Source of the DNA: Ideonella sp. A 288
Lineage (GTDB): Bacteria > Pseudomonadota > Gammaproteobacteria > Burkholderiales > Burkholderiaceae_C
Reading direction: 5' to 3'
DNA length: 63,378 nt
Assembly (NCBI RefSeq): GCF_002198735.1
Contig: NZ_MWLO01000135.1
Span: 19,635-83,012 of the forward strand
The notes beneath the pieces are model-generated. The model was given only the letters and a program-made list of their open reading frames with translations. It was not told where the DNA came from and made no database searches. A program made the position numbers and the translations under genes. The first letter of the stretch is position 1. Each line of letters begins with the position of its first letter. Below are positions 1 to 63,378 of this stretch, in pieces.

Positions 1-206
1 TTGAAGCCGGCCCAGATGATGGCGATCGTGACCACGGCGATCGAGATCGTCACGAGGATCTCGTTGACGTTGGTGACTGTGGTGTTGATCTTGTCGAAGC
101 CCTGGGCGCGGGCGAGTTTAGGCAGGAGCCCAGTGGCCATCAGGGCCAGTGCGGTGCAGGCCAGACGGGTTTGGTGCGGAATGGAGGAGCGAACGAACGT
201 GGGCAT
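1..206 (-). CDS. virB2: VirB2-type conjugative pilin, 3' end cut by window edge
   Basis: The minus strand opens with ATG at 206 and reads a short basic N-terminus, a signal-like hydrophobic stretch ending in ARAQG, and then a second hydrophobic segment rich in I, V and T that runs off the window. Two hydrophobic segments around a signal-peptidase-like site are the plan of VirB2/TrbC pilins, which are cleaved and polymerise into the type IV secretion pilus. VirB1 lies just upstream on the same strand with a 50-bp gap, the usual virB order. Only 68 codons are visible. The rest of a virB cluster should continue leftward. Confidence 0.75.
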   Translation of the reverse strand, partial: MPTFVRSSIPHQTRLACTALALMATGLLPKLARAQGFDKINTTVTNVNEILVTISIAVVTIAIIWAGF

Positions 207-256
207 GATGGAGACCTCGAAGGGGAGTGGACCGAAGGGCAGGGAGCGGCGCCGGC

Positions 257-751
257 TCACGGCGGCACCCCGCTGACGCGTCGGCCTGTCGCGGCGGCCT
301 GCATGACCCGCTGTGCCACCCGTTGCACGTAGCCGTGGCGGAAGCCGGTGACGAAGTTGCCGCTGTAGTAGCAGGACAGGGACTGCCGCAAGGCCGACTG
401 TGGTGCAGCGCGCTGCGACGCTCGCTCGAAGCACTCGTCGAGCACGGCCTGCATCGCCCGCAGGTTCGCGCAGGGGTCGAGGGCAGTGGCTGGCGTCAGC
501 CCGAGCCGGTCGAAGTTGCGCCGGTTGATCTGCGCGAGGCCGAGGCTGAAGTTCCAACCATCTGCCAGCAGCCGTTCCGCCGTGGCCAGGGCTTCGGCGC
601 GGGTGCGCGGCTGCCGATCCAGCACACCGCCGACGACGCCGATGGCATGCGGGTTGAAGCGGCTCTCGACCGCGACGAGTGCGTGGGTGGTGCTGGCGTG
701 CACGGCGGGTGCACAGGCCAGTGCCAGTGCGGAGAAGGTGGTCGCGTCCAT
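257..751 (-). CDS. virB1: VirB1-like lytic transglycosylase
   Basis: This 164-residue protein matches the SLT-type lytic transglycosylases that open the peptidoglycan for type IV secretion. The catalytic glutamate is E29 in the context ALVAVES, followed by NPHAIG and then the family motif LGLAQI with an N-rich tail. The N-terminus is hydrophobic and alanine-rich, suggesting export. It lies between the virB2 pilin and an upstream small secreted protein, all on the minus strand with short gaps, so they are likely co-transcribed. The ATG at 751 has no strong Shine-Dalgarno, so translation may be coupled to the gene 18 bp upstream. Confidence 0.85.
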   Translation of the reverse strand: MDATTFSALALACAPAVHASTTHALVAVESRFNPHAIGVVGGVLDRQPRTRAEALATAERLLADGWNFSLGLAQINRRNFDRLGLTPATALDPCANLRAMQAVLDECFERASQRAAPQSALRQSLSCYYSGNFVTGFRHGYVQRVAQRVMQAAATGRRVSGVPP

Positions 752-769
752 GGCCGACTCGACAGTCGA

Positions 770-1330
770 TCAGGGCTGAGCCGGCGCGGGTTGCTGCGCC
801 ACCTGGTCGACCGGGGCGGGGTCGACACCGGCGTCCCAGGCGCCGAGGCGGGCGCGCGCCGCCCGCGAGAACACGGTGACGGTCTCGCCATCGGTGTTCC
901 ACCAGGTGTGCGACCACAGCGCGCCATCGATTTCGACCGTGACCAGGCCGTCGTAGAGGCACGTGTAGACCCAGCCGCCCTCGGTCTCGTGGACGCGCGT
1001 GTACTGCGGCGGGCAGGCCTCGGGGGCGCTGGTCCAGAAGTGGCTGGCGGCATTGCCCGCGCCGGCCATCGCGCAGCGCGGGAAGGCGCGGCCGCGGGCC
1101 AGATCGCGCAGCACCTGGCGGATCGGCGGCACGCACTGCGGGATCGCCCGCCAGTTCGGCGCGGCGAAGCACAGCAGGACGAGGCAGCCGTCAACGGCGC
1201 GAGCTGGCGGAGCGATCGTCGACAGGCTCGCTGCAGTGAACAGGGAGAGCAGACCAGTGCCCACAGGCCCCGAGAAGGCTGATGAAGCGACGTGAAGGTG
1301 ACGACGAGTGGAGTCGAGTCGGCGCGGCAT
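770..1330 (-). CDS. putative exported Cys-containing protein of the conjugation cluster
   Basis: This 186-residue protein has no function I recognise. The start at 1330 is preferred over an in-frame GTG at 1351 because AGGAG lies six bases upstream. The first ~45 residues have a basic start, a hydrophobic core and a PPARA end, as in a signal peptide. The mature part has scattered cysteines (DGCLVLLC, PQCVPP, PRCAMAG, EACPPQ) and a Trp-rich segment (HTWWNT), so disulfides in the periplasm are plausible. It is 18 bp upstream of virB1 on the same strand and probably belongs to the transfer operon. The tail is Pro/Gln-rich. Confidence 0.6.
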   Translation of the reverse strand: MPRRLDSTRRHLHVASSAFSGPVGTGLLSLFTAASLSTIAPPARAVDGCLVLLCFAAPNWRAIPQCVPPIRQVLRDLARGRAFPRCAMAGAGNAASHFWTSAPEACPPQYTRVHETEGGWVYTCLYDGLVTVEIDGALWSHTWWNTDGETVTVFSRAARARLGAWDAGVDPAPVDQVAQQPAPAQP

Positions 1331-1351
1331 GATCTGCTCCTGCTGTCTCAC

Positions 1352-1623
1352 CGCGGTCCCGTCCCTGTCGGGTGGTTTGCGCGGTAGGCAGGTTCAATGT
1401 AGGCCGCGAAGTGCTCGGTGCTCGCGATGAAATCCAACTGGAAATCAGCAAGCTGCGCAAACCCTCTGATGACGTCCAAACGCTTGGGCGGCGGCAATCA
1501 GGCCGTGCGCATCGCGCCGACTGTTGCCACCGTTCGGCGACGCTGACAGGTTTCCGGGATGCTGGACACGGCTCCCTGGATCGGCCGCCGCAGTGCCGGC
1601 GCCGATCGCAGGCTCAAGGCCCC
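1352..1623. other. intergenic stretch between transfer genes and desaturase-like gene
   Basis: I see no convincing gene in these 272 bases. The minus strand contains a short open stretch (about 1380-1480) that reads a plausible peptide with ADFQLDFIAS and EHFAAYIEP, but it has no start with a ribosome site and may be a remnant. This region should hold the promoter of the leftward transfer genes. Confidence 0.4.
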
Positions 1624-2703
1624 TCAGCTCTTGTGCAGACCGAAGCAGGTGAGGCGACGGCCGGCCGAGCGCGGATCCGTCGGGTGTGCCATCCAGTGGG
1701 CGTGCGCGGGCAGCATCACCAACTGCCAAACCTGCGGCACCATGCTGGCGAACATCAGCAGCACATAGCCGGTCGGCAGGCGTGGTGAATCGGGCGCAAG
1801 GGTCAGGCGATAGAACGGCAACCTGCTGTCCTGGTGGTGCCGGTCATGCAGGCTGATTGACAGGGTCACCCAGGCCTGGAACTGGCAGTCTTCTTCCCAG
1901 CCACGACCGAAGCCGACACGGTCGCCAACGTCATCGTCACCAAGACCCCAGTGCTGGATGAAGGTGATGAGCTGGATGCCGAAGGCCACGCCCGCTGCAA
2001 CACCAAGGTACAGCAGTGCGCCACGCCAACCGCCCAGCAGCGCGAAGGCCAGGGCGGTGGCCAATGTCGTCGCCGTGGCAGCCTGGGTGCGAACGACACC
2101 TGGCAGCCCAGCTCCCCAGTGCCGTAGCGGCGATCGATGGCCGAGCAACTCGCCGACGATGCGCGTCAACCGACGGCCTGCGAAGTGCCACATCGATTCC
2201 GCCTTGCGCGGCACTTCGGCCAGGTCGGTGTTGCCGGGCCGGCCGTGATGGGCCAGGTGTTCCATGCCCAACGCCGGATAGCCAGTAAAGCCGACCAGCA
2301 CATGGCCCAGCATGGCGAATCGCTTGTCGCGCCGGTGGATCAGCTCATGCGCAACACAGGTGGCGAAAAGCTGCGTCATCCAGAGGCTGAGGCCCAGTCC
2401 GACCCAGGCCACGACATCAGACCCCACTTGCTCGAGCACCGTGCCCATGGCGATGAGCACACTGGCAAACAGCGCTGGCACATAGGCCGCCGGCAGCAGA
2501 TCGAGCGCGGTCGCCACGTGTTCGTGCCACTCGGGCGGTCCGTCCGCCGGCAACGAGCCAACCACCAGCCGCGCCAGCGGAAACACGAACACAACGACGC
2601 CGAACGCCAGCCAGGGCTCACGGATAAGCACCCCGATCAGGAAAAGTACTGGCATCAGGAAGATCGTCAGGTATCCCGAGGCCTGGATCCATTGGCGTCG
2701 CAT
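1624..2703 (-). CDS. AlkB-like membrane di-iron hydroxylase / fatty acid desaturase
   Basis: This 359-residue integral membrane protein has the three histidine clusters of the membrane di-iron desaturase/hydroxylase superfamily: HELIH at residues 119-123, EHLAHH near 148-153 with a following GRPGNTD, and HDRHH near 280. Hydrophobic segments at about 11-50, 73-115 and 210-245 form the membrane core. Family members insert oxygen or double bonds into alkyl chains using electrons from ferredoxin or rubredoxin. The cluster spacing looks closer to alkane monooxygenases (AlkB) than to acyl-CoA desaturases. AGGAGG seven bases before the ATG supports the start. A LuxR-type gene ends 31 bp upstream, suggesting joint transcription. 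Substrate unknown; it is cargo of the mobile island. Confidence 0.75.
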   Translation of the reverse strand: MRRQWIQASGYLTIFLMPVLFLIGVLIREPWLAFGVVVFVFPLARLVVGSLPADGPPEWHEHVATALDLLPAAYVPALFASVLIAMGTVLEQVGSDVVAWVGLGLSLWMTQLFATCVAHELIHRRDKRFAMLGHVLVGFTGYPALGMEHLAHHGRPGNTDLAEVPRKAESMWHFAGRRLTRIVGELLGHRSPLRHWGAGLPGVVRTQAATATTLATALAFALLGGWRGALLYLGVAAGVAFGIQLITFIQHWGLGDDDVGDRVGFGRGWEEDCQFQAWVTLSISLHDRHHQDSRLPFYRLTLAPDSPRLPTGYVLLMFASMVPQVWQLVMLPAHAHWMAHPTDPRSAGRRLTCFGLHKS

Positions 2704-2734
2704 GGTTGCACCTCCTCCGCAGTCGGAGTGATCG

Positions 2735-3523
2735 TCAGATCAGGCCGTACTCGGCAGCGAGCTGTGCCGCCGCCTTGCGGTTGGGCACACCGAGTCGGGC
2801 ATTCATCCGCTGGAAGCGCGAGTTGATCGCGTGCGGCGACATGTGCAGCAGCCTCGCCATCGTCTTGGTGCCGATGCCGCGCCGTTCTTGTGTCAACAGG
2901 GCCAGGTCTTCGTCGGTGAGCCGCGCCGTCGAGATCACTTCGCGCTTGATGCGTTCTATCCACCAGGCATGCAGTTCCATGGCCAGGCCGCGAGCGACCA
3001 GTTTCAGCACCGGGTAACCGGCATCGTCGAAGAACAGAGGTGTCGACGAGCCCAGGCAGAGCACGCCCATGCGAGTCAGCTGGCCACTCGACGGTGCCGG
3101 CACGATCAGCGACGAGCGGAAGCCGTACTGCTCGGCCAGCGCCACGACGGCCTTCTGCCCCTCCGACAGATCCGAAATCTCGTGGTCTCGCGCCGGCTCG
3201 GAATGGTGCAGTGCGTACTGCAGCCACGGGTCGGCGTCGTACCAGGCCCGACGCTCGTACTCGAAGCACCAGACCGGATCGCACGCCAGCAGAAAGCGGA
3301 AGGACTCGTGGGAGTCGTCGTCGTGCACGAAGCTGACAAATGCCGCCGCGTCCAGGCCCATGGCCGCAGCCGCATCCGCCAGCACGGATAGGGCCTGCGC
3401 CTCGTCTGTTGCCGCGCTGATCCGGCCGGCGATGGCCGCCAGCCGCCCGGCGTAGTCCGGGGCGGCTGCCAGTTCAGCCAGAGTGGGCCGCGTGGGCGAG
3501 CATGTCGAAGAGGTCATCCCCAT
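2735..3523 (-). CDS. LuxR-type regulator with autoinducer-binding-like domain
   Basis: Residues ~30-170 of this 262-residue protein look like the autoinducer-binding (GAF-like) domain, with W and Y residues in the style of the ligand pocket (FEYERRAWYDADPW). Residues ~195-262 form a LuxR/GerE helix-turn-helix (LTQERRGIGTKTMARLL, then SRFQRMNARLGVPNR). The family binds acyl-homoserine lactones or related ligands and controls transcription. No luxI-type synthase is visible nearby, so this may be an orphan that senses another cell's signal. The start overlaps the upstream gene by 50 bp; the alternative ATG at 3517 is equally possible. It probably controls the AlkB-like gene downstream. Confidence 0.8.
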   Translation of the reverse strand: MGMTSSTCSPTRPTLAELAAAPDYAGRLAAIAGRISAATDEAQALSVLADAAAAMGLDAAAFVSFVHDDDSHESFRFLLACDPVWCFEYERRAWYDADPWLQYALHHSEPARDHEISDLSEGQKAVVALAEQYGFRSSLIVPAPSSGQLTRMGVLCLGSSTPLFFDDAGYPVLKLVARGLAMELHAWWIERIKREVISTARLTDEDLALLTQERRGIGTKTMARLLHMSPHAINSRFQRMNARLGVPNRKAAAQLAAEYGLI

Positions 3524-3782
3524 GGCGCGTCACCTTGTCGGACAGCAGGGGGTAGTTGAAGCGCGCGGCGTCGGCCGCACACCATCGATGGAACTCTGCG
3601 CGCGTGCCGAATCGCGCGGCCTGCATCACCCGCGCCGCGCCGGATCGTTGCACCATGCGGCGCACGAAGAGGCCATCCGCCGTGCACTGCAGGCTCACGG
3701 TCACCGTGCCGTCCGGACTGCACTCGGTGACGACCTCGGGTCTCTCGCCCTCAGTCCATGGAGCGAAGGTCGTCTTCATCAT
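3474..3782 (-). CDS. hypothetical protein, 102 aa
   Basis: I do not recognise this protein. It starts with two methionines (3782 or 3779), has a Trp near the start (TFAPWTEGE) and an RMVQR...RVMQAARF repeat-like basic stretch, and ends Ala/His-rich. It overlaps the upstream zinc-ribbon gene by 32 bp and the downstream LuxR-type gene by 50 bp, which points to tightly coupled translation in one minus-strand operon. No membrane segment or signal peptide is seen. Confidence 0.5.
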   Translation of the reverse strand: MMKTTFAPWTEGERPEVVTECSPDGTVTVSLQCTADGLFVRRMVQRSGAARVMQAARFGTRAEFHRWCAADAARFNYPLLSDKVTRHGDDLFDMLAHAAHSG

Positions 3783-4044
3783 CGATCAACGCATGGTGGC
3801 AGCGCTGGCACGACAGCTTCTGCAGGTCTGATGCACTGGGTGTGATCGGACAGGTGTGCGCCGTTTCGTCGCCACAGTTCGGGCACTCGAGCACCAGGAC
3901 GTTGAAGTGCTCGCGGCAGCCATCGCAGACCAGCCGAACCGACTCGCCCGGCGACAAGACCTCGTAGGCGTCCACGTCGACGGTGCCGCAGTACGGACAG
4001 CGGTAGCTGAGGCAAGACTGGGCGTCTGGCGTTTCGAGTTCCAT
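3751..4044 (-). CDS. zinc-ribbon protein
   Basis: This 97-residue protein carries several paired cysteines: CPYCG with CDGC in the first half, CPNCG in the middle, and CQRCHH near the acidic end. The pairs fit two or more zinc ribbons, which often mediate nucleic-acid or protein contacts. The ATG at 4044 is chosen because AGGTG precedes it by about six bases; the longer frame upstream is Arg/Trp-rich and looks non-coding. It heads the leftward operon with the 102-aa protein, the LuxR-type regulator and the AlkB-like gene. Function unknown. Confidence 0.65.
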   Translation of the reverse strand: MELETPDAQSCLSYRCPYCGTVDVDAYEVLSPGESVRLVCDGCREHFNVLVLECPNCGDETAHTCPITPSASDLQKLSCQRCHHALIDDEDDLRSMD

Positions 4045-4259
4045 GCGGCACCTCACTTTCTTGGGAGCATGCGCGGCAACGCGATATTTACGCCGGAGTC
4101 GGTCACCTGTCCAGCGGCGTGGCGGATGCCACCACAGGAAACAGGAGGTAACCATGCGGTACCAATCGGGGTCGGTCTTGTCGTAGGCTGGAAAGCCTGT
4201 GCTGCCGCTGGGGCCGTGACCTTGCCGTCACCGCGCCCCGATCGGCAAGGAGGTTGGAC

Positions 4260-4559
4260 ATGTGGATCCTCATCGCGCGAGCACCCCGTCCCGATGCACC
4301 GTACTGGCGCGGGCGGCGAACCCTGGCGCTGATCGATGCCGCCCTGTGGCCGATCCTGGTCGCCACTGCGTTGAACCACCTGCCGCTGAGCGCGGGCCTG
4401 GCCGGCTCGGTCCTGATGGCGGCATGCGTCTTGATCGGCGCGCGCTGCGTGTCGGTTGCCATGTGGGACGTCGGGCAGTACCGGTTCATCACGGCACGCA
4501 TTGCGGTTCCCTTGGTCGTGCTGCTGGCCGTTGGCGCGGTGCTGAAACTCGCCGCGTAG
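4260..4559 (+). CDS. small membrane protein, 99 aa
   Basis: The ATG at 4260 has an excellent ribosome site (AAGGAGG at 4247-4253, six bases upstream). The protein has a basic start and three hydrophobic segments (about residues 25-43, 48-65 and 76-98), so it is probably an inner-membrane protein. It is the only rightward gene in this part and stands 3 bp from the end of the convergent AlpA-type gene. I do not recognise the family. Confidence 0.6.
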   Translation: MWILIARAPRPDAPYWRGRRTLALIDAALWPILVATALNHLPLSAGLAGSVLMAACVLIGARCVSVAMWDVGQYRFITARIAVPLVVLLAVGAVLKLAA

Positions 4560-4562
4560 CGC

Positions 4563-4805
4563 TCAGTGGCCCGCGGCGGGCAGCGATTCGCTCCACCGGT
4601 CCAGATCTGCCCGCCGCCAGCCGACGGCGCGGCCGGCCAGTCGCACTGGCGACGGAAACTGCTTGGCCGCGATGAGGCGGTAGATCGTGGAGCGCCCCAA
4701 GCCCGTCAGTCGAACGACGGCTGACATGCGGAGATGCTGCTGGGGAAGGATGTTGACGGCGGCTGCGGTGGCAGCAGCGGCGACGCTGGCGATGTGCTGA
4801 GGCAT
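4563..4805 (-). CDS. AlpA-family helix-turn-helix regulator
   Basis: This 80-residue protein has the AlpA/MerR-like winged helix: MSAVVRLTGLGRSTIYRLI (recognition helix) followed by FPSPVRLAGRAVGWRRADLDRW. AlpA proteins act as excisionase-type or activator proteins of integrated elements. The start at 4805 excludes an upstream low-complexity frame. Its position inside an island with an integrase at 31 kb suggests it controls excision or cargo expression, although it is 26 kb from the integrase. Confidence 0.8.
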   Translation of the reverse strand: MPQHIASVAAAATAAAVNILPQQHLRMSAVVRLTGLGRSTIYRLIAAKQFPSPVRLAGRAVGWRRADLDRWSESLPAAGH

Positions 4806-5013
4806 GGCGGCATCCTTGTCTCGTTGTCGGCAGTCTATGCACGGCTCTGGGCGTCTCGCGCGATGAATTGCAGCAAAAAATCGGCAGATGCTTTTTGAGG
4901 TGGGCGGGTGCGGAGTGGATCCTGCTGCCTTGTGCGCCCTGGCGTTGGATTCTGCGCGTGGCGGCAATGCGAATCGAGAAAAGTCCTGGGCGCTGCAGCA
5001 CGGCGTCCAGTGG

Positions 5014-6999
5014 TCAGCGCTTCAACGGTTCAGAGACCAGCGCGCCGGTGCTCAGCTTGTCGATGGGGGAGACTCGACACACACGAAAGCCGACGCCGCC
5101 GCTTTGGTACTCGGGTGCGAGGACGTTGCGAATGGCTGCGCGCAGGCCCCCGGCGTCGCTGACCCAGGAGCCACCGCGCAGCACGCGCAAAGGACCCTTC
5201 GTTTCGCCTCCTGGGTCAGCCTGGTCGTCAACCCACTGCCAGACATTGCCCGCCATGTCGAAAAGACCCCAAGCGTTGGCGGGGTAGCTGCCCACCGGCG
5301 TCGTGCGCCCCGGCGCGCCTTCGCAGTCAGCGCAGTTGGCCCGTTGGCCCGGTGGTTCGTCGCCCCACGGGTAGCGCGCTTCCTTGCCTGCGCGCGCCGC
5401 ATACTCCCATTCCGCTTCGCTCGGCAAGCGGTAGCGCTGGCCCGTAGCCCGGCTGAGCCAGGCCACATAGGCCTGGGCGTCGAGCCAACTGACGTTGATG
5501 ACCGGCCGTTGGTGGCGGCCCCAGCCCTGGTCAGTTGGGTAGATGATCTTGCCGCCGCTGTCCCACACGTAGTGGTCGTACTCCAGAAACGTCACATCGA
5601 ATCTGCCGATGTCGCAGGGCTTGTCTAGTGTCACCTCACGCGCAGCCGGCAGCCCTGCCTTCGCGCAGTTTTGACCGACTTCGACATCGCGCCCCGGCTT
5701 GCAGCCCATGGTGAATCGATTGGGCTTCAACTCGACGGTTTCCGGCACAGGCAGCGATCCCAGGGTCCACTTGATCGGCATGAAGACATAGGTGACCGGC
5801 AGGTTGTTGGACGCGACCCACCATAAACCGTGCACCGCAATGCCCAGAAGCGGAACGAGCACTGCCAACATCGTTGCCGCTGTGAACTTGACGCGCCTGC
5901 TTCGCGCCGTCATGTGCCGTAAGGCTTCATACTGGGCATGTTTCGCTTCAACCAACTGCGCTTCCAATTGCTTCTTCGCCAGATCGGCTTCGCGTGCAGC
6001 TTCCCGCTGGCTGGAGGCTTCGAGGCGGGTGGTCGCGAGTTCCGATTGCGAAACCCGCGCGTCCAGCGCTGACCAGTCCAGGTGATGCTCCAAGAGTGTG
6101 GCCAAGCGTGAGTAGGCGGCGCCGAGCGAAGTCGGGTCGGCACGTTCCCGCGGCCCTTCAAGCACAGGAATCGCTTCACCGAAACTCCAACTTGCAATGT
6201 ACGGGATGAACAGGCGCAGCAATGCTTCCGCCGGTTCCACAGCCTTCGGCAGCCAGTCGCGATACAGCTCGCCAAACTCGTCGGCAAAGATCTTCTGCCA
6301 GGCTTGAAATTTCTGGGACTCGCGGTCACGTTCGTCGCGTGCCGGCACGGGCACGCCCAGGAGCTTGGACCGCTGTATCGGCAGCTTTGATCTCGCACGA
6401 ACCGCCCGCGCCATCAGGCCCTTGATGCCTTCCACGTTCTGATAGTTCGTGACGAACATCAGCACCAGCACATCGGGCAGCAGCACCGTGCAGATGTCGC
6501 CGATGTCGGTGATGCCGGTGCGGCTGTCCACCAGCACGAAGTCGTAGGCAGCGCGCCAATCATTGCGCAAACGCTCAATGTAGTTGCCAATCTGGTGTTC
6601 GCTGAACAGGGTTTCCCAATTCAATTGCTGCACGCGGTGGCGGTAGTCGTCGTTCCGCTTGCCTGCCGAGATGATGTCCAGAGAATGGCCAACGAATTCA
6701 GCTTTCAGCAAACACTCACGCCAATCAAGCGGCCGCCCGTCGGCATGCGCCTCAAGAAGATCAATGACACCGTGGACCGCTGTAGGATCGCCCTTCAGCT
6801 TTGCCGAATGCCTGAAATAGGCCTCCAGGCCAGGTGCCTCCAGATCCCAGTCGATCAACAGCACCCGATGACCTGATGAGGCCAGGATTACCCCCACATT
6901 CGCCAGCGCCATCGACCTTCCCACTCCGCCCTTGTAGGAATAGAAGGTGTAGACGATGCCCGGGGCGCGTTCCCGGTCCGATTCAAGGCGCTCAGACAT
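5014..6999 (-). CDS. MinD/ParA-like ATPase fused through a membrane helix to an FGE-type domain
   Basis: This 661-residue protein has three parts. Residues ~15-290 form a SIMIBI ATPase with a deviant Walker A (KGGVGRS, 23-29), a DWDLEAPG switch region and VLVDSRTG as Walker B. Residues ~318-365 are a predicted coiled coil and ~369-394 a transmembrane helix. Residues ~423-640 form an FGE-sulfatase/C-type-lectin fold (VTFLEYDHYV, RLPSEAEWEYAARAG, GNVWQWVDD, RVLRGGSW, GVGFRV). The cysteine pair of true formylglycine-generating enzymes is absent from the segment after RGGSW, so it is more likely a binding fold. It starts 8 bp inside the end of the TIR gene, so the two are an operon. Its tail resembles DGR variable regions in fold but does not match the local TR at DNA level. 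Confidence 0.8.
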   Translation of the reverse strand: MSERLESDRERAPGIVYTFYSYKGGVGRSMALANVGVILASSGHRVLLIDWDLEAPGLEAYFRHSAKLKGDPTAVHGVIDLLEAHADGRPLDWRECLLKAEFVGHSLDIISAGKRNDDYRHRVQQLNWETLFSEHQIGNYIERLRNDWRAAYDFVLVDSRTGITDIGDICTVLLPDVLVLMFVTNYQNVEGIKGLMARAVRARSKLPIQRSKLLGVPVPARDERDRESQKFQAWQKIFADEFGELYRDWLPKAVEPAEALLRLFIPYIASWSFGEAIPVLEGPRERADPTSLGAAYSRLATLLEHHLDWSALDARVSQSELATTRLEASSQREAAREADLAKKQLEAQLVEAKHAQYEALRHMTARSRRVKFTAATMLAVLVPLLGIAVHGLWWVASNNLPVTYVFMPIKWTLGSLPVPETVELKPNRFTMGCKPGRDVEVGQNCAKAGLPAAREVTLDKPCDIGRFDVTFLEYDHYVWDSGGKIIYPTDQGWGRHQRPVINVSWLDAQAYVAWLSRATGQRYRLPSEAEWEYAARAGKEARYPWGDEPPGQRANCADCEGAPGRTTPVGSYPANAWGLFDMAGNVWQWVDDQADPGGETKGPLRVLRGGSWVSDAGGLRAAIRNVLAPEYQSGGVGFRVCRVSPIDKLSTGALVSEPLKR

Positions 7000-7573
7000 C
7001 GGCGATGCGTCCGATGGGCAGTTCCGGCTGGGTGTCGTGTTCCGAGGCGATCAGGACAGGGAACGCTTCGTCGTACGGCGGGGCGGCGCGGATCAAGGCC
7101 GCCAGATCACGAGCGAAGGGACGAAGACGCGATTCTTCAAACCGTACCGCCGATTCAGTGTCCCAAAAGCGTGGCATCGTAGACGCAAACTCGCTGAAGT
7201 CCAGAGTCTGAATGGCTTTGGCGGTGTCGGGGAAAGTCTCGCCATCGTGAAATGACGCCGGGATGATGAGCTGTGCCCCATAGTTGACCTCCCGCTGGAG
7301 GAAGCTTTGCCATTCCGACAAGCACCAGGACGAACGAAAGTACAGCGGCGACCAGACGCAGACCAAGCATTTTGAGCGCCGCAGCGAATCGGCAATCTTG
7401 GCGCTGAAGCGAGATCCAGTGCGTATCTCTTCGTCGTCGAAGAAGATTCTCACGTCTGTGCGGGCCAACTCCAGGCGCAGCCAATAAGCGATCTTGTCTT
7501 TGACGCGCCGATGCCAAGCGTCACTCTCCCGATCCCGCTTGTAGCTAAAGAATGCGTCGTATGCGTATGTCAC
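6992..7573 (-). CDS. TIR-domain protein
   Basis: This 193-residue protein is almost entirely a TIR domain: YDAFFSYKRD opens the fold, FFDDEEIRTGS follows, and SSWCLSEW carries the conserved glutamate used by TIR NADases. The GTG at 7573 is chosen because GGAGG lies seven bases upstream. Bacterial TIR proteins cleave NAD+ or make cyclic ADP-ribose-type signals when their sensor is triggered. The partner is probably the MinD-like/FGE fusion, whose start overlaps this gene's end by 8 bp. Confidence 0.85.
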   Translation of the reverse strand: MTYAYDAFFSYKRDRESDAWHRRVKDKIAYWLRLELARTDVRIFFDDEEIRTGSRFSAKIADSLRRSKCLVCVWSPLYFRSSWCLSEWQSFLQREVNYGAQLIIPASFHDGETFPDTAKAIQTLDFSEFASTMPRFWDTESAVRFEESRLRPFARDLAALIRAAPPYDEAFPVLIASEHDTQPELPIGRIADV

Positions 7574-7651
7574 GTGCTGCCCTCCCCAGTTCAGCGACCC
7601 GATCTGCGCCGTAGCATAGCCCGACGGGCGGGTGCCCTTGAACTCCCGCAA

Positions 7652-7804
7652 TCACCTGCCCTTGAACAGAAGAACCAGCGCCACGCCGAATGGCGTGAAG
7701 TTGTTGACATGGCGCGTCACCACTGTCAAGCCCTGCAGTCTGGCGGTCACCGCGATCATCGCGTCCCCACGAACCGAGTCAGGCATCCGGTGCATCAATT
7801 GCGC
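7652..7804 (-). pseudogene. VapC/PIN-domain toxin remnant
   Basis: A minus-strand open stretch of 50 codons reads the C-terminal signature of PIN toxins: GDAMIAVTARLQGLTVVTRH followed by NNFTPFGVALV. The residues match the D-A-I-A-A-T helix and the VVTRN-F-P-G end of VapC. An in-frame stop at 7805-7807 lies immediately upstream and there is no start codon with a ribosome site, so only the last third survives. No antitoxin is visible. It is a trace of an earlier toxin-antitoxin pair in the island. Confidence 0.65.
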
Positions 7805-7935
7805 TCACGCCCTGAACACCACCGCGCACTTCGGCAGCGTTGTAGGGCGTGGCGACCTGGGCATGGGCCTCGTGCGCGGCAGCGGTCATCGAGCGATTCT
7901 GTACGGACCGGGAGTGGACGAGCGCATCGGTGTTT

Positions 7936-7951
7936 CCCCCCCCAATTGGGG
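7936..7951. promoter_or_regulatory. C8 tract overlapping the palindrome CCCCAATTGGGG
   Basis: A run of eight C (7936-7943) merges into a perfect 12-bp palindrome (7940-7951). It lies about 90 bp before the TTG start of the TIR-SLOG operon, in DNA that is otherwise without symmetry. It could be an operator, or the tract could vary in length. Both roles are inference. Confidence 0.3.
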
Positions 7952-8042
7952 AGGCAGCCTTGGCCCGCAGGCCCCGCGGCTTGCCGGCGGCGCCCGCGGC
8001 GAGCGAAGATCGCAGGCGCCCTGGCCAGCGAGGAGCTCCACC

Positions 8043-9317
8043 TTGACCGACAGCCCGATCCCCGAGATCTATGTGCTCTGGCACCCGTGCTGCACCATCG
8101 GCGAAACGCTGGCGCGGAGCATCTACGCCTGGCTGCGGCCAGGCAATGGCCTGGGCCCCCAGGTGTACTACCGCAGCCTGACAGAACCCGGCGGCACCGC
8201 AGGAGGCCTGCCGTTGGCATTGCCCGGTGAGCAGCGCGCCGGACGAGCCACCCGTGAACCCGTGCCGCCGAGTTCGCGCCAAGTGAACCTGCAGATCGTG
8301 ATCCTGCTGATCGACGACCACATGATCGCCGACATGACCTGGCGCCACTGGCTCACCGCCCTGGCGCGTGACAAACCCGCCGTGCGGCGGGCCTTCGTGC
8401 CGGTGGCTCTGGATTCGACCGCGTACAACGTGCCGGCGCCGCTTCGCGAGCTGAACTTCCTGCGGCCCGCGGGACTGCCCCTGACCGAGCCCGAGGGCGC
8501 CAGGCGCGACGCCGCGCTCGAAGCCAGCGTGCGATCGATGCTGAAGCAACTCACCGAAACCCTGTGCCGCACGATGCTGACCACCCCGACCGCACCGGCC
8601 ACCGGTGACAGCGCAGGGCAGGGCAGCCTGCCCAAGATCTCGATCTTCCTCAGCCATGCCAAGGCCGACGGCACCACGCCGGCCAAGCGCATCCGCGACC
8701 ACATCTACAGCCAGACGCAGCTCACGGCCTTCTACGACGAGAACGACATTCCGTTCGGCTCGGTGTTTGCGCAGGTGTTGCAGTCCAACGTCGCGTCGAA
8801 GCAGACGGCGGCCATGATCGCGGTGCGCACCGAGCGCTACGCCAGCCGCCCCTGGTGCCGGCGCGAACTGTCGCTGTTCAGGCGGCCATGGCAAGAACCG
8901 CTGCCCGCCGCCATGACGACCGAACACTGGCGCTTGCACCCTATGGTGATCGTGGATGCGCTCGAGCCCGGGCGCCAGACCCTGGGCGTGCCCGAATTTG
9001 GCAACGCCACGGCCGTGCGCTGGTCAGACAGCCTGCCCGACCAGGAGGAGACCATCGTGACCCTGGTGCTGCGCGATGCGCTGCTGGCGGCCTTTCATGC
9101 GGCGCTGGGCCGGTCGCTGAAGCTGTCGCCCGGCACCCTGGTCTTGAACTGGCTGCCCGACCCGACCACCTTGCTGCACATTCCCAAGGTGCGCGATGGC
9201 CTGGCTGAAGTGCAGTTGCTGCACCCGGGCCGCGGTTTGTCGGGGTTGGAATTGGCGGTGCTGGACGAACTGTTTCCGCGGGTGTCGTTTCATTGCTTCG
9301 ATCAGGCGGCGGCATGA
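8043..9317 (+). CDS. TIR-domain protein with N-terminal TIR-like domain
   Basis: The start is a TTG at 8043 with AGGAG seven bases upstream; the frame further upstream is non-coding in character. Residues ~5-110 form a Rossmann/TIR-like domain (PEIYVLWHP, then LQIVILLIDDHMIAD) without the usual catalytic motif. Residues ~197-330 are a clear TIR domain: ISIFLSHAKAD, FYDENDIPFGS, and SRPWCRREL with the conserved Glu. The gene overlaps the SLOG gene by ATGA, so the two are translated together. A paralogue of the same two-domain plan occurs at 23081, also followed by SLOG. Likely role: NAD+-consuming or signal-making enzyme in a TIR-SLOG pair. Confidence 0.8.
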   Translation: MTDSPIPEIYVLWHPCCTIGETLARSIYAWLRPGNGLGPQVYYRSLTEPGGTAGGLPLALPGEQRAGRATREPVPPSSRQVNLQIVILLIDDHMIADMTWRHWLTALARDKPAVRRAFVPVALDSTAYNVPAPLRELNFLRPAGLPLTEPEGARRDAALEASVRSMLKQLTETLCRTMLTTPTAPATGDSAGQGSLPKISIFLSHAKADGTTPAKRIRDHIYSQTQLTAFYDENDIPFGSVFAQVLQSNVASKQTAAMIAVRTERYASRPWCRRELSLFRRPWQEPLPAAMTTEHWRLHPMVIVDALEPGRQTLGVPEFGNATAVRWSDSLPDQEETIVTLVLRDALLAAFHAALGRSLKLSPGTLVLNWLPDPTTLLHIPKVRDGLAEVQLLHPGRGLSGLELAVLDELFPRVSFHCFDQAAA

Positions 9318-10369
9318 GTACCTCGTCCACTTCACCCAACGCCGTTGCCGGCGCCAAGTACTTTTCGCGCAGCAGCGCGAGATTGACCGTCGGCATTTCG
9401 GTGTCGTACGAGCGCGATCACCTGCTGGCCCGCGGCATGGGCCTCGAACATCTGCGCGAACTGCTGCTGCGCCTGGCCCGACCGCTGCTGCGCCGCGGCG
9501 GCTACATCGCGTATTCGGGCCACTGGGAAGAGGGGCCCGAGAACTTCACCTACGACCTGCTGCGCTTGATCAGCGCCGAGCAGGAAGACCTCAGCGTGGG
9601 TGATTGCGAAACCGAACAGTCGATTGGTCGGCTGCTGAACCACAGCGCCTGGCCGCACTACCTGAAGCTGTCGCCACGCATCGAGGCGCAATGGATTCAC
9701 TGTTGCCGGGTCCTGCGGATCACCCAGCACATGGCCGGCATCGCCCCCGCGGCCCAGGTGGCCGATGACCAGGCCGGCGAGGGCGGTGATCGCGCAAGAC
9801 TCAATTCCGCCATCTGTCTGAGCAGCCTGCGGCGCCTGGCAACGCAAGGGATGTTCATCGCGAACCCGGCTTTTCCAACGCAGGAGTTCATCGCCCCATT
9901 GAGCGCGCGCATCGTGCTGGGCGGCAAGACCAAGGGCTACAGCGGCTTCATTCCGGGCGTGTTCGAGGAGGCGTCACTGGCGCTGGAACGAGGCATTCCG
10001 CTTTACGTGCTGGGGGGCTTTGGGGGCGCCGCCGAGGCCCTGGCCGAAGCGCTGCTGGCGCCGGCCAGATCGCGGCAAGACGCCTTGACCGTGGCGTGGC
10101 AGGAGGCCGGCACGCCCGAACTGGCCACGCTGCGAACCGCCGCCTCTGCGACCGACTTACCTGTGGGTGTCATGTCGACGAAAGCCTGCCTCGATGCCCT
10201 GCACCGGCGCATCAAGGCGGCGCGACCGAAACTGGCGTCGAACCTGCACACCGGCTTGTCCAACGACGAGACCCGCGAACTGCTCGCCACGCGCGACATT
10301 AGACGGGCGGTGGAACTGGTGCTGCGCGGCATCAAGACGAGGCTGGGGTTGGATGAACTCCCTGCCTGA
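9314..10369 (+). CDS. SLOG-domain nucleotide-binding protein
   Basis: The protein (351 aa, ATG at 9314 overlapping the previous stop) has a Gly-rich Rossmann core of the SLOG (SMF/DprA-LOG) superfamily: RRGGYIAYSGH near residue 60, then GGKTKGYSG, PGVFEEASLAL and the signature YVLGGFGGAA near residues 199-245. SLOG domains bind nucleotides; in Thoeris the SLOG domain of ThsA recognises the signal made by a TIR protein. No SIR2 or other known effector domain is visible here. A paralogue follows the second TIR gene (24268-25227). It overlaps the next gene by 17 bp. Confidence 0.75.
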   Translation: MSTSSTSPNAVAGAKYFSRSSARLTVGISVSYERDHLLARGMGLEHLRELLLRLARPLLRRGGYIAYSGHWEEGPENFTYDLLRLISAEQEDLSVGDCETEQSIGRLLNHSAWPHYLKLSPRIEAQWIHCCRVLRITQHMAGIAPAAQVADDQAGEGGDRARLNSAICLSSLRRLATQGMFIANPAFPTQEFIAPLSARIVLGGKTKGYSGFIPGVFEEASLALERGIPLYVLGGFGGAAEALAEALLAPARSRQDALTVAWQEAGTPELATLRTAASATDLPVGVMSTKACLDALHRRIKAARPKLASNLHTGLSNDETRELLATRDIRRAVELVLRGIKTRLGLDELPA

Positions 10370-13300
10370 CGAGCTGGCCGCTGCGGCGCCTGCGGAGGCG
10401 ATTTCGGGTTCGGTTGCACAGACGGCACACGACTTCGACGCCTTCTTGAGTTACTCGACCCGCGGCGACTATTGGGTCAGCCGCCGGGTCGAATCGTTTC
10501 TCGAAGCCTTTCACGCCAGGTTGGCGCCCAGCGGCACCACCTTGCGACCGTTGAGGGTGTGCCGGGACGGCAGCGATTTCCGCCAGGTACTGTCCACGCC
10601 CTTGTCGGCTGACGATGCCATCTGGCAGCGCATCCAACAGTCGTTGCAGCGCTCGCGCCGACTGCTGGTGCTGTGTTCGCCGGAATCGGCGGCCTCGCCC
10701 TGGGTACAGCAGGAACTGGAATGGACCTTGCACCACAAGGGCGCGGCAGCAGTGCTGCTGGCCGTCACTGCGGGCGACGACCCCTCGGGCCATCCGAGCG
10801 GTGTGGTGCCTCCGGCGGCCATCCAGGCTGGCCTGCACCGCAACCATATCTGGTACGACCTGCGCGAATGGCGCGGCGTTCGCGGACCGCTGGTGCGCAA
10901 TGCCGAAGACGAACTGGTTCGTCTGGCGCTCGACTTGCTGGAATGGCCGCACGATGCGCAATCCGATCTGGCAACCATCTGGCAGCGCGAAGACCTTTCG
11001 CGACGCAGGCGCCTGCTGTCTTGGGGACTTGCGGCGGCCAGTGTGTCGGTGGTTGGCGCTGCCGTGGCCGGCTGGCAGTTCCACGAAGCCACGGTCCGTG
11101 CCGAGGAAGCCGCCGCTGCGTCTCTGATCCGCATTGCCGATGCACAAGCCAGCGCGTCGCCGTTGACGGCCGCGTTGGTTTTTGCCGAAGCCGCTGCGCA
11201 GCGCGCGCCGGCCGACGCATTGGATGTGGGCCATCGATTGCTCGACAAGCCCATCGCACGCGCGCGCCTGCGCGGGCACCGGCATCGCCTGGTCACCGGC
11301 CGTTTGACGGCTGATGGCTTCGCCGTCACGGTGGATCAGCGGGGCCACGTGCTGCGGCGCGCCGCCATCGGCATCGGGCCCGATCAGGAACTGGCGTCGG
11401 CCGGGGCCGTGGCGGTTGCCGATGCGGTTGTCAGCGCAGGCGGCACGGTCACGACCCTGGGACTGAAGGATGGCGAGATTCGCCAGTTGCGGGCCGGTGG
11501 CCCTTCACGCGCATGCATGACGCTGGCCGACGATCCACGCTACCTGCACGTCAGCACCGACAGCCGTGCGGCGTTGATCACCGGCTACAAGGCACAGGTT
11601 TATGGGTGCGAATTTGACGATGCCGGCATGCCGGCCGCGCGGGTGCTGCGCACTGACTCCGCCATCGCCGCCGCCTGGTCGGCAGGCGGTGAACCGCATT
11701 CGTGGTTCGGCGTCAGCAACCTCGGCGTCTTCTGGCGCTTTGCGGTGCGCGAAGGCGTCGCCATGCGCATGCCAGACGAACACGTGACCGCGCAATTGCG
11801 TGACGCCGGCATCGTGCACGGCGCTGTCGCGGGCGCGCAGGGCGCCCTCGCGGTGCAGGCTGGCGACGCCTTGTTCGTGGGCGACATGGGCACCGACCGC
11901 GTGCGCCTGGAGCGCCTGCCGGGCAACGCCAAGGTCACCGCCGCGGCGTTCTCGCCCGACGGTGCGCGCCTGGCCGTGGTAACGGCCGATGGAGCGGTCA
12001 CGGTCTACGCGCGGGCGGGCTTGAAGCTTCTGCGTGTGCTGGAACATCGGCTGCTGTTCTATCGGCTGGGCGCAGACCGCAGCAGCGCGCAGAAGTCTCC
12101 CGAATCGTTCGAGGTTGCGCACCTGGCCTGGTCGCCCGACGGGCAGCAACTGGCCACCTTGCAGCCTGGCCGCGGGGTTCAGCTTTGGCAGATGGCCGAC
12201 GGCCGTGCCGAAGAGCCGCACCTGCTCACGGGCCACGACGGTGCGCAGGACATGGTGTGGTCCGACGACAGCCGGTGGCTGGCCACACCCGGTGACGACG
12301 GCGAACTGTTCGTCTGGACCGTCGAGCGTGCCGGCGCAACCGCCACCCGCGTGGCGGCCCGCCTGTATGCCGCCGCCGTCGATCGTCGAACCCGCACGCT
12401 GGCCCTGGGCACCGGGGATGGCCGGGTGCTGGTGTTCCCGCAGGGCCGGCTCGAAGCACAACCGGTCGAATGGAGCGCTGCCGACGAATGTGGCGACGAC
12501 AAGCGGCCGCGGGCCATCGGGCTCTTGCATGTGGAAGCGGAAGGCGGTGCCTTCTGGTCCGCGAGCCAGGGTGGTTTGGTGCGGCGCTGGGACGAACTTG
12601 CCACAAGCGCACAGCCGGCCCCGCTGCGACTTTGCGCCGTGGGCACAGGACACGCCTTCAACCCGAAGCTGAAGGGCATGGTGTTCATCGACGGCCAACA
12701 GCGGCTCAGCTTGGCCGACCGGCAAGGCGTTCGGGTGCTGGATGCAGTGGCACTGCCCAGCCCGACCGAGGCCCTGGCCGTGTCTGAAAGCGGGCGCTGG
12801 ATCGCCGCCGGGTTGACCGACGGCTCGGTGGTCCGCTGGGATCTGGCTGCAGGAGTCGTACAACGCAAGGTCCTGAAGGCGCACACCGATGAGGTCCTGT
12901 GCCTGGCCATCGACGACCAAGAGGGCCGCGTGCTGAGTGGCTCGAAGGACCGCAAGGCCATGTTCAGTTCGGCCTCGTTCGACGCCGCCGGCATGGCGGT
13001 CTGGCAGGGCGACGACGGTTGGATGGAAAGCTGCACGCTGCTGGGCGACCGGGCCTTGGCCGGCTCGTCCACCGGTCGGCTGTGGCGTCTGGACACCGCA
13101 CACCCGGGCAGCAAATCGGCCCTGGCTGGACGCGTCGATACGGCACACATTGGCCCAATCGGTGCCTTGCACCTCGATCGCCAGGGCACGCTACTCGTCA
13201 CAGGAGGCGGAATGGATGGGCGGGTTCGCGTGTGGGACGGCCAAAGCCGCAAGCAACTGGCCGACGTGCCGATGGAAAGCAGCGTGGTGGCCATCGTTCC

Positions 13301-13544
13301 CGATGCCGATCTGCCGTCGGTGACCGTGGTTGCCGAGAGCGGCCTGATCCGTCGTGTGCTGCTCACCGTGCCAGGCGTACAGGCCGCATTGCAGCGCGCC
13401 ACGTCGGCAGCGCTGTCGCCAACCGAACGCGAGGCTCTGCTCAACGAGTCGGCCGACGACGCCTATTCGCGCTACGTCGAGCGCGAGCGTGCCCGGGACC
13501 GCACGCCACTGCCGCGCGATTGGCGCTTTGCCATCCCGTTCTGA
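10353..13544 (+). CDS. membrane-anchored TIR protein with WD40-type beta-propeller
   Basis: The ATG at 10353 lies inside the end of the SLOG gene (17-bp overlap). Residues ~25-160 are a TIR domain (DFDAFLSYSTRGD, and SPWVQQELEW with the conserved Glu). Residues ~223-245 form a transmembrane helix (GLAAASVSVVGAAVAGW) followed by a helical stretch (EEAAAASLIRIADAQ). From ~290 to ~1000 many WD40-like blades appear, with phrases such as AAFSPDGARLAVV, LAWSPDGQQLATL, MVWSDDSRWLA and LHLDRQGTLLVTGG. This TIR-TM-propeller plan is common in large bacterial signalling proteins where the propeller senses or scaffolds. It probably forms an operon with TIR-SLOG upstream and may serve as a membrane output. 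Confidence 0.8.
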   Translation: MNSLPDELAAAAPAEAISGSVAQTAHDFDAFLSYSTRGDYWVSRRVESFLEAFHARLAPSGTTLRPLRVCRDGSDFRQVLSTPLSADDAIWQRIQQSLQRSRRLLVLCSPESAASPWVQQELEWTLHHKGAAAVLLAVTAGDDPSGHPSGVVPPAAIQAGLHRNHIWYDLREWRGVRGPLVRNAEDELVRLALDLLEWPHDAQSDLATIWQREDLSRRRRLLSWGLAAASVSVVGAAVAGWQFHEATVRAEEAAAASLIRIADAQASASPLTAALVFAEAAAQRAPADALDVGHRLLDKPIARARLRGHRHRLVTGRLTADGFAVTVDQRGHVLRRAAIGIGPDQELASAGAVAVADAVVSAGGTVTTLGLKDGEIRQLRAGGPSRACMTLADDPRYLHVSTDSRAALITGYKAQVYGCEFDDAGMPAARVLRTDSAIAAAWSAGGEPHSWFGVSNLGVFWRFAVREGVAMRMPDEHVTAQLRDAGIVHGAVAGAQGALAVQAGDALFVGDMGTDRVRLERLPGNAKVTAAAFSPDGARLAVVTADGAVTVYARAGLKLLRVLEHRLLFYRLGADRSSAQKSPESFEVAHLAWSPDGQQLATLQPGRGVQLWQMADGRAEEPHLLTGHDGAQDMVWSDDSRWLATPGDDGELFVWTVERAGATATRVAARLYAAAVDRRTRTLALGTGDGRVLVFPQGRLEAQPVEWSAADECGDDKRPRAIGLLHVEAEGGAFWSASQGGLVRRWDELATSAQPAPLRLCAVGTGHAFNPKLKGMVFIDGQQRLSLADRQGVRVLDAVALPSPTEALAVSESGRWIAAGLTDGSVVRWDLAAGVVQRKVLKAHTDEVLCLAIDDQEGRVLSGSKDRKAMFSSASFDAAGMAVWQGDDGWMESCTLLGDRALAGSSTGRLWRLDTAHPGSKSALAGRVDTAHIGPIGALHLDRQGTLLVTGGGMDGRVRVWDGQSRKQLADVPMESSVVAIVPDADLPSVTVVAESGLIRRVLLTVPGVQAALQRATSAALSPTEREALLNESADDAYSRYVERERARDRTPLPRDWRFAIPF

Positions 13545-13664
13545 GGCCGGCCATGCCCATGGTGCCTCGCGGTTTGCGGTGCGCTGCATGGCATCATGCC
13601 GTCAAACAAGGGTGACCACGGCAGGGCGAACGGGACGTCGCCACATGGCACCCCATGGAGGACC

Positions 13665-16600
13665 ATGACCCGCCCGCGCCTGCGCATCTTTCTGGCATCG
13701 CCCAGCGCCGACACATTGGTGGCGCGCATGCATGCAGCCGCGGCCGTTCGCGAGGTCAACGCCGATCTGCGGGATGCGGAACTGGTGCTCTATCGGTGGG
13801 ATGACCCCGACCCGGCCCGTCGTGCGGTGATGTCCGCCACCCACAGTGGCCAGATCGACGTTGTCGAGCAGATTGCGCACCCCAAGGACTGCGATCTCGT
13901 GATCGGCCTCTTCGGCCACACCATGGGCAGCACATTGGACGACCAGACGACCTTCGGCCAGTCGCCTGCGATGCGACCCTGGCACTGCACCGAATGGGAA
14001 GTCTCCCAAGGCCTGCTGGGGCATGCGGCCGGCACCGTGAAGGACATCTGGGTCTGGCGCCACGCGCAGCACCTGCCCATCGACCCCAGGATGACCAAGG
14101 CGCAGCAGGCCCTGATCTCCAATGACAGCCTGCGCGTGACCGAGTTCATCGAGTCGCTGAAAGGCCGCCCAAACTACTTCACCGACCCAGCCGATCTGGC
14201 TCTGCAACTGCGGCCGTTGCTGCGGAACTGGGTTCGCCGCCAGTTGGACACCGTAGGTCCAACCGGCACGTCCGCCATCGCCACGACGACGGAGCAATTG
14301 ACGCCGACCCAGCAGGCCTTGCTGGCCGCCTTGCTGCAATCACCCACCGGAGGCACCACACCATCGCCCCTCACCGACGAGCAACTCCAGCCCCTGCTCA
14401 CCGAGCCCGTCCGAGGCCTGCGCGGCCATCTGCTGCGCCGTCATGCCCAGTGGGCCACGCGCGAAGGCGGGCGGCTGGACCGGCGCTTCGTCAACCTGAC
14501 CCTGTTGCTCGACAAGGGGCTCGAGTTCGACGGCCCGCGCTTCGGGCCCGATACCGGCAAGGGCGACCAGGGCCGTTACGACGACCTGGCCAGGCTGCTA
14601 GACGAGAACCCCGATGTCGCGGCCTGGGTGTTGGTGGGCGACCCGGGGTCGGGCAAATCGACCCTGTTGCAGCACCACGAACTGACGACGGCGCTGGCGG
14701 CCCTGGCGGCGCTGCAGCCCGGTGACCAAACCGATGCCCAAGCGGCGCGTGCGCCCGAAGTCTGCTTCTGGCAGCGCCTGTCGGAATACAGCAGTGCCAG
14801 CCCGCCGCCCGCGCAATGGCTGGCCGAACGCTGGGCCGCCCAGCACCCGGCCTTGCCGCCGCTGGACCAGATGCACAAGACCGTGCGCCTGCGCTGCCTG
14901 CTGGATGGCCTGAACGAGATCAGGGCCCCAGACCGCGACGCGCAGGTGCGCGCCGTCGATGCCTGGACCGACTGGGCCGCGCAGCAGGCCGCCGGCGCGC
15001 GGCTGGCGCCCCTGTTCAGCGTCCGCACGCTCGACCAGAGCCCGATGGCCAGCAGCGGGTTCGAGGTGCGGCAGATCACCGTGTCGCCGTGGACCCGAGA
15101 CCAGATGCAGTCCTACTGCCAGCAGGTGCTGGGCGAAGGCAATGGGCTGTGGCCGGCGATCGCGGGCGACCCGCATCAGCTCAGCCTGTGCAGCCTGCCT
15201 TTCAACCTGGCCAGCCAGTGCGAACTGTTCCGCCACCTGCAACGCCCGGCGCACGACCGCGCCGAACTGCTCAGCGGCCTGTTCTGGCTGCGCCTGCGCA
15301 ATGAGCGCGCCAAGGGCACGCTGACGGCGCCGGGCCTGCTTACCGTCGACGATTTCGGCCGCCTGGCCGGCGACCATTGGCGCAAGGCGCCGCTGGCCCT
15401 GCCGGAGCGCGGCTGCCTGGTGCCCTGGCTGGACGCCATCGCCCAGCAGATGCACCGCAGCGGCCGCGCCGTCAGCCTGGCCCGGCCGCTTTTGCTGGGA
15501 CGCGTGCAGACCTTGCACGACACAGCCGTCGCCGCCGGCCGACCGGCGGTCGGGCCTGCCGTCTGGCTGGCTGCTGTGCACGCGCTGAACCTGATCGGCG
15601 AAGGCGATGTCGACGCCCACAGCGGCGAGCCCGACCTGCGTTTCACGCACCAACTGTGGCAGGAGTACTTTGCCGGCCGCGGCCTGCGCGGCCTGCCGCA
15701 GCGGCCGGCCGCTGAATGGCCACCGCTGCAGGCCCCTGCGCTGCCCGACCTGGGCGAGACCGTGGCGAAGCTGGGTGTGCAGCAGCCCTTGCCCGGCCCC
15801 GATCCCACGCATTGGGAAGAGGCGGTGAAGCTGGCATTGCAGTTCGAACGCGACCCGCTGCCCTGGATCGGACTGCTGCAGGGCCTGAATCTGCCGTTGG
15901 CCGGGCGCGCCGCGGCTACGGTGTTGCCGGCCCTGCAAGCTTCACCGGCCGGTGTGCAGGCACTGGCGCCACTGCGCAGCGCGCTGCTCGCCCGCAGCCG
16001 CGACCCGGCCACCGACCTGCGCCTGCGCATCGAAGCCGCGGAAGCCCTGGGGCCGTTTGGAGACCCGCGCTACGTGACGATGTACGGGCCGCAGGGCGAC
16101 CGCTGCCTCATCCCTGGGCGAGCGCACTGGGTGCGATTTGCGGCGGGGACTTTTGCCATCGGCAGCGACTCGCCAGAGGAACCGGATGAGGGGCCCGCGG
16201 CGGACATCGAAGTGGCCCCATTCGAGATGGCCTTTGCGCCGGTGACGAACGCCGAGTACGCCTGCTTCGTCGAGGCTGGAGGCTACGCGAACGAGCACTG
16301 GTGGGTGGGTGAGGTGGCTCAGAAATGGCGGCGTGGCGAACTGCGCGACGAGGCGTCGATCGAGCAATACGCCCAGGTCTTCGCGGACCTGCGAACCGAC
16401 TTTGGCGGCACTGTCGCGCGGTTTCCAAACCTCACCGAATCCGCCATCGATGCCTTTCGGACCTATGCGTCCTGGAGCGAACAGGAAGGCCTGGATCAAC
16501 TGGATCGGTGGTATGGCGCGAAGCATTGCACCGAACCGCAGGAATGGCACAACCCCAACTTCAGCCAACCGCTCCAGCCGGTGGTCGGCATTTGCGTCTA

Positions 16601-17063
16601 CGAAGCCGAGGCCTATCTGCGCTGGCTGGCCGCGCAAACCGGATTGCCTGTGCGTCTGCCAACCGAAGCCCAATGGGCGCGGGCCGCCGCGGGCGCCACG
16701 GGCCGAGGCTGGCCCTGGCCCGGCGATGCCGACCCTGACCGCTGGCAGATCAACGCCGACCCTGTGCATCTGCGCAGGACGAGTCCGGTCGGCGTGTTTC
16801 CGGGTGGCGACTCGGACGAGGGCCTCGTCGATTTGGCCGGCAATGTCTGGGAATGGACATCCAGCGCCTTCACCGACAGCATAGACGCCGATGCCGTATC
16901 TGAAGCTGCCAGCGATGAGGGTGCGCGGCGGGCGGTGCGTGGCGGCTCGTGGAGCGTCCATTCCACGTTCTGCCGCGCGTCTTTTCGCAGCTGGAGCACC
17001 CCTGGCGGCCGCAACAACAACCTGGGTTTCCGTGTCGTGTGCTGCCCCATTCATGAACCCTGA
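13665..17063 (+). CDS. DGR target 1: DUF4062-like / NACHT-type NTPase / FGE-type lectin receptor
   Basis: This 1132-residue STAND-like protein starts at 13665 (GGAGG just upstream). Residues ~4-190 resemble the DUF4062 N-terminal domain of NTPases (LRIFLASPS, LVIGLFGHTMGS, CTEWEVSQGL). The P-loop GDPGSGKS is at 325-332 and the Walker B-like LLDGLNEI near 412. A helical middle (FTHQLWQEYFAGRGL) follows, then from ~820 an FGE-type C-type-lectin domain (FEMAFAPVTNAEY, RLPTEAQWARAA, GNVWEW, RGGSW, LGFRVVC). Residues 1087-1127 are encoded by variable repeat VR1. The active-site cysteine pair of true FGE is missing, so the domain should bind rather than oxidise. It converges on the reverse transcriptase gene. 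Role inferred: diversified ligand sensor that drives the NTPase switch. Confidence 0.88.
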   Translation: MTRPRLRIFLASPSADTLVARMHAAAAVREVNADLRDAELVLYRWDDPDPARRAVMSATHSGQIDVVEQIAHPKDCDLVIGLFGHTMGSTLDDQTTFGQSPAMRPWHCTEWEVSQGLLGHAAGTVKDIWVWRHAQHLPIDPRMTKAQQALISNDSLRVTEFIESLKGRPNYFTDPADLALQLRPLLRNWVRRQLDTVGPTGTSAIATTTEQLTPTQQALLAALLQSPTGGTTPSPLTDEQLQPLLTEPVRGLRGHLLRRHAQWATREGGRLDRRFVNLTLLLDKGLEFDGPRFGPDTGKGDQGRYDDLARLLDENPDVAAWVLVGDPGSGKSTLLQHHELTTALAALAALQPGDQTDAQAARAPEVCFWQRLSEYSSASPPPAQWLAERWAAQHPALPPLDQMHKTVRLRCLLDGLNEIRAPDRDAQVRAVDAWTDWAAQQAAGARLAPLFSVRTLDQSPMASSGFEVRQITVSPWTRDQMQSYCQQVLGEGNGLWPAIAGDPHQLSLCSLPFNLASQCELFRHLQRPAHDRAELLSGLFWLRLRNERAKGTLTAPGLLTVDDFGRLAGDHWRKAPLALPERGCLVPWLDAIAQQMHRSGRAVSLARPLLLGRVQTLHDTAVAAGRPAVGPAVWLAAVHALNLIGEGDVDAHSGEPDLRFTHQLWQEYFAGRGLRGLPQRPAAEWPPLQAPALPDLGETVAKLGVQQPLPGPDPTHWEEAVKLALQFERDPLPWIGLLQGLNLPLAGRAAATVLPALQASPAGVQALAPLRSALLARSRDPATDLRLRIEAAEALGPFGDPRYVTMYGPQGDRCLIPGRAHWVRFAAGTFAIGSDSPEEPDEGPAADIEVAPFEMAFAPVTNAEYACFVEAGGYANEHWWVGEVAQKWRRGELRDEASIEQYAQVFADLRTDFGGTVARFPNLTESAIDAFRTYASWSEQEGLDQLDRWYGAKHCTEPQEWHNPNFSQPLQPVVGICVYEAEAYLRWLAAQTGLPVRLPTEAQWARAAAGATGRGWPWPGDADPDRWQINADPVHLRRTSPVGVFPGGDSDEGLVDLAGNVWEWTSSAFTDSIDADAVSEAASDEGARRAVRGGSWSVHSTFCRASFRSWSTPGGRNNNLGFRVVCCPIHEP
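16923..17046 (+). repeat. DGR variable repeat VR1
   Basis: These 124 bp at the 3' end of receptor 1 align without gaps to the TR at 18777-18900. Thirty bases at the start and 25 at the end are identical. In the 69-bp centre, 11 positions differ, and every one is an adenine in the TR (A to G six times, A to T five times). Examples in TR>VR1 order: AAC>AGC, AAC>GTC, AAC>TTC, TAT>TTT, AGG>TGG, AAC>GGC. The AAC triplet before CTGGGT is unchanged. No TR cytosine, guanine or thymine differs. This is the hallmark of adenine-specific mutagenic homing. Confidence 0.96.
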
Positions 17064-17136
17064 TCCCTGGGTATTGGCTGTTGGCTATTGCCTTGACCGA
17101 GCGCGCACGGCGCACCGCCGATTTCTTCCGCATCGC

Positions 17137-18186
17137 TCACTTCCCCAGCCAGCACCCGTCCAATGCCAGCCCGCCCAGCACATGGCGCCGCAGGCCCCAG
17201 GTGTCGGCCTGGCCGACATGATTGATCCAACCCTGCACCGTGGCATCGAATTCGCCGAAGCTGATGTCGCCGCGCTGCCATGCCGCGTGGCTGGCGCGCA
17301 GGCGGCGCGTCGCGGCCACCACCTTGCGCGACTTCACGCGCTGATGATCGGGGTAGACCACAAATCCAAGCCAAGGGATGCCCGCCGCACAGGCCTGCAC
17401 CTGCGCCGTGTTGTCGTGCACGCGCAGGCGCAGCCGCCGGGCCAGAAAATCCTGCACTGCGACGCCCCATTCGCGCAGCACGACCTTGTCGTCGTGGAAC
17501 AGCGCAAAGTCATCGACATAGCGCAGGTACGGCCCGCAACGCAGCGTGCGCTTGACGAACTGATCCAGCGGGTCGAGAAAGCAGTTGGACCAGAACTGCG
17601 AAGTCAGGTTGCCAATGGGCAGGCCGCGCGGCCGGCACTGCGCCAGCAGATCGTCGCCATCGAAGAACGCGGCGGGCACTTGCTCGGCATGGATGCCATC
17701 GCCACTGGCCACGATGTGCCGGATGAGATCGCGGATGCCGGGTTCGGGGATACGGCGCCAAAGCAGATCCTTCAGGATGGCATGGTCGATGCTCGGGAAG
17801 TGCTGGCGCACGTCCAGCCGCAGCACATAACGGTGCAGGCGCGCGAATTGTTGCAGCCGGTCGACGGCACGGTGCGTGCCCTTGCCAACGCGGTTGGCAT
17901 AGCTGTCGCCGATGAAACTGCGTTCGAAGCGCGGCTCGATCACGCCGCACAGCGCATGATGCACCACGCGGTCGGCAAAGGGCGCGGCGCTGATCCAGCG
18001 GCGTTTGGGCTCGTGGATGCTGAAGTGCACATACGCCCCCGGCCGCCAGGCTTGCGCCAGCAGTTGGCTCCGCAGGGCCAGCAGGTTTTCGCCCAGCCTG
18101 TAGCCAAAGCTCGCCACCGCCGCTGCGGCCTGCTTGCCGCGCGAGGCCAGAACCCAGGAGCGCAACAGATTGTCCCCATCCGCCAC
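17137..18186 (-). CDS. DGR-type reverse transcriptase
   Basis: The protein (349 aa from the GTG at 18186; a GTG at 18237 is an alternative) carries DGR-RT signatures: GENLLALRSQLL and WRPGAYVHFSIHEPKRR near the start, APFADRVVHHAL, FIGDSYANRVGKGTHRAV, LRLDVRQHFPSIDH (RT motif with the first Asp), the diagnostic PIGNLTSQFW near residue 190, the catalytic YVDD at 223-226 and a C-terminal GWINHVGQADTW. The LTSQ motif separates DGR RTs from group II intron and retron RTs. It makes cDNA from the TR RNA with errors at adenines and delivers it to the VRs. The TR lies upstream on the same strand. The frame upstream of the start is Ser/Arg/Trp-rich and antisense to the Avd-like gene, so it is not counted. 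Confidence 0.93.
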   Translation of the reverse strand: MADGDNLLRSWVLASRGKQAAAAVASFGYRLGENLLALRSQLLAQAWRPGAYVHFSIHEPKRRWISAAPFADRVVHHALCGVIEPRFERSFIGDSYANRVGKGTHRAVDRLQQFARLHRYVLRLDVRQHFPSIDHAILKDLLWRRIPEPGIRDLIRHIVASGDGIHAEQVPAAFFDGDDLLAQCRPRGLPIGNLTSQFWSNCFLDPLDQFVKRTLRCGPYLRYVDDFALFHDDKVVLREWGVAVQDFLARRLRLRVHDNTAQVQACAAGIPWLGFVVYPDHQRVKSRKVVAATRRLRASHAAWQRGDISFGEFDATVQGWINHVGQADTWGLRRHVLGGLALDGCWLGK

Positions 18187-18238
18187 CGCCAGCAGTCCGC
18201 CCGTGCCGCCCGACGCAGGCGATTCAGTCGCCGCCACG

Positions 18239-18595
18239 ATGGTGGTCCACACCCGGGCGCGCGAACTGCTGGAATGGCTGCTGCCGCATACCGGCAAGTT
18301 CCCGCGGGAACAGCGCCACCTGATGGCGAGGCACATTGCCAGCCTGGCCCTGGGCGTGCACGACGCGCTGATCGCGGCGCGCCATCTGGCACCGGGCCCG
18401 CGCGCCACGGCGCTGCTGGATGCCGACATCCAGCTCGACCAATTGCGCCAGCACCTGCACCTGGCCTGGCGCTGGCAGTGGCTGAGCGGAGGCCAGTTCC
18501 AGCATGTCAGCGGCCTGACCGATGAACTCGGGCGCCTGATCGGCGGCTGGAGGCGCGCCAAGCCCGCGCCACATGCACCGCCTGCGCGCCCTTAG
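18239..18595 (+). CDS. avd: Avd-like DGR accessory protein (four-helix bundle)
   Basis: This 118-residue, helix-rich, basic protein reads ELLEWLLPHTGKFPREQRH, ALGVHDALIAARH, DIQLDQLRQHLHLAW and GLTDELGRLIGGWRR, the pattern of the Avd/23S-intervening-sequence four-helix family. Avd forms a basic pentameric barrel that binds the RT and TR RNA and is needed for cDNA synthesis. The ATG at 18239 gives the usual length; no strong ribosome site is seen. Its strand is opposite to the RT and TR, and only 52 bp separate the two divergent starts. In most DGRs these genes run the same way, so this orientation is unusual. Confidence 0.85.
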   Translation: MVVHTRARELLEWLLPHTGKFPREQRHLMARHIASLALGVHDALIAARHLAPGPRATALLDADIQLDQLRQHLHLAWRWQWLSGGQFQHVSGLTDELGRLIGGWRRAKPAPHAPPARP

Positions 18596-18776
18596 GTGGG
18601 CCGCGCCGGAGCACGGGGCTCGAAGCGCGGCCCGGTTCGATAGGCGCCTGGGACAGAGCGCCCAGACGGGACCCACCCGCGCCATTCCAAAGGGCAGAAG
18701 CTCGGCGGGCCGACCGTGATCAGCCCGCATCACCGCCATGGCCGGCCGCACTGGCCGGCCCTGCCCCTGGGGATGT
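18596..18776. other. spacer between avd and TR
   Basis: No gene is seen in these 181 bases. On the TR strand this is the RNA immediately 3' of the template, where DGR cDNA priming is known to depend on structured spacer RNA. It includes a strong inverted repeat (18740-18760). Confidence 0.6.
18740..18760 (-). other. 8-bp stem hairpin just 3' of the TR
   Basis: GGCCGGCC at 18740-18747 and again at 18753-18760 flank the five-base loop GCACT. Because GGCCGGCC is its own complement, the RNA folds to a perfect 8-bp GC stem. It begins 17 bases after the end of TR/VR identity on the TR strand. There is no T-run, so it is not an ordinary terminator. A role in TR RNA folding or cDNA priming is inference. 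Confidence 0.55.
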
Positions 18777-18900
18777 GGCAGCACACGACACGGAAACCCA
18801 GGTTGTTGTTGCGGTTGCCAGGGGTGTTCCTGTTGCGATAAGACGCGCGGCAGTTCGTGGAATGGTTGTTCCACGAGCCGCCACGCACCGCCCGCCGCGC
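18777..18900 (-). repeat. DGR template repeat (TR)
   Basis: This 124-bp minus-strand segment is the adenine-rich master copy of both VRs. Between two invariant flanks it has 23 codons, nine of them AAC, holding 23 adenines; the flanks hold none. Read in frame it gives [36 protein letters not shown], the same protein motif as the receptors' ends, but it is not part of a supported gene. Downstream of the identity block (position 18776 on) it diverges from both VRs, as expected for an IMH* versus IMH difference. It lies upstream of the RT on the same strand. Confidence 0.96.
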
Positions 18901-18959
18901 ACCTGTCGGGGGACCCCACAGCCGAAGCTGCGGGCCGAGTATCGGTGCGATGGCCCATC

Positions 18960-18979
18960 GCCGAATGACAAATTTCGGC
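18960..18979 (-). other. inverted repeat between VR2 and TR
   Basis: GCCGAA and TTCGGC form a 6-bp stem with an eight-base loop, about 70 bases beyond the end of VR2. A small inverted repeat (CGGCG-CAC-CGCCG, 17108-17120) lies at about the same distance beyond VR1. In the Bordetella phage DGR a hairpin downstream of the VR assists target recognition. Similar use here is inference. Confidence 0.35.
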
Positions 18980-19032
18980 GGCGCGCTGCGCGCGCTCGGC
19001 CAAGGCAACGACCAACAGCCAATGCCCAGGGA

Positions 19033-22000
19033 TCAGGGTTCTTGAATGGGGCAGCACACGACACGGAAACCCAGGATGAGGTTGCGGTCGCCAGGGGTGA
19101 GCCTGTCGCGATAAGACGCGCGGCAGATCGTGGAAAGGTAGCGCCACGAGCCGCCACGCACCGCCCGCCGCGCATCACCGTCAACCACATCGCTCGTCAG
19201 CGCCTGGGCATCCAGGCGGTCGGTGTAGAGGCTGATGGTCCATTCCCAAACATTGCCGGGCATGTCGGTCAGGCCCGGCGTCGTGTCGGCGTTGGGGAAC
19301 ACGCCGACAGGACTGGTGCGGCGCAGATGCGCGGGGTCGGCATTCAATTGCAGCGCAGTGGGATCATGCATTCCCCAGGGCCAGCGGCGCCCGCCGTGGC
19401 CGCGCGCGGCGGCGTCCCATTCGGCCTCGGTCGGAAGGCGCAGCGGCTTGCCGGTCTGCACCGTCAGCCAGTGGGCATAGGCACGGGCTTCGAACAGGCT
19501 GATCCCCACCACGGGTTGCAGCGGCTGATTGAACCGGGCGTCGTCCCAATGGGCCGGTTGGGTTGCTGCATTGGCACCGAACGACGACTCCAGCCGGGCC
19601 TCGGCTTCGGCTTCAGTCCAGCCTGCGTAGGTTCGAAGTTGTTCGTCCACGTAGGCTTGCGTTTCGCCGGAAAAATACGCTTGAATGGCGGCATCAAAGT
19701 CTTGTCGCAGCGCAGCCAATCGGGGCCGCCAGTACTCGATCTCGGCATCGTTGCGCAGGCCCTTCTCGAGCCACTGCCGGGCCAGGCCAGGGTCCCACCA
19801 CTGCGCATCTTCATAGCCCTTGGCGTCGATGAAGCAGGCGAACTCGGCATTGGTGACGGGCGCAAAGGCCATCTCGAAGGCGGCCACGGGCACCGCCGTG
19901 GCGGGGCCTTCATCGAGACGCTCGGGCGTATCGCTGCCGACGACGTGCCTGCCCGCAGGCACCTTGATCCATTGCTCGGCAATGGGCCACAAGAAGCGGG
20001 CACCCCCGGGACCGATGCCCTCGCGATAACGCGGGTCGCCCAGCAGGCCCAGGGCCTCGGCCGCCTCGATGCGCCGACGAAGATCGGTGGCCGGGTCGCG
20101 GCTGCGATCGAGCAGGGCCTGGCGCAAGGCCTGAAGCGCTTGGTTGCCGGTGGCCGAGCCCTGCAGCTTCGCCTTGACGGCCAGCGCCGAGCGGCCGGCC
20201 AGGGGCAGGTTGATCGCTTGCAGGCGGGTCAGCCAGGCCGCCGGGTCGTCGCTTAGCTGTACGGCCAGCTTGATGGCTTCTTCCCACCCGCACACATCCG
20301 GGCCGGGCAGCGGGTCCTTGGCGGCCAGGCGGGCCAGCGCCTGATTCATATCTTCCAGCGCTGGCGGGCTCAGGTCGGGCCAGGCGCCGGTTGGGTCGGC
20401 CGGCAGGTTGCGAACGGCGCGCGCGGCAAAGTACTCCTGCCACAACTGGTGGGTGTAGCGAAAGCGGCCATTGAGCTCGACCTCGGTGAGGTTCAAGGCC
20501 GCGGTGGCCTTCAGCCAGGCGCTGCGCTCGGCCGGCGTGCCAATCCAGGGCGCCACGGCCTGAGCGGGCACGCCCACTTCGGTGCCCTGGCCGCTGCGGT
20601 GCATGGCCTCGGCCTGGCGCGCCAGACCGGCGAGCAGGCTGCCTTCTTCGGGCAGGTCGGTCAGGTGGCTGCGCCAGTGGTCGGCGTCGATCAGCTGTCG
20701 GCGGTCGCGCGGGCTGAGCAGGCCATCGCCATCCAGTTCGTCGCGCTCGAAGGCGCGGCGCAGGCGCAGCCAGGCCAGCCCGCCGAACAGTTCGGCCCGG
20801 TCTTGCGCCGGCCGGCCCAGGGCCAGTGTCAGGTCGCACTGGGCCGCCAGGTTGAAGGGCAGGGCGCACAGGTCTTTCAACCTGGCGTCCTCGTCGAGAC
20901 GCTGCCACAGCGCGTTGGCGGGGCCCAGGCGCAGCACGCAGTACTGCCGCATCTGGCTCGGTTGCCAATGGGCCAGGCGGGCCTGTTCCACCTGCAGCGT
21001 GGCGCTGCTGAGCGGCTCGCTGAATTCGAGCGTGCGCACGCTGAACAGCGGTGGCGCGTGATGGCCCGCTGCCTGTGTCAAGCCGGCGGCCCAGCCCGCC
21101 CAGCGCCGCACCGCCTTGCGGTAGGCGGCGGCATCCGGGGCCTGGATCTCGTTCACGCCGTCCAGCAGGTAGCGCAGGCGAAGGTTGCGGGCCAGTGTCT
21201 TCAACGGCGCCAGTGCCGGATAGAGCAGTTGCCACTGCGCATCCAGCCAGGCCTGAGGGTCGGGCGTGTCGTGGGGGCAGTCGGCCAGGCGTTGCCACAC
21301 GCACAGCTCGGGCAGGGGATCGCCCGCATCCAGCGCACGCAGCAGGGCGCGCTGGGTCTGCAGTTCGTGGTGCTGCAGCAGGGTGGACTTGCCGCCGCCC
21401 GGGTCGCCCACCAGCACCCAGGCGCCCGCCTGGGGCCGTGCCGCAAACAGCGCCTGCAGGCTGGGGTAGCGATTGCGCGTGGCCCAGGTTTCGCCGGCCG
21501 CGCCTTCGGGGCGATAGGCCAACAGGTCGAGGTTGACGAAACGCGTGTCCAGTTCGCCATGGCCGGGGCGGCACCAGGCCGCGAAGCGGCGCAGGGCGTA
21601 GCTGCGCAGGTCTTGCACGTCGGCCTGCCAGGCCGACTCGATCAACTCGTCGTCCAGGGGCTGATCGTGGTCGAGCAGGATGTCGGACAGGCGCTGCTGG
21701 GCGCTGTTCAAGGGTACGTGGCCGGCGGAGGCCGGTGGGGGCGGTGCAGCAGCCGGCGGCACCGGCGCTGCCGTCAGCGCGTCGCGCCTTTGGCATTCAT
21801 GTGTCAGCCATTTGTTCAGCCTGCGGGTGAATCCCGCCTCGAAGTCGCTCAGGCCATGGTGCTCGTTGATGCCGCGAAGGATCTCGTGCGTGCCCGGCTT
21901 CTTGCAGGCGTCGAAGAACGCCTTGACTCGCGCGTACTGCGCATAGGCCTGATCGTCTTCGTCGATGCTGGCGTCGGGATGGATCTGGAAGATGTCGAGG

Positions 22001-22404
22001 TCCCGAAACACCAGGATCTCGCGCACCTCGCCTCGCTTCGCTGCCTCCACGGCGCGGTGCAGTTCCCATTCGGTGCCGGTCCACGCGTCGCCATTGGGCG
22101 AGTGACCGAAGTCGTCGATCGGCAGAGGTGAACCGAAGGTGTGGCGGAACAGCGCGATCACCAGGTCGCAATGGCCCGGGTCGCCGGTGCTGGCAACCAC
22201 GTCGTGCTGCGGGTTGCGCAGAAAGGAGCATGGCACCGGATGCTGGGGGTCGTCCCAACGCAGCAGGTCGATCTGCACCCGCTCGCTGAGCAGCGGGTTG
22301 TCGTTGATGCCGTCAACCACCCTGGCCACCACCTCGCGCGCGGCGGCCGTGTCCTTTGGCGAGGCCAGAAAGATGCGGACGCGGTGGAGGGCTGCCATCG
22401 GCAT
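19033..22404 (-). CDS. DGR target 2: DUF4062-like / NACHT-type NTPase / FGE-type lectin receptor
   Basis: This 1123-residue paralogue of target 1 runs on the opposite strand. Residues ~8-200 form the DUF4062-like domain (VRIFLASPKDT, LVIALFRHTFGS, GTEWELHRAV). The P-loop GDPGGGKST is near residue 332, with LLDGVNEI as Walker B-like motif, then FTHQLWQEYF-like helical sequence (RYTHQLWQEYFAARAV). From ~810 comes the FGE-type lectin domain (FEMAFAPVTNAEF, RLPTEAEWDAAARG, GNVWEW, RGGSW, LGFRVVC). Residues 1078-1118 are variable repeat VR2. The cysteine pair needed for FGE catalysis is absent. A 158-aa gene ends 32 bp upstream and is probably co-transcribed. The VR end faces the TR and RT. Confidence 0.88.
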   Translation of the reverse strand: MPMAALHRVRIFLASPKDTAAAREVVARVVDGINDNPLLSERVQIDLLRWDDPQHPVPCSFLRNPQHDVVASTGDPGHCDLVIALFRHTFGSPLPIDDFGHSPNGDAWTGTEWELHRAVEAAKRGEVREILVFRDLDIFQIHPDASIDEDDQAYAQYARVKAFFDACKKPGTHEILRGINEHHGLSDFEAGFTRRLNKWLTHECQRRDALTAAPVPPAAAPPPPASAGHVPLNSAQQRLSDILLDHDQPLDDELIESAWQADVQDLRSYALRRFAAWCRPGHGELDTRFVNLDLLAYRPEGAAGETWATRNRYPSLQALFAARPQAGAWVLVGDPGGGKSTLLQHHELQTQRALLRALDAGDPLPELCVWQRLADCPHDTPDPQAWLDAQWQLLYPALAPLKTLARNLRLRYLLDGVNEIQAPDAAAYRKAVRRWAGWAAGLTQAAGHHAPPLFSVRTLEFSEPLSSATLQVEQARLAHWQPSQMRQYCVLRLGPANALWQRLDEDARLKDLCALPFNLAAQCDLTLALGRPAQDRAELFGGLAWLRLRRAFERDELDGDGLLSPRDRRQLIDADHWRSHLTDLPEEGSLLAGLARQAEAMHRSGQGTEVGVPAQAVAPWIGTPAERSAWLKATAALNLTEVELNGRFRYTHQLWQEYFAARAVRNLPADPTGAWPDLSPPALEDMNQALARLAAKDPLPGPDVCGWEEAIKLAVQLSDDPAAWLTRLQAINLPLAGRSALAVKAKLQGSATGNQALQALRQALLDRSRDPATDLRRRIEAAEALGLLGDPRYREGIGPGGARFLWPIAEQWIKVPAGRHVVGSDTPERLDEGPATAVPVAAFEMAFAPVTNAEFACFIDAKGYEDAQWWDPGLARQWLEKGLRNDAEIEYWRPRLAALRQDFDAAIQAYFSGETQAYVDEQLRTYAGWTEAEAEARLESSFGANAATQPAHWDDARFNQPLQPVVGISLFEARAYAHWLTVQTGKPLRLPTEAEWDAAARGHGGRRWPWGMHDPTALQLNADPAHLRRTSPVGVFPNADTTPGLTDMPGNVWEWTISLYTDRLDAQALTSDVVDGDARRAVRGGSWRYLSTICRASYRDRLTPGDRNLILGFRVVCCPIQEP
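19050..19173 (-). repeat. DGR variable repeat VR2
   Basis: These 124 bp align without gaps to the TR. The 30-bp and 25-bp flanks are identical; in the centre 12 positions differ, all at TR adenines: AAC>CGC, AAC>TAC, CAT>CTT, AAC>ATC, AAC>GAC (twice), AAC>CTC (twice) and AAC>ATC. Changes go to C, G and T. The TAT and AGG codons changed in VR1 are unchanged here, while the AAC triplet kept in VR1 is partly changed (AAC-CTC-ATC). The two VRs therefore carry independent mutation histories from one template. Confidence 0.96.
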
Positions 22405-22436
22405 CGCTCAGGCCAGCAGGGTTGCGTCCGGCGTCC

Positions 22437-22913
22437 TCACTCCTGTTCCAGCCGGGTCAGGTCTTCAACCCCCGCCAGTTCGGACAGAATGCCCGCGTAA
22501 CTCACCAGCACCTCCTGCAGCGCCGCCAGCTCGGCGCGGAAGCGCTGGCACTGGGCCGCGTCGGCAAAGGCCCCGGCCAGCGAGGCCTTGTGCCAGTGGG
22601 CGGTGAACGGCCGCACCTTCTGGTTGAGGATGACGATGGCCACCTTGGCGAACTGGTCGGCGTGTCGGGCACCCGTGGCGCGCAGCACGCCTCGGGTGAT
22701 CTCGAACAGCTTGTGCACCGACGCCAGCGCAGCCGCTTCGTCGCCCTGGTCGACCGGCAGGGCCTGGGTGGTGACGCGGGTCAGCAGTTCGACATACATC
22801 GCCCAGGCTGCGTCCTTGTCCTGATCGTTGGGCTGGAACTCGACGTCGAGGAACCCGGCGTTTACCTTCAGCTTGGTGAGACTCCAGCGGTCGAACAGTT
22901 CGCGCAGTTTCAT
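22437..22913 (-). CDS. helical protein of unknown function, partner of receptor 2
   Basis: I do not recognise a named family. The 158-residue protein starts at 22913 (MKLRELFDRWSL), is rich in predicted helix and has conserved-looking blocks: GFLDVEFQPNDQDKDAAW, MYVELLTRVTTQAL, HKLFEITRGVLRATG and RPFTAHWHKASLAG. No signal peptide or membrane helix is seen. It lies 32 bp before the receptor 2 gene on the same strand and is divergent from the TIR gene at 23081 across 167 bp, so it probably belongs to the same system. An adaptor or regulator role is a guess from position. Confidence 0.6.
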   Translation of the reverse strand: MKLRELFDRWSLTKLKVNAGFLDVEFQPNDQDKDAAWAMYVELLTRVTTQALPVDQGDEAAALASVHKLFEITRGVLRATGARHADQFAKVAIVILNQKVRPFTAHWHKASLAGAFADAAQCQRFRAELAALQEVLVSYAGILSELAGVEDLTRLEQE

Positions 22914-23080
22914 CGTCACCCGCCATGGTTTGACTGTGCAGACCAGTATATCGGCCGGCACCTGGTGGGCACCGTGACTCGCAGGCCACGCGGCTGCCAC
23001 AGATGTCCCGCGTTGGATGCCAGGGTGGCGATCACAGGACAGGCTTTGACTTCGAGCACCGCAGATCGCAAACTTGCCCG

Positions 23081-24271
23081 ATGGACCCCATGCGCCTGTA
23101 TGTCGTCTTCGATCCTGGCTTCGAACCCGCGGGGTCGGCCTGGGTGAGTTGGCTGGCCGATGCCCTCAGCGGCCTGGGCATGCAGCGCGACGGGTGTCGG
23201 TTCGGGGTTCCGGTGCAATGGCGCTCGCAGCCCTGGGGTGCTGAGCAACCCGGCCTGCCAGGCGTGCAGCACCCCAGGCGAATCGCACTGGACGACGCGG
23301 CCAGCAACTGCGTGCTGCTGCTGATGGACGACAGCATGGGGGCTGTTCAACCAACCCGGTGGGTGGCCTACGTTGAAGAATTGCGCGCGCGCATGGCCCA
23401 CCGCGCGGGGCGGGATCTGCTGGTGACGGTGATGTTGACGGCCCAGAAGCCGCTTTTCCCAGGGTTGCCGCACACCATGCGGGGCGCAGTACCCGACCTG
23501 CCATCGCAACCGCAGGCCGCCGTGCGGTTTCTCGTGCAGTTGCTCAATGCATTGCTGGTGCACCGCCAGCCTGAATCGGTGGTGGGCGCGCACCGGCCCG
23601 GCCATGGCATCTTCGTGTCGCACGCCAAGCGCGACGGCTGGCGCACTGCAGAGCGCATCGTGCAGGTGCTGTCGCGCGTGGGGCAGGGCGCCCGGCCGGC
23701 CTTCTTTCTGGACACCGACAGCCTGGTGCCCGGCAGCGACTTCGAATCCCGATTCGAAGCCGCCATCGGGGCCGGCAGCCTGCTGGCCCTGGCCACCGAT
23801 GCGTACCACACGCGGCCCTGGTGCCGCTGGGAACTGCTCACCGCCAAACGGCTGGGGCGGCCCATCGTGGTGGCCGACCTCAGTTCCGGCCGCATCGAGC
23901 GCACCCTGCCGTACCTGGGCAATGTGCCGTCGCAACGGGTGCCGGTGGCGGTCGGCGATGACGACGATGACCTGTCTGAACCCGTGATCGAACAACTCGC
24001 GCTGGCGCTGCTGTCCGAGGCCCTGCGCTTCGACCTGTGGCTCCAGCATGCTCGAGAACGCATGGCCGGCCGCCATTGCCGCTTGATGGCGCGACCGCCC
24101 GAATTGACCGACCTGGCCGAAGCCGCCGCGCAGGCGAACGGCAACCCGCAGACCTTGCCGTGGATGGTGTACCCCGACCCTCCGCTGGGACGGGAAGAGG
24201 TTGACCTGCTCGGCCGCGCCTTTCCACAGCAGGGCGTGTTCAGCCTCAGCCAGGCGTTGGCACGGTCATGA
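23081..24271 (+). CDS. TIR-domain protein with N-terminal TIR-like domain (paralogue)
   Basis: The start is ATG at 23081 or 23090 (MDPMRLYVVFD). Residues ~4-110 form a Rossmann/TIR-like domain (RLYVVFDPGFE, NCVLLLMDDSM), and residues ~175-310 a TIR domain with GIFVSHAKRD, FFLDTDSLVPGS and TRPWCRWELL, which includes the conserved Glu. The plan matches the protein at 8043 and the gene is again followed by a SLOG gene with an ATGA overlap. An acidic patch (GDDDDDLSE) lies near residue 290. Likely an NAD+-processing or signal-making enzyme. Confidence 0.8.
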   Translation: MDPMRLYVVFDPGFEPAGSAWVSWLADALSGLGMQRDGCRFGVPVQWRSQPWGAEQPGLPGVQHPRRIALDDAASNCVLLLMDDSMGAVQPTRWVAYVEELRARMAHRAGRDLLVTVMLTAQKPLFPGLPHTMRGAVPDLPSQPQAAVRFLVQLLNALLVHRQPESVVGAHRPGHGIFVSHAKRDGWRTAERIVQVLSRVGQGARPAFFLDTDSLVPGSDFESRFEAAIGAGSLLALATDAYHTRPWCRWELLTAKRLGRPIVVADLSSGRIERTLPYLGNVPSQRVPVAVGDDDDDLSEPVIEQLALALLSEALRFDLWLQHARERMAGRHCRLMARPPELTDLAEAAAQANGNPQTLPWMVYPDPPLGREEVDLLGRAFPQQGVFSLSQALARS

Positions 24272-25227
24272 GCAACGCCCCGCAGTCCCCCGCCGTGGGC
24301 AGCCGCCTGGCCGGCCGCTTGCTGGCCGTGTCTGTGTCGCCGGCCGACGATCTGCCTCGGCTGGGGCATCCGCCCGGTCAACTCAACCAGGCCTTGCAGG
24401 CGCTGCTGGTGCCGCTGGTGTCCGAAGGCGCGCGCATCGCCTACGGCGGGCGAGTCCATGCCCGAGTCCACAATTACACGCTGTTCATTTCGAACCAGCT
24501 TGCCGAAGCCTATCGACGCCTGGACCAGGCCCCGGGCAGTCGGCCCTTCGTTCACTTCCTGGCCTTGCACGTGTTCCAGAACACCCCAGCAGCCGAACTG
24601 TTTGCTCACCTGCAGCGGTTGGCGCCCTATGGCGAAATCTGGGTGACAGGCGATGCCGGCGTGCTGGCCACCCTGGCCGCGGTGTCGCCCGAGTCCGACC
24701 AGGTGGCGGCCTGCAGCGGCTGCGGGCTGGACGCCGCCACCGATCTGCAGTCGGGCCACGGCCTGGCCGGACTGCAATCGCTGGCCTCGGTTCAGGCACT
24801 CAGGAGCATGCCGGTGCCGCATCCCAGCGCCAGCTACAGCATCATGCGCCAGCAAATGGCCGAGCGATGCCATGCCCGGGTGCAATTGGGTGGCCGCAAG
24901 TCGGACTTTCGCGGCAGCATCTCGGGCCTGTGCGAAGAGGCCTTGCTCACCATCGCTGCGGGCCGCCCGCTTTACGTGCTGGGCGGCTTTGGCGGTGCCA
25001 GTCGCGACATTGCCGCTGAGTTGGGTTTGATCGACCAGGATGCCTGCGTGCCCCGTGTTTCCCAGCCCGGCGAAACCCGATATGCTGACGGCCTGCAACG
25101 CTTGCGCGATGTGCGCCCCGCCTTCGAGGCGCTGTTTGCGCCCCGGCAGATGCCGGCCCTGCGCGAACTGGCCCGCACCGAAAGCCTGTCAGATGCGCCC
25201 GAGTTGCTGATGACCTTGCTGACCTGA
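24268..25227 (+). CDS. SLOG-domain nucleotide-binding protein (paralogue)
   Basis: This 319-residue protein shares the SLOG plan of the 9314 gene: SEGARIAYGGRVH near residue 55 and then LGGRKSDFRGS, SGLCEEALLTI and YVLGGFGGAS near 204-250. The start overlaps the TIR stop by ATGA. A patatin phospholipase gene follows after 15 bp on the same strand, so the likely operon is TIR-SLOG-patatin. One reading is that the TIR makes a signal, SLOG binds it and the lipase is released; this is inference from known TIR/SLOG biology. Confidence 0.75.
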   Translation: MSNAPQSPAVGSRLAGRLLAVSVSPADDLPRLGHPPGQLNQALQALLVPLVSEGARIAYGGRVHARVHNYTLFISNQLAEAYRRLDQAPGSRPFVHFLALHVFQNTPAAELFAHLQRLAPYGEIWVTGDAGVLATLAAVSPESDQVAACSGCGLDAATDLQSGHGLAGLQSLASVQALRSMPVPHPSASYSIMRQQMAERCHARVQLGGRKSDFRGSISGLCEEALLTIAAGRPLYVLGGFGGASRDIAAELGLIDQDACVPRVSQPGETRYADGLQRLRDVRPAFEALFAPRQMPALRELARTESLSDAPELLMTLLT

Positions 25228-25242
25228 CGAAAGGATGCCTCG

Positions 25243-26217
25243 ATGTTCCGCATTCTCAGCATCGATGGTGGTGGCATCAAAGGAGCCTTCGCAGCGTCCG
25301 CGCTGGCCACCCTGGAAAAGGACCTGGACTGTCGCGTGGCCGATCACTTCGACCTGATCACCGGCACCTCCACCGGCGGCATCATCGCGCTCGGCCTGGG
25401 GCTGGGCCTATCGGCACAGGAGATCCTGCAGTTCTACATCGACAAGGGCCCTGCCATCTTCCCCGGCACCAGCCTTGTGCAACGCCTCAGTGGCAAGGTA
25501 AAGCAGTTCATTCTCGGTCCCAAACATTCCCACCAGGTGCTGCGCGATGCGCTGGAGCAGGTGTTCCAGCAGCGCCGCTTTGGCGAATCCAGTTGCCGCC
25601 TCGTCATTCCCACCTACAACGCCATCGGCGGGTGCATCTTCATCATGAAGACGGCCCACCACGAGCGCTTTCGCTACGACATCGACGCGCCGGCCGTGGA
25701 CGTGGCGCTGGCCACCTCGGCAGCGCCCACCTATTTTGCCGCCGCGCGCTTTCCGCAGCACGACTACGCCAGCTACGTGGACGGCGGCGTGTGGGCCAAC
25801 TGCCCGGTGCTGGTGGGCGTGACTGAAGCGCTGGCCTTTCTCGGCCAGAAGTTGGACGACCTCGACGTGCTCAGCATCGGCGCCACCACGGCACCGTTCT
25901 CCATTGCCGAGCATGCCGACTCCAGCGCGATGGACTGGAACGTGGGCCTGGTGGACCTGATGTTCGAAGCGCAGGTGCAGACCACGTTGGCGCAGGCCGG
26001 CCTGATGCTGCCCGGCCGACTGCATCGGCTGAATGCCGTGGTGAAGGACGGCACTTTCTCGCTGGACGATTCCCGCCCCGAACGCATCAAGCAACTGGTG
26101 GTGCTGGGCCGCAACGAAGCGGTGAAGAAGCAGAACCTCGAGCCCATCCGGCAGCGCTTTCTCAATGGGCAGAAGGCGGCACCGTTCGTGCCGGTGGTGG
26201 CGCTGAAGGCTGTGTGA
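25243..26217 (+). CDS. patatin-like phospholipase
   Basis: This 324-residue protein has all patatin landmarks: oxyanion DGGGIKG (8-14), the nucleophile elbow GTSTGG with Ser43, and the catalytic Asp in DGG at 180. Patatins hydrolyse membrane phospholipids; members such as CapV act as suicidal effectors in CBASS defence. No membrane helix or signal peptide is present, so it is likely cytosolic until activated. It is the last gene of the TIR-SLOG-patatin operon, with an AAGGATG-type ribosome site. Confidence 0.88.
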   Translation: MFRILSIDGGGIKGAFAASALATLEKDLDCRVADHFDLITGTSTGGIIALGLGLGLSAQEILQFYIDKGPAIFPGTSLVQRLSGKVKQFILGPKHSHQVLRDALEQVFQQRRFGESSCRLVIPTYNAIGGCIFIMKTAHHERFRYDIDAPAVDVALATSAAPTYFAAARFPQHDYASYVDGGVWANCPVLVGVTEALAFLGQKLDDLDVLSIGATTAPFSIAEHADSSAMDWNVGLVDLMFEAQVQTTLAQAGLMLPGRLHRLNAVVKDGTFSLDDSRPERIKQLVVLGRNEAVKKQNLEPIRQRFLNGQKAAPFVPVVALKAV

Positions 26218-26566
26218 CATGGGCGCCGGCGCCGTCGCCGTCGCGGCCAGCCAGTCGGCGCCCTTGCCGGTCATCAGTCATGCCCACGCCCACAGCCCGC
26301 CGCGCGTCGCCCGGCGCGGCGCCTGCGTACCCACGGGCTGGACGGGTGGATGAACGAAGAGCGCCTGAGCAAGGGCGTGCAACTGGCACCCAGCATCGCC
26401 AGCCACCTGGCCGAAGCCGACGCCCTGGTGGTGATGGCCAGTGCGGCTGCGGCGCGGTCTGGCTGGGTGCGCCGGACAACCGCGTCGAGGTGGTGTTGCG
26501 GTTGGGTTGAGCGGACAACTTCTGCATCCACTAGTCCTGGCCGGTGCAATAGGTAGACTCGTCACA
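26218..26566. other. intergenic stretch, 349 bp, with TIR remnant
   Basis: No complete gene is present. The middle holds a TIR fragment (26326-26499). The last ~65 bp before the next ATG are less GC-rich (tgcatccactagtcc, aataggtagactcgtcac) and could carry the promoter of the large TIR-NTPase-Nudix gene. Confidence 0.5.
26326..26499 (+). pseudogene. TIR-domain fragment
   Basis: The plus strand reads GLDGWMNEERLSKGVQLAPS, then IASHLAEADALVVMASAAAA and RSGWVRR. The second part has the form of the TIR helix and strand before the catalytic motif (SAD-LVV-SPAAA-S-WV). The expected Glu position after WVRR is lost: the frame runs into TTASR and then non-coding sequence. There is no ribosome site. 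It looks like a remnant of a TIR gene disrupted when the neighbouring large gene arrived. Confidence 0.5.
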
Positions 26567-29500
26567 ATGGTCCAGCCTGTCCGCCCCGCAGACGTGTTCG
26601 TGTCCTACAGCCGGGGCTCGAGCGACTTGTGCAAGACGGTCGTGGAGTTCGTCGAGGGCGCCCTCAATCTCACCGTCTTCCAGGACGTCGCAAACATCCA
26701 CCCAGGCGTCCGCTGGAACGAGGCGATCGAGCGCGAGCTTCTGGCCGACCGACGCCCCACCGTGCTATTGCTCGCGACGCGCCCGGCAGTTGAACATCCC
26801 GAGTACATCGTGGGCGAGCTTGTTATCGCGCTACGGACCGGGCTCCATATCGTGCCGCTCGAAGCCGACCCAGGTTGCGCACGCCCCCTGCTGGAAATGG
26901 CGATCCGCGGCTCCGGGTCGCTTCCCGAACGGGTTCGCGTTCATCCCCAAGTGCTCGCCGTTCACGACTTCAACGCGAATCGCGCACGCCTTGAGGATGG
27001 CCTGCGCCTCGGGCTGTTGGGCCCGCGCCTCGTGGAGCTTCTGGCGCGCCGCAGCGGCGACTATGCTGCCTGGCGCGCCCACTTGGCGCGCACGCACAGC
27101 TTCTGGGTCGATGCGACCTCGCCGCACGCCGAGACGCTCGAAGCCGACGGCGGCCTTGTCCTGATCGGCCCGGCTGGTGCGGGTAAGAGCTCCCTCGCTG
27201 CCCACGTCGTCGATCGTCTAGTCGCCGACGCGCTGCACGCTCCGACGCGCAGCACAAGTGGGCATCCCCTGCTGCTGCGCCCGCTCCTGTTGCGCGAATC
27301 TGATCTGCGCGACCGCGGTGACAGCCTCGCACGCGAGCTCGGCGCGCGCAGCATCGACGAGCTCCAGGCGCACCTTGAAGGCTGCCGTGAGAGCTTCGGC
27401 GTGCAGCTCTTGTTCATCGTCGACGGTCTTGATCAAATGGCGCCGGACGTTGGACAGACGTTCCGCGGGTACGCCGAAGCTTTGGCGCGACTCTCACGCG
27501 TGGCGTCGACGCTCGTGACGTGCCGCCGCGAGGTCTGGGACGAGGCCTATCGCCGTGACGTTTCCCTGAGCCGCCACGACATCGAACAGCTTTCGCCCGA
27601 GACGGTTCAGCGCGCGCTGGAGGCGAAGTTTGGGGGACGCGCGTTCCAAATGAACACGCTGCTCCTGCGGCGCGCGCTTTTTCTCGACCTCCTGCTGACC
27701 CACGGGGAGCGCTGGAGCTCCGTCCCCGACGACGACCTGGGTTTCCTCCAGCAGCTCTGGCGGGACCTCGCTGGCGAGCAAAGTGTCCCGAGCAGGGGCG
27801 GACGCGTCTCCCATCGGCCGGCACTTATTGCTATGGCGAAGGCGCAGCTCGAGCTGTTTCGGTTCGACGTCCCATGGTCGATGCTTGCTGTATCACAGAC
27901 GAACAACGTCGTTGCAGCTTTCGAGTCGCTGATCGAGGCTCGCATCCTGCGTCGCGTTGACGACGGGCGCGTTCGTTTCTCGCACGACTTGCTCGACGCG
28001 TTCAGCATGGCAGAGGGCCTCCTGGCGGCCCCGCACCAGTTCGACAAACTCGTCGAAGCGCTGGCTGAGGACGGCATGTGGTCCGTCGCCGCGACCTATG
28101 CCGGAATCGCGCGTCACCGCGCACCGGAGCACGCTAGAGTACTCTTCGAGCGATTCCTCGGCGTACTGGACGACAAGCCCATGGGTGACCTAGCGATGGC
28201 GCGAGCTTGGGCGGTCACTTACGCGTTGCAGGAGCGTTTCGAGGACTTCCTGCCGTTCATCCTCGAGTGCTTCGAGACCGATGAGCTTTTGTCGCCCGGT
28301 GCGCCCGCGCCAAAGAGCCGCCTCGCGCCGCCGCGTCTCACTCAAGCCGCTGCGAGCACGCTCGCCTCGGCGTTTCTAGCGCTCCGACGAGGGCGCGCCT
28401 TCGATGCGGCGCGTGTGCTCCCGCGCCTCAAAGGCAAGCTCTATACATGGCGGCTACGATTCCGCGTCGTTGACGCGATCGCCAAGTTCGACGCACCCGA
28501 GGCCCGTGACGCTTTGCTCGGATTCGCAGGCTGGCAACGTAGGGCGCTCGCAGCGCGCGAAGAAGTTTACGATGAGCGCGCGCTCGTAGCGAGCTTGAGT
28601 GCGCTCGCCGGCTACGACCACGGCGACGTGCGTGCCTTGTTGAGGTCAGTCGAACGGGACGACGCGCTGCACCCTCGGGTACGCCGAGCGGCGCAGCAAA
28701 GCCTCGGCCTCGGGCACAGCACGCTGGCCGAGCCGCTGGAGCTGACCGACGATGAGCTCGTTGAGGACCTGCGTCCATTCGAGCCCGACAGAGACCACCC
28801 GGGTCATGACCGCTACACCGATTGGCGCGGCGTCGAGGCTGCGGCCAAAGCGATTGAGCTGCGCATCCGGAAGAACGGCGGCCAACCCTCGGCGCGCGTC
28901 GTCGCCGCGCTGATCCGCGCGCTCGTTCACGACCAAACCGCGGTGCGGTGCACCGTTGCAGAGTGCCTCGCACTGGTCGACTCGAGCGACGCAGGTGTAG
29001 CGCTCGTGGCCGAGCTCGGTGAGGCCGACGTCCCGCCGCAGGTGCGCGGCGCGTGCATATCTGCGCTCGCGCGTATCTTGCAGCGCACGTCAGGAGTGCG
29101 GTTGCACGCCCTACGGCTCGATGCGGCGCGCGCCGCGGTCGTCGCTCGACGCCTCGGCCGCAACCGTGCGGCCGAGGCGCTGTGGGCACTCGCGACTGGG
29201 CACGAGGCTGCAGGAGATTGGCCGATCCTCGCTGGCGGGGCGGCGCTGACCCCGATCGGAGCGAAAGATTTCCACGTTATCGAGTCGGTCTCGGGCGCAG
29301 CGCCGCCAGTGGACTGGGCGGGAACGCTCCTTCATGCGAACGAGCTGGCCGCCGCGGGGCCAGAGCTAGAGGCGAAGTTTCGGTACACGGGAGTTCACGC
29401 AAACGGCGACGCGCTGACGCTCGCGGTTGAGCGCTCGAACTGGCCTGTCGCGCGGACGTTCCACGTCGTGGCGCGTGAGGCGCCGGAACGTCTCCTTCCG

Positions 29501-30064
29501 AGATTCCCCACTGCATCGCTCCTGCCTCGTCCGTTCGGCGGCGCAGCGGCTCCTGGCATCGCCTGCGTGCACGTCGTCGTGCGGACGTTGGATGGGCGGG
29601 TGCTCTTGGCGCGACGCTCGTCGAAAGCCGGCTATTGGCCCGGGGCTTGGTCGATCAGCTTTGAAGAGCAGGTCACGGCCCGGGCCAACGGCACGCCCGA
29701 GGACGTCGTTAGCGCCGCGCTGCGCGGCTTCGAAGAGGAGTTTGGCCTGACGATCGATGCGAGAGCCGCGACGGTCAAAGGCGCGCTGCTCGAACTCGAC
29801 ACGCTCAACGTCGCTGTTGTCGTGCGCCTCGACGTCCCGCACAGGTCCGCGGAGATCCACACCCGTTGGTCGACGGAGCCGCGCCCGAGACACCACCACG
29901 AGGCCGCGGCGCTTGAGTTCGTCGACGATGAGCGTGCCCGGATCGCCGAACTTGTCGCAGGGCGCTCTGAGCGAGAGCCACTGCACCCGACGTCGCGTCT
30001 GCGATTGGCCATGGCAGGGCTCGGCGACGGCTCACATGATCTGTTGGCGCCGACCGAAAACTGA
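26567..30064 (+). CDS. TIR - NTPase - helical repeat - Nudix-like giant protein
   Basis: This 1165-residue protein begins at 26567. Residues ~8-130 are a TIR domain (ADVFVSYSRGS, EHPEYIVGELV with a candidate catalytic Glu). The P-loop GPAGAGKSS is at 201-209 and LLFIVDGLDQM near 285 is Walker B-like, giving a NACHT/STAND-type NTPase. Residues ~500-950 are helical repeats, HEAT-like in places. Residues ~1000-1120 are a Nudix fold (CVHVVVRTLDGRVLLARRSS), but the Nudix box reads RGFEEEFGL where REUXEEXGU is expected, so the first catalytic Glu is Gly. Nucleotide hydrolysis may be weak or replaced by nucleotide binding. Codon use favours GAG and differs from its neighbours, which suggests separate acquisition. 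It has no DGR variable end. Confidence 0.82.
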   Translation: MVQPVRPADVFVSYSRGSSDLCKTVVEFVEGALNLTVFQDVANIHPGVRWNEAIERELLADRRPTVLLLATRPAVEHPEYIVGELVIALRTGLHIVPLEADPGCARPLLEMAIRGSGSLPERVRVHPQVLAVHDFNANRARLEDGLRLGLLGPRLVELLARRSGDYAAWRAHLARTHSFWVDATSPHAETLEADGGLVLIGPAGAGKSSLAAHVVDRLVADALHAPTRSTSGHPLLLRPLLLRESDLRDRGDSLARELGARSIDELQAHLEGCRESFGVQLLFIVDGLDQMAPDVGQTFRGYAEALARLSRVASTLVTCRREVWDEAYRRDVSLSRHDIEQLSPETVQRALEAKFGGRAFQMNTLLLRRALFLDLLLTHGERWSSVPDDDLGFLQQLWRDLAGEQSVPSRGGRVSHRPALIAMAKAQLELFRFDVPWSMLAVSQTNNVVAAFESLIEARILRRVDDGRVRFSHDLLDAFSMAEGLLAAPHQFDKLVEALAEDGMWSVAATYAGIARHRAPEHARVLFERFLGVLDDKPMGDLAMARAWAVTYALQERFEDFLPFILECFETDELLSPGAPAPKSRLAPPRLTQAAASTLASAFLALRRGRAFDAARVLPRLKGKLYTWRLRFRVVDAIAKFDAPEARDALLGFAGWQRRALAAREEVYDERALVASLSALAGYDHGDVRALLRSVERDDALHPRVRRAAQQSLGLGHSTLAEPLELTDDELVEDLRPFEPDRDHPGHDRYTDWRGVEAAAKAIELRIRKNGGQPSARVVAALIRALVHDQTAVRCTVAECLALVDSSDAGVALVAELGEADVPPQVRGACISALARILQRTSGVRLHALRLDAARAAVVARRLGRNRAAEALWALATGHEAAGDWPILAGGAALTPIGAKDFHVIESVSGAAPPVDWAGTLLHANELAAAGPELEAKFRYTGVHANGDALTLAVERSNWPVARTFHVVAREAPERLLPRFPTASLLPRPFGGAAAPGIACVHVVVRTLDGRVLLARRSSKAGYWPGAWSISFEEQVTARANGTPEDVVSAALRGFEEEFGLTIDARAATVKGALLELDTLNVAVVVRLDVPHRSAEIHTRWSTEPRPRHHHEAAALEFVDDERARIAELVAGRSEREPLHPTSRLRLAMAGLGDGSHDLLAPTEN

Positions 30065-30246
30065 CACTGGGGGGCGGGCCGATCATCATGTGGGTGTTGG
30101 TTTGCGTCACCATAGTGGGAAGTTTCTCCTTGGCATGGCCGCTGAAGCGACCCCCGGTCCCCAGGATTCGTGTTCGGGCCCGCAGTGGCGCGCACGCTAT
30201 CAATCGCTTCGGCGATTTGCGTCGGAGGTCGGAGCGCGCTGCTTGG
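30065..30246. other. spacer between giant TIR gene and integrase
   Basis: The two genes converge here. No gene is seen in 182 bases and no clear hairpin plus T-run terminator was found. Confidence 0.4.
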
Positions 30247-31425
30247 CTACAGGGTCAGCCTTGCCAACGCAGCCGCCGCGTGGTCCGCACGCAGGTGCCC
30301 GTAGTGCCTCTCGATCATCGCTACGCTGGTGCCGCTGAGTTGCGCCACCGTCAGCAGATCGAGTCCGTCAGTCACCAGGTCAGTGATGACGCTGTGCCGC
30401 AATGCGTAGGCAGTGGTTGCCGGTGGCAGTTCGGCCGACGCCGCGGCGGCCTTGACGGGGCCCTTCCATGCGTCCTTGTTCCAGGCCTGGCCATCCTGAC
30501 GGCACAGTAGCGGCGCGGTGAGTTCCCGATCTTTGGCATGCTGCTCGAATAGAGCGGCAGTGAGTTCTGGCAACTTGATCCGGCGATCACGACCAGCCTT
30601 GTCCTTGCCAATGGTCAGAACCGATCGACGAGCGTCAAAGCTGCCGACCGTCAGCGCCGCAACGGCACCCGGACGAAGTGGCACCAATGCCAGTGCCTGC
30701 AGCAGTGCGGCAAGATCCGTCGACGCGTTCTCGATCAAAGCACGCCGTTGGTCACGGTCGAGATAGACATCGCGCCTGCCGTCGGCGTTCTTGGCAGGTC
30801 GAAGTGCCACCCGCCACGCCATGTCGGTGGTGACGCTGCCAGCGTCGTGCGCGAAGTTGAAGGCTGCGCGCAATGCGGCCATGTCGCGATTGACGCTCGA
30901 CGCCGCTCTGGACCTGGTGATCGGAACTTCGCGGTTGTCACGGTTCACTTTCACCGGCGTCTGGGTCATCGCATAGCGCCACGATTCGACGCGTGTCTTG
31001 GTCAGCTTGGCCAGATCCAGGTCCGCCAGCCCCCGATCGCAGAACACCCAGCGCTTGAAGCGCATGTCGAGGTCATCTGCCGGCGTGTCCCCGCGATTTG
31101 CTCGCACATGCTTCACATATCGCTCGCAGGCAACGCGCACGGTGACAGCCTCTGCCGCTCCCCCTTTGCCGAGGTGCAGGAACCAAGCCTCGGCGGCCTT
31201 CTTCGCCGCGTCGTATCGTTGTGAGGGAGGAATGTCGCCAAACTCACCCAGGCTCCGCTTCTGCTGTTTGCCTTGGTCGTCGCGGTAGCGAGCCAGCCAA
31301 GTACCTGTCGACGACGGCGTGAGCTTGCGGAAGCCGAGGAAGCAACCCGCGCTGAGCTTCTGCCAGTGCGGCTCGTGTTGGATCTTCAGCTTGTCACGAG
31401 ACAGGACGACGCCCAGGGTCGGCAT
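30247..31425 (-). CDS. int: tyrosine-type site-specific integrase
   Basis: This 392-residue tyrosine recombinase starts at 31425 (AAGGAGA five bases upstream). It has an N-terminal arm-binding DUF4102-like part (residues ~30-100, WLARYRDDQGKQQKRSLG), a core-binding domain (~115-215) and a catalytic domain with the Arg in VPLRPGAV, the YALRHSV box and the terminal ERHYGH containing the nucleophilic Tyr. Its 5' end is 168 bp from the tRNA-Val(CAC) fragment, the typical place of an integrase next to its att site. It should insert and excise the island. Confidence 0.92.
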   Translation of the reverse strand: MPTLGVVLSRDKLKIQHEPHWQKLSAGCFLGFRKLTPSSTGTWLARYRDDQGKQQKRSLGEFGDIPPSQRYDAAKKAAEAWFLHLGKGGAAEAVTVRVACERYVKHVRANRGDTPADDLDMRFKRWVFCDRGLADLDLAKLTKTRVESWRYAMTQTPVKVNRDNREVPITRSRAASSVNRDMAALRAAFNFAHDAGSVTTDMAWRVALRPAKNADGRRDVYLDRDQRRALIENASTDLAALLQALALVPLRPGAVAALTVGSFDARRSVLTIGKDKAGRDRRIKLPELTAALFEQHAKDRELTAPLLCRQDGQAWNKDAWKGPVKAAAASAELPPATTAYALRHSVITDLVTDGLDLLTVAQLSGTSVAMIERHYGHLRADHAAAALARLTL

Positions 31426-31532
31426 GTCGATCTCCTTCGAGATGCACCCATTCGTCCGGAGCAGACCGATAGGGCAGGGGATCAGGTGGGGAAAAAGTGG
31501 GAAAAACCTTGGTGGAATTCTAGAGACGATTC

Positions 31533-31572
31533 GGGACGATTTGTCTATGAAATGATCGTCCAGGGTCGTCCC
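31533..31572. repeat. candidate integrase arm-type sites
   Basis: Three copies of a GGGACGAT-like word lie between the integrase start and the att core: GGGACGAT (31533-31540, plus), its inverted form GATCGTCC (31554-31561) and GTCGTCCC (31565-31572). Spaced, mixed-orientation short repeats beside the core are typical of arm sites bound by tyrosine integrases. The assignment rests on position only. Confidence 0.4.
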
Positions 31573-31593
31573 ACTTTGCACCGCTTACCGTCA

Positions 31594-31638
31594 TTCACAC
31601 GGCAGGGGTCGCAGGTTCGAACCCTGCACCGCCCACCA
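31594..31638 (+). other. att scar: 3' half of a tRNA-Val(CAC) gene
   Basis: These 45 bases read as the anticodon loop TTCACAC (anticodon CAC), the 3' anticodon stem GGCAG, variable loop GGGTC, T-arm GCAGG-TTCGAAC-CCTGC, acceptor strand ACCGCCC, discriminator A and CCA. The preceding bases (CCGTCA) cannot pair with GGCAG and no D-arm is present, so this is a 3' half only. It is what remains at one end when an element integrates in a tRNA gene. The complete tRNA-Val should stand at the other, left end of the island, outside this window. Confidence 0.82.
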
Positions 31639-32099
31639 AAGTTCTTCTGTAGATTCAACACGTTGCGCCACCTTCGGGTGGCGTTTCGCTTTCTGGTACT
31701 GAAAAGGTACGGAAAAGCGCCTTTCCGGCGCAACCTCCGGCACCCGTTGGTCCTGCAGGTTGCACGTGGACTGACCCTGTACCTGTCTCAGCACCGTCCA
31801 GGCGTAGAAACTTCCGGCTCGGGCGCTCGAATCCGGCGCACCCAGGTCTGCCATCCCATCCTCGATCCTCCACCGACTTTTGTGGGTGTGCGAATGCCCG
31901 CCGATTCTGATCGGAGGTCTCGTCATCTCTTGTGCGCGCTGACCACGCCTGGCGATCGACATTCGCCTCGAGCAGCCGAACGCCGTCACCGTCGAGGCCA
32001 CCCGTGCGTGCCACTGCGAGCAAGGCGTAGACCACCTGCCCGCACCGCAGCGGTGAGCCTGGCGCGCAGCCAGGTCACGCCGCGGCGGTGGCGTTGACC
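31639..32099. other. intergenic stretch right of the island, 461 bp
   Basis: After the att scar there is a terminator-like hairpin and then about 400 bp in which I see no supported gene. Longer open frames on the minus strand are antisense to the tRNA fragment and read the typical spurious QGSNLRPLP peptide. Confidence 0.5.
31666..31692 (+). terminator. Rho-independent-like terminator after the tRNA scar
   Basis: CGCCACC and GGTGGCG form a 7-bp stem closed by a TTCG loop (31666-31683) and followed by TTTCGCTTT. It lies 28 bp after the CCA end and probably terminated the original tRNA-Val transcript. Confidence 0.65.
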
Positions 32100-32483
32100 T
32101 CAGGCCTTGGGCAGGCGGTGCAGGCCGCAGAGCTTGTTGCCGTCGGGGTCGCGCAGGTAGGCCAGGTAGAGCTTGCCGGTGGCGCCTTCGCGCACGCCGG
32201 GTGGGTCTTCGCAGGTGGTGCCGCCGTGGGCCAAGCCGGCGGCGTGCCAGGCGTCGGCCTGTGCGGCGGACTCGCAGGCAAAGCCGATGGTGCTGCCGTT
32301 GCCCACGGTGGCCGGCTTGCCGTCGATCGGCACGCTCACCGAGAAAATGCCGGTCGGCGTGCGCCAGAAGACGCGGTGGCGGTCGACCGCCCCGGCGGGC
32401 ACCCCCAGGGTGCCCAGCACGGCGTCATAGAACGCCTTGGCCTTGTCGAGGTTGTTGGTGCCGATCATGATGTGCGAGAACAT
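32100..32483 (-). CDS. VOC-family (glyoxalase-like) protein
   Basis: This 127-residue protein has the beta-alpha-beta-beta-beta pattern of the vicinal oxygen chelate fold: MFSHIMIGTNNLDKAKAFYD at the start, VPAGAVDRHRVFW in the middle and LYLAYLRDPDGNKLCGLHR at the end. VOC proteins include glyoxalases, dioxygenases and resistance proteins; the substrate cannot be read from the sequence. The ATG at 32483 is the first sensible start; the frame upstream is non-coding. It is the first chromosomal gene right of the island. Confidence 0.85.
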   Translation of the reverse strand: MFSHIMIGTNNLDKAKAFYDAVLGTLGVPAGAVDRHRVFWRTPTGIFSVSVPIDGKPATVGNGSTIGFACESAAQADAWHAAGLAHGGTTCEDPPGVREGATGKLYLAYLRDPDGNKLCGLHRLPKA

Positions 32484-32813
32484 GCTGCGAGGGTCTCCAG
32501 GCGGATGCGCGATGCGCGGGGGTGGGGTGGACAGGACATGGGACCCGCGGACCCTGGCCTCGCCACAGGGGCGAGCCGCAGGGCCGCGGCCGGTCGGAGA
32601 GGATAGGGCATGCCCGGCCGGCGTTGACTCCGCCTCCGGGTGGGTGAACCCTAGTGCAGTGTTCGACACGATGCAGCACATAAAGCCGCGTCTTTGCCGC
32701 CCTGGCGTTGTTGCAAATCCTCGCGATGCCACTGGGCATCGCTGCGGTTTGCGCCTAGCCAGGACGACAAATCCATCGGCTTTCCTAAGTGCTGCATAGC
32801 ATCGAACACTGCA
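32484..32813. other. intergenic region, 330 bp, mostly a MITE-like element
   Basis: Half of this stretch is the inverted-repeat element at 32651-32817. The other half, next to the VOC start, shows no gene. Confidence 0.5.
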
Positions 32814-32817
32814 CTAG
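32651..32817. mobile_element. MITE-like 167-bp inverted-repeat element
   Basis: The ends are perfect 16-bp inverted repeats, CTAGTGCAGTGTTCGA at 32651-32666 and its complement at 32802-32817. After four unmatched bases the symmetry continues with ATGCAGCAC and then AAGCCG. The interior has no gene. The outer CTAG may be the target duplication or part of the repeat. The right CTAG supplies the TAG stop codon (32814-32816) of the neighbouring oxidoreductase. Such elements are mobilised by transposases elsewhere in the genome; none is seen here. Confidence 0.7.
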
Positions 32818-33917
32818 TGTCCGCCGGCCACCGGCAGTTCGCGCCGCTGGGCCGCGCTGAGCGTGCCCAGGTCGAGCAGGTGCATCACGTCCAGCGCCTG
32901 TGTGGCCGGCACCGGGTTGGGGGCGAGGCCGCGCAAGGCATCGCGGATGGCCGCGTAATAATCCGGATAACGACCGTGCTGTGTCGGCCATGCTCCATCG
33001 ACCAGCTCGTTGGGCGACTGGGGCGACGGCGCCGCGACGGCCAGGCGGCCAGCGCTGGGGTCGGCGCCCCAGTCCTGCGGCCGGGCGGGGTCGGGGCGGC
33101 GGCCGGCCTTCAGGTCGTCTTCCTGCCGGTCGAGGCCGAACTTCACCCAGCTGCCGAGCGTGCCGTGCAGCGCGAAGCGCGGGCCTGGCAGAGCGGCCAG
33201 CGTGCTGCCATGCAGGTCGGCGCGCAGGCCGTCGGCCCAGCGCAGGCGGGCGTGGAACAGGTCGGTGCCCTGGGCGCCATCGCGCACGCCGGCCAGGTCG
33301 GCCGCGATCGCCTCGGGCATGCCGAAGAGCTGCAAGGCCTGGTCGATCAGGTGCGGGCCCAGGTCCAGCCACAGGCCGCCGCCGGCCGCGTCGGCGTCGC
33401 GCCACCGCGACTGGACCACGGGGCGGTAGCGGTCGAAGTGCATCTGGGCATGCACCACCCGCCCCAGCGTGGCACTGCGCACCAGGGCCTGGGCGGTCAG
33501 CATGTCGCCGTCCCAGCGCCGGTTGTGGAAGACGCTCAGCAGCACCGCCCGCTCGTCGGCCACGCGGATCAGGTGCCGCGCCTGCGCCGCATCCAGCGTG
33601 AAGGGCTTGTCCACCACCACCGACCGGCCGGCCTTCAAGGCGGCCAGGGCCAGGGGGTGGTGGGTGTCGTTGGGCGTGGGGATGACGACCAGGTCGATGT
33701 CGTCCCGGTCGACCAGGGCCTGCGGCGCCGCGTGCACCTGCACCTGCGGGCCCAGCGCCGCGCGCACCGCGTCCGGCTGGCGACTGGCCACGGCCACCAG
33801 CTCGAGCCCGGGCGTGGTCGTGATCAAGGGGCCGTGGAACACCCGGCTGGAGGCGCCCCAGCCGATCAGGCCCACGCGGACCGGCCGATCGGGCAAGGGA
33901 TGGGGTGGCGTGGTCAT
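32814..33917 (-). CDS. Gfo/Idh/MocA-family oxidoreductase
   Basis: This 367-residue NAD(P)-dependent dehydrogenase has the Rossmann motif VGLIGWGASSRVFHGPL near residue 12, then VIPTPNDTHHPLALAALKAG, the family EKP-type lysine in VVVDKPFTLD, and a C-terminal half with SVFHNRRWDGD and WLDLGPHLIDQ. These features match the YdgJ/MviM-like branch acting on sugars or related polyols. The start at 33917 (MTTPPHP) is preferred to upstream frames. Its stop codon is the TAG in the end of the MITE-like element, so the last residues may have been altered by that insertion. Confidence 0.88.
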   Translation of the reverse strand: MTTPPHPLPDRPVRVGLIGWGASSRVFHGPLITTTPGLELVAVASRQPDAVRAALGPQVQVHAAPQALVDRDDIDLVVIPTPNDTHHPLALAALKAGRSVVVDKPFTLDAAQARHLIRVADERAVLLSVFHNRRWDGDMLTAQALVRSATLGRVVHAQMHFDRYRPVVQSRWRDADAAGGGLWLDLGPHLIDQALQLFGMPEAIAADLAGVRDGAQGTDLFHARLRWADGLRADLHGSTLAALPGPRFALHGTLGSWVKFGLDRQEDDLKAGRRPDPARPQDWGADPSAGRLAVAAPSPQSPNELVDGAWPTQHGRYPDYYAAIRDALRGLAPNPVPATQALDVMHLLDLGTLSAAQRRELPVAGGH

Positions 33918-34006
33918 GGCCGGGCCATGGTACCGGTCGCACGAGCGAACGGTGGCGCGCTCGGGCCGCCGCACCGACGGGCCCCCCGTGCGGGCGGATC
34001 GCGCGC

Positions 34007-34606
34007 TCAGCCCGCCGCGTCGTAGGCGGCCCGCATCCAGGCGCCCAGCGCCGCGTCCACCTCGTCGGCATGGCCGATGCGGGTGGTCACGGCGCACATG
34101 CTGTCGGGCGGCATGGCCTTCAGCCGAGGGTGCGGCGGCAGCGTCTTGATGGCCAGGCCGATCTCCACCGCGTCGCGGGTGGCCGGCCCGATCGTCAGGA
34201 ACTGCTTCCTGCGGCGCAGGCTGACATAGGACTTCTTCGGCGCCAGCTCGAAGTCGCCGAAGCCCTGCACCACCGCCATCACCGCCTCGTGCAGCGGCCG
34301 CAGGTGTGCCTTACTGCCGGTGTACAGCGTGTCGAGCGGATCGCCCGCGGCCGGCGCGGCGGCCGCGGGTGTCGCACCGGCGGCGGCTCCGTCGCCCAGG
34401 TCGGGCAGGGGCTTGTCCATGAAGTGCACCACCGTGTTGGCATCGCCATGGCCCAGCTTCAGGTGCGCCATGAGCCAGCTGCGGCGCTCGCCGTGCCGCA
34501 CCAGCCCGGTGGCGTGCACGGCGGCGTGCAGCTCGGCGATGGTGCGGCCGGTTTTGGCCTGGATGTTCTTCAGCTGCGTCAGCAGCGCTGCGTGCGGATC
34601 GGCCAT
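34007..34606 (-). CDS. DUF4287/DUF5655-type protein
   Basis: Residues 1-75 of this 199-residue protein match the DUF4287 pattern (TGRTIAELHAAVHATG, HGERRSWLMAHLKLGHGDANT). Residues ~95-199 match DUF5655 (DTLYTGSKAHLRPLHEAVM, YVSLRRRKQFLTIGPATRD, EIGLAIK), a domain of unknown function with a possible nucleic-acid-related fold. The two domains commonly occur together. The ATG at 34606 is chosen by domain start. The DUF1761 gene ends 24 bp upstream of it on the same strand. Confidence 0.75.
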   Translation of the reverse strand: MADPHAALLTQLKNIQAKTGRTIAELHAAVHATGLVRHGERRSWLMAHLKLGHGDANTVVHFMDKPLPDLGDGAAAGATPAAAAPAAGDPLDTLYTGSKAHLRPLHEAVMAVVQGFGDFELAPKKSYVSLRRRKQFLTIGPATRDAVEIGLAIKTLPPHPRLKAMPPDSMCAVTTRIGHADEVDAALGAWMRAAYDAAG

Positions 34607-34629
34607 GGCGGGCAGCCCTCGTGTCAGTG

Positions 34630-35034
34630 TCAGGTCCAGGCGCCGAGGATGCCACCCATCGCCGTGTAGGCGACGACCTGGTAGCCGCCGTTGATGAGCC
34701 AGAGGCGCAGCGAGCGCTGCTCGAAGAGGTAGATCACCCCAAGCGACATGGCCACCCACCCCAGGCCCGTGGCGAAGCCGGCGAACAGGCCGAAGCCCAG
34801 GCTCGCCCTGGCGCCGATGAAGGCCGCCAGGTTGAAGGCCATGACCAGTTGCGCCACCGCCGACAGCGCGAAGATGCGGCCGACCGGCGGGTGCGTCACC
34901 TGGTCGTCGCTGAGCCCGGCCTCGCGCTGCCAGACCCTGGCGAACAGCAGCGGCGAGTACCAGAGCCCACCGATGAGGAAACCCGACAGGGCGGCCAGCA
35001 GCACCGCCGGATAATGGAACTGGATCGACCCCAT
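34630..35034 (-). CDS. DUF1761 membrane protein
   Basis: This 134-residue protein has four hydrophobic segments and the DUF1761 pattern: YPAVLLAALSGFLIGGLWYS at the start, QLVMAFNLAAFIGA in the middle and GGYQVVAYTAMGGILGAW at the end. GGAGGAGC six bases before the ATG supports the start. Function unknown. It is divergent from the LytS-type kinase gene. Confidence 0.8.
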   Translation of the reverse strand: MGSIQFHYPAVLLAALSGFLIGGLWYSPLLFARVWQREAGLSDDQVTHPPVGRIFALSAVAQLVMAFNLAAFIGARASLGFGLFAGFATGLGWVAMSLGVIYLFEQRSLRLWLINGGYQVVAYTAMGGILGAWT

Positions 35035-35112
35035 GCACTTGCTCCTCCGTTGCCGACGCATCGTCGCGGCACTGCGGCGGCGCCGGCAAGCCACCAGCCA
35101 CCGAAGCCCCCC

Positions 35113-36180
35113 ATGCAGGCGCTGAACCCGGAGATTCCGCCGCTGAACCCGCTCGGCGCCCCGGCGGCCGCGAGCTTCGACGACCGTGCGCTGATGGCGC
35201 TGGGCATCCCCGGCTTCGGCCTGAGCATCCCCTGGCTGACCGGGCTGTGGGGCAACGTGCGACCGGGCGACGGGATCTTCTGGGTCGGGCAGGGCCTGTT
35301 CATCGGCCTGGCCGCGGCCATCTGGCTGGGCAACCGCTGGCTGCTGTTGAAGCAGCGCCAGCACTTCGACTGGTTCAGCCACCCGCTGCGCAAGCTGTCG
35401 ATGCTGGTGACGGCCAACGTGCTGTACACCGCGCCGGTCACCGTGGGGGGGCTGATGCTGTGGTTCGCGGCGGGCGGCATGCCGGCACCGCGCGGCACGA
35501 TCGAGGTCGTGGTGCTCACCAACGTCATCTGCGTGCTGTTCGTGACCCATGCCTACGAGACGATGTTCCTGATCCGCGAGCGGCAGTCCGACCGCCTGCG
35601 GGTGGAACGGCTCGAGCGGCTTCGCACGCAGGCCGAGCTGGGGGCACTGAAGGCGCAGGTGGACCCGCACTTCCTGTTCAACAGCCTGAACACCCTGGGC
35701 CACCTGATCACGGCCGACCCGCCGCGCGGCCGGGCCTTCTGCGACGCGCTGGCCGAGATCTACCGCTACGTGCTGGCCAGCCGCGAGCGCGACCTGGTGC
35801 CCCTGGCCGACGAACTGGCCTTCGCGCGGGTCTATCACCAGTTGCTGGCGATGCGGTTCGGCGCGGCCATCCGGCTGGACATCGACCCGGCGCTCGACGG
35901 CCTGGCGGTGCAGATCGCGCCGCTGGCGCTGCAGACGCTGATCGAGAACGCCGTCAAGCACAACCAGGCGGGCGAGGACGCCCCGCTGGCCATCACCGTG
36001 CAACCGGGCGATGGCAGCGTGCGCGTCGGCAACGCGGTGCTGCCGCGCCGCAGCCGGCTGCCGTCGGCGGGCCTGGGCCTGGCCAACCTGGACGAGCGCT
36101 GCCGCTGGTTGACGGGCCGATCGCTGCGGCGCGACGACGACGGCCAGCGCTTCGAGGTCGACGTGCCGGTGGTGCCGTGA
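35113..36180 (+). CDS. LytS/YehU-type sensor histidine kinase
   Basis: This 355-residue membrane kinase has hydrophobic segments at about residues 37-72, 93-120 and 133-150, then a His_kinase domain with QVDPHFLFNSLNTLGHLI, where the histidine of PHFLFN is the phosphoacceptor. The ATPase part contains LQTLIENAVKHN and GLGLANLDERC. Its gene overlaps that of a LytTR regulator by four bases (GTGA), so the pair forms a two-component system. The stimulus cannot be deduced. Confidence 0.9.
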   Translation: MQALNPEIPPLNPLGAPAAASFDDRALMALGIPGFGLSIPWLTGLWGNVRPGDGIFWVGQGLFIGLAAAIWLGNRWLLLKQRQHFDWFSHPLRKLSMLVTANVLYTAPVTVGGLMLWFAAGGMPAPRGTIEVVVLTNVICVLFVTHAYETMFLIRERQSDRLRVERLERLRTQAELGALKAQVDPHFLFNSLNTLGHLITADPPRGRAFCDALAEIYRYVLASRERDLVPLADELAFARVYHQLLAMRFGAAIRLDIDPALDGLAVQIAPLALQTLIENAVKHNQAGEDAPLAITVQPGDGSVRVGNAVLPRRSRLPSAGLGLANLDERCRWLTGRSLRRDDDGQRFEVDVPVVP

Positions 36181-36947
36181 TCGCCCTGCAGTGCTTCATC
36201 GCCGAGGACGAACCGCCGGCCCGCCAGCGCCTGCAGGAGGCGCTGGCCCGGGTGGCGCCGCAGGCGGCCGTGGTGGGCCATGCCGACACCGTGCGCGGCA
36301 CGGCGGCGTGGCTCGCCACGCATGCGCCACCCGACCTGCTGCTGCTGGACATCCAGCTCGGCGACGGGCTCTCGCTGGAGCTGTTCGACGGTGCGGGCTG
36401 CCCGGTGCCGGTGATCTTCACGACCGCCTACGACCGCTTCGCGCTGCAGGCCTTCCAGGCGCTGGCGGTGGACTACCTGCTGAAGCCGGTGGCCGACGCG
36501 GCGCTCGCCGGTGCCTTGGCCAAGGTCGGCCGGTTGCGCCAGGCCTTCGCGCCGGATGCCGCGCGCCTGGCCGCGGCGCTGGACGGCCTGCGGCCGACGC
36601 CCACGGCGTTTCGCCGACGGCTGGTGGCCCGCGGGCCCGGCCAGGCGCACGTGCTGCCGGTGGAGGCGGTGGCCTGTGTCGTGTCGCTCGACAAGACCAG
36701 CGTGGCCGTCGCCCGCGACGGCACGCGGCACCTGCTGGACGAGCCACTGGCCGAGCTCGAGGCCGCGCTGGACCCGCAGCAGTTCTTCCGGGCCAGCCGG
36801 CAGGTGCTGGTGGCCGCGATCGCGGTGCAGGCCTTCGAGGCTATCGGCCGCGGCCGCTTGCGGGTCGACCTGCAGCCCGATCCGGGTTTCGAGGTCGTGA
36901 TCAGCCAGGAGCGCGCGGCGGTCTTCCGCGCCTGGCTGGCGCGCTGA
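36177..36947 (+). CDS. LytTR-family response regulator
   Basis: The start is a GTG overlapping the kinase stop. Residues 1-120 form a receiver domain: FIAEDEPPARQRL with the acidic pair, LLLLDIQLGDG with the phospho-accepting Asp, and DYLLKPV with the conserved Lys. Residues ~150-256 form the LytTR DNA-binding domain (AVACVVSLDKTSVAV, QQFFRASRQVLVA, VVISQERAAVFRAWL). It should be phosphorylated by the adjacent LytS-type kinase. Confidence 0.9.
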   Translation: MIALQCFIAEDEPPARQRLQEALARVAPQAAVVGHADTVRGTAAWLATHAPPDLLLLDIQLGDGLSLELFDGAGCPVPVIFTTAYDRFALQAFQALAVDYLLKPVADAALAGALAKVGRLRQAFAPDAARLAAALDGLRPTPTAFRRRLVARGPGQAHVLPVEAVACVVSLDKTSVAVARDGTRHLLDEPLAELEAALDPQQFFRASRQVLVAAIAVQAFEAIGRGRLRVDLQPDPGFEVVISQERAAVFRAWLAR

Positions 36948-37013
36948 GCCCTTGCGCGGGCCAGGGCGGCCGCATGGGCGCCGCCCGGGGCCGCCCCGTT
37001 CACCGCGGCGCGA

Positions 37014-38045
37014 CTAGCCGATGTCGAGCGCGATCTTGCCGAACTGAGTGCCCGACTCCAGGTGAGTCAGCGCCTGGTGCACGTCGTCCAGGCGGTAGCG
37101 GGCGTCGATCACCGGCCGCAGGCGCCCCTGCCGGCACCAGGCCAGCAGGTCGCGCAGTTCGCCGGGGTCGCCGAGCGTGGAGCCGAAGATCTGCAGCTGG
37201 CGGATGAAGACGCGGCGCAGGTCGGCCGGCGGCTGGTCGCCTGCCGTGGCGCCGCAGGTGACGATGCGGCCGCCGCGCACCACCGACTTCAGCGCGGCGC
37301 TCCAGGCCGTGCCGCCGATGTTCTCGATGACCACGTCGACACCGCGACCGCCGGTGAGCTGCTGGACGCGCTTCGCGACATCCTCGGCGCCGCTGTGGAT
37401 CGTGGCGTCGGCGCCCATGGCCGCGGCGCGTTGCAGCTTGCCCTCGTCGCGCGAGGTGACGAAGACGCGGGCACCGCAGGCCTTGGCCAGCTGCAGCGCG
37501 GCCAGCGAGACGCCGCCGCCGACGCCGAAGACGAGCACCGTCTCCCAGGGCTGCAGCCGGGCCTTGGTGAACAGCATGCGCCAGGCGGTGAGGTGGTTCA
37601 CGCCCAGCGCGGAGGCCTCGGCGAAGTCGAGCTCGTCGGGGATCGGGAAGGCGTTGGCCGCCGGCACGGCCACGAACTCGGCAAAGGTGCCATCGCGGTG
37701 CTCGCCGAGCAGGCGCATCGCGCTGCACAGCACCTGCTGGCCGCGCCCGCAGAACTCGCAGCGGCCGCAGGTGATGCCGGGGTACAGCACCACCCGCTGG
37801 CCGGGGCGCAGCAGGGTCTCGGTGGCATCCACCTCCTCGATCACGCCGGCGCCGTCCACGCCCATGGTCTGCGGCAGCGTGTGCGAGATGCCGGCGCCGC
37901 TGTTGCGCATGTAGAGGTCCACGCGGTTGAGCGTGGCGGCCTTCAGGCGCACCAGCGCCTCGCCGCTGCGGCGCTGCGGCAGCGGCCGTTCGCCGACGGA
38001 GACCACCTCGTTGCCGCCATGGCCTGTCAGGTGCGCTGCCTTCAT
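37014..38045 (-). CDS. zinc-type alcohol dehydrogenase-like protein (MDR family)
   Basis: This 343-residue protein has the MDR plan: GroES-like domain with MGVDGAGVIEEV, a structural zinc lobe with CGRCEFCGRGQQVLC, and a Rossmann domain with LVFGVGGGVSLAALQLAKA. The end has LGDPGELRDLLAWC and GKIALDIG. Substrate unknown. It stands alone on the minus strand. Confidence 0.88.
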   Translation of the reverse strand: MKAAHLTGHGGNEVVSVGERPLPQRRSGEALVRLKAATLNRVDLYMRNSGAGISHTLPQTMGVDGAGVIEEVDATETLLRPGQRVVLYPGITCGRCEFCGRGQQVLCSAMRLLGEHRDGTFAEFVAVPAANAFPIPDELDFAEASALGVNHLTAWRMLFTKARLQPWETVLVFGVGGGVSLAALQLAKACGARVFVTSRDEGKLQRAAAMGADATIHSGAEDVAKRVQQLTGGRGVDVVIENIGGTAWSAALKSVVRGGRIVTCGATAGDQPPADLRRVFIRQLQIFGSTLGDPGELRDLLAWCRQGRLRPVIDARYRLDDVHQALTHLESGTQFGKIALDIG

Positions 38046-38285
38046 CGGTCGTCCTCTGTGGTCATCGGCGCCACTCTAGCGCGACGATGCGTGGCCCATC
38101 CGGCGCCCGGCCTCAGGCCAGCGGATCGCCCTTCATCACCATCGCGCCCCACGGGTCCATCGTGATCAGGCCGCCCGCCGTGTCGGCCCGGCCCTGGTCG
38201 CGCGCCGGCAGCATGCCCTGGATGGCGTCGATGCGCTTCCAGCAGACCGTGCGGCGCCTGCCCGGGCCGTCGCTGCGCAGGGTGC

Positions 38286-38873
38286 CTACTTGGCCTGGCG
38301 CAGCGCGACGCGGTAGGCCTCGAGCCGGGCCTCGTAGTCCTGCGCGTCGCCATAGGCCAGGAAGCGTTGGTAGCGGCCGTGCGTGCCCAGGATCTTGTGG
38401 GCGTGCTTGATGGGGCAGAAGTACTCTTCGGTGCGGCCGACGATCTCGCGCAGGTAGGCGATCAGGCCGTTGGCGTACTCGCAGTAGGTGCAGTGGAACT
38501 TCTCGATGAGGTTCAGGTACTCCAGGTGACGCCGGTCGAACACCAGGTAGTCGCTTCGCTTGACCTTGGCGATGCCGTAGATCGGGAAGCACGCCCATTG
38601 GTAGAAGCTGACGAACAGGTCCAGCATCAGCAACGGCAGCGCCATGCCGTAGATGATCGGCCCGGTGATCAGGTTCTGCGGCCGGTTGTTCACCAGCCAG
38701 CGGAAGAAGCCCTTCCTGAGCTTGCGGTGGGCATCGCGCACACCACGCTCGAACTCCACTCGCTTGCCGTTGATCTGGAAGAACATGCGGCTCTCCTGCT
38801 CGTGCACCGCGGTGCGCAGGTCGTCCTCGAGCCCCGCCATCTGGGCCAGTATCCGGTCGATTCGATCGTTCAT
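38286..38873 (-). CDS. conserved hypothetical protein with membrane segment
   Basis: This 195-residue protein has an amphipathic N-terminus, a hydrophobic stretch near residues 70-100 (GPIIYGMALPLLMLDLFVSF) and two cysteines in FHCTYCEYANG followed by EEYFCPIKHAHK. I believe it belongs to a conserved proteobacterial family of unknown function, but I cannot name it. It is flanked on the right by the divergent cbpA gene. Confidence 0.65.
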   Translation of the reverse strand: MNDRIDRILAQMAGLEDDLRTAVHEQESRMFFQINGKRVEFERGVRDAHRKLRKGFFRWLVNNRPQNLITGPIIYGMALPLLMLDLFVSFYQWACFPIYGIAKVKRSDYLVFDRRHLEYLNLIEKFHCTYCEYANGLIAYLREIVGRTEEYFCPIKHAHKILGTHGRYQRFLAYGDAQDYEARLEAYRVALRQAK

Positions 38874-39053
38874 GGGCGCAGCATAGACCCGCCGTCCGCC
38901 GCTGTCCGATGAAACTGACAGGTCGGCCGCCAGAGGCCGTCATTGACCCGTCTCAACGCGGGTGGACGGCCCAGCCTTAGGCTCGAGATCGGCGTTCGCG
39001 GAGTTGGGGCGACGCTGCGATGGCGAAAACAACAACACGTGAAGTGAGCGCAC

Positions 39054-40052
39054 TTGGAGTTCAAGGACTACTACGCCGTGCTGGGTGTTCCGCGCGATGC
39101 CGCGGCCGGCGACATCAAGAAGGCCTACCGCAGGCTGGCTCGGCAGCACCACCCCGACGTCAGCCAGGCGGCCGACGCCGGGCAGCGGATGAGCGAGGTC
39201 AACGAGGCCTACGCGGTGCTGTCCGACGTCGAGCGGCGGGCGGCCTACGACAAGCTGTCCGCGGGCCACCGGGCGGGCGAAACCTTCACGCCCCCGCCAG
39301 ACTGGGATGCCGGCTTCGAGTTCACCAACGCCGGCTTCCACGGCCCGACCGGCGGCGACTACAGCGAGTTCTTCAGCGAGCTGTTCGGCCGCATGGGTGG
39401 TGCTGCGCGCAGCGGCCGCCACCGGCCGTCGGCGGCGGACGGCCCGGTGCGCGGCGACGATCACCATGCCAGGATCCTGCTCGAACTGGACGACGCCTGG
39501 CTGGGCCCGCGGCGCATGCTGGACCTGCAGGTGCCGCAGGAAGACGCCGACGGGCACCTGCGCCTGGCGCGGCGCACGCTCGAGGTGAAGATCCCGATCG
39601 GCGTGCGGCCGGGCCAGTTGATCCGCCTGGCCGGCCAGGGCGGGCCGGGGCGGGCCGGCGGGCCGCCGGGCGACCTGCTGCTGGAGGTGCAGTTCCGGCC
39701 CCATCCGCTGTTCTCGCTCGACGGCACGACGCTGCACACCGGCTTGCCGGTGGCACCGTGGGAGGCCGCGCTGGGCGCGGTGGTGCCGGTGGCCTTGCCG
39801 GCGGGCCAGCAGTTGAACGTGCGGGTGCCGCCGGGTGCGCAGACCGGTCAGCGCCTCACCGTGTGTGGCAAGGGCCTGCCGGCGCGCCCGCCCGGCGACC
39901 TCGAGCTTCAGGTGCGCGTCGTGCTGCCCAGTGCCCTCGACCCCCGGGCCCGGCGCCACTACGAACAGATGGCGGCCGAACTGGTCGATTTCGATGCCCG
40001 CAAGGTCAGTGCCGCCGAGGCCGAGCGGCAGCGTGAGGAGTCGGCGACATGA
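39054..40052 (+). CDS. cbpA: CbpA-type DnaJ co-chaperone
   Basis: This 332-residue protein has a J-domain at residues 1-70 (DYYAVLGVPRDA, with the HPD motif in QHHPDVS), a linker with Gly/Phe-rich parts, and a DnaJ C-terminal domain with two beta-sandwich halves (LEVKIPIGVRPGQLIRLAGQ, LNVRVPPGAQTGQRL). The zinc-finger module of DnaJ is absent, as in CbpA. It stimulates DnaK and binds DNA in stress. The start is TTG at 39054. The cbpM gene overlaps its end by ATGA. Confidence 0.92.
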   Translation: MEFKDYYAVLGVPRDAAAGDIKKAYRRLARQHHPDVSQAADAGQRMSEVNEAYAVLSDVERRAAYDKLSAGHRAGETFTPPPDWDAGFEFTNAGFHGPTGGDYSEFFSELFGRMGGAARSGRHRPSAADGPVRGDDHHARILLELDDAWLGPRRMLDLQVPQEDADGHLRLARRTLEVKIPIGVRPGQLIRLAGQGGPGRAGGPPGDLLLEVQFRPHPLFSLDGTTLHTGLPVAPWEAALGAVVPVALPAGQQLNVRVPPGAQTGQRLTVCGKGLPARPPGDLELQVRVVLPSALDPRARRHYEQMAAELVDFDARKVSAAEAERQREESAT

Positions 40053-40357
40053 GCTTTCGTCCATCACCACCTGAGGGGCCGCCCGAGGACAGCAGCCTCG
40101 ACCTCGAGGCCCTGTGCCGACTCACCGGGGTCGATGCCGCGTGGGTGTTGCAGCGGGTGGCCGAAGGCCTGCTGGCGCCCCGCGCGGCGCGCATCGGCGA
40201 GTCCAGGCGCTTCGATGCCGCCACCTTGCATCGGGCCCGCTGCATGCTGTGGCTCGAGAGTGAGTTCGAGGCCGGCCCCGAACTGGCCGCGCTGGTGGCC
40301 GACCTGCAGGAGCAGATCGGCACCTTGCGGCAGCAGTTGCGCTTGCTGGGTCACTGA
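40049..40357 (+). CDS. cbpM: CbpM-type modulator of CbpA
   Basis: This 102-residue protein has the MerR-like N-terminal helix-turn-helix remnant (LEALCRLTGVDAAWVLQRV, GLLAPRAARIGESRRFD) and a helical tail (ALVADLQEQIGTLRQQLRLL). CbpM binds the J-domain of CbpA and blocks its action. The order cbpA-cbpM with ATGA overlap is typical. Confidence 0.85.
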   Translation: MSFRPSPPEGPPEDSSLDLEALCRLTGVDAAWVLQRVAEGLLAPRAARIGESRRFDAATLHRARCMLWLESEFEAGPELAALVADLQEQIGTLRQQLRLLGH

Positions 40358-40469
40358 GCCTGGCTGGTGCTCGCCGGCATCGGGCCGTGCGTGGTGGCGT
40401 TGACTGCACTCAACGGTACACCGCAGCGGCGGCGACCCAATCGATGCATGCCAGCATCTAGGAAGCAGC

Positions 40470-40931
40470 ATGGCTGAACGACTGAGCGCCGGGGAAGTCT
40501 GCACGCGGATCGTGAGCTTCGCCGAGCGGGGCATGGACATCACCGAGGCGGCCCGCCTGATGCGCGAGCACCACGTGGGGTCGCTGGTGGTCGTCGACGA
40601 GACCGCGGCCGGCCGGGTGGCCGTCGGCATGCTGACCGACCGCGACATCGTCACCGCGGTGGTCGCCAAGGGCGTCGACGCGACGTCGCTGCGTGTCGGC
40701 GATGCGATGGGCCCCGACCTGGTGTCGGCGCGCGAGGACGACTCGATGGTCGACCTGCTGGCGCTGATGCGCGGCAAGGGCGTGCGGCGCGTGCCGATCG
40801 TCGGTGCCGGCGGCGTGCTGGTGGGCCTGGTCACGATGGACGACCTGCTCGGCATCATCGCCGAGGAACTGCGCCTCGTGGCCGTGGCCATCGAGAGCGG
40901 GCGCCATCGCGAGGCGGGGCAGCGGCCATGA
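40470..40931 (+). CDS. CBS-domain-pair protein
   Basis: This 153-residue protein is two CBS motifs: DITEAARLMREHHVGSLVVV with MLTDRDIV, and DSMVDLLALMRGKGVRRVPI with LVTMDDLLGIIA. CBS pairs bind adenosine nucleotides and tune partner proteins. It sits alone between cbpM and a FadL-type porin gene. Confidence 0.88.
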   Translation: MAERLSAGEVCTRIVSFAERGMDITEAARLMREHHVGSLVVVDETAAGRVAVGMLTDRDIVTAVVAKGVDATSLRVGDAMGPDLVSAREDDSMVDLLALMRGKGVRRVPIVGAGGVLVGLVTMDDLLGIIAEELRLVAVAIESGRHREAGQRP

Positions 40932-41035
40932 CATCCGGCCCCGGGCTTCGCATCGATCGGGTCGCCTGAGCCCTGCCGATGGCCAAGGATCCACCTGCGG
41001 CCCGTCGTGGCCGCGACGATGAAGAGGAGATCACG

Positions 41036-42445
41036 ATGACCTGTTCGTTCAAGCGCACGGCGATCGCCGTGGCCGCGGCCGGCTCGCTGCTGGCCATCGG
41101 GGCGCTGCCGGCCCACGCCGCCGGATTCCAGATCAACGAGAGCTCAGCCTCGGGCCTGGGCACCGCCTTCGCGGGCGGCGCGGCCGCCGCGGAGGACGCC
41201 TCCATCCTGTGGTCCAACGCCGCCGGCATCTCGCGGCTGCGTTCGCGCCAGGTGGTCGGTGCGATCCACCTGGTGACGCCGTCGCTGAAGTTCCGCAACG
41301 AGGGCTCGCTGCCGGCGGCCTCGCAGCCATTGGGCGGCAACGGTGGTGATGCCGGTGGCGTCAACGTCGTGCCCGACCTGTTCGTCGTCGCGCCGCTCGA
41401 TCGCACCTGGACGGTGGGCCTGGGCGTCACCGCACCATACGGCCTGGTGACCGAGTACGACGACGGCTGGATCGGCCGGTTCCAGGCCATGAAGTCCAGC
41501 ATCCGCACGCTCAACCTCAACCCCACCGTGGCGTGGAACCCGGCCGGCGGCCTGGCCTTCGGGCTGGGGCTCGACGTGCAACGCATCCAGGCCGTCTTCA
41601 CCAACCGCATCAACTATTCCGGCGCGTTGCTGTCCGCCGCCGCGTCGCGCGGCATCGCGCCCGGATCGGCCACCTTCAACGCCATCGCGCAGGCCACCGC
41701 CGGGCTGGAATCGGCCGCCGATATCCGCGGCTCGGACAACGCCGTCGGCTGGAATGCCGGCGTGCTGTGGGAGATCGACGGTGACAGCCGCGCCGGTGTG
41801 CACTACCGTTCGCCGATCCGCTACCGCATCGACGGTCGCGCCACCTTCGCCAACCCGGTGCCGAGCGTGCCGCAGCCGCTGGCCGCCGTGGTCGGCGCGC
41901 TGGCCACCGGTGTCAACGCCGCCGTGTTGAACGACACCGCGGTGACCTCCGAGGTCAAGCTGCCGGCCATCGTCAACCTGTCGTACTTCACGGCGCTGGA
42001 CCGCCACTGGGACGTGATGGTCGATGCGCAGTGGACGCAGTGGTCGTCGATCCAGGAGCTGGCCTTCCGGCGCAGTGATGGATCGCTGCTGCAGAGCACG
42101 CCCGAGCACTTCAAGGACGCCTGGAAGCTGGCCCTCGGGGTGAATCGCCGGATGGGCAGCGACCTGATGCTGCGCGGCGGCGTGGCGGTCGACCGCTCGC
42201 CGGTGCAGGCGAACCTGCGCACGCCGCGGCTGCCGGACGCCGACCGCCTGTGGCTGGCGGGTGGGTTCCAGTACCGCGCAAGCCCGTCGCTCAGCGTCGA
42301 TGCCGGGGCGGCCTACCTGTGGGTGCGCAAGGCCACCATCTCGATCAGCGGCCACCCGTCCAGCACCTCGGCCTACGGCCTGATCGACGGGCGCTACGAC
42401 AACCGCACGGTGATCCTCTCGGCCCAGGCCACGCTCGTGTACTGA
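41036..42445 (+). CDS. FadL/OmpP1/TodX-type outer-membrane transporter
   Basis: This 469-residue protein has a signal peptide (AIAVAAAGSLLAIGALPAHA), then the FadL-family opening AGFQINESSASGLGTAFAGG and LWSNAAGIS, which forms the hatch, followed by beta strands ending in an aromatic-poor terminus with ILSAQATLVY. Family members take long-chain fatty acids or hydrophobic pollutants through the outer membrane. GAGGAGATC before the ATG supports the start at 41036. Confidence 0.88.
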   Translation: MTCSFKRTAIAVAAAGSLLAIGALPAHAAGFQINESSASGLGTAFAGGAAAAEDASILWSNAAGISRLRSRQVVGAIHLVTPSLKFRNEGSLPAASQPLGGNGGDAGGVNVVPDLFVVAPLDRTWTVGLGVTAPYGLVTEYDDGWIGRFQAMKSSIRTLNLNPTVAWNPAGGLAFGLGLDVQRIQAVFTNRINYSGALLSAAASRGIAPGSATFNAIAQATAGLESAADIRGSDNAVGWNAGVLWEIDGDSRAGVHYRSPIRYRIDGRATFANPVPSVPQPLAAVVGALATGVNAAVLNDTAVTSEVKLPAIVNLSYFTALDRHWDVMVDAQWTQWSSIQELAFRRSDGSLLQSTPEHFKDAWKLALGVNRRMGSDLMLRGGVAVDRSPVQANLRTPRLPDADRLWLAGGFQYRASPSLSVDAGAAYLWVRKATISISGHPSSTSAYGLIDGRYDNRTVILSAQATLVY

Positions 42446-42550
42446 CGGGGCGCCGGCAGAGGCCGATTGAGGCGGCGCAAACCGGTCGGTGGCCGGGGGC
42501 GCACACTTGGCGTCGAGAGTCCCTGCGGGACGCCGCCTGCCAAGGTGCGA

Positions 42551-45178
42551 ATGAACACCCTTGCCCCGGCCGGTGCCCGGGGCGAGGCCAGTGCCCGCCC
42601 CGGCGTCGAGCCGGCCTTCTGGAGCCGCGAGGCCAAGGCGTTGCTGGCCGACCTGGGCAGCGGCCCGCAGGGCCTGTCGTCGACCGAGGCCGCGCGCCGC
42701 CTGCGGCTCGACGGCCCCAACCTGATCGACGAGGAACCCGCGGCCGGTGTCCTGCGGCTGGCGCTGCGCCAGTTCCAGAGTCCGCTGGTGCTGATCCTGG
42801 TGTTCGGCGGTGCCGTGTCGGCGGCGCTGCGCGAATGGGTGGACGCGGCCATCATCCTGGCCATCGTGCTGGGCAGTTGCGGCCTGGGCTTCGTGCAGGA
42901 GTTCCGCGCCTCGCACGCCGTGGCGCAGTTGCGGCGGCGCCTTGCCTTGAAGGCCAGGGTGTGGCGCGATGGCACGCCGCGGCTGATGGAGGCGCGGGCG
43001 CTGGTGCCCGGCGACGTGGTGCAGCTGGCGGCCGGCCACTTGGTGCCCGCCGACGGCCTGGTGCTGGAGGCGCGCGACTTCCTGGTCAACGAGTCCAGCC
43101 TCACCGGCGAGTCGTTCCCGGTGGAAAAGCAGGCCGGCGTGGTGGAGGCCGCCGCGCCGATGGCCCGCCGCAGCAACGCCGTCTTCATGGGCACCTCGGT
43201 GCGCAGTGGCACGGCCACCGTGCTGCTGGTGCACACCGGTGGCCGCACCGCGTTCGGCGCAGTGGCGGCGCGCCTGCGCGACGTGGCGCCCGACACCGAG
43301 TTCGAACGCGGCGTGCAGCAGTTCGGCGTGCTGCTGGTGCGGGTGATGGTGGTGATGGTGCTGTTCGTGCTGATCGTCAACCAGTGGCTGGGCCGCCCCT
43401 GGATCGAATCGCTGCTGTTCGCGGTGGCGCTGGCGGTGGGCCTGTCGCCGGAACTGCTGCCGGCCATCATGAGCGTCACATTGTCGGCGGGGGCCCGCCG
43501 CATGGCGCGGCGCGGCGTGATCGTGCGGCGCCTGGCCGCTATCGAGAACCTGGGCGGCATGGACGTGCTGTGCACCGACAAGACCGGCACGCTCACCGAG
43601 GGCGTGATGTCGCTGGACGCGGCCGTCTCGCCGCAGGGCGATCCGGCGGTCGAGGTGCTGCGCCTGGCCTTTCTCAACGCCGCCTTCGAGACCGGCATCG
43701 AGAACCCGCTCGATCTGGCGCTGGTGGCGGCCGGCGAACAGGCGGGGATGGACACCCAGGGCTGGCGCAAGGTGGACGAGATCCCGTACGACTTCCTGCG
43801 CAAGCGGCTGACCATCGTGGTCGAACCGGCCGCGGGTGGGCCGCACCGGGTGATCACCAAGGGGGCCTTCGACAACGTGCTGTCGGTGTGCACCCAGGTG
43901 GACCGCAACGGCGTGCCAGTGGCGCTGGACGATGCCGAGCGCGAGCGGTTGCGCGCCTGGTACCAGGCCCAGGGCATGCGCGGCCTGCGCCTGCTGGGGC
44001 TGGCCACGCGCACGACGGAGCCGCGCGCCGCCTACGGCCACGACGACGAGCGCGGCATGTGTTTCACCGGCTTCCTGTGCTTCGTCGATCCGCCCAAGGC
44101 GGGGGTGCAGGCCACGCTGGAGCAGCTGGCCGCGCGCGGCATCGCCATCAAGGTGATCACCGGCGACAACCGGCACGTGGCCGCCCACCTGGCCGCCCGG
44201 GTGGGGCTGGACGCGCAGGCGATGCTGACCGGCGAACAGATCAACGCGATGAACGACGAGGCGCTGTGGCAGCGCGCCGGCGGCACCACCCTGTTTGTCG
44301 AGGTGGACCCGCAGCAGAAGGAGCGCATCGTGCGCGCGCTGCAGCACGCCGGGCACTCGGTGGGCTACCTGGGCGACGGCATCAACGATGCGCCGGCGCT
44401 GCATGCGGCGGACGTGGGCATCTCGGTGGACCAGGCGGTGGACGTGGCCCGCGAGAGCGCCGACGTGGTGCTGCTGCGGCGCGACCTGGCGGTGCTGTGC
44501 CAAGGCGTGGAGGAGGGCCGCCGCACCTTCGCCAACACGCTGAAGTACATCGGCATCACCACCAGCGCCAACTTCGGCAACATGGTCAGCATGGCGCTGG
44601 CCGCGCCGCTGCTGCCGTTCCTGCCGCTGGCGGCCAAGCAGATCCTGCTGAACAACTTCCTGTCCGACCTGCCGTCGCTGGCGATCTCTACAGATAACGT
44701 CGACGAGGAGCGCCTGGCCTTCGCGCAGCGCTGGGACGTGCACGACCTGCGCCGCTTCATGATCGTCTTCGGCCTCACCAGCACGGTGTTCGACCTGCTC
44801 GGCTTCTGGCTGCTGCTGAAGGTGTTCGACGCCCACGAGGCGCTGTTCCAGACCAGCTGGTTCGTGGTCTCGCTGCTCACCGAACTGGTCGTCGTGCTGC
44901 TGTTGCGCACGCACCGGCCGGCCTGGCGCAGCCGGCCGGGCACGCTGCTGGCGGTGTCGACGCTGGCGGTGGCGGTGCTGGCGGTGGCACTGCCCTATAT
45001 CCCGCCGGTGGCGTCGATGTTCGGCCTGGAGCCGCCGTCGCCGCTGCTGTGGCTGGGCCTGGGCGCGCTGCTGCTGGGCTACGTGGTGGCCACCGAGGTG
45101 GTGAAGCAGCGCTTCTACGCGGCGCCGCCGGTGCGTCGTCGCGGGCGCGTGCGGGCCCGGCGCCGTCGCGCCGCGTGA
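42551..45178 (+). CDS. mgtA: magnesium-translocating P-type ATPase (type IIIB)
   Basis: This 875-residue pump has the P-type landmarks: TGES actuator loop in SSLTGESFPVEKQAG, phosphorylation motif DKTGTLTEG, and GDGINDAPAL. The transmembrane helices include LVLILVFGGAVSAAL, LLPAIMSVTLSAGARRM and TTSANFGNMVSMALAAP, which match MgtA/MgtB. It moves Mg2+ into the cell. The start at 42551 follows a GGTGCGA-type ribosome site. No Mg2+ riboswitch is evident in the 100 bp upstream. Confidence 0.9.
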   Translation: MNTLAPAGARGEASARPGVEPAFWSREAKALLADLGSGPQGLSSTEAARRLRLDGPNLIDEEPAAGVLRLALRQFQSPLVLILVFGGAVSAALREWVDAAIILAIVLGSCGLGFVQEFRASHAVAQLRRRLALKARVWRDGTPRLMEARALVPGDVVQLAAGHLVPADGLVLEARDFLVNESSLTGESFPVEKQAGVVEAAAPMARRSNAVFMGTSVRSGTATVLLVHTGGRTAFGAVAARLRDVAPDTEFERGVQQFGVLLVRVMVVMVLFVLIVNQWLGRPWIESLLFAVALAVGLSPELLPAIMSVTLSAGARRMARRGVIVRRLAAIENLGGMDVLCTDKTGTLTEGVMSLDAAVSPQGDPAVEVLRLAFLNAAFETGIENPLDLALVAAGEQAGMDTQGWRKVDEIPYDFLRKRLTIVVEPAAGGPHRVITKGAFDNVLSVCTQVDRNGVPVALDDAERERLRAWYQAQGMRGLRLLGLATRTTEPRAAYGHDDERGMCFTGFLCFVDPPKAGVQATLEQLAARGIAIKVITGDNRHVAAHLAARVGLDAQAMLTGEQINAMNDEALWQRAGGTTLFVEVDPQQKERIVRALQHAGHSVGYLGDGINDAPALHAADVGISVDQAVDVARESADVVLLRRDLAVLCQGVEEGRRTFANTLKYIGITTSANFGNMVSMALAAPLLPFLPLAAKQILLNNFLSDLPSLAISTDNVDEERLAFAQRWDVHDLRRFMIVFGLTSTVFDLLGFWLLLKVFDAHEALFQTSWFVVSLLTELVVVLLLRTHRPAWRSRPGTLLAVSTLAVAVLAVALPYIPPVASMFGLEPPSPLLWLGLGALLLGYVVATEVVKQRFYAAPPVRRRGRVRARRRRAA

Positions 45179-45197
45179 CCCCCGCGCGGCGCCCGTG

Positions 45198-45626
45198 TCA
45201 CTTCGTCAGCAGCACCGGCACCGACGACAGGTGCACCACGCGCTGCGCGGCCGAGCCCAGCAGCAGCCCGCCCAGCGCGGTCATGCCGCGCGTGCCCATC
45301 ACGATCATGTCGAACTTGTGTTCGGCCGCCACGCGCACGATCTCGGCGGCGATGGCGCCCACCGCGGCCATCGTGGTCACCTTCTGCAGGCCCTGCACGC
45401 GGGCCTGGGCGGCGGCCGATTCGAGCAGCGCCTCCTGTTGCACCCGCAGCGAGCGCTCGATCGAGTCATGGTCGATCGGCGGCAGCTCGCCGTGGTAGCC
45501 GGAGTCCTCGCGCACGTTGAGCAGCATCACCTCGACGCCTTCGGCCTGCGTCGCGAGCCGGGCGGCGGCCTCCACCGCATGGCGTGCGTGGTCGGACCCG
45601 TCGACCGCGATCAACAACTTCAGCAT
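45198..45626 (-). CDS. universal stress protein (UspA family)
   Basis: This 142-residue protein starts KLLIAVDGSDHARHAVE and ends with the ATP-binding G-2X-G-9X-G(S/T) type motif MGTRGMTALGGLLLGSAAQ. UspA proteins bind ATP and act in stress survival. It is 25 bp downstream of glgC on the same strand, so co-transcription is likely. Confidence 0.9.
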   Translation of the reverse strand: MLKLLIAVDGSDHARHAVEAAARLATQAEGVEVMLLNVREDSGYHGELPPIDHDSIERSLRVQQEALLESAAAQARVQGLQKVTTMAAVGAIAAEIVRVAAEHKFDMIVMGTRGMTALGGLLLGSAAQRVVHLSSVPVLLTK

Positions 45627-45651
45627 GTGTGCTCTCCAGGGTTGTCGGGGC

Positions 45652-46968
45652 TCAGCGGCGGGTTGGTGCGAGCTGGGCCAGCATGTCGGGCGTGACCAGC
45701 GTGACGCCCTTGTCGGTGACGACGAAGCGGGCGCGGTCCTCGGCCGGGTGCACGCCCACCTTCAGCCCGTCGGGCAGCACGCAGCGCTTGTCGACGATGG
45801 CTCGGCGCAGCACGACGTTGCGGCCGACGATGGCGTCGGGCAGCACCAGCGAATCCTCGACCAGGCTGCCGTCGCCGATGCGCGCCTTCGAGAACAGCAC
45901 CGAGCGCCGCACCGTGGCGCCGCTGACGATGCAGCCGCTGGACACCACGGAATCGATGGCCATGCCGCGCCGGCCTTCGTCGTCGAACACGAACTTCGCC
46001 GGCGCCAGCTGGTGCTGCAGCGTGCGGATCGGCCAGTCGTCGTCGTACAGGTCCAGTTCGGGCAGCGGGCGGGTGAGGTCCATGTTGGCCTCCCAGTAGG
46101 CGTCGAGCGTGCCGACGTCGCGCCAGTAGGGCGCGTCGCCGTTGGCGCCGACGCAGCTGTTGGCGAAATCGTGGGCATGCACGTGGGCGTGCGCCACGGC
46201 CCGCGGCAGGATGTTGCGGCCGAAGTCGTGGCACGAGTCGTCCACCGCGGCATCGCGGTCCAGCTCGCGGTACAGGAACGCGGCGTTGAAGACGTAGATG
46301 CCCATGCTGGCCAGCGCCCGGTCCGGGCGGCCCGGCACCGGCCGGGGGTGCTTCGGCTTTTCCTCGAAGTCGATGACGCGGCCGAAGTCGTCGATGCGCA
46401 TCACGCCGAAGTCCCGGGCCTGCTCGATAGGCACCTCGATGCAGGCCACCGTGGCGTCGGCGCCGCTGCGCACATGGTCGGCCAGCAGGGTGCTGTAGTC
46501 CATCTTGTAGACATGGTCGCCGGCCAGCACCAGCACGTGGCGCGGGTCGGACTCGCGCAGCATGTCGAGGTTCTGGTACACGGCATTGGCCGTGCCGCTG
46601 TACCAGCCCGAGTCGATGCGCTGCTGGGCGGGCACCACGTCGACGAACTCGCCCAGGCCGGCATCCAGGAAGCCCCAGCCACGGGTGACATGGCGGATCA
46701 GGCTCTGGGCCTTGTACTGCGTCAGCACCGCAACCCGCCGGATGCCCGAGTTGATGCAGTTGCTGAGCGTGAAGTCGATGATCTTCAGCTGGCCCGCGAA
46801 GGGCATGGCCGGCTTGGCGCGGCGGTCGGTCAGCGGGCCGAGCCGCGAACCGCGGCCACCGGCCAGCACCAGGGCGACGGTCGAGCCGGCCTGGCGCCGC
46901 GTGGTGATGGCGCGCCGCTCCTGCGCGCCGGTGCGGGGTTCGGGGCGTCTTCTGGACATGACGGTCAT
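45652..46968 (-). CDS. glgC: glucose-1-phosphate adenylyltransferase
   Basis: This 438-residue ADP-glucose pyrophosphorylase has [20 protein letters not shown] and KPAMPFAG in the nucleotide-binding part, the GTANAVYQN and [10 protein letters not shown] motifs, FEEKPKHP, and a C-terminal beta-helix ([15 protein letters not shown]). It makes ADP-glucose for glycogen. Start ATG at 46968; a later ATG (46956) is possible. No other glg genes are in this window. Confidence 0.92.
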
Positions 46969-47140
46969 CGGTGTGTCCTTCGGTGACGGGTCGGGCGACC
47001 GACCCCATGGCGACGCCGGCCAGTCTGCGCAGGTGCCGTCCGTTGCGATTGCGCAGAATCAATGCGCGGCCCTGTGCGCCGCGCTGTTCCGCCGGGTCCC
47101 GCACTCGGACGCCCAGCCGGCCCGATTCAGTCGACCGCGT

Positions 47141-48241
47141 TCAGACCACCACGCGCAGCGGCATGCGCCGGTGGCCGGTGCGGCCGGCCAGCCGCGGGTC
47201 GAAGCGGCCCGCCACCGCCGTGTGGCAGTGCGGGCAGGCGCCGTGCTCGTCGAGTGCGTAGTGCAGCACCGCGTGCCAGTCGCGCTCGATCAGCGCGGCA
47301 TCGCAGCCCGGGCAGCGGGTGGTGCCGCCTTCGACGTCGTGCACGTTGCCGGTGTACACGTGGCGCAGGCCGGCATCGCGGGCGATGCGGCGTGCGCGCT
47401 GCAGCGTGGCCGACGGCGTGCGGGGCAGGTCGCCTAGCTTGTAGTCGGGGTGGAACGCGGTGAAGTGCAGCGGCACGTCGCGCCCCAGGTGGTCGGCGAT
47501 CCAGCGCGTCATGGCCTCCAGTTCCGGCGTGCTGTCGTTCAGGCCCGGGATCAGCAGCGTGGTGATTTCGAGCCAGCAGCGGGTGTCGTGCTGGATGTAT
47601 TGCAGCGTGTCCAGCACCGGCGCCAGGTGCGACGCGGTCTGCTCGACGTAGAACTTGTCGGTGAAGGCCTTCAGGTCGACGTTGGCGGCGTCCATCCGCG
47701 CAAAGAACTCGCGCCGCGGCTCGGGGTGGATGTAGCCGGCGGTGACGGCCACCGTCTCGATGCCCAGCGCGTGGCAGGCGTCGGCCGTGTCCATCGCGTA
47801 CTCGGCGAAGATCACCGGGTCGTTGTAGGTGAAGGCCACGCTGGCCGCGCCGCTGGCGCGCGCGGCCTCGGCGATGCGCTGCGGCGAGGCTTCGTCCTGC
47901 AGCCGGTCCATCTCGCGGCTTTTCGAGATGTCCCAGTTCTGGCAGAACTTGCAGGCCAGGTTGCAGCCGGCGGTGCCGAAGGACAGCACCGCCGAGCCGG
48001 GGTGGAAGTGGTTCAGCGGCTTCTTCTCGATCGGGTCGATGGCGAAGCCCGAACTGCGGCCGTAGGTGCTGAGCACCATCGCGTCGCCGCGGCGCTGCCG
48101 CACGAAGCACAGGCCGCGCTGGCCGTCGTGCAGGCGGCAGTCGCGCGGGCACAGGTCGCACTGCAGGCGGCCATCGTCCAGCTTGTGCCACCAGCGGGCC
48201 GGGTGGGACGTCCCGGCGGGTGTGTCAGGGGAGGCGGTCAT
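47141..48241 (-). CDS. amrS: AmmeMemoRadiSam system radical SAM enzyme (AmrS)
   Basis: This 366-residue radical SAM protein has the cluster motif [17 protein letters not shown] (C-x3-C-x2-C) and a front zinc-like [18 protein letters not shown] region, and ends with CPGCDAAL plus CPHCHTAV. It belongs to the three-part AmmeMemoRadiSam module with AmrB and AmrA, whose reaction is not settled. The start at 48241 overlaps the AmrBA gene by 17 bp. Confidence 0.88.
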
Positions 48242-49667
48242 GGCGCGGCTCCTCGAACGACGTGACCTGGTAGCGCTGCAACCCGATGTCGTGGGCCCAG
48301 AAGTCGCGGGGCAGGCCGGCCTTCTGCAGCAGTGCCTCGAGGAACGCCCGGCGCTCCGGCAACTGCGCCCACACCTGCGGCAGCAGCGTGCCATGGTGGC
48401 CGTGCCAATCGAGTTCCACACCGTCGATCCCAGGCCGCAGCAGGGCGGCCGCGTCGTCGGCGCTGGCGGCGCGGGGCAAGGGCTGCAGTGGGCCCAGCAC
48501 CGACACCTCGATGTGCAGGCTGGACAGTTCCTCGGCGGACACCGAGGCGAAGCGCCGGTCGCCGAAGGCCGCGGCCAGCGCGTGGCGGCGCACATCGGTG
48601 CCCAGCGCGTCGCGCGGTTCCAGGCAGCCGACGCAGCCGCGCAGGCGGCCGCGGCCGTCGTGCAGCGTCACGAAGGTGGCACCGGCGCGCTGCAGGCGGG
48701 GGTGTTCGGGCACCGGTGGCGCAGGCAGGCCCAGGGCCTGGGCGATCTCGGCGCGGGCGATGGCGAGCAGGGCCTGGCCGAGTTCGGGGTCGCTGGTGGC
48801 GTCGGGCGCCTCGTCGTCCGACGGGCGCCAGTCTGCCGGGGTGGGCGCCACGCCGTCGAAGGCGAGCGCCGCATAGCCCACCACCCGGTCGTGGCCACGG
48901 CCTGCCGTGTCGGCCGAGTTGCGCAGGTCCAGCAGGCGTGGCACCAGCCCGTGCCGCTGTGCGGCGCGCATCGCGCCGTTCAGCGCCACGGCGCCGCAGG
49001 CCTCGTCACCGTGCAGATTGGCGGCAAAGTGCAGCAGGCGCTGCGTGGTGGCGAGGTCGCGCCGGCGGGCCGCGTCGTAGGGCAGGTAATGCGACAGGTC
49101 GGAGCTGACCACGATCAGCGTCTCGTCGCCACCCCACAGCCGCTCGAGCACCTCGTCGACCTCGGCGGGCGTGGCGTCGCCGACGGCCAGCGGCAGCAGG
49201 CTGAAGTCCTCGCCCAGCACGGTCTGCAGGAAGGGCAGTTGCACCTCCAACGAATGCTCCAGCGCATGGGGTCGGTCGCTGACGATCACCTGCGGCAGGT
49301 CGGCGAGGCGCGAATGGGCGTCGCGGTCGATCGGCACGCGACCGAGCGGCGTGTCGAAGGCCTCGGCCGCGGGCAAAGCCAGGCCCCGCACCGCCACACG
49401 GTGGGTCGGACCCAGCAGCACGATGCGGCGGATGCGGCCGTGCAGCGGCGCCAGCAGCGCATAGGCGTTGGCTGCCACGTCGCCGGAATACACGTAACCC
49501 GCGTGCGGCACGACCAGCAGCTTTGGTCGGTGACCCAGGGGTCCGCCATCGGCGGCTTTGGCAGGCGCCGCCACGCGAGCGAGGTGCGCCGCGACGGTCG
49601 CACGCAGGGCAGCCGCCTCGGCGGGGTAGAAGCTGCCGGACACGGCAGCGGGTCGGATGCGGTCCAT
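48225..49667 (-). CDS. AmrB (Memo-like) - AmrA (AMMECR1-like) fusion protein
   Basis: Residues 1-270 of this 480-residue protein are Memo-like: VSGSFYPAEAA, VPHAGYVYSGDVA, LGPTHRVAV, HSLEVQLPFL and SSDLSHYLPY. Residues ~295-480 are AMMECR1-like: GATFVTLHDGRGRLRGCVGC with LEPRDALGTDVRRHALAAA. The two proteins are often separate neighbours; here they are one chain. The fusion is next to amrS, completing the module. Function of the module is not established. Confidence 0.88.
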   Translation of the reverse strand: MDRIRPAAVSGSFYPAEAAALRATVAAHLARVAAPAKAADGGPLGHRPKLLVVPHAGYVYSGDVAANAYALLAPLHGRIRRIVLLGPTHRVAVRGLALPAAEAFDTPLGRVPIDRDAHSRLADLPQVIVSDRPHALEHSLEVQLPFLQTVLGEDFSLLPLAVGDATPAEVDEVLERLWGGDETLIVVSSDLSHYLPYDAARRRDLATTQRLLHFAANLHGDEACGAVALNGAMRAAQRHGLVPRLLDLRNSADTAGRGHDRVVGYAALAFDGVAPTPADWRPSDDEAPDATSDPELGQALLAIARAEIAQALGLPAPPVPEHPRLQRAGATFVTLHDGRGRLRGCVGCLEPRDALGTDVRRHALAAAFGDRRFASVSAEELSSLHIEVSVLGPLQPLPRAASADDAAALLRPGIDGVELDWHGHHGTLLPQVWAQLPERRAFLEALLQKAGLPRDFWAHDIGLQRYQVTSFEEPRHDRLP

Positions 49668-49759
49668 CTCAAGCACCTCCACTGTCCTGCAGTGTGGGCC
49701 TGTGCGCCGAAACTTCAAGGCCCGGGGCGCACGCAAGGCCCCGGCGCGTCAATGCCGCG

Positions 49760-50671
49760 TCAATCAAGCAGGCGCAAGGCCGCGGTCAAGCGCTCGTCGT
49801 ACGCCGCTCGCACGGCCTGGGCGGCTTCGGGCGTCCAGGTGATGAAGCCCTGGCCGCTCTTCATGCCCGTGTGGCCCTCGGCGATCAGCCGCTCCAGGCA
49901 GGCCGGCGGCACGGTGCTGTTGGACAGGTGGGGGTAGATCTCGCGCGCCGCGCTCAGCGTGGTGTCCCAGCCCGACATCTCCTTCTGCAGCACCGGGCCG
50001 ACGGCCGCGAAGCGGAAGCCGAAGCTGTAGCGCACCGCGAGGTCGATGTCCTCGGGCGAGGCGATGCCGCTGTCGATCAGCGCCAGCACCTCGCGCAGCA
50101 GCGCATGCTGGATGCGGTTGGCGATGAAGCCGGGGATGTCGCGCTTCACCAGCACCGGCTTCTTGCCCGCGGCGGTGAACATCGCGCACACCCAGTCGGC
50201 CAGCACGGGGTCGGAATCGGCGCCCAGCACCACCTCCACCAGCGGCACCCGGTGCGCGGGCATGAAGTAGTGCATGCCGAACATGCGCGTGCGCGTGGCC
50301 AGTCCCTCGGCGATGCGCGAGATCGGGTAGCTCGAACTGTTGCTGCCCACCGGCACTTCGGGCGGCACGTGCGCATCCAGCCACGCGAACAACTGCTGCT
50401 TCAGGGCCAGGTCTTCCTTCACCGTCTCGATGACGAGCGACAGGCCGGTCCAGTCGTCGAAGCCGTCGATCGCGCGCACCGACAGCGCCGCGGACTGCTC
50501 GGCGGTGGGGAAGTCGATCAGCGCCAGGGTCTTGCGGTGGATGTCTTCGCCGCGCGCAGGGTCTCGCACCAGCAGCACCACGTCGTGGTCGTGGGCCAGC
50601 AGTCCGGCCGCGATGCCGCAGCCCATGATGCCGCCGCCGACCACGAGCACCCGGGGATTCGATCTGTCCAT
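49760..50671 (-). CDS. 3-hydroxyacyl-CoA dehydrogenase-type protein
   Basis: This 303-residue protein has the Rossmann motif VLVVGGGIMGCGIAAGLLAH, the family serine/histidine region SNSSSYPISRIA and FGMHYFMPAHRVPLVEV, and the C-terminal helical dimer domain with IPGFIANRIQHALLRE. It probably oxidises a 3-hydroxyacyl-CoA with NAD+. Substrate not certain (3-hydroxybutyryl-CoA or L-gulonate type are alternatives). Start at 50671. Confidence 0.85.
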   Translation of the reverse strand: MDRSNPRVLVVGGGIMGCGIAAGLLAHDHDVVLLVRDPARGEDIHRKTLALIDFPTAEQSAALSVRAIDGFDDWTGLSLVIETVKEDLALKQQLFAWLDAHVPPEVPVGSNSSSYPISRIAEGLATRTRMFGMHYFMPAHRVPLVEVVLGADSDPVLADWVCAMFTAAGKKPVLVKRDIPGFIANRIQHALLREVLALIDSGIASPEDIDLAVRYSFGFRFAAVGPVLQKEMSGWDTTLSAAREIYPHLSNSTVPPACLERLIAEGHTGMKSGQGFITWTPEAAQAVRAAYDERLTAALRLLD

Positions 50672-50973
50672 GCCGCCTGTCTCCTGTGAAGTGGGGGTGT
50701 GCACGCGCTCTGGCCGATGGTAGGCCAGGACCACGCGGGTGCCCCGGCGCGGCGTCGGACGGGCGGGCGAACGGACGAACGGGCGCGCCCGGTGCGGAGA
50801 TTGGCCCGAGTTTGCCCAGCCTCAATCCGCGGCCACGGGAGTTCTCTACAGTCCGGCGGTTTTGCCACGCGGCGTGTTGCCGGGCGCACGCCAGGTCGGG
50901 CGCATGTCCCAACAGCTTGCAACAGGGCCCGACGGGCTCGGCCGCCGTTGCCCGCGCGGCTTCGAAAGACACC
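50672..50973. other. divergent intergenic region upstream of ubiU, 302 bp
   Basis: No gene is seen. It contains a candidate FNR-type site (50812-50825) with a possible -10 box (TACAGT, 50847-50852) facing ubiU. Confidence 0.5.
50812..50825 (+). promoter_or_regulatory. candidate FNR/ANR-type site before ubiU
   Basis: TTGCCCAGCCTCAA keeps the TTG-N8-CAA skeleton of the FNR site TTGATNNNNATCAA, with the inner AT pairs lost except one T. A TACAGT at 50847-50852 sits where the -10 box of an FNR class II promoter would fall. The genes ahead serve oxygen-free ubiquinone synthesis, so anaerobic control fits. The match is weak and unproven. Confidence 0.35.
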
Positions 50974-51993
50974 ATGACCAACGATTTGCAGCAGGCCCCC
51001 GAACTGGTCTGCCCGGCCGGCTCTCTTCGCGCGCTGCAGGCGGCGGTGGACGCGGGCGCCGACGCCGTGTACCTGGGCCTGAAGGACGCCACCAACGCGC
51101 GCAACTTCGCCGGCCTGAACTTCGACGACGCGCAGGTGCGCGACGGCGTGGCCCATGCCCATGCGCGCGGCGCCAAGGTGCTGATGGCGCTGAACACCTT
51201 TGCCGATGCGCGCGACGCCGGCCCCTGGCGGCGCGCGGTCGACAAGGCGGTGTCGCTGGGCGCCGACGCGCTGATCGTGGCCGACACCGCCGTGATGGGC
51301 TACTGCCGCGACGAGCACCCTTCGCTGCGGCTGCACCTGTCGGTGCAGGCCTCGGCCACCAGCCACGCGGCCATCGAGTTCTACCGCAAGCGCTATGGCG
51401 TGCAGCGCGCGGTGCTGCCGCGGGTGCTGACGATGCAGCAGGTGGCCCAGGTCATCAAGCACACCGACATCGACATCGAGGTCTTCGGCTTCGGCAGCCT
51501 GTGCGTGATGGTGGAGGGCCGCTGCGCGCTGTCGTCCTACGCCACCGGCCAGTCGCCCAACAACGCCGGCGTGTGCTCGCCGCCGTCGGCCGTGCGCTGG
51601 CAGGACGCCAAGGACGGCGTGCAGGCGCGGCTGAACGGCGTGCTGATCGACTGTTATGCCCCCGACGAGCCGCGCGGCTACCCCACGCTGTGCAAGGGCC
51701 GCTTCGTCGTCGACGGCCGGCGCGACTACGCCCTCGAGGAGCCGACCAGCCTGAACACCCTGGCCATCCTGCCCGAGCTGATCGCCATGGGTGTCAAGGC
51801 CTTCAAGATCGAAGGCCGGCAGCGCAGCGCGGCCTATGTCGAGCAGGTGACCCGCGTGTGGCGCGCCGCCATCGACCAGGCCTGCTCGGCGCAGGGCCGC
51901 TACAGCGTGCAGCCCGAGTGGGCGGCCATGCTGTCGCGCCACGCCGAGGGCCAGCAGCACACGCTGGGCGCCTACAACCGCCCGTGGCGCTGA
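50974..51993 (+). CDS. ubiU: UbiU, O2-independent ubiquinone hydroxylation protein (U32 peptidase family)
   Basis: This 339-residue U32-family protein starts ELVCPAGSLRALQAAVDAG and has the Fe-S cysteine set in GSLCVMVEGRCALSSY, GVCSPPSA and YPTLCKGRF, plus KIEGRQRSAAYVEQVTRVWR. UbiU with UbiV forms a 4Fe-4S heterodimer that hydroxylates ubiquinone precursors without oxygen, using prephenate as hydroxyl donor. It is followed by ubiV and ubiT in one operon. Confidence 0.92.
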   Translation: MTNDLQQAPELVCPAGSLRALQAAVDAGADAVYLGLKDATNARNFAGLNFDDAQVRDGVAHAHARGAKVLMALNTFADARDAGPWRRAVDKAVSLGADALIVADTAVMGYCRDEHPSLRLHLSVQASATSHAAIEFYRKRYGVQRAVLPRVLTMQQVAQVIKHTDIDIEVFGFGSLCVMVEGRCALSSYATGQSPNNAGVCSPPSAVRWQDAKDGVQARLNGVLIDCYAPDEPRGYPTLCKGRFVVDGRRDYALEEPTSLNTLAILPELIAMGVKAFKIEGRQRSAAYVEQVTRVWRAAIDQACSAQGRYSVQPEWAAMLSRHAEGQQHTLGAYNRPWR

Positions 51994-52009
51994 GCGCATT
52001 CACCGACCC

Positions 52010-52984
52010 ATGACCTCACCGATGACGAACGACGTTTCCTCGCGCCTGGCCCTCACCGTCGGCCCGGTGCTGTACCACTGGCCGCGCGCCACGCTGATGC
52101 AGTTCTACGCCGACCTGGCCGACAGCCCGGCCGACACCGTGGTGCTGGGCGAGGCCGTGTGCGCGCGCCGGCGCGAACTGCGCCTGGACGACTGGCTGGC
52201 CATCGGCCGCGAACTGGCCGCCGCCGGCAAGGACGTGGTGCTGGTGGCGCAGACGCTGATCGAATCCGAGGCCGACCTGCGCCTGATCGAGCGCCAGGGC
52301 GAGCAGCACGAGTTCGCGGTGGAGGCCGGCGACGCATCGGCGCTGCAACTGCTGGCCGGACGCGTGCCCCTGGTGTTGGGGCCGCACCTCAACATCTACA
52401 GCCGCGCGGCACTCGTCGAGCATGCCGACCTGGGCGCCCAGCGCTGGGCGGCGCCGGTGGAACTGGCGCTGGACGCCATCGGCCTGGTCAACCCGCCGAA
52501 CGACCCGGTGCGCACGCCGCAGGGCGAGGCCATCGCCACCGAGGCCTGGGTCTTTGGGCGCATGCCGCTGGCCTTCTCGGCGCGCTGCTTCACCGCGCGC
52601 CACCACCACCTGGCCAAGGACGACTGCGGCTACCGCTGCCTGGCCGACCCCGACGGCCTGGCGCTGGCGTCCACCGAGGGCCAGCCCTTCCTGGTGCTGA
52701 ACGGCACCCAGACGCAATCCGCCACGGTGCAGAACCTGATCGGCGAAGGCGCCGCGCTGCGCGCCGCCGGCGTCTCGCGGCTGCGGCTGTCGCCCTGCGC
52801 CCAGGGCTTCAGCCAGGTGCTGGCCGACTTCGAGGCGGTGATGAACGGCGGAGCGAGCGAACAGGGCCGCGCCTCGATCACTGCCGACAGCCGCGCCGCG
52901 GCGTGGACCGCCCAAGGCGTGCCCGGCCCCTTCAGCAATGGCTATGCCCGCCGACTGCCGGGCATGGTCTGGAGCAACGCATGA
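52010..52984 (+). CDS. ubiV: UbiV, O2-independent ubiquinone hydroxylation protein
   Basis: This 324-residue partner of UbiU has the U32-type barrel (VGPVLYHWPRATLMQFYADL, LGEAVCARRREL) and a cysteine group in SARCFTARHHHLAKDDCGYR plus a final Cys in LSPCAQGFSQVL, which should hold a 4Fe-4S cluster. It starts 16 bp after ubiU; ATG at 52022 is an alternative. ubiT overlaps its stop by ATGA. Confidence 0.9.
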   Translation: MTSPMTNDVSSRLALTVGPVLYHWPRATLMQFYADLADSPADTVVLGEAVCARRRELRLDDWLAIGRELAAAGKDVVLVAQTLIESEADLRLIERQGEQHEFAVEAGDASALQLLAGRVPLVLGPHLNIYSRAALVEHADLGAQRWAAPVELALDAIGLVNPPNDPVRTPQGEAIATEAWVFGRMPLAFSARCFTARHHHLAKDDCGYRCLADPDGLALASTEGQPFLVLNGTQTQSATVQNLIGEGAALRAAGVSRLRLSPCAQGFSQVLADFEAVMNGGASEQGRASITADSRAAAWTAQGVPGPFSNGYARRLPGMVWSNA

Positions 52985-53463
52985 GCGCACCCGTCGATCG
53001 CATCATCCCGGCCGGGCTGCCGGCCTTCCTGGCGCCGCTGCACCGGCGCGTCGTCCAGCTGGTCGAGCGCCTGCCGGTGACGCCGCCGTCCTTCGTCGCC
53101 GCGCGCGTGCTCGACCGGGTGCTTTTGCCGCGCCTGCCGGCCGACGCGCGCCAGGCGCTGGACCGCCGCCATGTCGAACTGTGCGTCACCGATTTCGGCC
53201 TGCGCGTGCGGCTGCAACTCACCCCCACCGGCTTCGCGCTGGCCGGCGAGCGCGGTGAGGTGGCGCTGCGCATCCTGGCCACCGGCTCCAGCTACCTGCG
53301 CCTGCTGCGCGGCGAGGACGATCCCGACCGCATGTTCTTCGAGCGAACCCTGGTGATGGAGGGCGACACCGAGCTCGGCCTGGTGCTGAAGAACACGCTC
53401 GACGCGATCGGGCCGCTGTGGCCGCGGCGGGCGCCGACCGCAGCGCCCAGCACGCGTCCTTGA
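52981..53463 (+). CDS. ubiT: UbiT, SCP2-type lipid-binding protein
   Basis: This 160-residue protein has the SCP2 sterol-carrier-like fold (LRVRLQLTPTGFALA, ILATGSSYLRLLRGEDDPDR, MFFERTLVMEGDTELGLVLK). In E. coli UbiT is needed for anaerobic ubiquinone synthesis and binds the hydrophobic intermediates. Its place at the end of ubiUV, with ATGA overlap, supports the assignment. Confidence 0.88.
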   Translation: MSAPVDRIIPAGLPAFLAPLHRRVVQLVERLPVTPPSFVAARVLDRVLLPRLPADARQALDRRHVELCVTDFGLRVRLQLTPTGFALAGERGEVALRILATGSSYLRLLRGEDDPDRMFFERTLVMEGDTELGLVLKNTLDAIGPLWPRRAPTAAPSTRP

Positions 53464-53662
53464 CCAGTGCGTCGCGCCGACTGCGCGACTGGCGCCGATG
53501 TTCAATGTGTCGGCCAGACGGACACGAGGGGCAACAAAGTCCAACCCTCGTTCCGGTGTCTCGAGGTCAGGGCCATTCGTCGGATCCTCTCCGATTCGAC
53601 AGGCTCGACATGAGGTACTTCGGCGTCATCGGCTCCTCGCTGTTTGCCGACAACGCGTCGTG

Positions 53663-54637
53663 CTAGGCGAGGCTGAGGTCGATATCGAAACTGTTCGTCC
53701 AGGGCCCACCGAATGCGATGTGCTTGTAGTGCGGCATCGCCTGGGCGGCCTGGCCTGCCATCGCACCAGGTGCGAACACGCCGGCCAGGCCGGCCACGAG
53801 CAACGAGCCTTGACCAGGCACCCCTTCGACCACCACGTAAGTCGGGTTGATCGACACGTGCAGCGTCAATTGCTCGGCGAGTCCGGCAGCGTTCTCGTTC
53901 ATCCAGACCGCCTGACCCGGAATCGGCAGGTTTGACAGCGCCAGCACCGGGGGTTGGTTCAACTCGGGCTTGGCGTTGATCAGGTTGGGCGCGCCATCGC
54001 TGACCAGATCCATCCAACTGCTGTAGGTCTTGCCGCCACGCGACTGCGACATCGTGATTTCGTGGCGCAAGACGTTCGCGTCCGAGTGCTGCGCGAAGGT
54101 GAAGTCGGTGACCGAGTGGCTGCGAGTGGTGCCGAAAGTGACGCCGCCGCCGGCGTTGCCGGTGGGTGTATCGCCGAAGAATCCGGCCGAGCCGTTGACG
54201 TTGTACGAGACCGAACTGCTGATCGAACCGGATTGGTTGGTGCCCTCGGGCGACTCGGTCTGGATGGTCCAGTTCGGGCTGGCCTTGTCGGGGTCCGGAG
54301 CGTCGCCCGAGCGCTGCAGCCACGCCAGGCACGACAGCTTCTCGATGTAGTAGCCGCGGATATCGTCCTGGTCAAAGTAGCCCTGCGTGCCGGGGCCCGT
54401 GGCCTGCGAGGAACCGACGCCCATCTCGCTGCCGCCGAAGTCGACGTAGAGAAACTTCTTGTGGACCTTCGGGCCGCCATTCGTCGTCACGAAGTCGTCG
54501 CCGGTGAGCTGCAGCTTGACGTTGAGACGGCCCGACAGCGTCTGGTGCAGGTCGTAGCCTCCGCACGGGCTCTTGTACACCTGGGGTGACGAGTACGGGA
54601 CGGTGACGTTTGGCAGCGTGTTGACTTTCAGGCTCAT
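53663..54637 (-). CDS. possible leukocidin/hemolysin-like pore-forming protein
   Basis: I recognise this 324-residue protein only by pattern. The middle alternates small and polar residues around a Gly/Ser/Thr-rich stretch (GSISSSVSYNVNGSAGFFGD, then GGGVTFGTTRSHSVTDFTFA), similar to the membrane-inserting stem of leukocidin-type beta-pore toxins. A Trp in SPNWTIQTESPEG precedes it, also like that family. There is no signal peptide. The tail is Ala/Gly-rich. A 209-aa gene lies 93 bp upstream on the same strand and may be a partner. Confidence 0.4.
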   Translation of the reverse strand: MSLKVNTLPNVTVPYSSPQVYKSPCGGYDLHQTLSGRLNVKLQLTGDDFVTTNGGPKVHKKFLYVDFGGSEMGVGSSQATGPGTQGYFDQDDIRGYYIEKLSCLAWLQRSGDAPDPDKASPNWTIQTESPEGTNQSGSISSSVSYNVNGSAGFFGDTPTGNAGGGVTFGTTRSHSVTDFTFAQHSDANVLRHEITMSQSRGGKTYSSWMDLVSDGAPNLINAKPELNQPPVLALSNLPIPGQAVWMNENAAGLAEQLTLHVSINPTYVVVEGVPGQGSLLVAGLAGVFAPGAMAGQAAQAMPHYKHIAFGGPWTNSFDIDLSLA

Positions 54638-54730
54638 GTCGGCGCTTTCGGTGACCCCCGGTGCGCCGGGAGTGGGTCGGAGGTTCGGCGGGCTTGGTCG
54701 GCGGCGTGGGCGTTCACCGCATCCGCGTGG

Positions 54731-55360
54731 TCATTTGAACAGCGCGTCGGGCACCTTTCCGTAGGTTCCCTCGACGGTGGTGGTCGGATCGGGGGGTACC
54801 CAATACTCGGACCCGGCGTCGACCTTGGTGCCTGCGATGTCGTCAATGTTCGATGTTGCGCCGGCCGTCAGGTCGCGGTCTTCCCGGAGGTAGGCGTCAC
54901 CGGGGGCCGGTGGTCGGGTGTAGCCTGCACCGGGCACCGCATACGGTACCGCCCGCAACTGCATGTACTCGGCCTTGGCCGCCGTCGTCGCAGTGGCGAG
55001 GTCGGCGACCTCGTTGTTGATCGCGTTGCTCGGTGAGACGCTCGCGTCCAGCGTGATTCCGAGTTCGCTCTTGAAGAACGGCGCGATCTGCGCAACTGCC
55101 GCGTTGAACTGCCGCGTGCCACGGGTCGTCGCGTTCATCGGATCGGCGCGGATGCGCTCACAGCGCTCGACGACGGCGGACAGCGCGATGAGGTCGGCCT
55201 CCGAAATTGGCTTGTCCGGGACCGTGGCGCCGATCTCCTCGAAGAACTTGCAGGTCCCGACGACGAACCAGCTCTTCTCCCGCTGCTGGGTCTTGTACTG
55301 CGACCACACCTCGATGGCGTTCTTCAGGCCGAGCGTGAGGTCGTAAGGACTGATGGTCAT
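54731..55360 (-). CDS. hypothetical protein, partner of the pore-like gene
   Basis: I do not recognise this 209-residue protein. It starts MTISPYDLTLGLKNAIEVW, is helical in its first half (FFEEIGATVPDKPISEADLI, ALSAVVERCERIRAD) and has a Pro/Gly/Asp-rich tail (YWVPPDPTTTVEG). No signal or membrane helix is seen. The start at 55360 is the first sensible ATG. It precedes the pore-like gene on the same strand. Confidence 0.5.
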   Translation of the reverse strand: MTISPYDLTLGLKNAIEVWSQYKTQQREKSWFVVGTCKFFEEIGATVPDKPISEADLIALSAVVERCERIRADPMNATTRGTRQFNAAVAQIAPFFKSELGITLDASVSPSNAINNEVADLATATTAAKAEYMQLRAVPYAVPGAGYTRPPAPGDAYLREDRDLTAGATSNIDDIAGTKVDAGSEYWVPPDPTTTVEGTYGKVPDALFK

Positions 55361-55616
55361 TGTCAAGGCGCTGCTCCTCAGACTGTGACCGCGCGCGGCA
55401 ACCACGCGCACCAGTCGGTTTTTCGTACCGGCGATGGTAGTGAGGTGTCGACGCCACCGCAACCCGCGCCAGGCGCCCGTGCACCTGTTGGCCGGCAGGT
55501 CCGCGCCTCAGAGGGTGGCGCCGGGGGCCTCATCGTCATCTGACAAGGAAGAATGGCGACCTCAGCAGTGGTGTCGTGACGAAGGCCCTGTCGACAGCAC
55601 GGCGCCGGCAGAGGCG

Positions 55617-55721
55617 ATGAGCCTGGCGCCTATCCTGCTGCTGGCGCTGCCGAGTGCGCTTTATGGCTTGTGGCTGATGCGCCATGTCGGCAAAGTGGAT
55701 GCAACGACGGAGAACCCATGA
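55617..55721 (+). CDS. possible small membrane peptide, 34 aa
   Basis: A short frame reads MSLAPILLLALPSALYGLWL and then a polar tail, ending with TGA overlapping the ATG of the M13 peptidase by ATGA. The one hydrophobic segment and the overlap suggest a small translated leader or membrane peptide. The ribosome site is weak and the call is tentative. Confidence 0.3.
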   Translation: MSLAPILLLALPSALYGLWLMRHVGKVDATTENP

Positions 55722-57799
55722 ATCGGATTGCCACCACCATCTTCTTCTGCCTGTCGAGCACCTTCGCGCTGGCTGGCCCGCCCAACCCGTCGGCCGCCGT
55801 GATCCACCGGCCCGTCAAGCCCACCACCCAGTCGCCAACCGGGGTGATCGGCTATTCGGCCAGCCACATGGACCGCAGCGTCGACCCGCGCCAGGACTTC
55901 TACGCCTATGCCAACGGCAACTGGCTGAAGCGGCTGGCGATTCCCGATGCCGAGTCCGACATCGGTGGTTTCTCGATGCTGGGCGCCAACCTGGATGGTC
56001 AGCTGCAGCGGCTGGCCGTGCAGGCCAGCCAGGGCCAGGCACCCAAGGGCAGTCAGGCGCAGCAGGTGGGCGATTTCTACCGGGCCGCGCTCGACATGCG
56101 GCAGCGAGACGCCGCCGGCCTGCAGCCGTTGCAGGCCGACCTGGACGCGGCCACGCGCGCCGTCGGCCCGGCCGACCTGGCCCGGGTGTCGCTGCGGCTG
56201 CAGGCCGGCACCGGCAATTCGCCGCTGTTCAACCTGATGACGGTGCCCGACCTCAAGGACAGCAGCCGCACGCAGCTGTCCCTGCAGTTCGGGGACCTGC
56301 AGCTGCCGCAGGACCAGTATCGCGATCCGGCCAGCCAGAAGATCCGTGACGTGTACGTCGACTACATCACCCGCATGCACCAGCAGCTGGGCGATGCGCC
56401 CGATGTGGCGGCCGCCAAGGCGCGCACCATCCTGGCGATGGAAGGGGAACTGGCGGCGAGGCGCTTGACGCCTCTGCAGTTGTACGAACCGGCGCTGATC
56501 TACAACCTGCTGTCGGTGGATGAGGCGCAGGCCCTGATCCCCGCCTTCGACCTGCGGGCGATGGCTGCGGCAGCTGAGCTGACGCTGCCCGCCCGGGTGC
56601 AGGTGTACGACCTCGGCGCGGCCAAGGCGACGCAGCAGTTGCTCAGCAGCCGGCCTGCGCAGGACGTGCAGACGCTGCTTCGCTGGTGGGTGCTGGCGCT
56701 GAACGCCGACTTGCTCGGCCAGCCCTGGTTCCAGCTCAGCCAGGACTACCAGCGCCAGCGCGACGGCCTGGCCACCTCGCTGCCACTGGAGCGCCAGGCG
56801 GTGAAGGCGCTGACGATGCAGCTGTACCACCCGATGTCTCAGTTGTATGTGCAGCAGTACTACACCGACACCACCCGGCGCGAGATCACGCAGATGGTGG
56901 GCCACATCAAGGCTGAGTTCGCCCGGCGCCTGAAGTCCAACCCCTGGCTGGATGCGCCGACCCGCGCCGCCGCGCTGGGCAAGCTGGCCCAGGTCGACAT
57001 CCAGGTCGGCTACCCGCAGCGCTGGATCGACTTCAGCGGCGTGGAAATCCGACCCGACGACCACCTGGGCAACAACCAGCGCCTGGCCGCCTTCCGGCTG
57101 CAGCGTGAGCTCGACAAGGTCGGCAAGCCGGCCGTGCGCGAGCGCTTCGCCGAGGTCGGCCACACCACGCCGGTCTCGGTCAACGCCGCCTACGACCCGC
57201 AGCTCAACGGCATCGACATCACCGCCGCCATCTCGCAGCCGCCGTTCTACACGCCGGGCGCTGACCCGGCGGTGAACTACTGCACCATGGGTGCGGTGGT
57301 CGGCCACGAGCTGACGCACGGCTTCGACAACTTCGGAGGCAAGTTCGACGCCCAGGGCAATGTGCGCGACTGGTGGACGCCCCGGGCCACGGCCGAGTTC
57401 AAGAAACGCAACGGCCGGCTGGTCGCGCAGTACAGCCAGTTCCAGCTGCTGCCGGGACTGAAGGTCGACGGCGCCCTGACGCTGGGCGAGAACACCGCCG
57501 ACCTGGGCGGCATCACGATGGCGCACGCCGCGCTGCACCGGGCGCTGAAGGGCAAGCCGCAGCCCAAGGTGGACGGCCTGAGCACCGACCAGCGCTGCTT
57601 CGTCGCCTGGTCCCAGCTGTGGATCTACAAAGCCCGCGAGGAGCTCATCCGCGTGCGGGCCGCCACCGACTACCACGCCAACAGCGTCGTGCGCGGTTAC
57701 GGCCCGCTGTTGAACCTGGACGCCTTCCACAAGGCCTTTGGCACCCGGCCCGGTGACGCGATGTGGCGCAAGCCGTCCGACCGGGTGCGCATCTGGTGA
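55718..57799 (+). CDS. M13-family (neprilysin-like) zinc metallopeptidase
   Basis: This 693-residue secreted peptidase has a signal peptide (MNRIATTIFFCLSSTFALAG), an M13 N-terminal domain (DFYAYANGNWLKRLAIPDAE) and the catalytic domain with NAAYDPQLNGID, the zinc motif HELTH in VVGHELTHGFDN, and ENTADLGG with the third zinc ligand. It ends with the family CxxW-like region replaced by RVRIW. It degrades small peptides in the periplasm or outside. Confidence 0.92.
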   Translation: MNRIATTIFFCLSSTFALAGPPNPSAAVIHRPVKPTTQSPTGVIGYSASHMDRSVDPRQDFYAYANGNWLKRLAIPDAESDIGGFSMLGANLDGQLQRLAVQASQGQAPKGSQAQQVGDFYRAALDMRQRDAAGLQPLQADLDAATRAVGPADLARVSLRLQAGTGNSPLFNLMTVPDLKDSSRTQLSLQFGDLQLPQDQYRDPASQKIRDVYVDYITRMHQQLGDAPDVAAAKARTILAMEGELAARRLTPLQLYEPALIYNLLSVDEAQALIPAFDLRAMAAAAELTLPARVQVYDLGAAKATQQLLSSRPAQDVQTLLRWWVLALNADLLGQPWFQLSQDYQRQRDGLATSLPLERQAVKALTMQLYHPMSQLYVQQYYTDTTRREITQMVGHIKAEFARRLKSNPWLDAPTRAAALGKLAQVDIQVGYPQRWIDFSGVEIRPDDHLGNNQRLAAFRLQRELDKVGKPAVRERFAEVGHTTPVSVNAAYDPQLNGIDITAAISQPPFYTPGADPAVNYCTMGAVVGHELTHGFDNFGGKFDAQGNVRDWWTPRATAEFKKRNGRLVAQYSQFQLLPGLKVDGALTLGENTADLGGITMAHAALHRALKGKPQPKVDGLSTDQRCFVAWSQLWIYKAREELIRVRAATDYHANSVVRGYGPLLNLDAFHKAFGTRPGDAMWRKPSDRVRIW

Positions 57800-58096
57800 A
57801 CCGCGATCCTGGAGCGCTGCCAGGGCGGTCGCGGCAGGGGCGGGGAGCACGCTGCGCCACTGTCGCGACCTGAGCATGTCGATCAGGGCCTGCTTGTCGT
57901 CGGACGATGCCGGCCCGGCCTTGCGCCATCGCACAGGCTCGAGATGAGTTCACCGAACGGAAACACCACAGGCCCGCCTTGAAACTGAAGGTATACGGTC
58001 AGCGATGACGACCTCTTTGCGGCAGTCAAGTGGCGGGCGCAAGCGTCATCGTCGGGTCGCGCTCGGGCACCCGATGGGGCGCCCATTGGCGCGCCC

Positions 58097-58777
58097 TCAA
58101 CGCAGCGCCAGCGGCGGCCCTTCGGCGCGCAAGCGGTCCAGCAGGGCCTCGGCGGGCCAGCGCCACGGCATGGACGGCAGCTCGGAGGCGCCCTCGTGCG
58201 CCCGCCACTGCTGCAGCACCCAGGCTGGCGCGCCCAGCGCGCGCAGCGTGCGAGCGGTGGCCAGCAGCGCGTCGTCGTCGACGTAGGCGGGGTGGTAGGT
58301 GGTACGCAACTCGTGGTCCACGCCGCTGGCCAGCAGATGATCCAGTGCGCGACGCACCGCATCGCCGCTGCGCCGCGTGCCGGTGAGTGCGTCGTACCGG
58401 GCGAAATCGGTCTTCACGTCGAAGCCCACCCAGGCCAGGTCGGGCAGCAGCGCCGCCAGGCGCTCGGGGTAGATGCCGGCGGTGTGCAGCGCGGCCTGCA
58501 GGCCCAGGCCGCGCACGTCGGCCACCGCATCGGGCAGGCGGGGGTCGAGCGTGGGTTCGCCTCCGCTGAACACCACGCCGTCGAGCAGGCCGACGCGGCG
58601 CGACAGCGTGACCATCACCTCGGCCCAGCCGGGCCCGCGGCCCGTGCCGCGCTCTTGCAGGCCGGGGTTGTGGCAGTAGGTGCAGCGCCAGGGGCAGCCC
58701 TGCACGAAGGCCACTGCGGCCAGGCGGTCGGGCCAGTCGGTGGTGCTCAGCGGCGTGAAGCCACCCAGCTCAAGCAC
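58097..58777 (-). CDS. nrdG: anaerobic ribonucleotide reductase activating protein
   Basis: This 226-residue radical SAM enzyme has CPWRCTYCHNP (C-x3-C-x2-C), then FSGGEPTLDP and FDVKTDFARYDALTG, as in the longer NrdG type. It makes the glycyl radical on NrdD. Its start overlaps the end of the small glycyl-radical ORF by 8 bp. About 297 bp downstream to the M13 gene show no other gene. Confidence 0.9.
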   Translation of the reverse strand: MLELGGFTPLSTTDWPDRLAAVAFVQGCPWRCTYCHNPGLQERGTGRGPGWAEVMVTLSRRVGLLDGVVFSGGEPTLDPRLPDAVADVRGLGLQAALHTAGIYPERLAALLPDLAWVGFDVKTDFARYDALTGTRRSGDAVRRALDHLLASGVDHELRTTYHPAYVDDDALLATARTLRALGAPAWVLQQWRAHEGASELPSMPWRWPAEALLDRLRAEGPPLALR

Positions 58778-58988
58778 AGGCCGGCGCGGGCGCTTCGGTG
58801 TCCACCTGCGGCGTCGGCGCGCGGCCGGGCTCGACGAAGTAGCGTCGCTGGTTGAACTCGCCCTGCTTGCCGATGTTGAACGACGCCATCGGGCGGTGGT
58901 AGCCCATCACGCGGGTCCAGACCTCGCAGCGCTGGCGCTCGTGGTCGGCCAGCAGCGGATGGGTGGGCAGGCTCAGGCAAACGGTCAT
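58770..58988 (-). CDS. small NrdD glycyl-radical subunit
   Basis: This 72-residue protein reads RCEVWTRVMGYHRPMASFNI, GKQGEFNQRRYFVE, which is the glycyl-radical loop (VMGY) that normally ends NrdD. The large NrdD ends after its zinc motif at 59048 without this segment. So the radical domain is a separate chain here, encoded 59 bp downstream of the large subunit. The Gly in VMGY is the predicted radical site. Confidence 0.75.
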   Translation of the reverse strand: MTVCLSLPTHPLLADHERQRCEVWTRVMGYHRPMASFNIGKQGEFNQRRYFVEPGRAPTPQVDTEAPAPACA

Positions 58989-59047
58989 GGAGGATCCTTG
59001 TCGAAGGTGTGGGCGCGTGGGCGGAGGGAAGGGCGCGGGCGCGCCGG

Positions 59048-61084
59048 TCACGGGGTTGCCGGAGCGGCCTGCAGGGCCGCGGCCTTGCGGGCCAGCGCTG
59101 CGTCGTCGCACTTCGGGCAGAAGGCGTGTTCGCCGGCCAGGTAGCCGTGCGTGGGGCAGATCGAGAAGGTGGGCGTGATGGTGATGTAGGGCAGGCGGAA
59201 GCGCGTCAGCGCGCGTTTCACCAGTTCGCGGCAGGCGGTGGCCGACGACACGCGCTCGCCCAGGTACAGGTGCAGCACGGTGCCACCGGTGTACTTGCGC
59301 TGCAGCGCCTCCTGCCGTTCCAGCGCCTCGAAGGGGTCGGTGCAGAAGCCCACCGGCAGCTGCGACGAGTTGGTGTAGTAGGGCTGCTCCGACGTGCCCG
59401 CCTGCAGGATGCCGGGCAGGCGCTTGCGGTCTTCCTTGGCGAAGCGGTAGGTGGTGCCCTCGGCCGGCGTGGCCTCGAGGTTGTAGAGGTGGCCGGTCTG
59501 CTCCTGCAGTTGCACGATGCGCTCGCGGATGTGATCCAGGTAGTGCAGCGCGAAGGCCTCGCCCCAGCCGGTGGTGATGTCCTCGAGGTCACCGCTGAAG
59601 TTGCGGATCATCTCGTTGATGCCGTTCACGCCCACGGTGGAGAAGTGGTTGCGCAGCGTGCCGAGATAGCGCTTGGTGTACGGGAACAGGCCGCTGTCGA
59701 TGTGGCCCTGGATCACCTTGCGCTTGATCTCGAGGCTGGTGCGGGCCAGGCTGATCAGGCGGTCGGTGGCGGCCAGCAGCGCGGCCTCGTCGCCGGCGTG
59801 CAGGTAGCCCAGGCGGGCGCAGTTGAGCGTCACCACGCCCAGCGAGCCGGTCTGCTCGGCCGAGCCGAACAGGCCGTTGCCGCGCTTGAGCAGCTCGCGC
59901 AGGTCGAGCTGCAGGCGGCAGCACATCGAGCGCACCATGTGCGGCTCGAGGTCGGAGTTGAGAAAGTTCTGGAAGTAGGGCAGGCCGTACTTGGCCGTCA
60001 TCTCGAACAGGCGCTCGGTGTTGGGGTGCTCCCAGTCGAAGCTGCGCGTGATGTTGTAGGTGGGGATCGGGAAGGTGAAGGCGCGGCCCTTCGCGTCGCC
60101 CTGCATCATCACGTCGATGTAGGCCTGGTTGATCAGGTCCATCTCGTGCTGCAGGTCGCCGTACATGAACGGCAATTCGCGCCCGCCGATCACCGGCACC
60201 TGCTCGCGCAGGTCGTCGGGGCAGGTCCAGTCGAAGGTGAGGTTGGTGAAGGGCGTCTGCGTGCCCCAGCGCGAGGGCACGTTGAGGTTGTGGATCAGCT
60301 CCTGCAGGCACTGCCGCACCTGCGGGTAGTCCATCGCATCCTGGCGCACGAAGGGCGCGAGGTAGGTGTCGAAGGAGCTGAAGGCCTGCGCGCCGGCCCA
60401 CTCGTTCTGCAGCGTGCCGAGGAAGTTGACGATCTGCCCGACGGCGCTGGACAGGTGCTTCGGCGGCCCGGCCTCGATCTTGCCCGGCACGCCGTTCAGG
60501 CCCTCGTGCAGCAGCGTGCGCAGCGACCAGCCGGCGCAGTAGCCCGACAGCATGTCCAGGTCGTGGATGTGCAGCTCGGCCTCGCGGTGCGCCAGGCCCA
60601 CCTCGGGCGGGTAGACGTGGTTGAGCCAGTAGTTGGCGATGACCTTGCCCGACACGTTGAGGATCAGCCCGCCCAGCGAATAACCCTGGTTGGCATTGGC
60701 ATTGACGCGCCAGTCCTGTTGCGCCAGGTACTCGTTCACCGAGCGCTCCACGTCCACCGCCACCGAGCGGTCGGCGCGCAAGGTGCGGTGCTGCTCGCGG
60801 TAGACGATGTAGGCGCGTGCGGTGTCGAAGTGGCCGCTCTCCTGCAGCACGCGCTCGACCTCGTCCTGGATCTGCTCCACTCCGGTGACACGACGCTGCA
60901 GCCGCGCAGTGACGAGCAAGGTGAGCGACTCGGCGCGCGCGGGGCCGAACTCTCCGGTGGCCGCGCCGGCGCGGGCCAGCGCGGCGCCGATCTTGGCGGC
61001 GTCGAAGGCCACGGTGCGGCCTTCGCGCTTGATGACGGCCAGCGGGGTGGCGGTGGAGGCAGTGGGCGGTGTCGTGGGTTGCAT
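59048..61084 (-). CDS. nrdD: anaerobic ribonucleoside-triphosphate reductase, large part
   Basis: This 678-residue protein has an ATP-cone at residues ~12-105 (VIKREGRTVAFDAAKIGAAL), the NrdD barrel with QGYSLGGLILNVSGKVIANY, SMCCRLQLDL with active-site cysteines, and a C-terminal zinc region with SICPTHGYLAGEHAFCPKCD. It reduces ribonucleotides to deoxyribonucleotides without oxygen. The glycyl-radical tail is missing and is supplied by the next small gene. Two NrdR-type boxes lie just upstream. Confidence 0.92.
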   Translation of the reverse strand: MQPTTPPTASTATPLAVIKREGRTVAFDAAKIGAALARAGAATGEFGPARAESLTLLVTARLQRRVTGVEQIQDEVERVLQESGHFDTARAYIVYREQHRTLRADRSVAVDVERSVNEYLAQQDWRVNANANQGYSLGGLILNVSGKVIANYWLNHVYPPEVGLAHREAELHIHDLDMLSGYCAGWSLRTLLHEGLNGVPGKIEAGPPKHLSSAVGQIVNFLGTLQNEWAGAQAFSSFDTYLAPFVRQDAMDYPQVRQCLQELIHNLNVPSRWGTQTPFTNLTFDWTCPDDLREQVPVIGGRELPFMYGDLQHEMDLINQAYIDVMMQGDAKGRAFTFPIPTYNITRSFDWEHPNTERLFEMTAKYGLPYFQNFLNSDLEPHMVRSMCCRLQLDLRELLKRGNGLFGSAEQTGSLGVVTLNCARLGYLHAGDEAALLAATDRLISLARTSLEIKRKVIQGHIDSGLFPYTKRYLGTLRNHFSTVGVNGINEMIRNFSGDLEDITTGWGEAFALHYLDHIRERIVQLQEQTGHLYNLEATPAEGTTYRFAKEDRKRLPGILQAGTSEQPYYTNSSQLPVGFCTDPFEALERQEALQRKYTGGTVLHLYLGERVSSATACRELVKRALTRFRLPYITITPTFSICPTHGYLAGEHAFCPKCDDAALARKAAALQAAPATP

Positions 61085-61091
61085 CGTGTGG

Positions 61092-61138
61092 GCACTAGAT
61101 GTGGTGTCTCCTGGACTTCAGGACACTAGCGGTAGTGT
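61092..61138 (-). promoter_or_regulatory. tandem NrdR boxes before nrdD
   Basis: Two 16-bp sites match the NrdR box (ACACTATATCTAGTGT-like): ACACTAGCGGTAGTGT at 61123-61138, with paired ACACTA/TAGTGT ends, and GCACTAGATGTGGTGT at 61092-61107. Their starts are 31 bp apart, the usual spacing of about three helical turns. NrdR represses nrd genes when dATP is high, so these should control nrdD-nrdG. Confidence 0.8.
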
Positions 61139-61162
61139 AGGAAGCCGGCGCGACGCCAAACC

Positions 61163-61176
61163 TTGATCCAGCCCAA
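61163..61176 (-). promoter_or_regulatory. possible FNR-type half-site before nrdD
   Basis: On the nrdD strand TTGGGCTGGATCAA has one good half (ATCAA) and one poor half (TTGGG) of TTGATNNNNATCAA. It lies 25 bp upstream of the outer NrdR box. Anaerobic activation of nrdD is common, but the match is weak. Confidence 0.3.
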
Positions 61177-61224
61177 AGCGGGGCGCGTCAGTGGGCGGCG
61201 CGCCATGCGGGCTTCCCCTGATGT

Positions 61225-62439
61225 CTACCCCTGCATCAGCCTGGCCAAGCGCGTGCCCCAGCGCGAATGCTCGGCCACCACCTTCAACAGCACCACCAGC
61301 GCCGGCCCCAGGAACAGGCCCCAGATGCCCCACAGTGCGCTCCAGAACATCAGGCCGATGAACACCGTGGCCGGGTTCATCTTCGCGGCGCGGCCCTGCA
61401 GCCAGGCGGTCACCAAGGTGCCGATCACGGTGGACATCAGCACCAGGTAGGTGGCCATCGCCAGTGCGGCGCCGATGGACTCGTGGGCCAGGAAGGCCTC
61501 GGCCGCGCCCAGCACGGTGAGCAGGGCCATGCCCAGGTAGGGCACGACGTGCAGCACTGCGGCGGTGACGCCCCAGCCCACGGCATCGGGCAGGCCGGCC
61601 ACCGCGAAGGCCGCCCACACGGCGATGCCGATGGAGGTGTTGGTGATCAGGAGCACGCCGGCGTACAGCCGGGTCTGCCGGGCGCACTCGAACATGGCCA
61701 GGCGGGCGCTGTGGTGCACGCGGTGGTTGTAGCTCCACAGGCCGAGGAACCGTGCCGCCAGCGACTGGCCGCCGCTGAGCACGAAGAATGCGATGAACAG
61801 GATGATCGCCAGGTTGCTGGCCAGGCTCATCAGGGCGCTGGAGCCACTGACCGCCGTCTCGCGCAGGGCCACCGTGGCGCCGGCGGCCAGGCCCAGGTTC
61901 GGCGACGCTGCGGACGCTGGCGAGGCGACCGGCGTGGCCGCGGGCCGCCTGCCGGGCCGCGTCACCGGCTTGGTGGCGATGAGCCGGTCGGCGGCGCGGT
62001 CCAGCTGCTGCAGCGCATCGCGCGCCCGCGACAGCACCGACACCGCGGCCGTGTCGCTTTCGGCCAGTTGCTGCGCGGCCATGCTGATCATCTCGGGCAC
62101 GCGCTCGGCCACGCGCACCAGTTGCCCGCCAAAGGCCAGCGCGCCGGCGGCCAGGGTGCCCATGGCCAATGCCAGGCCCAGCACGGTGGCCGCCAGGCCG
62201 CTGTGCAGCCAGGCCCCGAGCCGCGTGGTCAGGGGCATCAGCAGCATGGCGAGCATCAGGCCGGCGGTCAACGGGACCAGGAAGCGCTGGCCCCACCAGA
62301 GCGCGGCGATCACCGCCAGCGTGGCCAGCACGATGCTGGCGGTGCCGGACCGCGCGCGTGGTGGGGCCTGCGCCTCGGCCAGCTCGGCCGCTTCTGCGGG
62401 CAGCTCTGCCTGTGGTGCGGCGTCGGCCGCGATCATGGC
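61225..62439 (-). CDS. AI-2E/PerM-family transporter
   Basis: This 404-residue membrane protein has about eight hydrophobic segments and the family pattern: TLAVIAALWWGQRFLVPLTA near the start, FIAFFVLSGG in the middle, then VGWGVTAAVLHVVPYLGMAL and GIWGLFLGPALVVLLKVV at the end. The function ranges from autoinducer-2 export to ion transport. The start at 62439 is chosen because the next gene upstream ends at 62433, giving a short overlap. Confidence 0.85.
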   Translation of the reverse strand, partial: AMIAADAAPQAELPAEAAELAEAQAPPRARSGTASIVLATLAVIAALWWGQRFLVPLTAGLMLAMLLMPLTTRLGAWLHSGLAATVLGLALAMGTLAAGALAFGGQLVRVAERVPEMISMAAQQLAESDTAAVSVLSRARDALQQLDRAADRLIATKPVTRPGRRPAATPVASPASAASPNLGLAAGATVALRETAVSGSSALMSLASNLAIILFIAFFVLSGGQSLAARFLGLWSYNHRVHHSARLAMFECARQTRLYAGVLLITNTSIGIAVWAAFAVAGLPDAVGWGVTAAVLHVVPYLGMALLTVLGAAEAFLAHESIGAALAMATYLVLMSTVIGTLVTAWLQGRAAKMNPATVFIGLMFWSALWGIWGLFLGPALVVLLKVVAEHSRWGTRLARLMQG

Positions 62440-62975
62440 GCCGTCGGCGGGCGGTGCGAAGGGCTGTTCCGGGGATCGGTTCGTGGCGACGACGGAGGTG
62501 CCGACGTCTGCCGTGCCGCCAGCGAAGCCACCGTGGCCAGCACCGACAGCCATCCTGCCGACGTCACCTTGGCCGTGACCTTGGCGAACAACTGTGGCAG
62601 CAGGGTGGCCAGCAATGTGGGGGTCAGGATCCACCGCCAGGGCCGGCCCCAGGCCAGCAGGGCGCCGGTGAGCATCGCGCCCAGCACCAGGCCCACCGGG
62701 TGGCGCTGCGCCACCGGGCGCAGCAGCGACTGCAAGGCCTCTGCCAGCACCTCGACGGCGATGCGCATCGGGTGCTTCGCCCACCAGGCACCGACGGCCT
62801 CGGCCACGGCCTCGCCGCCGGGCAGCGAGTGCAGCCCCTGCCGCCAGGCACTGTCCTGTTCGTTGGAAGGCGGGTCCGACTCCTCGGCACCGATGCCGGA
62901 GGCCTGGCGCAGGGCGGCGCGCAGGTGCTCGCGCGACCGGGCCAGTCGGTCGACCGGGCTCGGCAGGTCGGTCAT
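62433..62975 (-). CDS. hypothetical protein with hydrophobic middle
   Basis: This 180-residue protein starts MTDLPSPVDRLARSREHLRA, has a hydrophobic region near residues 95-125 (VGLVLGAMLTGALLAW) and a Pro/Ser-rich tail. It overlaps the holin-like gene by ATGA and the AI-2E gene by 7 bp. It may be an inner-membrane companion of the holin-X/YqjE-type protein, as in the yqjCDEK-type clusters. The family is not certain. Confidence 0.6.
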   Translation of the reverse strand: MTDLPSPVDRLARSREHLRAALRQASGIGAEESDPPSNEQDSAWRQGLHSLPGGEAVAEAVGAWWAKHPMRIAVEVLAEALQSLLRPVAQRHPVGLVLGAMLTGALLAWGRPWRWILTPTLLATLLPQLFAKVTAKVTSAGWLSVLATVASLAARQTSAPPSSPRTDPRNSPSHRPPTAP

Positions 62976-63352
62976 CGGCCCGCCAGTTCGCGCAGCATCG
63001 AGAGATCGGCGGCCACCTGCTGGCGCAGGACGTGGAAGCCGCCGCGCGGGTTGGCTGTCCGTGCGGCGATGCCGCAGGCCAGGGCCACCACCGCGGGCAG
63101 AACCGGAGCAGCGACCAGCGCCCACGGCGCCAGCAGGGCCGCCGGGGGCGTGACGGCCCAGAGCATCAGGGCCACGCCGGCCAGCACCGCGGCCACGCCA
63201 GCGCAGCAGAAGGCCGTCGCACCCAGCACCGCACGCCGTTGCCAGCGGGCCGACGCGCTGCCGAACTCGGCCGCCACCAGATCGGCATAGGCCCCGGCAT
63301 GGTCAGCCAGCAGTTGCGGCCGCGTCGCGGCCAGTTGAAGCAGGGGGTGCAT
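62972..63352 (-). CDS. holin-X/YqjE-like small membrane protein
   Basis: This 126-residue protein has an amphipathic start (LLADHAGAYADLVAAEFGSA), two long hydrophobic segments (GATAFCCAGVAAVLAGVALM, then APWALVAAPVLPAVVALACG) and a basic tail. The plan fits the YqjE/phage-holin-X membrane family. It is the last gene in the window and starts 26 bp from the right edge. Confidence 0.65.
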   Translation of the reverse strand: MHPLLQLAATRPQLLADHAGAYADLVAAEFGSASARWQRRAVLGATAFCCAGVAAVLAGVALMLWAVTPPAALLAPWALVAAPVLPAVVALACGIAARTANPRGGFHVLRQQVAADLSMLRELAGR

Positions 63353-63378
63353 GCGGTGATCCGTGCGCGGGTGGGGCG

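Follow-up and report, generated by a model that had tools for sequence, protein, structure and literature searches.

A diversity-generating retroelement with two NLR-like target genes in Ideonella sp. A 288

Diversity-generating retroelements (DGRs) of clade 5D have been described as diversifying STAND immune sensors in multicellular bacteria (Dore et al. 2024; PMC10907252). In that account they have two targets, each with a central STAND/NACHT NTPase and a single C-terminal C-type-lectin domain that carries the variable repeat (VR); the domain is named FGE in one case, some targets have TIR or peptidase N-terminal effectors, and the proteins are proposed to be antigen sensors. The DGR of the Bordetella phage BPP-1, an avd-TR-brt operon, combines a reverse transcriptase (RT), Avd, a template repeat (TR) and a VR with adenine mutagenesis and a structured spacer 3' of the TR (PMC3240598, PMC12875486). 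DUF4062 domains have been described as TIR-like NADases, including bacterial Swarozyc and human TEP1 (2026 preprint, PMC13174449).

Here we analyze a locus of Ideonella sp. A 288 (Burkholderiaceae_C; GCF_002198735.1, NZ_MWLO01000135.1 positions 19,635-83,012). The window is this whole stretch of 63,378 nt, and all coordinates are positions within it. The locus is a further example of the already described DGRs that diversify STAND immune sensors, a likeness drawn from target architecture. It shares with BPP-1 all the components listed above, and its TR/VR end difference is placed like the IMH*/IMH difference of that phage, but its Avd gene lies inverted between the TR and the RT, and its targets are two opposed NLR-like genes. 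We put the probability of a DGR with two NLR-like genes as its targets at roughly 0.82. DGRs that rewrite the tips of immune receptors are a bacterial parallel to somatic hypermutation, and this locus offers a compact test case, with one TR, two oppositely oriented targets and N-termini resembling a newly reported TIR-like NADase family.

Components and the adenine pattern

The features of the element are as follows.

13596..17063, + strand: target gene 1, 1155 aa; DUF4062/TIR-like N-terminus, NACHT-like ATPase and C-terminal FGE with VR1 at its end
16920..17050, + strand: VR1; 0 non-adenine differences from TR over 131 bp; 124-bp core 16923-17046
17047, + strand: end mark, a fixed C in the VR opposite a TR adenine; VR2 counterpart 19049, TR 18776
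17137..18186, - strand: DGR reverse transcriptase, about 349 aa, with a putative GTG start placed by eye
17616-17596, - strand: RT motif IGNLTSQ (motif scan)
17520-17509, - strand: RT motif YVDD (motif scan)
18239..18595, + strand: Avd-like protein, antisense to RT and TR and between them
18596..18772, - strand: RNA spacer on the 3' side of TR, with conserved hairpins (18663-18734) from covariation and a covariance model
18773..18903, - strand: TR, from repeat alignment; 124-bp core 18777-18900
19033..22404, - strand: target gene 2, 1123 aa, with 48% identity to target 1; FGE with VR2
19046..19174, - strand: VR2; 13/13 differences from TR at adenines over 129 bp, end mark included; 124-bp core 19050-19173

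An earlier note, made from the letters alone, had proposed a complete DGR with RT, Avd, TR and two VRs, and repeats, motifs and profiles confirm it; the element is complete, with its reading frames open throughout. The three cores align without gaps over 124 bp, within homology that extends to 131 bp for VR1 and 129 bp for VR2. As that note had counted, VR1 differs from TR at 11 sites and VR2 at 12, a count that leaves out the end mark, and all 23 differences fall at TR adenines. The TR segment contains 23 adenines and 101 C, G or T, and none of the latter is changed; the hypergeometric chance of such a pattern is 8.0e-10 for VR1 and 8.5e-11 for VR2. Nine of the 14 variable TR codons are AAC and none can mutate to a stop; about 3e13 protein variants are possible per VR.

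The RT matches PHROG 1423 (E=5.8e-96) and RVT_1, and its best PDB match is 8ub7 (E=5.4e-38). The SQ motif is a mark of DGR-type RTs, and the claim that this RT is of that type is borne out by IGNLTSQ and YVDD and by the tree, in which the split between two group II intron rows and the remaining 28 RT rows has 100/100 support and the RT falls with those from loci possessing TR/VR pairs. It is 32% identical to the copy in phage BMP-1, and relatives were found in Betaproteobacteria, Competibacteraceae, Accumulibacter, Chloroflexi and others. The Avd-like protein proposed earlier is likewise supported by profile matches (bAvd, E=2.8e-14; PHROG 'Avd protein of DGR', E=1.2e-18), and it had no PDB sequence match at E up to 0.01. 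The core DGR hallmarks examined here are all present: adenine-only differences, AAC codons, a TR free of stop-prone codons, an RT that separates from those of group II introns in the tree, and Avd.

With the TR as DNA query, its own assembly gave three matches (E up to 0.01), namely TR, VR1 and VR2, and no further targets were found in the genome by this search. Two more FGE genes, at 5077-5514 (- strand) in the window and on contig C119, match target 1 by protein and have no TR match.

Target architecture and proposed function

The two targets are convergent paralogs. FGE-sulfatase (C-type lectin) domains are significant in both (target 1, aa 844-1148, Pfam FGE E=1.4e-51; target 2, aa 810-1116), and in each protein the VR forms the 3' end of this domain, an end that is itself poorly modelled. 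Both also have a Walker A motif, GDPGSGKST from aa 348 in target 1 and GDPGGGKST from aa 333 in target 2. The Pfam NACHT match of target 1 lies below the cut-off (E=5.3e-4), and in target 2 the profile search did not list NACHT even at E 10; a fold search with target 1 ranked NLRC4, NLRP3 and NOD2 first, and target 2 shares 48% identity with that protein. PADLOC left target 1 unlabelled and gave target 2 a weak candidate, PDC-S60 (6.3e-6). Among relatives' targets scanned, FGE was found in 9/9 and NACHT was listed in 8/9 (one below the cut-off), the ninth being nSTAND1.

DUF4062 matches at the N-termini are weak and below the cut-off (E 0.078 for target 1, 0.039 for target 2); the family was matched at E up to 1 in 5/5 aligned members, with a best value of 1.2e-20, and the relative L020 gave 1.8e-19. 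Structures that align with the N-terminal model are of the nucleoside deoxyribosyltransferase family and of TIR, which may hint at the TIR-like fold of the DUF4062 NADases (PMC13174449); no TEP1 chain is in the structural match list, which is evidence neither way. A TEWE motif (second E at E135 in target 1 and E114 in target 2) has its T and E, as T-E-x-E, invariant in 5/5 aligned rows, and its alignment with TEMEV of TEP1 is weak and non-significant (E 0.92). The DUF4062-like part of the targets adjoins the NACHT-like part, as DUF4062 adjoins NACHT in TEP1, NWD1, NWD2 and NPHP3 (PMC13174449). The targets differ from those NADases in that the sequence match is below the cut-off, NADase activity is putative and a DGR-diversified FGE forms the C-terminal sensor; they differ from the clade 5D account in that the term DUF4062 occurs 0 times in the text of that article (PMC10907252).

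From profiles and folds, the targets thus look like NLR-type immune proteins with TIR/DUF4062-like, NACHT-like and FGE parts. By analogy with known DGRs, an RT-Avd complex would copy TR RNA into cDNA, placing random bases opposite adenines, and this cDNA would overwrite the matching 3' ends of the two genes. The N-terminal domain may then serve as effector, the NACHT-like ATPase as switch and the FGE/C-type-lectin domain as a sensor with a rewritten tip. Cells would carry shuffled sensors for phage or competitor molecules, whose binding might trigger NACHT assembly followed by NAD loss or cell arrest.

Taken alone, a defense role for the targets is likely. The same NACHT-FGE chassis might instead serve non-phage recognition, such as kin, surface-ligand or signal sensing; the description of clade 5D leaves room for this, stating that STAND-associated CLec domains are uncharacterized by experiment and that their immune role is still to be tested (PMC10907252). 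We consider this unlikely, at perhaps one chance in a few, since the TIR, DUF4062 and trypsin N-termini of relatives' targets and the TIR, SLOG and patatin proteins encoded by neighboring genes fit conflict systems best.

Relative loci and homing

The earlier note had also claimed mutagenic homing in two genes. The adenine-only pattern upholds past homing in both; that the element is active at present we infer. Beyond the window, 10 loci have TR-VR pairs (L014 and L024 are the same locus in two MAGs), and over 15 pairs from 11 loci, the two pairs of the window included, 256/264 mismatches fall at TR adenines. This count scores L021 as a pair, although its VR lies near a contig end and later VR recovery failed there. 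A strain comparison for adenine-limited VR changes, which the note had proposed, was run in a relative of another species: two MAGs carry relative loci that are nearly identical to each other, and between these 20/127 VR columns differ, 19 of them at TR adenines, compared with 1/1832 columns across TR, spacer, Avd and RT. This relative locus shows what appears, by sequence, to be recent VR turnover. Among viral contigs, a scan limited by pattern yielded no confirmed relative.

The window could alternatively hold a true DGR that is now inactive, its VR differences being relics of past homing. The same-genus ortholog L043 has a stop within its RT, and the window's hairpin/cruciform 3' of the VR is weak; in 10/13 other VRs at most 12/200 shuffles were equally good, the exceptions being L024 direct, L017 a and L023. 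We regard inactivity as improbable: both targets, like RT and Avd, keep open reading frames, the motifs sought are intact and the 124 bp hold no non-adenine difference, although such differences should build up over a long idle period. A history of plain duplication and gene conversion among FGE tails, in which selection made the differences, would suit paralogs that share about 70 bp past the VR and there differ at other bases too, but we reject it almost outright on base specificity, given 23/23 differences at adenines of one separate copy, the excess at TR adenines across the 11 loci and a hypervariable VR between near-identical loci.

Avd orientation, spacer RNA and the end mark

Within the window's RT group, 10/10 loci with a detected Avd have the gene inverted relative to the TR and RT that flank it, as against 0/12 outside the group. 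This inversion might make the TR its own structured non-coding RNA gene apart from the RT message, with the two TIR/DUF4062-NACHT targets forming a fast and slow receptor pair according to replication direction, a proposal that we hold doubtful. It builds on a rule tied to replication that has been reported for BPP-1 in E. coli. With a single TR serving two VRs of opposite orientation, replication always runs in the direction of one VR and against that of the other; if the idea were true, one receptor would be diversified fast and the other slowly, a built-in fast and slow repertoire. An older BPP-1 paper, which describes replication polarity as having no significant role in cDNA priming (PMC3240598), speaks against it. 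Four loci with opposed VRs gave no consistent orientation bias in accumulated counts, which are not rates; changed adenines per VR, end mark excluded, were 11 and 12/24 in the window, 17 and 13/28 in L024, 17 and 19/27 in L015, and 12 and 15/23 in L018. GC skew in the window looked too weak for calling replication direction.

A covarying RNA hairpin follows the TR, and a short second helix showed no two-sided changes (alignment A4). The fold of 18596-18780 has z=-2.80, with 2/200 shuffles equally good, and the spacer covariance model recovers a held-out same-genus relative (E 1.9e-16). Rfam gave no match at E up to 1 in 16500-19600. L020 departs from the pattern of its lineage: its Avd is inverted, but its spacer-RNA match is no better than background.

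Outside the 124 bp, both VRs share one extra A-to-C difference from TR. We read it as a fixed end mark because C stands opposite the TR adenine in all 15 VRs examined, from 9 loci (L014 and L024 counted as one). L016, in which Avd was not detected and the TR-like repeat itself has C at this position, is another departure from the lineage pattern. Together, the conserved spacer RNA and the fixed A/C end mark are tools for finding and orienting such elements.

Template-directed variation in the window

Alignment reproduced exactly the segments proposed in the earlier note, in which the template repeat (TR, 18777-18900, minus strand) pairs with the variable repeats VR1 (16923-17046, plus) and VR2 (19050-19173, minus), and confirmed that the 11 differences of VR1 and 12 of VR2 all fall at TR adenines (23/23). 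None occurs at the 101 other bases, although the segment holds just 23 adenines; the hypergeometric chance of adenine-only differences is 8.0e-10 for VR1 and 8.5e-11 for VR2. Adenines were replaced by G (6) and T (5) in VR1 and by T (6), C (3) and G (3) in VR2. In the target frame, 14 TR codons bear adenines, nine of them AAC, and a stop can be reached from none; the product of codon choices gives about 3e13 protein variants per VR. TR homology is longer than the proposed segment (131 bp and 129 bp), and the count of 23, correct within it, omits an A-to-C difference just beyond its end in both VRs. A DNA search of the genome found three TR/VR places.

The two proteins that the note had assigned to this diversity-generating retroelement (DGR) were also located:

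About 18186-17137, minus strand: reverse transcriptase (RT) with IGNLTSQ and YVDD motifs, matching PHROG 1423 at 5.8e-96
18239-18595, strand opposite to the RT: Avd accessory protein, by profile matches

The best PDB match of the RT was 8ub7 (5.4e-38), the BPP-1 enzyme; group II intron enzymes followed, none stronger than 1.8e-16. In a midpoint-rooted tree of 30 RTs, two group II rows split from the other 28 with support of 100/100, and the window RT fell within an 11-row group, also at 100/100. For many, not all, of those 28 a TR/VR pair was detected in the same stretch. The genome itself contains one RT above the Pfam cut-off and one weak match containing a stop.

Variation and target domains in related loci

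A pattern-based RT scan of 84,980 species' genomes yielded 13 loci; related loci are given here as L numbers. Over 15 TR-VR pairs in 11 loci (window included; L014 and L024 counted apart), 256 of 264 mismatches lay at TR adenines (242 of 250 once the end mark described below is excluded), a figure favoured by the interval ends because the extension rule penalised non-adenine mismatches. With fixed intervals, 14 pairs had between 0 and 5 non-adenine mismatches each, and L014, thrown out of register by a gap of one base, had 17; this rerun did not recover the L021 pair and added a second L018 VR. No pair was found in L012/L043, L013/L044, L016, L025 or L026.

L014 and L024 are the same locus in two MAGs (titled GL140_5 and GL140_3), with an RT 67% identical to the window's. 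Across TR, spacer, Avd and RT, with the short gaps between them, 1 of 1832 columns differs, and in the shared target outside the VR 8 of 3227, against 20 of 127 within the VR. Eighteen substitutions and one gap among these 20 are at TR adenines, and one substitution is at a TR thymine. The MAGs are not identical elsewhere, since 114 of 4120 columns differ beyond the target. The strain comparison that the earlier note had proposed, asking whether VR changes keep to TR adenines, thereby bore out its claim in this relative. The L014 target loses its frame at the gap, which may be genuine or an assembly error.

All nine relative targets scanned contain an FGE domain, eight a NACHT domain (one below cut-off) and one nSTAND1. 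N-terminal domains were DUF4062 (L020), TIR (the direct target of L024, and L019) and trypsin (both L017 targets); the remaining four had none at E 0.001. Because FGE is constant and the N-terminal domains differ, the sensor tip appears to be kept and the effector swapped. Dore et al. 2024 (PMC10907252) describe clade 5D DGRs that have a pair of STAND-CLec targets, some with TIR or peptidase N-termini, as proposed antigen sensors, and this covers the window locus in kind. Among the papers listed by a literature search, none combines the DGR term with DUF4062, and the terms NACHT, STAND, FGE, TIR and MoxR are absent from the main text of a paper from 2023 that deals with DGRs in prokaryotic immunity (PMC10053308). 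Beyond the known kind, the details worth recording are a fixed end mark, an inverted Avd and a covarying spacer RNA.

End mark, Avd orientation and spacer RNA

The additional difference, A at TR 18776 and C at VR1 17047 and VR2 19049, recurs as C in VR versus A in TR in 15 of 15 VRs examined from 9 loci (L014 and L024, which share an identical TR, taken as one; L016 outside the 15 VRs and L021 outside the set). Its context is CCA in TR versus CCC in VR, in most loci CCAC(AT) versus CCCC(AT). Uniform adenine mutagenesis would give C in about one-third of changes, so 15 of 15 points to a fixed 3'-end mark. It is positioned like the IMH*/IMH difference of BPP-1 and, by analogy, probably has a similar role. 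The TR-like repeat of L016 has C at this position; in the same stretch of L016 (7340-8000), an ORF between that repeat and the RT resembles a DUF559-type endonuclease by eye.

Avd lies between RT and TR, antisense to both, in all 10 loci of the window's group with a detected Avd (window, L024 with L014, L043, L015, L017, L018, L019, L020, L022 and L023, the last missing from the RT tree on account of its incomplete RT); L016, also a member, had no detected Avd. Outside the group, Avd was detected in 12 loci and is on the RT strand in every one (L021, sister of the window's group, L030-L035, L041, L045-L047 and L050). A single inversion would explain this pattern. A literature search by titles and abstract starts found no recognisable description of an inverted Avd. 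L050 is the Acaryochloris marina plasmid pREC1, typed conjugative; it carries a related RT flanked on each side by formylglycine-enzyme-family genes, and its Avd is oriented in the usual way.

The region 18596-18780 folds better than shuffled sequences (z -2.80; 2 of 200 equally good). Across 8 loci, 7 of the 10 pairs in a 10-bp spacer hairpin have changed on both sides, and none has in a second, short helix of the same alignment. For the two-helix structure, drawn from the very sequences it was tested on, none of 500 shuffles did as well in covariation score or in percentage paired, 8 did so in the count of two-sided pairs and 13 in pair types. With the partners slid out of place, no more than 53.6% paired, compared with 87.5% before. 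In 312,297 bases from 30 sources, a covariance model recovered all 8 loci it was trained on, L014 (again the L024 locus) and, at 1.9e-16, the same-genus L043, which had been left out of the training. The next match was L021 at 0.018, directly after its TR, and all further matches were at least 0.086, with no convincing match in L020 or L016; Rfam gave no match to the spacer RNA. The BPP-1 spacer folds, recruits bRT-Avd and primes cDNA (PMC12875486), and by analogy the window spacer RNA may have the same role. A hairpin carrying a T-rich run closes the L024 spacer, and TR may therefore be an RNA of its own; inspection of the window spacer found no T run after the hairpin, which makes this a weak step.

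In four loci (window, L024, L015 and L018, by TR match) two VRs face each other across the RT. For BPP-1 in E. coli, the same paper reports editing 7.6- and 24.6-fold higher for replication-co-directional targets (PMC12875486), a rule under which opposed targets would differ in rate. Accumulated VR changes, which are counts and not rates, showed no consistent orientation bias in the opposed loci, and an older paper disputes that replication polarity has a role in cDNA priming (PMC3240598). Each of these weighs against a strong orientation effect.

Neighbouring genes in the window

Four plus-strand genes at 23003-30064 encode TIR, SLOG cluster2, patatin phospholipase and TIR-NACHT-HEAT proteins, a set that looks like a signalling defence operon. 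The phospholipase matches the PADLOC model 'Effector, Phospholipase' (E=1.8e-95) and probably has a link to CBASS. At 7632-13544 (plus), a second pair of TIR and SLOG cluster2 proteins precedes a TIR-WD40 protein; the TIR proteins at 7632-9317 and 23003-24271 share 28% identity across 150 columns. At 5014-6999 (minus), a ParA-like ATPase is fused to an FGE domain that shares 39% identity with the target FGE across the matched part; this gene has no TR match and matches the PADLOC candidate PDC-M28B. ARAGORN found no tRNA genes in the window. A phage-type integrase (30247-31581, minus) adjoins the defence genes, which suggests a mobile island.
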